A DNA stretch of 34,258 nt from Bacteroides sp. (GTDB taxonomy: Bacteria; Bacteroidota; Bacteroidia; Bacteroidales; Bacteroidaceae). Location: positions 1 to 34,258 of the forward strand of contig JAFUNS010000015.1 of assembly GCA_017472925.1 (NCBI GenBank), in the 5' to 3' direction. Made by a program: the position numbers and the translations under genes. Positions 1 to 34,258 of the stretch are shown one piece after another. Below the pieces are notes generated by a model. That model saw nothing but the letters and a program-made list of their open reading frames with translations, did no database searches and had not been told where the DNA came from. Position 1 is the first letter of the stretch. Each line of letters opens with the position of its first letter.

Positions 1-85
1 AAATACTCATCTGCAGAGGGAACGCCATGCGGCAAGGGGCTGGGCAGTCAGCCCCGACGAGCTTTCCGTAAACGACAACTTGCAT
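1..85 (-). CDS. Possible 5' end of an unidentified gene, cut by the window edge
   Basis: Reading the minus strand from an ATG at base 85, the frame stays open to the window edge (28 codons), starting MQVVVYGKLVGADC. The stretch is clearly richer in G and C than bases 86-136, as coding DNA here usually is. It lies about 50 nt downstream of the nitroreductase gene, so it could be the next gene of that operon. No signal peptide is visible and the family is not recognisable. A 7-bp perfect hairpin (36-42 with 49-55) falls inside it and could instead be a transcript end structure, but no T-run follows. Confidence 0.3.
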   Translation of the reverse strand, partial: MQVVVYGKLVGADCPAPCRMAFPLQMSI

Positions 86-136
86 GATTATGCCAATTAT
101 TGTTAACCATATTCAATTTTTCTATTATAGTTCATC

Positions 137-775
137 TTATTCACAATAACCTACGGTTTGACCCAATACAACAATCATGGTTTCTTTCAATCCCAATGTT
201 TCGACTACCTTCTGTTGGTTCCATCCACCACGGGCACGACTTCCGATACCGGCATTGGCACAATAGAGGTACACGTTTTGCGATACATAACCTACATTGA
301 CATAAGATACGGTATTGGCATCGCCCGGACGATGGCCCGGACCTGTCTTGTCGCTATCGGCAATGAACAGGAGGTTGAGGTAAGCCTTCTGGGCATCGGC
401 ACGGCCGGTAATGGAACGATGGTCGCCCTCGGCCACCAATTCAAGGGTGTGGTCCTTATAATTGTAATAATAGGCACCGGTCTTGAAGAACGCATAAAGT
501 TCTATCTCCTGACGGTTGGAACCTGTAGGAGCAGTACGCTTGCCATCGGGACGATTCACGCCCAAGGCAGCCCACATCATGTTGGAGATGTCCTGTAACG
601 AGATTTCCTTTTCGGTAAAGCCCTTGGACGACTTGCGGTTCTTGAGTGCCTGCATCAAAGTCATGCCTTCATCGTAAGTAGGAGGAAGCAACTTGATGGT
701 CTTGGGTGCACCTTGTGCAAAAGAGAAGGTGCAGATAAATGCTATAAAAGCGAGGGTTGAGAATATTCTTTTCAT
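137..775 (-). CDS. Secreted nitroreductase-fold protein (SagB/ThcOx-like)
   Basis: The 212-residue product starts with a signal peptide (about residues 1-20, cleavage after SFA), so it should act in the periplasm. The rest looks like the FMN-binding nitroreductase fold. It has an N-terminal RKSSKGF segment in place of the usual R-S-x-R-x-F, a central APTGSNRQEIELYAF matching the 'P-S-A-G-x-x-x-P-V-E-x-Y' flavin-contacting stretch, and a C-terminal VVLGQTVGY. Known relatives are FMN-dependent oxidoreductases or SagB-type dehydrogenases; the substrate here is unknown. It is the last clear gene of the operon, 11 nt after the CBM9/PKD gene. A flavin enzyme is not a usual PUL component. The start is an ATG directly ahead of the signal peptide. 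The family call is fairly secure; the function is not. Confidence 0.8.
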   Translation of the reverse strand: MKRIFSTLAFIAFICTFSFAQGAPKTIKLLPPTYDEGMTLMQALKNRKSSKGFTEKEISLQDISNMMWAALGVNRPDGKRTAPTGSNRQEIELYAFFKTGAYYYNYKDHTLELVAEGDHRSITGRADAQKAYLNLLFIADSDKTGPGHRPGDANTVSYVNVGYVSQNVYLYCANAGIGSRARGGWNQQKVVETLGLKETMIVVLGQTVGYCE

Positions 776-786
776 AATCTTTTCTT

Positions 787-1929
787 TTAATCATACTCCC
801 CTACGGGATTGTTCTTGTCATAGATAAACACTTCCCACACCTTGCAACATTTCGATTCGCCTTCCGGGCCCGAAACGGTAAGGGTAACGGTATAGTGCAC
901 ACCATCCTTTTGATAAGTATGGATGGGGTTCTGCTCGGTCGAAGTGGTTCCATCACCAAAATCCCAATGCCAGGAAGTAATCTGTCCATGACTCTTGTCC
1001 TCGAACACTACCTTGCGGGTATCCTTCAGGGTGGTATGAGTCCATTTGGCTTCGATGGGCTTGCGGAACTGGGCTTCCAATGGCATCAGAGTAAACAAGC
1101 GTTGCATGGAGGCATTGCCATACATCTTGTGGTGCTTGGAGAGGTTCCAGAAGCCATTGTTGCCGGGGTCTCCATCGTAATCGATTACCGCCCAGCAAAG
1201 GCCAATCTTCTTGCCTTCGTAAAGTTTGCTCTCGGTCGAAGCAGCCGGACCTCCATCGGGGCTGGCATAATCGAACGGGGTGATGTAGAATTCAAACTTC
1301 AGTACACCATCTTCGCCATGCTTGAAGTTGTAATCGTAGGCATAGTTGGCATAAGGAAGGTCCTTGAGCCATTGTTGAGGGCCCCACACCATGGTCCACG
1401 ACTTGCCTTCGGTGGGTGGTGTCATGATGTGATAGTTCTGAGCATGTACATTCTGATGGAGGAAGAAGGATTCGAAGCGGGTAAGAGCCTCTTGATTGTG
1501 ACGGAATTGGTCGATATGAGGGCCACCCGAGAGGTCGGCATCCACCACAATCTCGTAGGTATCGTTGCGAAGTCCCAAGGTATTGAAATCCCAGAAATCA
1601 TCGTAGGCTTCGTAATAGAAATACAAGCGGTTCAAGCCTTCTACCCAACCCACCTTCACCTTGATATCAAGGGTGGACTTGTTGATGCCCTGGTGCTTGC
1701 GACTATCGTCCCACATCTCTTCGACGGGCACCACATAACTATCGGGCACCACATCCCAATCGGCAAAGGAACCGTCAATGCGTGGAATCTGATTCTTAGG
1801 GAATTGGAAAACTTTGAAACCGGGTTCAGTTACTTGTACATCGGGAGTTTGTGCGAGGGCACTTCCCGACAAGAAAGCGCCCAACAACACACAACCTACT
1901 CTACTGAGACTATTCTTTAGAGTTATCAT
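787..1929 (-). CDS. Secreted CBM9-like (DOMON-fold) protein with C-terminal PKD domain
   Basis: The product (380 residues from the ATG at 1929) has a signal peptide ending in GSALA|Q. Residues about 30-270 look like a family-9-type carbohydrate-binding/DOMON beta-sandwich: '[12 protein letters not shown]' near the start, then [14 protein letters not shown] and [12 protein letters not shown]. The last ~75 residues are a PKD domain with the diagnostic WHWDFGDG motif. No glycosidase catalytic motif is visible, so a surface or periplasmic glycan-binding role is inferred. A longer frame begins at a TTG (1935) that overlaps the stop codon of the GH35-like gene. The ATG at 1929, 2 bp after that stop, leaves a normal signal peptide and is preferred. 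The tight spacing on both sides indicates co-transcription and probably translational coupling. Confidence 0.78.
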
Positions 1930-1931
1930 AA

Positions 1932-3644
1932 TCAATACTTATAAAGTTCTACCTTCAAGAATTTAGGAGTGGGCTTGTCGAAATCCAAGCCTTGGCCGGA
2001 GAAGCCTTCATCGGCAGCAGGCAACAAGTCGTAGCGCAACTGGATATCGTCACCATTGAGCCAACGGCCTTCTATCCATTCTCCATTCTCGAAACGCCCT
2101 TCGGTAGTCTTGGCCAAGCCTACCACACCCTTACCATCGGCCGGCAAGAATTGTACGCGTATATTAGAGCCCAAGAACAAGAAGGTATCATCGGCCAGCT
2201 GGATAGCAATGGCATAACCTTGTGCATCAGGAGCATAAGTACCGCCCAAACGTTGGGGAGCACCACCCTTGCGCTGACCGCTCGATACAAGTTCGTACAC
2301 CAGCTTATAGTCGCCCATCACCACTTCGTCTTTCAAACGGGTGGGGTCGAGTGCCTTTACCCATGTAGCCGAGATGGTACCCTTGGCCTGTGCTTCCAAA
2401 ATCAAATCGGCTACACTACCGGCCAACTGGTAGAACTTGCAGAAGGTTTCATTGGCAGGAGAAGCAATGCTTCTTTCCACTCCAAACGGAGAATAACCGA
2501 TACCACCCATCTGACCGATGGTATAGGCTGCATTAGCAGCACCACCTTGTCCGGCACGAGATTCGGGCACAAACACCGGATTACCTGCACGGGCATACAT
2601 TTGGATAATGGTAGGATAATCGGGCAAATAAATGTCCGGAGAAAGGATATCGATAGCGGGAGCTGCTGCACGCCAAATGTCATGATTCTGCGCTTGAGGT
2701 CCACCGGCAGGGTAATTGCCCGGATGCTTGTCTTCGGGTTGTACAATCCATGCATTCACGAAAGTAGGTATGGGGTGAACATCCTTACCAGCCTGGGCAA
2801 TGGCATTCATATAGTGGCCATAATTCCAAGCCATGAACATTTCGTCGGTATAGTCGCCTTTACCAAACACTTCTTCCCAAGTACCTGAGGTCTTGCATCC
2901 TTGCTTTTCCCAAGCAGCACGTGTTTCGGGCAACAATTGTTCCTTGTTCTTGACCAGATAGTCAATCAATGCCTGAGGTACGGGGCCATTGAATGCCTTT
3001 ACAGCTTCGGGATGATAGTCGCGGGTATATCCATGCAAGCCCACTTCATTGTTCACCTGCATCATAACGACGGTTTGTTCTTCACGATCCACCTGAGCAA
3101 TGTGCTTCATGAGTTCGCCATAAGCCTTGGCATCGGCTTCCCAACTGGTTTGTGAGAGCGTAGTCATAATGGACAATTGCTTGCCATCCTTGGTCAATGC
3201 CAATGGGAAACGACCGGTATCCTTCTTTACCCACTTCGGAGTATAGCTGGTATAACCATTCTTCCAGCTACCAAACCACAACAAGGCCAACTTCAAATCG
3301 TTGGCACGGGCATCTTCAATCAATTCATCGACAACCTTGAAATCGAACTTGCCTTCTTCGGGCTCAATCATTTCCCAAGAAACTACGGCCAATACGGTAT
3401 TGACACCCGACTCCTTCAACTGGGGCCAATAAGGTTTCATGTATTCACGACTGGAAGCAGCCGAATTGGTCAATTCCATAGCCAAAGCCAAATAAGGCTT
3501 TCCTTCTACAATGAGCTGGGTTACATCACCCCTCTTTTCGAGATGAGGGATGGGAGCCAATTCACGTTGTTCATCCACCTTTTGATTCCCTGCACACGAA
3601 AAGAAGAAGAACAGGGACAACAAGATTAAAACTGTATTTTTCAT
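1932..3644 (-). CDS. GH35-like glycosidase with DUF5597 domain, lipoprotein
   Basis: The 570-residue product carries a lipoprotein signal (FFFFSC, Cys 17), so it should be anchored in a membrane, possibly on the cell surface. A TIM-barrel catalytic domain follows (about residues 35-400). In it QVNNEVG supplies the likely acid/base Glu200 and FVPESRAG the likely nucleophile Glu361, the spacing expected of clan GH-A retaining enzymes. The C-terminal ~130 residues correspond to the DUF5597 region that accompanies GH35-type beta-galactosidases in Bacteroidetes. Removal of beta-linked galactose, or a related sugar, from pectin side chains is the likely job; the exact specificity cannot be read from sequence. 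It follows the LamG-propeller gene by 22 nt and nearly abuts the CBM9/PKD gene. Confidence 0.82.
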
Positions 3645-3666
3645 ATTTGTTTGAGATTAATTTCCA

Positions 3667-5274
3667 TTATTTAAATTTTCCAAAACGGGATTTCTCGCGG
3701 GCAACGGGTTCATCCAACAACTGGAAAGTGGTAGCCGGACCTAAATTACGATCACCCTTCCAGGAAGAAAGTTGCCATGCCACATATCCGTCGGGGGTTA
3801 CTTCGACCATCTGCAACGGTGCACGTGAAGGATTGAATTGGATTACATCCTTCTTGTTCCATTCATTGAACCAGTTAGTGATAACCGTATTTCCATTAGC
3901 CAAACGATAAGCCTTCTGAGGATTGGTCAAGCCATAATCTACCGCATTGATTTCCCATACTACGGTACCATCGCGCTTGATTTCCTTCACCGGCCCCTTA
4001 CGACCTACCATCAGGATGTTTCCATCAGGTAACTCCGATGCCGACCATGGGCCAAAGAGTTCCCAACGATTGAGTTCCTTACCACGATGATTGTACTCGG
4101 CTACAAATCCCATGGCCATATTGGATACCAACAATGTGCCCTTACTTGTGAGGCGGGCATTACGGAACTGACCATGTACACTACCCTTTTCATCGTATGG
4201 CAACACAAATTCATGGACAATCTTCTGATTGGAAATTTTCATGACAACCACCTTGGCCGGTTTGGCATTCAAGACATACACCACATGGTTCTTCCCGATG
4301 GGTTGGATGGTGTGTATTTCGGTTCCTTTCGGAGCCAACGAACGCCAGATTTCGGCACCTTGTTCATCCAATTCGGCAATACCATATTGGTCGGCAATCA
4401 GGATGTGTCCATCATTCATCAATACCGCATCACTAATTTCACCTTTACCCTTGGCATTATCATATTTCCAAACGATTTCTCCTTCCTGAATCTTGTAGAT
4501 ACGACGGTTCTTTGACTGACCGGTATACATGAAATCGTGACGGGACAAATCGCCCAATTCTAATTCATTATACAATTCGCGGATTTCCTTTTCGGTCAAG
4601 GCCGAATCGTACATACGGGCATCGCTGATGCGGGTACCTTTCAGGTAAGAATCGCCTTTGAAAGGTGCACGACCCATCCAATTGTAAATAGGTGACTCTT
4701 TGGGGAAAGTTTCGGACATGGTAAACATCTTGTTATTGAAAGCTACCAGTTTGCCATTCAAGAACAAACGACCTTCGTCATCGTTTTGGGTATAGACTAC
4801 ATATTGCCAATTACCCTTTTCAGAGGGTTTGCCAATGTCCATCAAGGTTTCATTCTTCCATCCACCTACTGAATTTTCACTACGTTGTACATTCAGTTTA
4901 TAAGCTTGGTAACGACCTTCTGTCTGGGTATTGAGAGGAAGTGTAGAGAAAGCCCAAAGAAAATAGCCTTGTCCTTTAAGGGAAGCATCAGCATCGACCT
5001 TGTATCTCACGGCAATGGTGAACTGACGCAATTGTTGCAACTTTTCGCCAATGCCCTTTCCCAAATCAATATATCCGTCTTCATTACCCAAATAGACACA
5101 ACCGGATTCCAACGAGGCAGAGCCTTGCAAGGTACCATCAAAATGGGAAGCACTCTTATCGCGGACAACCTTTCCGTTGTCGTTCATAAAATCATAATGC
5201 AGAATCAAACTTTCCTGAGCAAATGCCCCCAAGGAGCCTATCGCAAGGAGAACAATCAATAATACTCTTTTCAT
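3667..5274 (-). CDS. Secreted LamG-like lectin domain plus beta-propeller protein
   Basis: The 535-residue product has a signal peptide ending in GAFA|Q. Residues about 22-235 form a LamG/concanavalin-A-like jelly roll: LILHYDFMNDNGKVVRD at the start, FLNGKLVAFNN in the middle, and RISDARMYDSALTEKEIREL at the end, the classic closing strand of such domains. Residues about 245-520 carry repeated 'DGHILIADQYGIAELDEQG'-type blades (for example LPDGNILMVGRKGPVKEIK and LANGNTVITNW), as in PQQ-like or arylsulfotransferase-like propellers. No catalytic residues are assignable. It could bind glycan and act as a scaffold, or be an enzyme of unknown type. It lies 23 nt after the GH2 gene and 22 nt before the GH35-like gene, so it belongs to the same operon. 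Confidence 0.72.
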   Translation of the reverse strand: MKRVLLIVLLAIGSLGAFAQESLILHYDFMNDNGKVVRDKSASHFDGTLQGSASLESGCVYLGNEDGYIDLGKGIGEKLQQLRQFTIAVRYKVDADASLKGQGYFLWAFSTLPLNTQTEGRYQAYKLNVQRSENSVGGWKNETLMDIGKPSEKGNWQYVVYTQNDDEGRLFLNGKLVAFNNKMFTMSETFPKESPIYNWMGRAPFKGDSYLKGTRISDARMYDSALTEKEIRELYNELELGDLSRHDFMYTGQSKNRRIYKIQEGEIVWKYDNAKGKGEISDAVLMNDGHILIADQYGIAELDEQGAEIWRSLAPKGTEIHTIQPIGKNHVVYVLNAKPAKVVVMKISNQKIVHEFVLPYDEKGSVHGQFRNARLTSKGTLLVSNMAMGFVAEYNHRGKELNRWELFGPWSASELPDGNILMVGRKGPVKEIKRDGTVVWEINAVDYGLTNPQKAYRLANGNTVITNWFNEWNKKDVIQFNPSRAPLQMVEVTPDGYVAWQLSSWKGDRNLGPATTFQLLDEPVAREKSRFGKFK

Positions 5275-5297
5275 AATATTCAGTTTATGTGATACCT

Positions 5298-8078
5298 TTA
5301 TTTTCTAAAATCAAATATCAAACGAATGTGGAAACCTTCGTCACCCGATTTGATACGGATATTGTCGGGTTGGCTCAATGGGCCTAATTGTTCCAACGGT
5401 TTGTAGCTTTGTATAGGAGGAATGGAGAGCAAGAAGGATATGTCTCCTTCGGGGAAACGCACCATGCTTCGCTCTTGCTTGCGAGGAGCTGTTTCTTGCA
5501 AGCCTCCCATTTCGCCTGGCGTCTGGTCAACCGGTTCTACAGGGGTAAACAAACGGAGATAGAGTCCTTCGTTCAGGGTAGCTACACGCCACGAACTTCC
5601 CTCCTTGTCCTGCAATTCCATCCAACGAAGATCGCTACGATAGCCCTTGAATTCAGGATAAACAGGAGGTGTAGGAGCATTATATTCGCCCGTAGCCGTA
5701 TTGTTATAAGCCATTTGCCACAAGCCGAATTGCTGACCCTTCAAGCGATTTCGCCATACCCGATAAGGGCCACGACCTACCCAAGATACACTATCCACTT
5801 TTTCTTCGGGATAATTGAAGGTAAGGCCCAATTGCCATTTGCTTTCATCGGTAAAGAAAGGTGCCAATCCATGTCCGCGTTCATCGTTCAGCATGACGGC
5901 ATCCATGTGCAACAATCCATCGGGAGTTTGTCTCCACTGAATACTATCGATGCCTCCCTTATACCAGAAGGTATTCACAATAGTACCATCGGCTTCTACC
6001 CGTTGTGTATGTTTGCGCACTTGTATCTTCATTCCTACGGGGAATGGTCCTTCAAGGCCATCCTTGGTAAAAATTCCCTGTTCGTTAAAAGTAATGGATG
6101 CTACCTTGGAGGATGGTGCTGACGCAAAAGAAATGCATGTTTGTTCATCGGCACGATGTATAGGAGCTGTCCAATGACACACTTCCTTGCCCTGATGGTC
6201 AAAGGCTCTAAGTTCCAACACTTCTCCCTTGCGGAATTCCGTAGGCAATTCAAAATGAGCATAACCACTCTCGCCTGGAGCAATAGCGGGCAACGAGACG
6301 CTTCCTGCAACAAGGACCTTGTCCTGCAAATCCTTTACACGCCAATCCATCTTACAATCCTTCAGATGAGTAAAGAGGAAACGATTGGATACAAGCACAC
6401 GTCCATCGAAAGAAGGTCCTACATGCAAACGGTCGATATAGATGGGGCTCCATACCTCACGAATGGTATAGAAACTGGCTTCGGGTTGGCGATAAGGATC
6501 CAAACAACCATCGGGGCCATGTCCACCATCACTATCCAAAATACAATCTTTTATATCGAAACCCTTTTGCCCGAACACCTTTCCTTTGGATTTTCCGGTA
6601 GGCAAATCGGTACGACGAACGGCCTCGTCTACATACGCCCAAATAAATCCACCGGCAAACAAAGGCGAGCGTGTCCAATGGCCCCACATATCTTCCAATG
6701 CGGCACCTTGTCCCTTGTCGTACTTGCCATGAAGAAACTCGGTAGGCATGAATATCTTTTGTCCGTTGTGCAAGCGATAAGTACCGGTTTGGTAAGCCGG
6801 ATAGTGATGAGTGTCTATGTCGCCAAAATCACTCCAAGGATGCACCACATGTCGGTGTTGGATATCCAATTGTCCGAAGAGCGAATCTACCGTACGGTTC
6901 CATCCTCCTTCGTTACCATTACTCCATATAAAGATACAAGGATAATTTACATCACGCTTCACCATTTCGTGTGTCATTCTTACAGCTGTTGTATCATCGT
7001 AATGGGTTTGCCATCCGGCCAATTCATCGAAATAGAGCAAGCCCAACGAATCGCACACTTCCAAGAAATGACGATCAGAAGGATAATGGCATCGAACGGC
7101 ATTCATATTCATTTGTTTCAACAACAAGCCATCTTCCAAACTCATCGCCTTACTAAGCGAGCGACCGGTTTCTGGATGGAAACAATGTCTATTGGTTCCT
7201 TTCACCAAAAGTTTGGTACCATTCAAATAAATACCGTCGTAAGGACGAACTTCGATGGTGCGGAACCCTATTTTCTGAGTGAAGCTATGTCCGTTACCTA
7301 ATGTAAAGGTAGCTGTATAGAGATTGGGATGCTCGGGGTCCCATGTTTTAGGATTAGGATACACCCAACATCCTTTTGATTTATCATAGGATACCGGTTG
7401 ACCATTGATGCTAAGCGCCACAGACTCACTTACAGAAGCTGGTTGAGTCTTTACTTGCGCATATATTTCTCCGTTGGCACGAGCATCAATACTGACATGT
7501 TCTATGTATTCCTTCGGCAACACTTCAATATAAACAGGTCGGTAAATACCACCAAAAAGCCACCAATCGGCACGACGCTCAGCCGAATTTACACTTGCAT
7601 TGGCCGATTCCTTGCTAACCAGGACTTCCAACGTTTGTTTCTTTCCGGGGCGGACAAAAGGAGTGATATCGTAAGAGAACTCCGTAAATCCTCCTTGATG
7701 GATGGGGCCCACCTGCTGCCCGTCAATCCATACCTGCGTATCGGTCATGGAACCTTCGAACACCAGTTTGTAGACATCCCCTTTAGGAGCCTTGAAGGTA
7801 GTACGATAACGACCGGTTTCTGTGCTGGGTTTCAGCCCTTTCGTCCTATAAAACCGACCATAGGTATATTCCCCATATCCTTGAAGTTCCCAACACGAGG
7901 GTACTTCTATCTTTCCCCATTTGCCGGAGTTCATCCCGCCACTACAACGAAACTCCCACGTCTTTGTATCATCGGGACCCGTGCCCGAGAGGTATAGACG
8001 CTCCGATTCTTGAGCCCAGACGAGCAACCCCATCTGACACCCAAGAAAAGCGATAATAAGTTTCAGATATGTTTTCAT
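5298..8078 (-). CDS. GH2 family glycoside hydrolase (beta-galactosidase-like), secreted
   Basis: This is a 926-residue enzyme with a signal peptide (cleavage near LLVWA|QE). The order is the usual one for GH2: an N-terminal sugar-binding jelly roll (about 30-185, with VFEGSMTDTQVWIDGQQVG), an Ig-like domain, and a TIM barrel with FIWSNGNEGGWN (likely acid/base Glu390) and FMPTEFLHG (likely nucleophile Glu447). A C-terminal beta-galactosidase small-chain-like domain contains WVGRGPYRVWRNR. Large GH2 enzymes of this layout in pectin PULs act as exo-beta-galactosidases or related beta-glycosidases; the sugar specificity is inferred. It is a paralogue of the second GH2 at 13948-16737, sharing the YLSGTG/YLSGKGTDD start and the WxGxGPYRVWxNR motif. 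It sits 16 nt downstream of the DUF362 gene. Confidence 0.88.
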   Translation of the reverse strand: MKTYLKLIIAFLGCQMGLLVWAQESERLYLSGTGPDDTKTWEFRCSGGMNSGKWGKIEVPSCWELQGYGEYTYGRFYRTKGLKPSTETGRYRTTFKAPKGDVYKLVFEGSMTDTQVWIDGQQVGPIHQGGFTEFSYDITPFVRPGKKQTLEVLVSKESANASVNSAERRADWWLFGGIYRPVYIEVLPKEYIEHVSIDARANGEIYAQVKTQPASVSESVALSINGQPVSYDKSKGCWVYPNPKTWDPEHPNLYTATFTLGNGHSFTQKIGFRTIEVRPYDGIYLNGTKLLVKGTNRHCFHPETGRSLSKAMSLEDGLLLKQMNMNAVRCHYPSDRHFLEVCDSLGLLYFDELAGWQTHYDDTTAVRMTHEMVKRDVNYPCIFIWSNGNEGGWNRTVDSLFGQLDIQHRHVVHPWSDFGDIDTHHYPAYQTGTYRLHNGQKIFMPTEFLHGKYDKGQGAALEDMWGHWTRSPLFAGGFIWAYVDEAVRRTDLPTGKSKGKVFGQKGFDIKDCILDSDGGHGPDGCLDPYRQPEASFYTIREVWSPIYIDRLHVGPSFDGRVLVSNRFLFTHLKDCKMDWRVKDLQDKVLVAGSVSLPAIAPGESGYAHFELPTEFRKGEVLELRAFDHQGKEVCHWTAPIHRADEQTCISFASAPSSKVASITFNEQGIFTKDGLEGPFPVGMKIQVRKHTQRVEADGTIVNTFWYKGGIDSIQWRQTPDGLLHMDAVMLNDERGHGLAPFFTDESKWQLGLTFNYPEEKVDSVSWVGRGPYRVWRNRLKGQQFGLWQMAYNNTATGEYNAPTPPVYPEFKGYRSDLRWMELQDKEGSSWRVATLNEGLYLRLFTPVEPVDQTPGEMGGLQETAPRKQERSMVRFPEGDISFLLSIPPIQSYKPLEQLGPLSQPDNIRIKSGDEGFHIRLIFDFRK

Positions 8079-8094
8079 AGTATCAAACTATAGA

Positions 8095-9354
8095 TTATTT
8101 AATCAATCGATAAATCAAATCCAATTTGGTATACTTCCGTTCTTGCGCATTGTTCCAATGTTCCATCAAGCCCAATGGAGCGGTAATAGGTGTACCATCG
8201 CGTTCTGGGTCGTACACCGTACCACTTACCGGATTAGGAATAGTAGCAGCTTCGCGCAAATATTCATCACAATAATTGAAATTACGGAATTCAGGCCACT
8301 CACCTACTAACATATCCAAACCTACGGCATCGCATGCCACTTCGTCTTGCGAAACAATGATAGAGCAACACCAATCGTTATTAAAAGGAGGTTTTTGCCA
8401 CTTAGGTTGCGGTTTTCCGTTTACATCGCGTGAGCCATAGGTACCATCAATCAAGAAAAGCAAGGTCTTTTGCCCCAAATCCTTATGACCAATAAAATCA
8501 ACAAAAGTCTTGTAACCCGGCTTACCATGACGCTTGTCGGGGCTAATGTTGTTATGAGCATTCTTTCGCCATTGCAAGAAGATATCGGTTGCGCCATACC
8601 AGTTCTTGGCGGTAAGCGTTACACCCGGGCCATTATGAGTCTTCAACAAGGCCGAATTGATGAGATAATCAGCATCGACAATACACTTGGCCAAACCTCT
8701 CGCCATCTTTCCATTGTCTACCGAATACTTGATTTGTTCAGGATAATATTCGCACTTGATTCTTCCATCACCACCGATATTGTCAATGAATATCACTTCG
8801 GGGAACAATCGATGAATCTTGTTGTAGATACTATCTGTAATGGCACGACTGGGCTCACATACAATAATATCATTTTCGGCCACTCCTGCATCGTTTACCA
8901 AACTTTTAACTAAAGCCAAGGTAACAAATGGAGAAGAATTCAATTCAATGGTATCGCGATGGGTCAACGCATTGTTCATATTCAATTTGATGGCAATCTT
9001 TTCTCCCTTCTTATAACCTCTCTTCATGTCTCGCTTTGTTTCGTTGAACGAACGGAACAAAGCTTTCCATGCCTTCTTTACTTTTTTCTCACCCGTTAAT
9101 TGGACAACAGCCTCTTTAATCATTGCATCAGCCTTTGCCTGGTCATTCCAACGATCTTCTACCCAAAGACCGGTTTCCAAATCCCATTTAGCCACACCCG
9201 GGCTATGTACCCATACCACTCTACCCGGATGAATACCTTTACCTTCTCCCAATGGTTGATTAGGGCCAACAAACAACTTGGGTTGAGCTTGAATCATAGT
9301 CAAGCCAACCAACATTACACTTAATAGTGTAGTCAGAATTCGTTTATTTTTCAT
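8095..9354 (-). CDS. Secreted DUF362 domain protein
   Basis: The 419-residue product has a signal peptide (cleavage near MIQA|QP). The DUF362 region spans about residues 95-360: KIAIKLNMNN, VCEPSRAITDSIYNKI, CIVDADYLINSALLKTHNGPGVTLTAKNWYG and VACDAVGLDML are its recognisable blocks. Some DUF362 proteins carry ferredoxin-type 4Fe-4S cysteine clusters, but no CxxCxxC array is visible here, so an electron-transfer role is not supported. The molecular function of the family is unknown. It is the first gene of the six-gene operon, with a putative promoter about 40-70 bp upstream and the regulator's terminator between it and the hybrid sensor gene. Being first implies that it is not a passenger of the glycosidases. 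Confidence 0.82.
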   Translation of the reverse strand: MKNKRILTTLLSVMLVGLTMIQAQPKLFVGPNQPLGEGKGIHPGRVVWVHSPGVAKWDLETGLWVEDRWNDQAKADAMIKEAVVQLTGEKKVKKAWKALFRSFNETKRDMKRGYKKGEKIAIKLNMNNALTHRDTIELNSSPFVTLALVKSLVNDAGVAENDIIVCEPSRAITDSIYNKIHRLFPEVIFIDNIGGDGRIKCEYYPEQIKYSVDNGKMARGLAKCIVDADYLINSALLKTHNGPGVTLTAKNWYGATDIFLQWRKNAHNNISPDKRHGKPGYKTFVDFIGHKDLGQKTLLFLIDGTYGSRDVNGKPQPKWQKPPFNNDWCCSIIVSQDEVACDAVGLDMLVGEWPEFRNFNYCDEYLREAATIPNPVSGTVYDPERDGTPITAPLGLMEHWNNAQERKYTKLDLIYRLIK

Positions 9355-9396
9355 TGTATTATAAATTTGATATTAATAATCATTTTATTCTATTAG

Positions 9397-9427
9397 CAAA
9401 AATCGGAATTTAAAAGAACTATTCCAA
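9397..9427 (-). promoter_or_regulatory. Putative promoter of the DUF362-to-nitroreductase operon
   Basis: On the minus strand GATTTTTG (9397-9404) matches the Bacteroidetes -7 element TAnnTTTG at 7 of 8 positions. A TTGG (9424-9427) lies 19 bp upstream in the -33 position. It would start transcription near 9390, giving a leader of about 36 nt. It is weaker than the other promoters called here. Confidence 0.4.
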
Positions 9428-9482
9428 TAGAGAAACGTACAGATGTATGTTGAAATGTACATTTTATGAGGAAGAGGGTTAC

Positions 9483-9508
9483 AAAAAAAGGCCGGCAAAA
9501 CGCCAGCC
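9483..9508 (-). terminator. Rho-independent terminator after the hybrid sensor gene
   Basis: On the minus strand a 7-bp GC-rich stem (9490-9496 with 9502-9508, one G-T pair, 5-nt loop) is followed by seven T. It lies about 30 nt past the sensor's stop codon and separates it from the DUF362 operon. Confidence 0.85.
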
Positions 9509-9537
9509 TTTTCTAAAACCTTAAAGAAAAATCATTT

Positions 9538-12500
9538 TTAATCTTCTTCTCCATCTGCTTGTTTTGAGAAAGCCGAAGGAGATATACCGAATTGTTGTTT
9601 AAAACATTTACTAAAATAGAATGGATCATTTATACCCACTTGGTAAGAAACTTCGGCAACTGTATATTTACCTTCCTTCAATAGTTCGGCTGCTTTCTTC
9701 ATACGCATGATGCGAATGTATTCGTTAGGTGAATAACCGGTTACCCCACGCACTTTCCGATAGAATACTGTTCTTCCAAAATTCATCATGGTAGCAAATT
9801 CATCTACCGAGAATTGCGTGTTAGAAATTTCCCTCTCCATAATCTCGGTCAACTTATCTGCAAACTCTTTATCCTTTTCTGAAGTACAAATAGCCGGACG
9901 AGCCATATTGGGTTCATTCGAGAATTTTTCACGCAATTTTTCCCGTTGCTCTATTAATTTAATGGCACGAGCCAACAATAGCTTAGGACTGAAGGGTTTG
10001 GTTATGTAAGCGTCTGCGCCACTTTCCACACCTTCCAGATGACTCTCGGCCGAGCTCATAGCCGTAAGCAAAATGATAGGAATATGACTGGTATTGAAAT
10101 CGTTTTTCAGTTGACGAGTCACTTCAAAACCGGTCATTCCCGGCATCAGCACGTCACATATAATCAAATCGGCATCGTATTCTTTCGCTTTTTCCAAGCC
10201 CGATGTTCCATCTGCAGCTGCTTCCACCTCGAAATAGTGGCCAATCTCTGCTTTCAAGAAATCGCGCACATCATTATCATCCTCAATAATCAGCACTTTA
10301 CGCTTATTCAACGGAACACTCAAATCAAAGGTTTTATGTTCTTCATCCTCTTGTGGCTCAGTGCGCTGATTTTCTTCTTCCATCAACACATTGTGAGGAA
10401 TCAAGAAATCTTTTTCCTCGTACACCGACGGATCGGTTGGCAACGTAACGGTAAAGATAGAACCTCCTCCTTCATTTTCCTTGTATTCAATGGTTCCTTT
10501 ATGAACATTGACCAATTCGTGGGTCAGGTGCAATCCTACTCCTACACTACTCCCCGAGAAGCTACTTTGCATAAAACGCTTGAAGAGTTCGTCACGTTTT
10601 TCTTTAGGTATGCCTACTCCTGAATCTGTTACCGAAATAATCAGCTTCTTGGTTTCTTCATCTACCGTTACCTTAAAAGTAATCTTTCCGTTACTTGGAG
10701 TATACTTAAAGGCATTTGAAACAAGATTATAGGTAACCTTGTCCAAATTTCCTTTGTCAATAAACATTTTATAGGAGGCCACAGAGGGAACAAATCTGAA
10801 GTCCATGTGTTTAGATTCGGAAGCATCGTTGAAACTCAAGAATATTTCATAAAGGAAGGCTATCACATCGGTTTCTTCCAAAGAAAGAGCCAACTTATTG
10901 TTCTGCATCTTACGGAATTCCAACAACTGATTAATCAAACGGAGCAAACGTTGGGTACTCTTCTCCATAATCTTCAATGAATAAGTCATTTCCTTAGGTA
11001 CTTTTCCACCGTGTTGCATTTTCTCCAAAGCCCCTTGAATCAAAGTAAGCGGAGTACGGAATTCGTGAGATATATTGGTGAAGAATACCAGTTTATATTC
11101 GGTTAGTTGTTTTTCCACCTGAATACGGTTGCGCAAACGAGTAAAGTTACGTGCCAACACATAAACTACATAGAAAGCAACAGAGAACAAGATGATATAT
11201 ACCAAGAAGGCCCAAGTGGTCTTCCAGAAAGGAGGCTTAACCACAATTTTCAAAACGGCCTCCTCATCTCCCCAAACACCGGCACTATTACAAGCCTTTA
11301 CGCGTAGTTTGTAAGTACCCGGTTGCAAGTTCTTATAAGCTGCAAAGTTCAAAGAGGAAGGACTACTCCAATCCCTATCGTAATTATCCAGTTTATAGGT
11401 ATATTTCGTTTCAACTCCATCCGAATAATCAAAGATGGAGAAATCAATGACAAATGAATTTTGGAAATAGTTCAATATCACTTCATCCGAATAAACCAAT
11501 GCACGTTCCAATTGAGAATCCACATCACCTGGATGCATGGAAATACCATTCACCTTCAAATCGGTAAAAGACACTTGTGGCACAACAGACGATACGCCTT
11601 CTATTTGTTCTGGAGTAATCACCACCAAGCCATGATTGGAGCCAAACAATAATTTCCCATTATTGCTGATGCATCCACTATTCTCACTATATACATTTCC
11701 TAAAGCAAAGGTAGAGAAATAAAAGTTTTCAAATGATACATTATCCGGATTGAAACGGGATATACCATATTCGGTAGCAATCCAAAGTTTCCCTTGTCTA
11801 TCCTCTACGATAGATTGAACCATATCATTTACCAACCCATCCTTAGAATCATAGTGATGGAATGTCAAATTCTTATAATCATCAACAGGTGTACACATAG
11901 CAAAACCTGCACCGGTAGTTCCTATCCAAATACGACCTTGCTTGTCTTCACTGATGCACTTAATTTCACTACTATTCAATTTTCGATTATTGTAGTTATA
12001 CACTACATAATCATTTGAATCGGCTATCAAGGAATCGGGATGAAAAACATATACCCCCGCACTGGTACCAACCCACATCCAACCGTTATGGTCCTCTGTA
12101 ATGACACGTACTTGACGCTGACTATAGTTTTCATGCAAAAAATGTCTGAAAACATATCCATTCTCCTTTTTTATGGCCAAGTTAAGTCCCCCTCCAAAGG
12201 TACCGATCCACATACGTCCCTTTTTGTCCTTACACATGGCAAAGATATTATCACTACTCAAGCTGGTAGAATCAAAAGCACTATGTGTATACCATCGATT
12301 ATTCACCTTAATCCCTTTACTACGGCTACCATACCAAACTTGTCCTTCATCATCTTCTACCACCGCATAAATACTAGATTGGAAATATTGTTTCTCCCCT
12401 ATGGGAGTCATTTCATAATCAAACGTATACAATCCTCCTTGGCGTGTCCCAGCCCAAATGTCACCATTCTTCATCTTTGCAATCATTCGTACCGCATTGG

Positions 12501-13794
12501 CTCGATTGGATAGATTTTCATTTTCGGGGAAAATACGTAAAGCACCTTCATTCAAGACGGTAAGATGAGAAATACCTGTATACTCAGAACTAACCCAAAT
12601 GCCTCCCGCACGGTCTTCCATAACATATTGCAGGAAGTTTGAATTAATATGACTTACTCCACCCACATCTGTTTTAAAGTGTTGTAATTCTTCTGTTTTC
12701 TTATCATATGCGAATAATCCGTTTCCATAAGTGGAAATCCAAATAATATCTCTTGAATCGTGTACCACATGATATCGTTCTCCATCAATATATGAAACCA
12801 ATTCATCGGGCATTAATTGGAAAGATTTCACTTTCTTAATATCCTTGTCTACATACCATACTTTACCCGTTTGGTTATGAATCCAATAATTGCCTTTATT
12901 GTCAGGAACGACTAAGCCCCTTTTAATATCAAGTTCCTTGTTCCTATACAATTTACAAGTATTCAAATCGAATGTAAAGCCCCCTTCATTCGTAAAGATA
13001 ATCCATTCATGATGCTTACGGAAAGAACCATAAGTTTGTGAGGTTTGTAAATCATTGGAAGTACTGGCCACCAAACGACACGTTCCATCAGGTTGTTCTT
13101 GGAATATACTTCCTTTATTCGACAAGAAGAACATTTTACCATCATATTCCATCGCATGGAAAGCAGCATGTCCCTCTCCACGCATCACAAATTTATCACC
13201 AACCAATTCGGCAATACCATCCATAGTACCCGCCCAAATACGATGACGGGAATCTTCATAAATGTACACAACCCGGTCGCTGGGCAAGTTACCTTTTTCT
13301 TTCTTATAGACCTCGGATGAAAAAGCACCGTCACGATACATCACTTTCCGACATCCATTTCCATCCAACCAAAGCCATATATCTCCATCCGATGTCTCAA
13401 GATGATCCTTGTAATACTGAGTATGCTCGCCACAACCTGTAAAATCGACAAAACAATCTTTTTTCAAATCATAACAATTGTACAAATTGGGAGTGGTAGC
13501 CATCCACAGAAAACCATTTTTATCTTCATATAGTTCGGCAATTCGATGGTCGGACAATGAAATTTTCCCAGGTTCAGGGCGAAAGGATACAAACGAATTG
13601 CCATCATATCGGCTAAGGCCATTCAAGGTTGCCATCCAAATAAAGCCTTTGCTATCCTGGAAAACATAACGGATGGAATTATCGGCTATGCCATTTCCAG
13701 TAGTCAATTTTAATGACTTAATTTCAACAGAGGCCTGTAAAGGTAAACAAATAAATAGGCATAATGCCAATATATAAGAAAAAATTCTATTCAT
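9538..13794 (-). CDS. Hybrid two-component system sensor/regulator (HTCS)
   Basis: This is a 1418-residue single-chain regulator of the type that controls Bacteroides PULs. A signal peptide (about 1-22) is followed by a periplasmic sensor built of repeated Reg_prop propeller blades (about 25-770, with recurring 'EDRxGxIWIGT' segments) and a Y_Y_Y domain (about 785-852). A membrane helix spans about 859-882. The cytoplasmic part has a HisKA box with His910 (NISHEFRTPLTL), a HATPase domain with DSGVGIP and GVGLHLT, a receiver domain with phospho-acceptor Asp1214 (ICDVLMPGM), and a C-terminal AraC-type HTH (about 1310-1410, ending near QQFGISPSAF). In this family binding of a specific oligosaccharide to the periplasmic domain activates the PUL. 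An RG-I fragment is the likely ligand from context. All key residues are intact. Confidence 0.96.
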   Translation of the reverse strand: MNRIFSYILALCLFICLPLQASVEIKSLKLTTGNGIADNSIRYVFQDSKGFIWMATLNGLSRYDGNSFVSFRPEPGKISLSDHRIAELYEDKNGFLWMATTPNLYNCYDLKKDCFVDFTGCGEHTQYYKDHLETSDGDIWLWLDGNGCRKVMYRDGAFSSEVYKKEKGNLPSDRVVYIYEDSRHRIWAGTMDGIAELVGDKFVMRGEGHAAFHAMEYDGKMFFLSNKGSIFQEQPDGTCRLVASTSNDLQTSQTYGSFRKHHEWIIFTNEGGFTFDLNTCKLYRNKELDIKRGLVVPDNKGNYWIHNQTGKVWYVDKDIKKVKSFQLMPDELVSYIDGERYHVVHDSRDIIWISTYGNGLFAYDKKTEELQHFKTDVGGVSHINSNFLQYVMEDRAGGIWVSSEYTGISHLTVLNEGALRIFPENENLSNRANAVRMIAKMKNGDIWAGTRQGGLYTFDYEMTPIGEKQYFQSSIYAVVEDDEGQVWYGSRSKGIKVNNRWYTHSAFDSTSLSSDNIFAMCKDKKGRMWIGTFGGGLNLAIKKENGYVFRHFLHENYSQRQVRVITEDHNGWMWVGTSAGVYVFHPDSLIADSNDYVVYNYNNRKLNSSEIKCISEDKQGRIWIGTTGAGFAMCTPVDDYKNLTFHHYDSKDGLVNDMVQSIVEDRQGKLWIATEYGISRFNPDNVSFENFYFSTFALGNVYSENSGCISNNGKLLFGSNHGLVVITPEQIEGVSSVVPQVSFTDLKVNGISMHPGDVDSQLERALVYSDEVILNYFQNSFVIDFSIFDYSDGVETKYTYKLDNYDRDWSSPSSLNFAAYKNLQPGTYKLRVKACNSAGVWGDEEAVLKIVVKPPFWKTTWAFLVYIILFSVAFYVVYVLARNFTRLRNRIQVEKQLTEYKLVFFTNISHEFRTPLTLIQGALEKMQHGGKVPKEMTYSLKIMEKSTQRLLRLINQLLEFRKMQNNKLALSLEETDVIAFLYEIFLSFNDASESKHMDFRFVPSVASYKMFIDKGNLDKVTYNLVSNAFKYTPSNGKITFKVTVDEETKKLIISVTDSGVGIPKEKRDELFKRFMQSSFSGSSVGVGLHLTHELVNVHKGTIEYKENEGGGSIFTVTLPTDPSVYEEKDFLIPHNVLMEEENQRTEPQEDEEHKTFDLSVPLNKRKVLIIEDDNDVRDFLKAEIGHYFEVEAAADGTSGLEKAKEYDADLIICDVLMPGMTGFEVTRQLKNDFNTSHIPIILLTAMSSAESHLEGVESGADAYITKPFSPKLLLARAIKLIEQREKLREKFSNEPNMARPAICTSEKDKEFADKLTEIMEREISNTQFSVDEFATMMNFGRTVFYRKVRGVTGYSPNEYIRIMRMKKAAELLKEGKYTVAEVSYQVGINDPFYFSKCFKQQFGISPSAFSKQADGEED

Positions 13795-13821
13795 GTTTTT
13801 CGTTTATAGATTAAGGATAGG

Positions 13822-13852
13822 CAAAGATAGTAAAAATCACCCATACAAAAAG
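13822..13852 (-). promoter_or_regulatory. Putative promoter of the hybrid sensor gene
   Basis: TATCTTTG on the minus strand (13822-13829) is a full match to TAnnTTTG. The -33 side is imperfect (CTTT at 19 bp, or TTTG at 16 bp). Transcription would start near 13815 and leave a leader of about 20 nt before the ATG at 13794. Confidence 0.55.
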
Positions 13853-13862
13853 AGAATATACC

Positions 13863-13902
13863 AAAAAAGACCTATCCGTTATAAAAAACAACGGATAGGT
13901 CT
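13863..13902 (-). terminator. Rho-independent terminator after the second GH2 gene
   Basis: A perfect 13-bp stem (13868-13880 with 13890-13902) has a 9-nt loop and continues into a T-run on the minus strand. It lies about 45 nt past the GH2 stop codon and just upstream of the sensor promoter, so the sensor is a separate transcription unit. Confidence 0.88.
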
Positions 13903-13947
13903 ATACCTCATTCATTCCAAAACTAAAGTTATGTTTCGAAAAAACCT

Positions 13948-16737
13948 TTATTTCTTGGGTTCAAACTTCAAGTAAAAACATCCCGTCAACGGATCGGCAT
14001 GGTCGGAACTTACCATTTGATTAGGTTGACTTTGTGGACCTAGTTCGCGAGCATTCTTGAATTTGGTACCTACAGGGCTGATAGCATTCAATACAGACAA
14101 TTGTCCATTGGGGAATACTCCCAAAGTATTGTCATTATTGCGTTGCACTTGTTTGCCTGGTGTAAAGAGATGCAAGAACAAATCATCTTCCTCTGCTACG
14201 ATTTTTAAAGTACCCAATGTAGTGCTGAGGTCAGCTGCATAAAGTTTTGAATGGAAACCTTTAAACTCTGGATACTCCCACGATTCACCGGTAAGTGTAT
14301 TGTTATAATCCTTTTCCCAAAGTCCGAACGTCACACCTTTCATACGGTTCTTCCAAACCCGATAAGGACCATTACCCAACCACTTTACACTCTTCACCGT
14401 TTCTTCCGGGAAATCAAAGGTTACTCCAATGTGAGGATAATGCCCACCTACATCAAAAGAATAATCAATTTTCACCCATTCGGATGGTAACAAACTGATA
14501 CGGATATAGTTTCTCGCTTGTCGTTTGCTCCCTTCCTTTTTAAACCAGAAAGTTGCTTGTCCATTATTACCATCAAGTCCCATCTTGGATACTTCCAATT
14601 CACCTACGCTGAATCGAGGTCCTCCGGTCAACGGCAAGACTTTTCCATCCACCTCTATACGATTAATAATTCCCTTTTGTTTATTAACCACCAATGTTGT
14701 GTTACCTTTTACATAGGTTATTTCATTGCCATTCTCTGTACATTGGGCCGATTCTCCTTGTGTCTCAACCAGTTGATTAGCATATTTGCTGGCCGGCGTA
14801 ATGGTTTTTGTCCAAATATAAATTTCTTTTCCTTCCCAATCAACAGCTTTCAGACGCAACATATCATAGTCTTTCCAGTCTTCGGACAATTTAATTCTCA
14901 AATAGCCAGTCAAACCTGGAGCTACAGAAGGTACTTCTACCGTTGTAGGTTGTACTTTAGATTGACCGGTTGGATAGTCCCATTTCACCCATTCAGCCGT
15001 AAATCGACATTGATTAAGATTGGCGAAATGGTAACGATTCTCCACCTTCATACGACCATCGAAGGTTAGTGGCAAATAATCCATTCCTTCTATATAAATG
15101 GGCGACCATATTTCCTTGATGGTATAGAAACTTCCTTCTTTTTCACGGTAAGGGCCTAATATACCATCAGCTCCATGATTACCATCGGTATCCATCTCAT
15201 TGTTCCGATCGTTTCGTACAACTCCCTGATCAGCCAAATCCCATAAAAAACCACCTGCACTAAGAGGTCGGTCAAGCATCAAATTCCAAAAGTCATCCAA
15301 TCCGGCACCATGCCCCCCATCATACAATCCATGCATAAATTCGGTGGGGAAGAACACCTTCTTGTCATCAAAGAAATAGTTGGTCGCTACCCCATAAGGA
15401 ATATAATGGAAAGTATTTACATCTTTCTCTTCCAACCAAGGATGTATAACTTTTCGTTTCTGAATATCATAACGAGCATATTGTGGTAATAACTCAAAGT
15501 TGAATCCACCTTCATTTCCATTTCCCCACATCACTACACAAGGATGATTCACATCACGGGTAATCATTTCACGTACCAACTTCTGTCCCACTTCCGTATC
15601 ATAAGGGGGATATTGCCATGCTGTCAATTCATCAATCACATAAAGGCCCAACGAATCACAAATTTCCAAGAAGTGCTTATCGGGTGGATAGTGGGACATG
15701 CGTACGGCATTCATATTCATTTCTTTGATCAGTAAGGCATCATCCAAACTGATAGTAGCATTGGTAGCTCTACCCGATGTAGGCCAATGGCAATGTCTAT
15801 TCACACCTTTGAATCGTATTTTCTCACCGTTCACATAGAATCCATCACCCGGTCGGAGTTCTGCCGTACGGAATCCGAACTTTTCAGTCAACCTATGTTT
15901 TAATTGTCCGTTTTCCAACAATGTCACTTCTACCTGATAACGATTGGGAAATTCCGACGACCAAAGTGCAGGCGAAGCAAATGTTGCATTTAAGCGCAAT
16001 GAATCTTGTTTATGTATAGGCTTACGAATAGGCGAACCATAGTCACGTCCATCCATGGTCTTCACTTGTGCTACCAATTCACCTTTATTCATCATTTTTC
16101 CTAAAAACACATCCATGCGGAAGTTACCATCTGCGCGGGCATCGATAGCCACTCGTTCAATGTGTTTTTGTGGCAAAGCTTCGAGCCATACTGGTCGGAA
16201 TATTCCACCAAAAACCCAAAAGTCTGCATTACGCTCAGCCTGTTCCACCGTTTGGTTGGATGAAGCTTTATGTACGGTTACTTCCAACAAATTCTCTCCA
16301 CCATACTTCAACAATCGGCTGATGTCATAACGGAAGCGATAGAATGCGCCCTGATGTTTCGGGCCGGCTGACCGACCATTTATTTTCACTTCCGTATCAG
16401 TCATCGAGCCATCGAACACGATGTTTACTTTGCGCTTTTTCCACTCGGCCGGTACTTGGAAGCGATATTTGTATAAACCACTTTCATTCAAGCGTTCCTT
16501 TGGGTCGGCATAATGTCCATAGGTAAACTGTCCGAAACCATGAAACTCCCAATTAGAAGGGACCGGAATTTGCTTCCACTCGCCACTCTGTCTTCCGTCT
16601 CTGCAATAAAAATCCCACATTACGGCATCATCGGTTCCTTTTCCCGATAAATAAATGGTCTCTGTAGTCTGAGCCATTGCTATGCCATTACCCAGCAATA
16701 AAGCCAAACAACCCCATATGATTTTCTTCATTAGCAT
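13948..16737 (-). CDS. GH2 family glycoside hydrolase (second copy), secreted
   Basis: This 929-residue enzyme has a signal peptide (cleavage near IAMA|QT). It has the same layout as the GH2 at 5298-8078: an N-terminal jelly roll with VFDGSMTDTEVKINGRSAG, a TIM barrel with VMWGNGNEGGFN (likely acid/base Glu409) and FFPTEFMHG (likely nucleophile Glu466), and a C-terminal domain with WLGNGPYRVWKNRM. Beta-galactosidase or a related beta-glycosidase activity on RG-I side chains is the best inference. Two in-frame ATGs exist (16737 and 16731); either gives a good signal peptide, and the second is the more usual MKK start. It follows the rhamnose mutarotase terminator by about 35 nt. No consensus promoter is visible in that gap, so it may depend on read-through. 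Confidence 0.9.
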   Translation of the reverse strand: MLMKKIIWGCLALLLGNGIAMAQTTETIYLSGKGTDDAVMWDFYCRDGRQSGEWKQIPVPSNWEFHGFGQFTYGHYADPKERLNESGLYKYRFQVPAEWKKRKVNIVFDGSMTDTEVKINGRSAGPKHQGAFYRFRYDISRLLKYGGENLLEVTVHKASSNQTVEQAERNADFWVFGGIFRPVWLEALPQKHIERVAIDARADGNFRMDVFLGKMMNKGELVAQVKTMDGRDYGSPIRKPIHKQDSLRLNATFASPALWSSEFPNRYQVEVTLLENGQLKHRLTEKFGFRTAELRPGDGFYVNGEKIRFKGVNRHCHWPTSGRATNATISLDDALLIKEMNMNAVRMSHYPPDKHFLEICDSLGLYVIDELTAWQYPPYDTEVGQKLVREMITRDVNHPCVVMWGNGNEGGFNFELLPQYARYDIQKRKVIHPWLEEKDVNTFHYIPYGVATNYFFDDKKVFFPTEFMHGLYDGGHGAGLDDFWNLMLDRPLSAGGFLWDLADQGVVRNDRNNEMDTDGNHGADGILGPYREKEGSFYTIKEIWSPIYIEGMDYLPLTFDGRMKVENRYHFANLNQCRFTAEWVKWDYPTGQSKVQPTTVEVPSVAPGLTGYLRIKLSEDWKDYDMLRLKAVDWEGKEIYIWTKTITPASKYANQLVETQGESAQCTENGNEITYVKGNTTLVVNKQKGIINRIEVDGKVLPLTGGPRFSVGELEVSKMGLDGNNGQATFWFKKEGSKRQARNYIRISLLPSEWVKIDYSFDVGGHYPHIGVTFDFPEETVKSVKWLGNGPYRVWKNRMKGVTFGLWEKDYNNTLTGESWEYPEFKGFHSKLYAADLSTTLGTLKIVAEEDDLFLHLFTPGKQVQRNNDNTLGVFPNGQLSVLNAISPVGTKFKNARELGPQSQPNQMVSSDHADPLTGCFYLKFEPKK

Positions 16738-16761
16738 TCTTTTAAATGATTAGTTCATTAC

Positions 16762-16790
16762 AAAAACAAAAAAGAGGGCACACGCCCTCT
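16762..16790 (-). terminator. Rho-independent terminator after the rhamnose mutarotase gene
   Basis: On the minus strand a 7-bp stem (16773-16779 with 16784-16790, 4-nt loop) is followed by a T-rich tail. It begins 6 nt past the mutarotase stop codon and closes the RG-I backbone operon. Confidence 0.85.
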
Positions 16791-16796
16791 TTAATT

Positions 16797-17111
16797 TTAA
16801 TCCATATGGAATACTTCTGGCAATGGAATAGTTACCGGTGAATTATCAGGATTCACTTCCATAATATCGGCCATATAATCCCACCATTTTTGAACGATTG
16901 GATTATCACCCATATCTTGAGAAGAACCTTCACCTTTTGTCTTTTGACAAGCAAAAAGGATATTGGTATCCTTGTCCCAATAAATGGAATAGTCGTATAC
17001 ACCACCATCAGACAACATCTTCTTCAATTCCGGCCAAATGGCTGCATGTCTCTTTTCATATTCTTTTTCGAAGCCTGGCTTCAAAAACATTTTAAATGCT
17101 TCACGTTTCAT
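16797..17111 (-). CDS. rhaM: L-rhamnose mutarotase
   Basis: The 104-residue cytoplasmic protein (no signal peptide) interconverts the alpha and beta anomers of L-rhamnose, feeding the isomerase/kinase/aldolase pathway. The family signature is intact: Tyr18 and His22 in EYEKRHAAIWPELKKML, then GGVYDYSIYWD, and the C-terminal NPIVQKWWDYMADIM. His22 is at the position of the catalytic histidine known from the E. coli enzyme, and the length is normal for the family. It lies 28 nt after the GH105 gene and is the last gene of the operon. Its presence is strong evidence that the locus releases L-rhamnose, as expected for RG-I. No rhamnosidase or rhamnose catabolic gene is in the window. Confidence 0.95.
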   Translation of the reverse strand: MKREAFKMFLKPGFEKEYEKRHAAIWPELKKMLSDGGVYDYSIYWDKDTNILFACQKTKGEGSSQDMGDNPIVQKWWDYMADIMEVNPDNSPVTIPLPEVFHMD

Positions 17112-17139
17112 GACATCTTTATTTTAATAGGTTAATAAA

Positions 17140-18546
17140 TTATCTCTTTTCATGGAAAATAGGTGAGTTGGTTTTCTGTTCTGTAGAATAGAACTGAACA
17201 GCACTGTCATTCATCTTTGGATATTGCTTCTTTAACAGATTAATCATTTCAGCACCAGCCCAAATTACCGGACCGTATCCGTGTGCAGCAGCTACATTCA
17301 CCGGTCGATAGTAATAGAATGCCGGGTCAAATGCCATACCTGTACCTACACAAGTACCTTCAACTTGTCCCTTTTCATTGATTTGAGTAGTAATCGCATT
17401 CCAGCCCAATGTAACAACCGGTCCGTAAGCCAATGCATCAATCCATCCTTTATTGATAGCATGAGCCATACAATATACATAAATGGCAGTAGCCGAAGTT
17501 TCCAAATAAGAATCATTACGGTCAAGCAACTGATGCCACAAGCCTTCGCCACTTTGGCAAGCGGCCAGACCTCTTACATGAGCACAGAACAAATCCATAA
17601 TCTTGGCTCTTTGCGGATGGTTTTCAGGCAATACATCCAACACTTCACACATGGTGAGCAAAGCCCAACCATTGGCACGCCCCCAGTGGAATGCCGGATG
17701 GTCTTTCATTTCTTCTACCCAACCGTGACGGAACAAGTTCTTTTCAGGTACCCACATACGTTCAGCAAATTGAAGCACTTGCTTTACAGCTTCTTCCTGA
17801 TACTTCTTTTGTTCGTCACCGGCAATGCAAGAATACCATGCTACAGGAGGAATACCCATAAACATATCATCCAACCACAATGTATTGTACAACGGACGAG
17901 TACGGGCAAAAGTACCATCAGACAAACGATACTCACCATTCATAATAAAGTCCATATAATTCTGGATGAGTGCGTTCAAGTCCAATGAAGAATCTTTCAT
18001 TTGCGCCTTCACCATAGCTGCGCATACCGCACCTGCATCGTCCAAAGCACGAGGATCGAGGATTTGTCTCATTTGTCCATCTAACTTTCCACCTTCTTCC
18101 ATTATCTTACGGAAATGTGGAGCAACTTCTGCCAAGAATTTGAAACGGTCTGTTACATAATCCATATATGCCTTATCGCCGGTAGCATCAGCAGCAGCCA
18201 ACATAGCGGAGTATGTTACTCCCCATTCATAACTGGCCAAACGGAAAGTTCCGCGTTCCAATTGTGCATCAGCATCTATCTTAGTGTAATCTGTGATGAC
18301 TTCACCGGTATTCTTGTTTACCACACGGGTAGGAGTACAATCTTCCAAATAACGAAGCACTCTATCCATATCCGCCTTGATGGTTTCAACCGCAGGTACT
18401 CCATAAGGAACCTTGTAATCCGGTTGCAACAAGTGCAAAGGAGTGTTAGAGTCATTTATTTCTTCCTTTTTCTCTGTAGTAGTTGGAGCACACGATGTCG
18501 CAAGCACCAGCGCCCCCATCATTCCTAATAATCCTATTTTCTTCAT
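17140..18546 (-). CDS. GH105 unsaturated rhamnogalacturonyl hydrolase, lipoprotein
   Basis: The 468-residue product has a lipoprotein signal (LATSC, Cys19). The remainder is an (alpha/alpha)6-barrel of the GH105 family, shown by TLWLDDMFMGIPPVAWYS (Asp226/Asp227 in the region of the catalytic Asp of the family), HPAFHWGRANGWALLTMCEVLDVLP and EGLWHQLLDR. These enzymes remove the 4,5-unsaturated galacturonate that rhamnogalacturonan lyases leave at the non-reducing end. That is consistent with the PL11 lyase immediately upstream (10-nt gap). Relative to the common ~370-residue members it has a lipoprotein leader and an N-terminal extension of about 50 residues. Family assignment is firm. Confidence 0.93.
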   Translation of the reverse strand: MKKIGLLGMMGALVLATSCAPTTTEKKEEINDSNTPLHLLQPDYKVPYGVPAVETIKADMDRVLRYLEDCTPTRVVNKNTGEVITDYTKIDADAQLERGTFRLASYEWGVTYSAMLAAADATGDKAYMDYVTDRFKFLAEVAPHFRKIMEEGGKLDGQMRQILDPRALDDAGAVCAAMVKAQMKDSSLDLNALIQNYMDFIMNGEYRLSDGTFARTRPLYNTLWLDDMFMGIPPVAWYSCIAGDEQKKYQEEAVKQVLQFAERMWVPEKNLFRHGWVEEMKDHPAFHWGRANGWALLTMCEVLDVLPENHPQRAKIMDLFCAHVRGLAACQSGEGLWHQLLDRNDSYLETSATAIYVYCMAHAINKGWIDALAYGPVVTLGWNAITTQINEKGQVEGTCVGTGMAFDPAFYYYRPVNVAAAHGYGPVIWAGAEMINLLKKQYPKMNDSAVQFYSTEQKTNSPIFHEKR

Positions 18547-18556
18547 AATATCTTAT

Positions 18557-20554
18557 TTATTTAAATTCATATCCTCTAAAAACACCTTCCTTCAAATCTG
18601 CTCCAAAGTAGAAACCAGGCTGAGTAGGTTGGTTGTAAGCCACATTTTGTGTAACAATACTGATACGATATGCCGGATCTTCCAAGAACGTATGGAAACG
18701 GTAATCGGTCGGAATGGTCGAAACATATAAGCGCAATGCCGAGTTGTCTTCTGTACGATACAAAACTTCTTCACGCCAGTCACCAATTATATCAGCTTGC
18801 AAACAAGGATTGGCTTTTGTACCGTTATTCCATACCGTACCTTCAAACACTTGCAAAGGTTTACATACCTTTTCATTCCAATCATATTTGCCTACCGCAT
18901 TCTTGTCCAATAATTCACGAAGTAGGTCACCATCCCACCAAAGTCCCATATTTACAGACAGAGTTTCCATTTCAGGATTTATCACTTCACCTTTTATATT
19001 ACGGATACCATGCGATTCCCACGACCACATTTCCAGACCTGGATTAGTAGGGTCAATATCAGCAGCCATACAACGGCCCACGTCGATAGAACTCTTTACT
19101 TGGAACAACACTTCACCAGTACCTGCATCGCGGAAACTACTACCGTCTTTTTTATTTTCATGACAAGCCCACACTTGTAATCCTTCCATATCCGGGCTAA
19201 ACTTAGTCAGATGCATAGCATCACCGTGATTCATACCAGTAGAATACAATCCTGTACCATCGTGATCGATTGCACATTGACCATAAACAATTTCATCAAA
19301 TCCGTCACCATCTACATCCGCAACTCGAAGATTGTGGTTTCCTTGACCTTCGTAAGCTTCATTACCCGGTTGCTTTGTATCAAATACCCAACGTTGCTTC
19401 AATTCTTTTCCATCCCAATCGAATGCAGCCAGTACCGCACGGGTATAATAACCTCTACACATAATTACACTGGGGCGAAGACCGTCCAAATAAGCCACAG
19501 CAGCCAAATAGCGGTCTGCACGATTGGCACGATTGTCTCCCCAATCTTCCAAACGTCCACGCTGAGGAACATAGTCAATGGTTTGCATAGCCTTTCCAGT
19601 CAATCCATTGAATATAGTCAGATATTCGTTACCTGTCAAGATACGTCCTTGATTAGGAGGTGTAGGTTTACGTGGAGGCATTTGAGGTCTTCTCTGTCCC
19701 ATTTTGGCATCTCTTGGACGCATATTCTTCTTTGGTTGCGAAGCCATTTGTTGCAAACGTGCCTTCAACGCAGCTGTATCTCCCGGTTCTCTATAGTCCG
19801 CCGAAGCATCACCTATAACCGCTCCTGTACCATCTACTGTACCATCCGAAGTCTTCATTACGATTTCTGCACATCCGTCACCATCCAAGTCATACACCAT
19901 AAACTGAGTATAATGAGCGCCCGCACGGACATTCTTTCCCATATCAATACGCCAAAGCTTTTCACCAGTCAATCGATAGCAATCAAAATAAACATTACCG
20001 GTATAACCATCGTGCGCATTGTCATGAGCATTGGATGGGTCCCATTTCAAAATAATTTCATATTGTCCATCACCATCCACATCACCCATTGATGCATCAT
20101 TAGCATTGTACGTATATGTATCCCCTGCCGGAGTAACTCCTTCAGCAGGAATGTCAAGTGGAATATTCAAATATCCAAACGGAGCATTTTCGGGCAACGT
20201 ATATACACCTTCTACCGTTTCTTTTTCCTTACCATTGACAACAGCCTTTACTTCATAAAGAGTCTTTTGTGTTCCGGCATAAGTATCCTTATAGAAAGTT
20301 CCTTGGTTTGCCGGCACTTCTGCAATCTTCTCTCCATCCCGATAAACATTGAACGCAGTGTTCAACGGGTCAGAAGACAAATATCTCCAAGAGATAATTA
20401 CATGTTCCGAAGATTCTCTAACTGCTACAACCCCACGATTCAACTTGTCTTTCTGCATCTGAGGTGTAGCTTCATTACATGATTGCAATGCCAATCCGGC
20501 AAAGGCCATACAAAATGAGAGCACCAAGCTCAAGCGTTTTCTTTTGTTTTTCAT
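18557..20554 (-). CDS. PL11 rhamnogalacturonan lyase, lipoprotein
   Basis: The 665-residue product has a lipoprotein signal (LALQSC, Cys26), suggesting a surface or outer-membrane location. The N-terminal module (about 38-120) has the PL11 opening 'NRGVVAV' and VIISWRYLSSDPLNTAFNVYRDG. An eight-bladed propeller follows with calcium-type DxDGDG loops (GDVDGDGQYEI, YDLDGDGCAEI, ADVDGDGFDEI). It ends with IGDWREEVLYR and the strongly conserved PTQPGFYFG. The enzyme cleaves the rhamnose-galacturonate linkages of the RG-I backbone by beta-elimination. An unusual basic Pro/Met/Arg-rich insertion lies at about residues 256-300. The gene is 18 nt after the acetylesterase and 10 nt before GH105, in a clear operon. 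Confidence 0.94.
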   Translation of the reverse strand: MKNKRKRLSLVLSFCMAFAGLALQSCNEATPQMQKDKLNRGVVAVRESSEHVIISWRYLSSDPLNTAFNVYRDGEKIAEVPANQGTFYKDTYAGTQKTLYEVKAVVNGKEKETVEGVYTLPENAPFGYLNIPLDIPAEGVTPAGDTYTYNANDASMGDVDGDGQYEIILKWDPSNAHDNAHDGYTGNVYFDCYRLTGEKLWRIDMGKNVRAGAHYTQFMVYDLDGDGCAEIVMKTSDGTVDGTGAVIGDASADYREPGDTAALKARLQQMASQPKKNMRPRDAKMGQRRPQMPPRKPTPPNQGRILTGNEYLTIFNGLTGKAMQTIDYVPQRGRLEDWGDNRANRADRYLAAVAYLDGLRPSVIMCRGYYTRAVLAAFDWDGKELKQRWVFDTKQPGNEAYEGQGNHNLRVADVDGDGFDEIVYGQCAIDHDGTGLYSTGMNHGDAMHLTKFSPDMEGLQVWACHENKKDGSSFRDAGTGEVLFQVKSSIDVGRCMAADIDPTNPGLEMWSWESHGIRNIKGEVINPEMETLSVNMGLWWDGDLLRELLDKNAVGKYDWNEKVCKPLQVFEGTVWNNGTKANPCLQADIIGDWREEVLYRTEDNSALRLYVSTIPTDYRFHTFLEDPAYRISIVTQNVAYNQPTQPGFYFGADLKEGVFRGYEFK

Positions 20555-20572
20555 GATATCTATATATAATAA

Positions 20573-22228
20573 TTATTTCAAATAACCGGCCAACGGACAA
20601 TCTACCGCTTTCAAACCTTCGGTTATACTTTCAGCATTCAGTTTGGCTCCTTTCAAAGAAGTATGAGTATGGTCTCTCTTGAAATATTCTCCAACCAAAC
20701 GCAACCCCTTTTCATAACCTATTTCCTGCAACTTATCTGCTGTTATCTGATTTAAATCCACATAATAGGCACCAGTTGCTTCTGCTGCAGCTTTTGTCCA
20801 AGTTCCGAACGATGATGTATTGCGGATAATCTTACCATTATCCCACATGTTACGAGGAGTATGACTCAATACAATAGGAATAGCTCCCTTTTCCTGTGCA
20901 TCGCGGATAAACTTACGCAAATACCAGCCAAACGTATAAATTACCTGATATTTACCAGTTTTTTCCATCAAGTACACCTTACTTTCATCACCAGCACCTT
21001 TCAACTCACCACGGGCTTTACCCACATTGATATCACCTATATCATTATGACCGAACTGAATCAGTACAAAATCACCGGGTTGCAAAGCATTGTATACCTT
21101 ATCCCAACGACCTTCGTCCAAGAATGTACGGGCACTACGACCGGCCATCGCATGATTTTCAACGGTTATACGATTCAAATCGAACAATTCATGAATCACA
21201 CTTCCCCAACCCCACATATCATCCGGATTCTTATCAGCATTCTTTACAGTACTGTCACCAATAGTGAACAATACTGGGCAACCTTTTTTACGTGAAGCGC
21301 CTGTTATAGTATCTTTTTCAACCGGTTTCAAATATTTGGCCAATTTCAAGCCTTTGCAATTACGGATACCTTCTGCTGCGGATTCTGCATTGACACGAGC
21401 ACCGAATGCACTGGTATGGATTCTATCCAAATAAAACATAGTCTTTACCTTTTCCTTACCGAACTTTTCAAACTTCTGTGCGGTAATTTCATTCAAGTCA
21501 ATGAAAGGAATGCGTTCCTTCTTGGCCACTTGCTTGGACCACAAACCGTATGTTTTGTTCACACGGGTGATGATGGTACTATCGGCATCTTCCCAGGCAT
21601 TACGCGGCGTAAGCGACATCAATATCGGGTAAGCACCTTTTGCTTTAATGTCACGGATATACTTGCGCATATATTCACCAAATGTATACACCGTTTCTTG
21701 TACTCCGGTTTCCTTAATGGTAACATCCAATGTTTCCTTTCCAATGCCAGGAATGGAAGCACGGGCACGTCCGCTGTCATAAGGGCCATTGTCATTATGT
21801 CCCAATTCGATAATAACCCAGTCACCTTTGCGGATTCCTTTCAACACATCCGGCCACAAACGATTATAGAAAGTACGGCTACTGGTTCCCCCCAACGCAT
21901 GATTTTCTACGGTTATTTGGTTTTCATCAAAATATTCCTGAGCATAATATCCCCAACCCCATTGACCGTTATTACCGTTACCCAAGGTACCGGTACGCAT
22001 AGTCGAGTTACCTACCAAGAACAACACCGGATTATCCCCCTTACGACTGGAGCCAGCTTCCGGGCGAACCGTGCGGGCCTTATTCAAGCTATCCAGAGTA
22101 TTATCTATTACCAAATTCACGTCCTTCATCGGACCAGCCACTTTTTTCTGGGCATTCATAGTCATAGTGCCTACACACAACAAACAAAAGGCACTTAAAA
22201 ACGCAACTTTTTTCATGGTGTTTTTCAT
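20573..22228 (-). CDS. Tandem-domain rhamnogalacturonan acetylesterase (CE12 x 2)
   Basis: The 551-residue product has a signal peptide (cleavage near TMNA|QK) and two SGNH/CE12 esterase domains. Domain 1 (about 68-305) has VGNSTM (Ser75), LGHND and DRIHTS. Domain 2 (about 318-545) has IGDSTV (Ser326), FGHND and DHTHTS. Each domain thus keeps the Ser, the GHND block and the Asp-His pair, but domain 1 has Asn instead of Asp in the first GDS block. CE12 enzymes remove acetyl groups from galacturonate in RG-I so that the lyase can act. This is the first gene of the RG-I backbone operon, with a promoter immediately in front. A second in-frame ATG (22216, giving MKKVAF) is a possible alternative start. 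Confidence 0.93.
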   Translation of the reverse strand: MKNTMKKVAFLSAFCLLCVGTMTMNAQKKVAGPMKDVNLVIDNTLDSLNKARTVRPEAGSSRKGDNPVLFLVGNSTMRTGTLGNGNNGQWGWGYYAQEYFDENQITVENHALGGTSSRTFYNRLWPDVLKGIRKGDWVIIELGHNDNGPYDSGRARASIPGIGKETLDVTIKETGVQETVYTFGEYMRKYIRDIKAKGAYPILMSLTPRNAWEDADSTIITRVNKTYGLWSKQVAKKERIPFIDLNEITAQKFEKFGKEKVKTMFYLDRIHTSAFGARVNAESAAEGIRNCKGLKLAKYLKPVEKDTITGASRKKGCPVLFTIGDSTVKNADKNPDDMWGWGSVIHELFDLNRITVENHAMAGRSARTFLDEGRWDKVYNALQPGDFVLIQFGHNDIGDINVGKARGELKGAGDESKVYLMEKTGKYQVIYTFGWYLRKFIRDAQEKGAIPIVLSHTPRNMWDNGKIIRNTSSFGTWTKAAAEATGAYYVDLNQITADKLQEIGYEKGLRLVGEYFKRDHTHTSLKGAKLNAESITEGLKAVDCPLAGYLK

Positions 22229-22245
22229 TATTAATAATCATAGAG

Positions 22246-22277
22246 CAAAAATAGGAAATATTGTTTGTATACAGAAA
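22246..22277 (-). promoter_or_regulatory. Putative promoter of the acetylesterase-to-mutarotase operon
   Basis: TATTTTTG on the minus strand (22246-22253) is a full match to TAnnTTTG, with TTTC (22274-22277) 20 bp upstream. The same TTTC variant occurs in the SusC1 promoter. Transcription would start near 22239, only about 11 nt before the ATG at 22228. A 7-bp inverted repeat (22273-22279 with 22290-22296) overlaps the -33 side. Confidence 0.55.
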
Positions 22278-22497
22278 TGGAATATCATTCATTTCTATGT
22301 ATTTTTGTACAAAAAGAAAGGATATCTAAATTATACAACAAAGAGGGCTCAAAAAGGCCGAAAAACAATTCATATTCCAAAGTAACCCATAAAGCCAACA
22401 TTTCAGCATCAAAATACGTAGTAAAAGAGCACTATGAATAGTTTTTTGCATATTTTAGCTACATACCTACAGCGGCATTGAGTATCAACTATTTAAT

Positions 22498-22527
22498 CCT
22501 TGCACTAACATTTATTTTAGTGCAAGG
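22498..22527. repeat. Perfect 11-bp hairpin, function unknown
   Basis: CCTTGCACTAA (22498-22508) is followed after 8 nt by its exact complement (22517-22527). Neither strand continues into a T-run, so it is not a standard terminator. It lies about 100 bp past the SusD1 terminator and about 220 bp ahead of the acetylesterase promoter. Confidence 0.6.
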
Positions 22528-22625
22528 AAGGCCTATTTAGTTACATTCTGTTAGACTAAGAAGAATCCTTGCAGATAAACATTCGGTTTGAAAAGTCCAA
22601 ACGAATTATTTTCTAATGAAGTAAG

Positions 22626-22652
22626 AAAAAGGCCGCTCCTCACGGAGCGGCC
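22626..22652 (-). terminator. Strong Rho-independent terminator after SusD1
   Basis: On the minus strand a perfect 9-bp GC-rich stem (22631-22639 with 22644-22652, 4-nt loop) is followed by five T. It starts about 40 nt past the SusD1 stop codon and ends the SusC1/SusD1 transcript. Confidence 0.93.
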
Positions 22653-22693
22653 TTCATTATCGATTGTTAACCTATTGATAGTGGTTGGACTGT

Positions 22694-24808
22694 TTACCAA
22701 CCTTCATTCTGCCATTTTGCTTTTTCTGCGTCAGACAAGTTGTTACCGTTTTCATCCTGCAAAGCATCAATGAATGTTTGAGGAATCGGACGACGGTTAT
22801 GTCTGTCTTGTACATTAGCAGCTGCTTCTGGATTGAATGCCTTGGCACGCTTCACCAATGTTTCTGTACGAGCCAATTCTTCCCAACGATTCCATTCACC
22901 CAAACATTCGCGGGTACGTTCGTTCAAGATGAAGTGAATCATACGTTCCTTATCACCGCTTGCACCAATTGCAGACAAGATAGCTTCGTCTTCAGCTGGA
23001 AGTTGGGTATAGCTTGCAATCTGCAAGTTAGAAGCTTCAGTAGTACGCTCAATACCGGTTGATAAGTAGTAAGAGCTTTTCTGTGGGAATGAATACTTGA
23101 ATGCCTGACGGTTAGTCATAATTGTACCGTCTTTCTCCTTGTTCTTCTTTGGAGGAGTTGCATCTGCTGTAGAGTTGTCAGAGTCGCCACCGTATTCCTT
23201 CAAGAATGCCATAGAACCGTCTGTATAGTATTCACGGTCTTCACCGGCTTTCCATTCAGCACGCTTACGAAGTGCATTAACGGTATTGATAGCTTCTTGA
23301 TATTGTCCCAAACGAACTTGAGCTTCGGCCTTAATCAAGTAAGTTTCACCAGTACGGGCCATGATAACATCGCGGTGAGCATCACCCTTTTCAGCGGTAC
23401 GGCTACCGTCTTCTGTCTTGTTGATACCGCAGAATACGTTAGATGTAGCAGTGTTACCACTTACACCGTAATTATACATTGCATATTGACCACCGAGGTA
23501 AGTCGGGAATACATTGGGTACCCACTTTCCGGTTTCAGGATGTACGAAAGTATGTTCCACTGCACCACGGCCGAAAGTACCGTAAGTGGTTTCATCTTGG
23601 AAACGGGGGTCGTCCTTCTTGTTCAAGATAAACACGATACCATAGTCACCCATTTCAGGTACATTTTCAGCTGCGACATAATCAGGAGCTCCTACCCAAT
23701 GGTTGATACCGATAATAGTCTTGAATGTCTTCCACATACGGGCATCATTTACATTATCGAATGATGCATATGCATATTCGGTAGGACGGCAACGCTGGAA
23801 GTCCATACCACCAATGTATTGGCCACGTTGTACCCAACCGCCTGAGAAATTAGAGAATTGCGGAGTAAAATAGTTATAAGTACGGTTACCATAACGACCT
23901 GTTGCAGAAGATGTGTGTTGACAAGACATCAAGATTTCATCCAAATCTTCGTTGGCACAATCAATACCGGTCCACTTAGCATATAAATCATTATAATCGG
24001 CAGCCAATGGACAAGCCTGAATAACCTCGTTACACAAAGTTACAGCCTTGTTCAAATCAGCATCAGCCGGATAAGAACTGTTGAAATCGCTACAACGTTC
24101 TGATTGACGATAAAGCAAAGCCTTAGCTAAGAAGTGAGCGGCAGTATACTTGGTCCAAGTACCTGTTCCACGCCATTTATCTATTGGCAACAAATTATAA
24201 GCTTGTTCAAAGTCGGCAATCACCTGATTAATCATTTCTTCTTCAGTAGCACGAGTAAAGGTCTTTACTACACCTTCAGTAGCTTGTAACTGCAATACGG
24301 CAGCACCGTATTGGGCAAACAGACGATAATAGTTGTAGCCACGGAGGAAGTAGGCTTCGCCCAAACATTTGTTACGAATAGCTTCATCTGTTACACGGTC
24401 AGCATAAGTGATGATGGTATTTGCTGTAGAAATACCGTAATACATTTGATCCCACAAACCGGATACCGGAGGACAGTTCTTATTGGCTGCACCATTGGCT
24501 GTTGTACAGTCCATGGATTGCAAACGGCTGTCGTATGTATTCCAAGGTTCGGCTGTCAAGTCGGAACCGTTGGTAAATTCATCACATCCGTAAAGAGTAA
24601 TACCGTATGCCCATTCGTAACCGAAGTGCCAACGAATATTGGCATAAAGGGCAGTAGCCAAATCCTGCATACCTTGGGCACTCTCAAAATATTGAGTGGT
24701 ATAAGCGGTACGGTTGTCTTCTTCCAAGAAGCCATCACCGCATGAAGTGAAACCGGTCATTGCTGCAACGACCAAGCCCGCTGTAAGAAATTTGTTATAT
24801 CTTTTCAT
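22694..24808 (-). CDS. SusD-like glycan-binding lipoprotein (SusD1)
   Basis: This 704-residue protein is exported as a lipoprotein (TGFTSC, Cys23). It has the RagB/SusD TPR architecture, including the CLGEAYFLRGYNYYRLFAQYG helix and the C-terminal domain ending in RRPIPQTFIDAL. It caps the SusC1 barrel on the cell surface and captures oligosaccharides. It is longer than the common 500-600 residues; the extra length includes a loop with CxxQ and DNSTADATPPKKNKEKDG. It is a close paralogue of SusD2, sharing RWHFGYEWAYGITLYG, DLTAEPWNTYD and ANKNCPPVSGLW. It follows SusC1 by 47 nt. The DNA just before its ATG has three tandem TATAGAA copies, where SusD2 has one. Confidence 0.95.
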   Translation of the reverse strand: MKRYNKFLTAGLVVAAMTGFTSCGDGFLEEDNRTAYTTQYFESAQGMQDLATALYANIRWHFGYEWAYGITLYGCDEFTNGSDLTAEPWNTYDSRLQSMDCTTANGAANKNCPPVSGLWDQMYYGISTANTIITYADRVTDEAIRNKCLGEAYFLRGYNYYRLFAQYGAAVLQLQATEGVVKTFTRATEEEMINQVIADFEQAYNLLPIDKWRGTGTWTKYTAAHFLAKALLYRQSERCSDFNSSYPADADLNKAVTLCNEVIQACPLAADYNDLYAKWTGIDCANEDLDEILMSCQHTSSATGRYGNRTYNYFTPQFSNFSGGWVQRGQYIGGMDFQRCRPTEYAYASFDNVNDARMWKTFKTIIGINHWVGAPDYVAAENVPEMGDYGIVFILNKKDDPRFQDETTYGTFGRGAVEHTFVHPETGKWVPNVFPTYLGGQYAMYNYGVSGNTATSNVFCGINKTEDGSRTAEKGDAHRDVIMARTGETYLIKAEAQVRLGQYQEAINTVNALRKRAEWKAGEDREYYTDGSMAFLKEYGGDSDNSTADATPPKKNKEKDGTIMTNRQAFKYSFPQKSSYYLSTGIERTTEASNLQIASYTQLPAEDEAILSAIGASGDKERMIHFILNERTRECLGEWNRWEELARTETLVKRAKAFNPEAAANVQDRHNRRPIPQTFIDALQDENGNNLSDAEKAKWQNEGW

Positions 24809-24810
24809 AA

Positions 24811-24831
24811 TTCTATATTCTATATTCTATA
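24811..24831. repeat. Three tandem copies of a 7-bp unit before the SusD1 start
   Basis: On the minus strand TATAGAA is repeated three times without a mismatch (21 bp), ending 2 nt before the SusD1 ATG. The equivalent place before SusD2 (around 33189-33195) has a single TATAGAA. The tract therefore lies in the translation-initiation region and is of the kind that changes copy number by slippage. Confidence 0.85.
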
Positions 24832-24855
24832 ATAAATTAACGATAAATGACCGGA

Positions 24856-27800
24856 TTAGAATCCTAATTGTACACCGAAGGTTACACCACGGTTGTAGTA
24901 AGTAGTACCCAAGTCGAGGTCGATAAAGTCAACTGAAGAATAGAGGTTACCGAGGTTCTTGCCTTGTGCATAAACCTTCAAGGAACCGATACCCAACTTA
25001 CTGCATACGTTCTTCGGGAAATTGTAACCTAAAGAGATGTTACGGACCTTAATGAACGAAGCATCTTTGAAACCTAACAATGCAGAGTAAGAGTCACCAC
25101 CGGCAGTACTATAAACCGGCTTTTGCCATTCAGCATCGGTATTGTCAGGAGTCCAGTAGTCGATTTCACGCTGGGCGTACATACCCAACTGGCCTTCACC
25201 ACCAGTACTAATCATATAACCAAAGCGGCCATACAAATCAACGGTCAATTCCAAACCTTTCCATGCGAAAGTATTGCTCCAACCGCCTATCCAATTAGGA
25301 TTCTTGTTACCCAAAATCACACGGTCTTCGTCATCAATCTTATAGTCACCGTTTTGGTCAACCGGGCGAACGCTACCGGCGGAGAACTTATGGCCGTTTT
25401 CATTGAATTTAGCCATTTCTGCAGCATCTTCTTCCTGCCACAAACCGGCATTGTCGATACCATAATGTAAGAAGATAGATTCACCGATAAACCATGCATT
25501 GGCAATATCATCTACTTTACCGTTGGACAATTCTACGATTTCGTCCTTTGAATATGACATATTCAATGTAGAGCTCCATTCAAAGTCCTTAGTCTGTACC
25601 GGAATGACATTTAAAGTCAAATCCACACCGAAATTTTTGGTCTTACCAATATTGGCATTGATATTTGGGAAACCTGTTAAAGTAGGAATCTTCATAGACA
25701 TCAGCAAATCCTTGGTAGAAGAATGGTAAATATCCAATGTACCGTTGATACGTCCGTTCAAGAAACCGAAATCAACCCCGTAGTTCCACTGAGTAGTTTT
25801 TTCCCAAGTCAATTCTTTATTGGCCATACCTACAGAAGAAGAAGTATAATATGGCTCATTAGTGGCATAAGCTTGAGTCAATACACCTCCGAAAGGTACG
25901 AAGAATGATTGGATATTACCCAAAGTACCATAAGCTGGAACAGCTTCATTACCGGTAGTACCTACACCCATACGAAGCTTCAATTGGCTAACCCAATTCA
26001 CATCTTTCATGAATTCTTCCTGGTCAATACGCCAACCAAATGCCATAGAAGGGAAGAATGCCCATTTGTTACCGGCTGCCAATTGAGAAGCACCGTCGTA
26101 ACGGCCTGAAGCTGTCAACAAGTATCTATCCTTATAGGAATAGTTTACACGGGCCATGTAAGAAGCCATGGCTCTTTCTGTCAAACCTGTACCCATGCCT
26201 GCACCATAAGTAGCAGCATCTGTAATATCTACAGACCCCATGTTGTACCACCAGAAGTGTTCATTAGGAATGGCATTGGCGCTCATACTACCGCTTTCCT
26301 TACTATATTTAGAAGCACTCTGAATCAAGGTAAGACCGAAGTTATGATCACCAATTACCTTATTATAATTAATCATATTATCCCATACCCAAGAGAAATA
26401 GGTATCGTTGCCATACTTGGCATAGTTCTTACTACCCATCTTTACGGCAGAATCCTTGCTGATAAAGATACCTTGACGATAGTTGCGGAAGTCAGGACCG
26501 AATGAAGTCTTGAAAGTCAAACCTTCCAATGGTTCCCAAATCTTTCCGAAGTCTACTTGTGCATAGAATGATCCGAGTGCACGGAAAGTCTTGCGGTTAT
26601 CGGTAGACTTGGTCCATTCATCAATTACGGTATATACGTTAGTTACAGAACCGGCAGGGTTAGTAATAATACCACCTTCATCATTATAAGGAACTGCAAA
26701 ACGAGGAATTGCCTTAGAAGCCGAATAAATATCTACCGGACCAGAAGAAGAAGATTGGCCTGTACGAGAGTAACCATAGTCTTGAATAGCATAAGAAGCG
26801 TTGATAGAACCACCCATTTTGAACCAAGGCTTGGCTTGGATATCTACAGTTGCTGATATATTATAACGTTCATATTCCTGACCTTTCTGAGTACCTTGGT
26901 TGTTCAAATAACCTACAGAGAACGAAGCCTGCATCTTTTCAGTACCACCGTTAGCACTCAAGGTGTGTTCGTGAGTGATACCTGTACGTGTTACGAAATC
27001 AGCCCAATCTGTATTGCTAACCTTAGAGCCATCCCAACTACCACCTGACCAACCTTTCATTACGTTGGCAGTTGCGAATGGGTCATCACCACCAAAGTAG
27101 TCGGCATCCTTAGTTTGAGAAGGCTGGTCACCACGTGGATTGTTCACAGGGTCGGCATTGTGATAAGCCCAACGACGCCATGTGATATAATCGCTTGCGC
27201 TCATGGCCGGAGACTTGTCCACCAAGTTTTCCATTGTCACAGTACCCGAGTAGTTCAACTGAAGAACACCTTCCTTACCACGCTTGGTTGTTACCAAAAC
27301 AACACCGTTCGCACCACGTGCACCATAAATAGCTGTAGAAGAAGCATCCTTCAAGATGTTAATGCTTTCGATGTCACGAGGGTTGATAGATTCAATACCA
27401 CCAGCACTCAAGATAACACCATCCACTACATACAGCGGTTGATTTTGATCTTTATTCAAAGAACGGCTACCACGAATAAGGATAGAACCTACAGTACCCG
27501 GACGTTCGCTGGATGTAATATCTACACCGGCAGCCTTACCTTGCAATGCTTCAAAAGCATTGGCTACTGGACGAGCATTCAATTTTTCACTGTCTACGCT
27601 AACCAACGCACCGGTAACGTCAGATTTTTTCTGTACACCATAACCTACAACAACAACTTCGTCGAGCATTTCAGTATCTTCAACTAAAGTTACCTTAACG
27701 GTCGATTTTCCGGCAACGGAAATGTCTTGAGTTTTGTAACCCACGAAGCTGATTTGAATAGTTCCGTTTGAAGGAACACCCTGAAGAGAGAAATTACCGT

Positions 27801-28005
27801 CGAAATCGGTAATTGTACCGTTGGTAGTACCTTTCACTACCACACTTGCACCAATAACGGGCTCACCGGCCTTGTCGACAACAGTACCCGATACAGATTT
27901 GCTTTGTGCACTGGCTGTAATGGCCAATACTGAGAACAAAGCAACAAAGAACAATTGCTGGACTTTGCCCAAACAATTAAACAGAGAAGTCTTTCTGTTC
28001 TTCAT
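24856..28005 (-). CDS. SusC-like TonB-dependent outer-membrane transporter (SusC1)
   Basis: The 1049-residue product has a signal peptide ending in TASAQ (about residue 33) and a CarboxypepD_reg-like domain (about 36-112, GEPVIGASVVVKGTTNG). Next come the TonB-box/plug start (EVVVVGYGVQKK), the plug with the PLYVVDGV and STAIYGARGANGVVLVTTKRG motifs, and a 22-strand barrel ending in the typical aromatic C-terminus GVQLGF. It imports oligosaccharides together with SusD1, which follows on the same transcript. It is a paralogue of SusC2 (very similar along its length by eye). The DNA around its start is almost identical to that of SusC2 in inverted orientation. A consensus promoter lies about 110-140 bp upstream. 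Confidence 0.96.
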   Translation of the reverse strand: MKNRKTSLFNCLGKVQQLFFVALFSVLAITASAQSKSVSGTVVDKAGEPVIGASVVVKGTTNGTITDFDGNFSLQGVPSNGTIQISFVGYKTQDISVAGKSTVKVTLVEDTEMLDEVVVVGYGVQKKSDVTGALVSVDSEKLNARPVANAFEALQGKAAGVDITSSERPGTVGSILIRGSRSLNKDQNQPLYVVDGVILSAGGIESINPRDIESINILKDASSTAIYGARGANGVVLVTTKRGKEGVLQLNYSGTVTMENLVDKSPAMSASDYITWRRWAYHNADPVNNPRGDQPSQTKDADYFGGDDPFATANVMKGWSGGSWDGSKVSNTDWADFVTRTGITHEHTLSANGGTEKMQASFSVGYLNNQGTQKGQEYERYNISATVDIQAKPWFKMGGSINASYAIQDYGYSRTGQSSSSGPVDIYSASKAIPRFAVPYNDEGGIITNPAGSVTNVYTVIDEWTKSTDNRKTFRALGSFYAQVDFGKIWEPLEGLTFKTSFGPDFRNYRQGIFISKDSAVKMGSKNYAKYGNDTYFSWVWDNMINYNKVIGDHNFGLTLIQSASKYSKESGSMSANAIPNEHFWWYNMGSVDITDAATYGAGMGTGLTERAMASYMARVNYSYKDRYLLTASGRYDGASQLAAGNKWAFFPSMAFGWRIDQEEFMKDVNWVSQLKLRMGVGTTGNEAVPAYGTLGNIQSFFVPFGGVLTQAYATNEPYYTSSSVGMANKELTWEKTTQWNYGVDFGFLNGRINGTLDIYHSSTKDLLMSMKIPTLTGFPNINANIGKTKNFGVDLTLNVIPVQTKDFEWSSTLNMSYSKDEIVELSNGKVDDIANAWFIGESIFLHYGIDNAGLWQEEDAAEMAKFNENGHKFSAGSVRPVDQNGDYKIDDEDRVILGNKNPNWIGGWSNTFAWKGLELTVDLYGRFGYMISTGGEGQLGMYAQREIDYWTPDNTDAEWQKPVYSTAGGDSYSALLGFKDASFIKVRNISLGYNFPKNVCSKLGIGSLKVYAQGKNLGNLYSSVDFIDLDLGTTYYNRGVTFGVQLGF

Positions 28006-28035
28006 ACTTTAATTATTAAGTTAAACAAAAGTTAA
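27893..28035 (-). repeat. Inverted repeat, left arm, spanning the SusC1 start
   Basis: Read on the minus strand, these 143 bp match 29986-30128 on the plus strand with only three mismatches (opposite 30048, 30054 and 30090). The first 62 bp are identical and include 30 bp upstream of the ATG, so the identity cannot be explained by protein conservation alone. It codes for the SusC signal peptide and first mature residues. Confidence 0.9.
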
Positions 28036-28113
28036 TTAATCTCTTTCCCAGGAGATGAAGCACGCTCCACCTGTGAAAACATGTTGCAAAATTAAAGGAC
28101 TTTTTAAAATATG

Positions 28114-28144
28114 CAAATATAGAATCGTACAAAAAACATGGAAA
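28114..28144 (-). promoter_or_regulatory. Promoter of SusC1/SusD1
   Basis: On the minus strand TATATTTG (28114-28121) matches TAnnTTTG fully, and TTTC (28141-28144) lies exactly 19 bp upstream in the -33 position. Transcription would start near 28107, giving a leader of about 100 nt. The promoter lies outside the inverted-repeat arm, inside the segment that would invert. Confidence 0.7.
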
Positions 28145-28304
28145 TATTGGTCTAATAGCCCTCTGAAGCTGTTAAAAAGCGGATACTGTATCAAAAAGTG
28201 CAGTCAAAAGAGCATTTTGATTAATATTTTTAAAACCCTTCCAATCTGTCAAAAGCTTTCTTGAATAAAAGGAAGGGATGCAATAGAATGTAGATGAAAA
28301 GGAC

Positions 28305-28312
28305 TATTTTTG
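28305..28312 (+). promoter_or_regulatory. Possible -7 element of the recombinase gene
   Basis: TATTTTTG is a full match to TAnnTTTG, but no -33 element is seen at the right distance. It would start transcription near 28319, downstream of the ATG at 28294. If used, translation must start at the ATG at 28348. Confidence 0.35.
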
Positions 28313-28347
28313 CTATCATTCGATTGTTAACACTAAAATTTTTGATT

Positions 28348-29526
28348 ATGGCTACATTATCCATTGTAATTGTTCCTGGGAAGGAAATGTTGGACGGTAG
28401 AAACAGAATTCGTATTGCCGTGGCACATCGAGCGAAAACCCGCTACATCTCTACCCAATTTATTTTGGATTCCCCTAAGCAGTTAAAGAACGGCAGAGTG
28501 GTAAAACACGAAAATGCGGAAAACATCAATGTCGCATTGAGAAGACTTATTTATGAATACGAAGAAATTCTGTCGACCACCGGATATCTTTCTTCCCTCT
28601 CTTGTACAGAAGTGGTTCATTTGCTGCAACGCAAACGGGAACGGGGAGGACGTTCTTTTGGAAGTGTGTTGAAAGAGTATCTGTTAGACATGGATACGGA
28701 AGATCGGAAAAAGTCTCTTAAACTATATAGTATAGCAGGGAACAAATTGATAAAATTCATGAAGGGAGACTTCCCGCTGATTGCTTTGTCGCCCACTCAT
28801 ATTGAAGAGTTTCGTAGACGAATGGAAAAAGACAAACTATCTCCCACTTCCATCCGTATTTACCTTACATTAATTAAGGTTGTTCTAAACTATGCGATCA
28901 AGATGAATTACGTAAACTATCAAGTACATCCCTTCATCCTATCTAAGATGCCCGCTTCGCACGTTCGTGAAATAGACCTGACTACCGAGGAAATCAAAAA
29001 AATACGTGATGTTGAATTATCCAATCCAAGCCATATCTATACCCGTGATGCCTTTATGCTGACTTATTATTTGGGTGGCATTAACCTGCGCGATTTGATG
29101 GAACACAATTTCATGCACCAAACAGAAATGAAGTACATACGCCACAAAACCCACCAAAGCCGAAGAGGTGGTAATTTGATTCATTTTACCATCCAACCCG
29201 AAGCCCAAGCGATTATAAACAAGTATATGCGGAAAGATGGCCTGTTAGCGTTTGGCCCATTCAGTGGTTATGAGAGGACATATAGCTTAATATATCGGAA
29301 TTTGCAGAAAGTAGCCAATCAGGCAGGTATCCAACGGAAGGTTTCCTACTATGCGGCTCGCAAGAGCTTTGCCCAGCATGGTTATCTGTTAGGGATACAA
29401 ATAGAACGAATAGAATACTGTATCGGCCATAGCATGAAGTCCAACCGGCCTATATTCAACTACATTCGTATCATGCACGAACAGGCCGATAGGGTATTCC
29501 GTATGATACTTGATAGTATTTTATAA
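28348..29526 (+). CDS. Tyrosine recombinase (site-specific integrase family)
   Basis: From the ATG at 28348 the product has 392 residues. It opens with an arm-type DNA-binding domain (about 1-85, RNRIRIAVAHRAKTRYIST), then a SAM-like core-binding domain (about 100-195, with LSPTHIEEFRRRMEKDKLS) and the catalytic domain. The catalytic set is visible: Arg248 (GGINLRDL), Lys267 (IRHKTH), Arg338 (YYAARKSF, with Tyr in the usual His position three before Arg), His361 (GHSMK) and nucleophile Tyr372 (FNYIRI). An upstream ATG (28294) would add 18 hydrophobic residues that do not belong to the family. It sits between two divergent susC genes with inverted-repeat 5' ends and is the obvious candidate to invert that DNA. 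A generic mobile-element integrase is the alternative. Confidence 0.92.
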   Translation: MATLSIVIVPGKEMLDGRNRIRIAVAHRAKTRYISTQFILDSPKQLKNGRVVKHENAENINVALRRLIYEYEEILSTTGYLSSLSCTEVVHLLQRKRERGGRSFGSVLKEYLLDMDTEDRKKSLKLYSIAGNKLIKFMKGDFPLIALSPTHIEEFRRRMEKDKLSPTSIRIYLTLIKVVLNYAIKMNYVNYQVHPFILSKMPASHVREIDLTTEEIKKIRDVELSNPSHIYTRDAFMLTYYLGGINLRDLMEHNFMHQTEMKYIRHKTHQSRRGGNLIHFTIQPEAQAIINKYMRKDGLLAFGPFSGYERTYSLIYRNLQKVANQAGIQRKVSYYAARKSFAQHGYLLGIQIERIEYCIGHSMKSNRPIFNYIRIMHEQADRVFRMILDSIL

Positions 29527-29590
29527 GTCTTCGAGGTGAATTCTATAAAGGAATACCCTGCAAAGTCTATCAATGGCCGATAAATCCTTT

Positions 29591-29670
29591 GTACTCCACC
29601 GCAGTACAATCAAACTGAACTGAAGTACTATCGTACTACGGTGGAGTTTAATCGTACTGCGGTGGAGTAC
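29591..29670. repeat. 17-bp perfect inverted repeat plus a third internal copy
   Basis: GTACTCCACCGCAGTAC (29591-29607) is the exact reverse complement of 29654-29670. The match extends on the inner side to 26 bp with two mismatches. A third, 15-bp copy (29633-29647, one mismatch) lies in direct orientation to the right arm. It begins 64 bp past the recombinase stop codon. It may be a binding site for the recombinase, an operator, or a transcript-end structure. Confidence 0.85.
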
Positions 29671-29794
29671 GAATAAATAAAAGGCTCTACTTGATGAATT
29701 TTATTCAATCAAATCCTTAATATACAAGGAATTATAAATTTATTTCGCTTTTATATCCTTTATCCCGATGACTTGATTAGAATGGTGTTTTTGG

Positions 29795-29848
29795 AAAGTG
29801 TGTAGGTAAAGTGTGTAGGTAACTTGCTTACACACTTTACCTACACAC
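29795..29848. repeat. 20-bp perfect inverted repeat on a 13-bp tandem duplication
   Basis: AAAGTGTGTAGGT occurs twice in tandem (29795-29807, 29808-29820). The 20 bp at 29798-29817 are exactly complementary to 29829-29848, with an 11-nt loop. No T-run follows on either strand, so it is not a standard terminator. Confidence 0.88.
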
Positions 29849-29936
29849 CTTAACTCATTGAATATCAGTATCGAGTGTAAGATGCAAGTAAAATCGGAAA
29901 AAACTATTTGTGGGAAGAACATTTTATTGTACAATC

Positions 29937-30000
29937 CAGCTAACTTTTGTTTAAATAAATCGGGGAATTTTCCCTTTCTGTTCAGTTAACTTTTGTTTAA
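29937..30000 (+). repeat. 18-bp direct repeat ahead of SusC2
   Basis: CAGCTAACTTTTGTTTAA (29937-29954) recurs 46 bp later with one mismatch (29983-30000). The inner 14 bp also occur in inverted orientation ahead of SusC1 (28021-28034). The second copy reads AGTTAA-7 nt-TTAACT at 29984-30002, a small dyad inside the repeat arm. Confidence 0.8.
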
Positions 30001-30128
30001 CTTAATAATTAAAGTATGAAGAACAGAAAGACTTCTCTGTTTAATTGCTTGGGTAAAGTCCAGCAATTGTTCTTTGTTGCTTTGTTCTCTGTATTGGCCA
30101 TTACAGCCAGTGCACAAAGCAAATCTGT
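29986..30128 (+). repeat. Inverted repeat, right arm, spanning the SusC2 start
   Basis: This is the partner of 27893-28035: 140 of 143 bp are identical and the first 62 bp perfectly so, including 30 bp before the ATG. A further block, 30166-30248, matches SusC1 at 81 of 83 bp, while the 37 bp between the two blocks are clearly diverged. Confidence 0.9.
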
Positions 30129-33100
30129 TTCGGGTACCGTTATTGACAAAACTGGTGAACCCGTAATTGGTGCAAGTGTAGTAGTGAAAGGTACTACCAA
30201 TGGTACAATTACCGATTTCGACGGTAATTTCTCTCTTCAGGGTGTTCCCAATGATGGAACTATTCAAATCAGCTTCGTGGGTTACAAGACTCAAGATGTT
30301 TCTGTAGCTGGTAAGACTACTATCAAAGTAACTTTGGTAGAAGATACAGAAATGTTGGACGAAGTGGTAGTTGTAGGTTATGGTGTTCAGAAAAAGACTG
30401 ACGTAACCGGTGCCTTGACACGTGTAGATGCAGAACAATTGAACTCACGTCCTGTAAGTAACGCATTCGAAGCATTGCAAGGTAAAGCTGCCGGTGTGGA
30501 CATTACATCTAACGAACGTCCGGGTGAACTTGGTTCTATCCGCATTCGTGGTACTCGTTCTTTGAATGCTTCCAGCTCTCCTCTTTATGTAGTGGACGGT
30601 GTGCCCTTGAGTTCAGGTGGTATCGAAGCTTTGAACCCACGTGATATTGAATCTATCGACATTTTGAAGGATGCTTCTTCTACTGCTATCTACGGTTCTC
30701 GTGGTGCGAACGGTGTTGTATTGATTACAACCAAGCGCGGTAAGACTGGTGCTTTGGCATTGAATTACAATGGTTCTCTTACTCTGGAAAACTTGGTGGA
30801 TAAGTCACCGGCCATGAGCGCAAGCGATTATATCACATGGCGCCGTTGGGCTTACCACAACTCAAATCCTTCTGCTAATCCACGCGGCGACCAACCTGAT
30901 ATGGAAAAGGATAAAGGCTATTTCAATGGTGATGATGCTGCAATGGCTAATATCATGAAGGGTTGGAGTGGTTCAACTTGGGACGGTTCTAAAGTAACCG
31001 ATACAGACTGGACAGATATGGTAACCCAAACAGGTGTTACTCACGAACATACATTGAGTGCAAGTGGTGGTAACGAAACCACTCAAGCTTTCATTTCTGC
31101 CGGTTATTTGAGCAATAAAGGTACTCAAAAGGGGCAAGAATACGAACGCTTCAACGTTTCTATGTCTGTTGACGTTCAAGCCAAGCCATGGTTGAAAATG
31201 GGCGGTTCTATCAACGCATCTTATGCTGTTCAGGATTATGGCTATTCTCGTACTGGCCAATCTTCTTCTTCTGGTCCTACTGATATCTATGGTGCAGCCA
31301 AGGCTATTCCACGCTATACCGTTCCTTACGATGAAAATGGTGATCTTATCCTTCAGCCAGGTGGTTCTACAACCAATGTATATACTGTAGTAGATGAATG
31401 GAAGAAATCACAAGATAATCGTCAGACATACCGTGCACTCGGTTCATTCTATGCACAAGTAGACTTCGGTAAGATTTGGGAACCATTGGAAGGCTTGTCA
31501 TACAAGTTTGCTTTCGGTCCTGACTTCCGTTATCGCCGACATGGTATTTTCATTGACAGCTCTTCAGCTGTTAAAATGGGTTCTGCCAACTATGCAAGTT
31601 GGGCTTCTAACCGCTATTTCTCTTGGACATTGGATAATATGGTAATGTACAACAAGAAATTCGGTGAACACAATTTGGGCGTAACATTACTCCAAAGTGC
31701 TTCTAAGTACAATGCTGAAAATGCAAGCATGAGCGAACAAAATGTATTGGTTCCTGAATTCTTGTGGAACAACATGGGCTTGATTGACCTTACTAACTCT
31801 ACTAAGTATAAAGCTGGTATGGGCACAGGTAAGAGCGAAAATCAAATGGCTTCTTACATGGCTCGTATAAACTATTCATACAAAGATCGTTACTTGTTGA
31901 CTGTATCAGGTCGTTATGATGGTTCTTCTGTATTGGCCGAAGGTAACAAGTGGGCATTCTTCCCATCTGCAGCTCTTGGTTGGCGTTTGGACCAAGAAGA
32001 ATTCATGAAGGATATTGAATGGATTGAACAATTGAAAGTTCGTGTAGGTATGGGTGTAACTGGTAACTCAGCAGTAGGTGCTTATGGTACTCTCGGTGTT
32101 ATTTCAGCTTATTGGATGCCGTTCTCTACAGGTAATACACAGATTTTCGTAACCAATGAACCTTATTATACTTCTGGTAGCAACAAGATGCCTAATAAGG
32201 AATTGAGTTGGGAAAAGACTACTCAGTTCAACTATGGTGTTGACTTCAGTTTCTTGAAAGGCCGCTTGGGTGGTACATTGGATATCTATACATCTCGTAC
32301 AACAGACTTGTTGATGACTCGTACCATTCCTGCTTTGACAGGTTATCCTTCAATCATGTCCAATATCGGTGAAACCAAGAACTTTGGTATTGAATTGACA
32401 TTGAATACTATTCCTGTTCTTGTAAACGGATTTGAATGGGCTTCAGATTTGAACTTCGCTTATCAGAAGGACGAAATCGTAGAATTGGCTTATGGTAAGC
32501 AAGATGACATCAACAACAGTTGGTTCATTGGCGAATCTATCGCAGTACACTACGGTATTGAAAACGATGGTTTGTGGCAAGAAAGTGATGCTGCAGAAAT
32601 GGCTAAGTTCAATGAAAACGGAACTAAATTCGAACCAGGTATGGTTAAACCGGTTGACCAAAATGGCGACTATAAGATTGACAGCAACGACCGTGTAATC
32701 TTAGGTAATAAGAATCCTAACTTCACTATGGGTTGGAGCAACCGCTTCACTTGGAAGGGCTTGGAATTGGCCGTTGAACTTTACGGACGCTTCGGTTATA
32801 TGGTAAGCACAGGTGGTGAAGGTCAGTTGGGTATGTATCAACAGCGTGAAATCGACTACTGGACTCCAGACAACACTGACGCTGAATGGCAAAAGCCTAT
32901 CTACAGCCAGGCTGGTGGTGACGCTTATTCAAGTTTGCTCGGTTTCAAGGATGCTTCATTCATCAAATTGCGTAACTTGTCTTTAGGTTACAACATTCCT
33001 AAGAACATTTGCAGCAAGATGGGTATCAGCACATTGAAGGTTTATGTACAAGGCAAGAACTTGGGTAATATCTATTCTTCAATCGACTTCTTGGATCTCG

Positions 33101-33159
33101 ACTTGGGTACCACATTCTACAACCGCGGTGTAACATTCGGTTTGCAAGTTGGATTTTAA
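30016..33159 (+). CDS. SusC-like TonB-dependent outer-membrane transporter (SusC2)
   Basis: The 1047-residue product has the same build as SusC1: a signal peptide to about residue 33, a CarboxypepD_reg-like domain, the EVVVVGYGVQKK plug start, PLYVVDGVPLSSGG, STAIYGSRGANGVVLITTKRG, and a barrel ending in GLQVGF. The first 35 residues are identical to those of SusC1. Differences are spread through the plug and barrel, for example the 'SQTKDADYFGG' versus 'DMEKDKGYFNG' loop, which suggests a related but not identical ligand. It forms a pair with SusD2, 38 nt downstream. No consensus promoter is visible in front in the present orientation, so it may be the silent partner of the proposed switch. 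Confidence 0.96.
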   Translation: MKNRKTSLFNCLGKVQQLFFVALFSVLAITASAQSKSVSGTVIDKTGEPVIGASVVVKGTTNGTITDFDGNFSLQGVPNDGTIQISFVGYKTQDVSVAGKTTIKVTLVEDTEMLDEVVVVGYGVQKKTDVTGALTRVDAEQLNSRPVSNAFEALQGKAAGVDITSNERPGELGSIRIRGTRSLNASSSPLYVVDGVPLSSGGIEALNPRDIESIDILKDASSTAIYGSRGANGVVLITTKRGKTGALALNYNGSLTLENLVDKSPAMSASDYITWRRWAYHNSNPSANPRGDQPDMEKDKGYFNGDDAAMANIMKGWSGSTWDGSKVTDTDWTDMVTQTGVTHEHTLSASGGNETTQAFISAGYLSNKGTQKGQEYERFNVSMSVDVQAKPWLKMGGSINASYAVQDYGYSRTGQSSSSGPTDIYGAAKAIPRYTVPYDENGDLILQPGGSTTNVYTVVDEWKKSQDNRQTYRALGSFYAQVDFGKIWEPLEGLSYKFAFGPDFRYRRHGIFIDSSSAVKMGSANYASWASNRYFSWTLDNMVMYNKKFGEHNLGVTLLQSASKYNAENASMSEQNVLVPEFLWNNMGLIDLTNSTKYKAGMGTGKSENQMASYMARINYSYKDRYLLTVSGRYDGSSVLAEGNKWAFFPSAALGWRLDQEEFMKDIEWIEQLKVRVGMGVTGNSAVGAYGTLGVISAYWMPFSTGNTQIFVTNEPYYTSGSNKMPNKELSWEKTTQFNYGVDFSFLKGRLGGTLDIYTSRTTDLLMTRTIPALTGYPSIMSNIGETKNFGIELTLNTIPVLVNGFEWASDLNFAYQKDEIVELAYGKQDDINNSWFIGESIAVHYGIENDGLWQESDAAEMAKFNENGTKFEPGMVKPVDQNGDYKIDSNDRVILGNKNPNFTMGWSNRFTWKGLELAVELYGRFGYMVSTGGEGQLGMYQQREIDYWTPDNTDAEWQKPIYSQAGGDAYSSLLGFKDASFIKLRNLSLGYNIPKNICSKMGISTLKVYVQGKNLGNIYSSIDFLDLDLGTTFYNRGVTFGLQVGF

Positions 33160-33197
33160 TTGAAGTAGAACGTTGTTAGACTTAATAATATAGAATT

Positions 33198-34258
33198 ATG
33201 AAAAATTTTAAGAATAAAATATATATCAGTGCAGTTGCACTGGCAATGTTGGCAGGAACCACATCATGTGGTGACGACTTCCTGAAAGAAGACTCCGGTC
33301 ACTTGGTTAGTGACGGTTTGTTGGAAACAGCTGAAGGTGCTAAGGCTATGGCAGCCGGTTTGTATGGTAATATCCGTTGGCACTTCGGTTACGAATGGGC
33401 ATATGGTATTACATTGTATGGTACAGATGAATTCACCAATGGAGCTGACTTGACAGCTGAACCTTGGAATACCTACGATACTCGTTTGAACTCAATGGAC
33501 TGTACTCCAGCTACAGGTGCTGCCAACAAGAACTGTCCTCCGGTATCTGGTTTGTGGAATGAAATGTACTATGGTATCTCTACAGCTAACTTGATTATCT
33601 CTAAAGCAGATAAGATTGCTAGCGAAGACGACCGTAACAAGGCTATGGGTGAAGCTTATTTCCTCCGTGGTTATAACTACTATCGTTTGTTCGCTCAACA
33701 CGGTGGTGTAGTACTTCAGACAGAACCAGCAGAAGGTATCAATCAAGTATATACCCGTGCTTCAGAAGAAGAAACTTTGAATCAAATTATTGCTGACTTT
33801 GAAAACGCATACAACATGTTGCCTACAACCAAATGGCGTGGTAACGGTACTTGGACCAAGTATACAGCTGCACACTTCTTGGCTAAAGCTTTGTTATATC
33901 GTCAATCAGAACGTTGTTCAGACTTCAATTCAAGCTATCCGGCTCAAGCTGATCTTCAAAAGGCTATTGCACTTTGTGACGAAGTAATTGCTGCATGTCC
34001 GTTGGCTGCTGATTATAACGACTTGTATGCAAACTGGACTGGTATCGACTGTAAGAACGAAGGTTTGAGCGAAATCTTGATGGCTGCTGAGCATAACGGT
34101 GACAGCAACACAAAGGGACGTTTCGGTAATCGTACTTACAACTACTTTAACCCGCAGTTCTCCAACTTCTCAGGTGGTTATGTTCAACGTGGTCAGTATA
34201 TTGGTGGTATGGACTTCCAACGTTGTCGTCCGACAGAATATGCATATTCTATCTTTGA
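33198..34258 (+). CDS. SusD-like glycan-binding lipoprotein (SusD2), cut by the window end
   Basis: From the ATG at 33198 the frame is open to the last base (353 codons). The product has a lipoprotein signal (GTTSC, Cys24) and the SusD helical core, with GEAYFLRGYNYYRLFAQHGG and KYTAAHFLAKALLYRQSERC. It is a close paralogue of SusD1: IRWHFGYEWAYGITLYG, ANKNCPPVSGLW and GGMDFQRCRPTEYAY are shared nearly letter for letter. It pairs with SusC2 and begins after a single TATAGAA unit. The C-terminal half is beyond the window. Confidence 0.94.
   Translation, partial: MKNFKNKIYISAVALAMLAGTTSCGDDFLKEDSGHLVSDGLLETAEGAKAMAAGLYGNIRWHFGYEWAYGITLYGTDEFTNGADLTAEPWNTYDTRLNSMDCTPATGAANKNCPPVSGLWNEMYYGISTANLIISKADKIASEDDRNKAMGEAYFLRGYNYYRLFAQHGGVVLQTEPAEGINQVYTRASEEETLNQIIADFENAYNMLPTTKWRGNGTWTKYTAAHFLAKALLYRQSERCSDFNSSYPAQADLQKAIALCDEVIAACPLAADYNDLYANWTGIDCKNEGLSEILMAAEHNGDSNTKGRFGNRTYNYFNPQFSNFSGGYVQRGQYIGGMDFQRCRPTEYAYSIF

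Follow-up and report, generated by a model that had tools for sequence, protein, structure and literature searches.

A predicted one-promoter inversion switch between two SusC/SusD importers at an RG-I locus of Bacteroides sp.

Two susC genes in a Bacteroides sp. genome diverge from a shared inverted repeat with a recombinase gene between them, which raises the question of whether the intervening DNA is invertible and decides which of two SusC/SusD importers a cell makes. The window, i.e., the whole stretch of 34,258 nucleotides analysed here, is contig C64 of a 2.8-Mb genome assembled in 79 contigs and 79.7% complete. Judged from the sequence, the segment very probably inverts and thereby lets a cell produce either one importer or the other, and a self-contained one-promoter inversion switch alternating importer 1 (with an RG-I operon) and importer 2 is considered highly likely. 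The features of the locus are listed in Table 1, where the A end is the recombinase-5' end of the segment and the B end is the other end.

Table 1. Coordinates of the features discussed, as positions of the window.
Feature	Position	Strand	Basis or detail
Predicted invertible segment between cores, ~1.95 kb	28035..29986	.	Homologous segments inverted between related genomes
Left arm of 143-bp inverted repeat	27893..28035	(-)	Arm alignment, 3 mismatches
Right arm of 143-bp inverted repeat	29986..30128	(+)	Arm alignment, 3 mismatches
Left (A) core TAACTTTTGTTTAACTTAA, 10 bp ahead of susC1 start codon	28016..28034	(-)	Exact match
Right (B) core, inverted copy, 10 bp ahead of susC2 start codon	29987..30005	(+)	
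Extra partial core, 46 bp inside B core	29941..29959	(+)	2 mismatches in 19, first 14 exact
Tyrosine recombinase, 410 aa, probable start 28348	28294..29526	(+)	PF13102 SAM-like domain
-7 motif TAATTTTG, reads out to susC1	28087..28094	(-)	TTTG (-33) at 28114-28117, spacer 19
Strong hairpin, B end	29588..29673	.	-51 kcal/mol, z -10.3
Second strong hairpin, B end	29798..29848	.	-38 kcal/mol, z -8.1
susC1, predicted ON in assembly	24856..28005	(-)	TIGR04056
susD1	22694..24808	(-)	PF07980/PF14322
susC2, predicted OFF in assembly	30016..33159	(+)	TIGR04056
susD2, truncated by contig end	33198..34258	(+)	PF14322
RG-I genes after susD1: rhamnose mutarotase, GH88-family hydrolase, PL11 lyase, GDSL esterase	16797..22228	(-)	
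Hybrid sensor kinase/regulator	9538..13794	(-)	Matches below curated cut-offs

The outward-pointing pair of susC genes was found in the ORF list of the window, and their starts form an inverted repeat of 143 bp with 3 mismatches, the first 62 bp being perfect (30 of them non-coding) and the first mismatch falling at base 63. These points, together with a complete tyrosine recombinase as the only gene between the susC genes, had been claimed in a first-pass annotation and were confirmed. The non-coding edge of the repeat is sharp. Behind it lies a wider paralogy (582 bp at 86%, with the two susC/susD pairs of the window about 75% alike across 4.3 kb), so that plain duplication accounts for some of its coding portion. 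The 14-mer TAACTTTTGTTTAA was found 3 times in the window at up to 1 mismatch, compared with 0.04 expected from 100 shuffles, and this excess together with the sharp non-coding edge indicates that the repeat is more than the product of gene duplication.

Exact TAACTTTTGTTTAACTTAA was present in only two copies in the 79.7% complete genome, at the two positions given in Table 1; at 2 mismatches there was one further copy, at 29941, but the reversed control also gave two matches in this genome at that level. L020, the closest relative of the window, has an extra core copy too. Both arms could be located in 16 loci, and in every one of these they converge on TAACTTTTGTTTAACTTAA variants immediately before the start codons. 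Where the cassettes of a relative are dissimilar (L021, L034, L036, L038-L041, L043, and L060), the arm match is confined to 24-61 bp around the core; L039 has the shortest arm of full identity, at 24 bp, and the arms of L038 are 92% alike across 26 bp. This bears on the explanation that the repeat is only a remnant of a duplicated susC/susD pair, preserved through gene conversion or constraint on the protein, with no site-specific inversion. The similarity of the two susC/susD pairs, the low synonymous divergence across the first 100 codons of L020 and L064 (an effect less marked in the window), and a stretch of 400 identical bp in genome G008, which point to conversion, are in its favour, but the short matches around the core and the opposite orientations of relatives with breakpoints at the core (described below) make it very unlikely and, for the family, contradict it. 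Simple duplication as the full explanation was rejected, since dissimilar cassettes still match at the same core.

The recombinase is intact at 410 aa and is the sole ORF of at least 90 aa lying wholly between susC1 and susC2, with homologues suggesting the Met at 28348 as its start. It is XerA/XerD-like, with matches below curated cut-offs. Residues Lys285, Arg356, His379, and Tyr390 are present in the alignment, Tyr353 replaces the His of HxxR, and Asn264 aligns at the position of the first catalytic Arg, where Asn was found in 33/33 rows, indicating an active site that is unusual but constant. Relatives were found in 11/61 genomes of the genus (E<=1e-30) and 12/399 genomes of the family sample (E<=1e-85), and a scan of genome contigs gave 33 loci; duplicate rows were removed (L033 = L020, L037 = L022, and L044 = L024). 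No relatives were found in the viral contigs or plasmids scanned (E<=1e-40).

Among the loci with neighbours checked, a set without L067-L073 (38-44% identity), relatives of at least about 50% identity adjoin outward susC/susD or related surface cassettes, and relatives below about 48% were never found between divergent susC genes; in L032 and L050, a susC or a fragment lies some kilobases from the recombinase. In a tree of 34 recombinases, the 16 that adjoin outward cassettes of susC/susD type, that of the window among them, fall into a single group (100/100). L060 and L061, whose frames are split into short pieces, were left out of this tree, and L050, which has part of a susC close to its edge, was manually assigned to 'other'.

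In the 399-genome family sample, the core was found within 1 mismatch in 15 genomes, and the reversed control in 1/399 rows. All six genomes with a recombinase of at least about 50% identity carry the core within 1 mismatch, and it was found in none of the six with only more distant recombinases (E<=1e-85). A recombinase relative (E<=1e-85) is present in 6 of the 15 core-bearing genomes and absent from 9. Six of these nine were inspected (L098-L103): susC-type genes were found in every fetched stretch, and no recombinase relative was found near the core within these stretches. The other three (G066, G095, and G283) have 1 mismatch each.

For the comparison of segment orientation, the loci were turned by the recombinase and the outside flanks were matched genome against genome. 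Both orientations were found in 4/6 groups of comparable loci, with flank identity up to 99%: L034 and L035 are opposite to L036, L038 is opposite to L040 and L041, L043 is opposite to L060, and L023 is opposite to L024. Between L034 and L036, both flanks trade places, one matching over 9577 nt at 99% and the other over 4734 nt at 87%, around an interior of 1860 bp at 98%. For L023 and L024, the opposition was read from one flank (8093 nt at 99%), the other flank lying off the contig. The same orientation was found for the window and L020, L021 and L022, L034 and L035, and L040 and L041. The group of the window thus consists of two genomes in a single orientation. The inversion proposed in the first-pass annotation is therefore supported at the family level, and a single orientation in all related genomes, which was one half of the condition set for refuting it, is false for the family, with the window and L020 agreeing. 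In the 79.7% complete genome of the window, no inverted copy was found, and no other contig carries the core at up to 2 mismatches.

The flanks of L039 have no match at all. L042 and L064, with one-flank matches only, were kept outside the orientation count, as were single-flank matches between groups (66-80%); these uncounted matches include the B flanks of L064 and the window (80%, same side), L021_B/L043_A (71%), and L020_B/L023_A (75%). Since the loci are related by descent, counts across loci are not independent.

The inverted pairs also place the crossover. On the inner side of the core, L024 matches the A side of L023 (146/150), and on the outer side it matches the B side of L023 (100/100, compared with 71/100 for the A side); the crossover interval runs from base 7 before the 19-bp core to base 4 after it. 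For L034 and L036, the interval runs from the base just before the core to base 13 after it. Inversion might instead come about through RecA-type homologous recombination at the susC repeats, with the recombinase being incidental. The long repeats in several loci (582 bp in the window and 451 bp in Phocaeicola vulgatus) and some genomes with the core near susC and no recombinase detected could suggest this. It is nevertheless most improbable, as the arm match is no longer than 42-56 bp in L043/L060 and L034/L036, which are inverted pairs, and as the core is present in 6/6 family-sample genomes with a close recombinase.

For site-specific inversion, the proposed mechanism is that the recombinase inside the segment would recombine two inverted cores of about 20-30 bp. 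Each core begins about 30 bp ahead of the start codon of an outward operon. A crossover at so short a distance from the coding sequence places the upstream regulatory elements in the segment, and inversion must exchange the upstream region. TAnnTTTG is the Bacteroides -7 promoter motif. It was found within 160 nt of the core in 14/17 A ends and 0/16 B ends, four of the B ends being shorter than 160 nt, and all 14 motif-bearing A ends have a copy 58-61 nt from the core. In mononucleotide shuffles of the 40-100 nt stretch, the mean numbers were 1.1 for the 17 A ends and 0.6 for the 16 B ends. An exact TTTG 17-22 nt upstream of the 58-61 nt motif was found only in the window and L043, and in L064 it stands at this spacing from another motif. 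The motif is absent within 160 nt at the A ends of L023, L024, and L042, yet L023 and L024 are mutually inverted.

With the motif at most A ends and none within 160 nt at B ends, it is probable that a single promoter in the segment serves the two operons in turn. One outward Bacteroides-type promoter would lie at the recombinase-5' end, the other end having no motif and, here, strong hairpins, and a flip would hand the single promoter either to importer 1 with the RG-I operon or to importer 2. The RG-I side is predicted to be ON in this assembly.

Folding better than all 20 shuffles was found in 11/16 B ends and 6/17 A ends, the window being in both sets and the real ends having been scanned at a finer step than the shuffles. 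Hairpins are commoner at the B end, though not exclusive to it, and those of the window could stop transcription of the recombinase gene from running into susC2. A 10-bp stem would join the B end to the start of susC2 (z -1.65 across this stretch). In the leader of the promoter, an RNA hairpin that seemed conserved by eye was rejected on folding (z 0.06 in the window and -0.9 to -2.1 in four relatives).

In another arrangement, promoters would be present at both segment ends, and a flip would swap regulators between the operons with no ON/OFF state. The B ends could use a promoter unlike TAnnTTTG, and three loci are without the motif at the A end as well, but its absence within 160 nt of the core in every B end and the shuffle-beating folds of most B ends (though also of 6/17 A ends) make this arrangement unlikely.

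The one-promoter switch would alternate importers that are probably both pectin-related. The RG-I assignment of the earlier annotation holds for the susC1 side, which, besides the genes listed in Table 1, carries two GH2 enzymes and a GH35-type enzyme, and which fits a polysaccharide utilization locus for RG-I in combining SusC/SusD with an RG-I lyase, a member of the unsaturated-uronyl hydrolase family, GH2 enzymes, and a regulator. The hybrid sensor kinase/regulator is a candidate activator of the locus. Since the contig ends in susD2, the second importer was approached through relatives. Among the flanking genes, 27 selected proteins from relatives and one from the window were scanned for families. 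The B flank of L064 matches that of the window at 80% across 4291 nt, and a gene for a PL22-type oligogalacturonate lyase is next after susD in L064; in L020, PL22-type and GH88-family genes follow susD, the PL22-type gene being read in the duplicate L033. With RG-I genes at susC1 and PL22-type genes in L064 and L020, both importers probably serve pectin fragments, the second one in the window by extension from these relatives.

Some relatives differ by more than an inversion. In G008, a third core lies 11.7 kb away in direct orientation to the left core and precedes a third susC, the first 400 bp of which, counted from the core, are identical to the opposite susC. P. vulgatus and G008 are colinear at 96-97% on both sides, and the middle cassette is missing in P. 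vulgatus. In L034 and L036, one cassette is without susC/susD, and the core there leads an operon of PL22, PL11, PL11, and PcRGLX type; L035 has susC/susD at this place, and the orientations of L034 and L036 nonetheless differ. Both cases suggest that the core and recombinase may form a cassette platform beyond a two-state switch, in which alternative importer operons would be acquired, lost, or swapped at direct and inverted cores and a constant 5' module is joined to variable barrels. This reading is held as doubtful, its odds being lowered by the G008/P. vulgatus difference, which is not one clean deletion because the adjoining susC and susD have only 64% and 52% protein identity.

The predicted switch was compared with known systems. 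Tsr0667 of B. fragilis is a tyrosine recombinase with the site consensus AGTYYYN4GDACT, and its SusC/SusD inversions were reportedly described by Nakayama-Imaohji et al. in 2009. This consensus was not found at the arms of the window and was rejected as its site, the 9 window matches at up to 1 mismatch comparing with 8.4 expected. The invertible SusC/SusD loci of B. fragilis to which the first-pass annotation referred are in print: by the account in PMC4747536, the invertase Tsr0667 mediates phase variation at three SusC/SusD clusters and nine other regions. DNA inversion at SusC/SusD clusters, predicted in the window, is common to both, but Tsr0667, in that account, has many sites, whereas the core of the window is found at one locus only in its own 79.7% complete genome.

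Hin, the serine recombinase of the Salmonella flagellar switch, acts on a segment with one outward promoter. The window is similar in having the recombinase gene inside the segment and, by prediction, one outward promoter; it differs in that its enzyme is a tyrosine recombinase by family matches and in that operons on both sides of the segment are predicted to take turns. The position of the hin gene inside its invertible segment is stated in the available excerpt of PMC5903667. As far as tested, the site and the local Hin-like layout of the window differ from the Tsr0667 case.

According to the excerpts available, the B. thetaiotaomicron BT1927 S-layer/capsule system has invertible promoters between inverted repeats near an integrase gene, with the repeat CCGTTACCTABVRAGTAAC (PMC12118408, PMC12548429). 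The window, as far as those excerpts go, is alike in having a predicted promoter flanked by inverted repeats, an integrase gene close by, and a surface structure as the target. The repeat as given there was not found at the arms at up to 3 mismatches, with one chance-level match at 10665, and was rejected as the site of the window. In extracts of two further articles, a defined gut community has invertons close to genes for TonB receptors and RagB/SusD (inverton group 131, PMC11892184), and inversions near susC/susD differ between patients and controls (PMC10939037). By its description in the extract, group 131 resembles the window in that invertible DNA is predicted to regulate TonB-dependent receptor/SusD genes. 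In the accessible portions of the open-licence literature, no description of this core or locus was found, the precedents being those of B. fragilis and general ones. The switch predicted in the window would be a variant of the known SusC/SusD inversion, with a different site.

If the switch operates as proposed, sister cells would use different importers, probably for pectin fragments. The switch would be compact and specific to its locus, and it has relatives in cultured species that bear a name, among them Phocaeicola vulgatus ATCC 8482. The predicted recombination site and promoter that would be needed to lock the switch are now named, and importer choice as a bet on substrate, phage, or immunity would become directly testable.

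Departures from the layout of two outward susC cassettes, each led by the predicted ~19-bp recombination core, were observed in several relatives (coordinates in the table). In L034 and L036, one cassette is without susC/susD, and pectin-lyase genes stand behind the core instead. Genome G008 has a third core and a third susC cassette 11.7 kb from its switch. Solitary cores were also present near susC genes at L098-L101, and no relative of the recombinase was found in the 20 kb fetched around them; these cores are possibly relics.

At the P. vulgatus ATCC 8482 locus (L022), a DDE transposase gene interrupts susC on the recombinase-5' side. In L060 and L064 the recombinase frame itself is split, which may leave both switches locked unless the split comes from assembly errors.

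More distant recombinases (41-43%) were carried by L025, L026 and L027, where the neighbours in all three are a gene set of similar lengths and not susC. The recombinase and core of the switch itself were present on a contig labelled Bacilli (L042), which is probably a binning error.

Contig C41 of G028 (L102) begins at the first base of a core, which could arise if the assembler met both orientations. In the window, CTTTCTGTTC at the B end, opposite the recombinase-5' end, is able to pair with GAACAGAAAG in the start of the right importer gene susC2, and this predicted pairing could mask the susC2 start codon.

Coordinates of features at the window's probable switch and in related loci
Feature	Locus	Position
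CTTTCTGTTC/GAACAGAAAG	window	29974-30030
Core at contig start	L102	1
Solitary core	L098	9954
Solitary core	L099	9890
Solitary core	L100	9873
Solitary core	L101	9995
Transposase gene	L022	12423-13328
Split recombinase	L060	10013-11193
Split recombinase	L064	9899-10907
Pectin-lyase cassette	L034	11601-20320
Pectin-lyase cassette	L036	
G008 third core and cassette	L096	16236
G008 third core and cassette	L097	736, 12459, 14260
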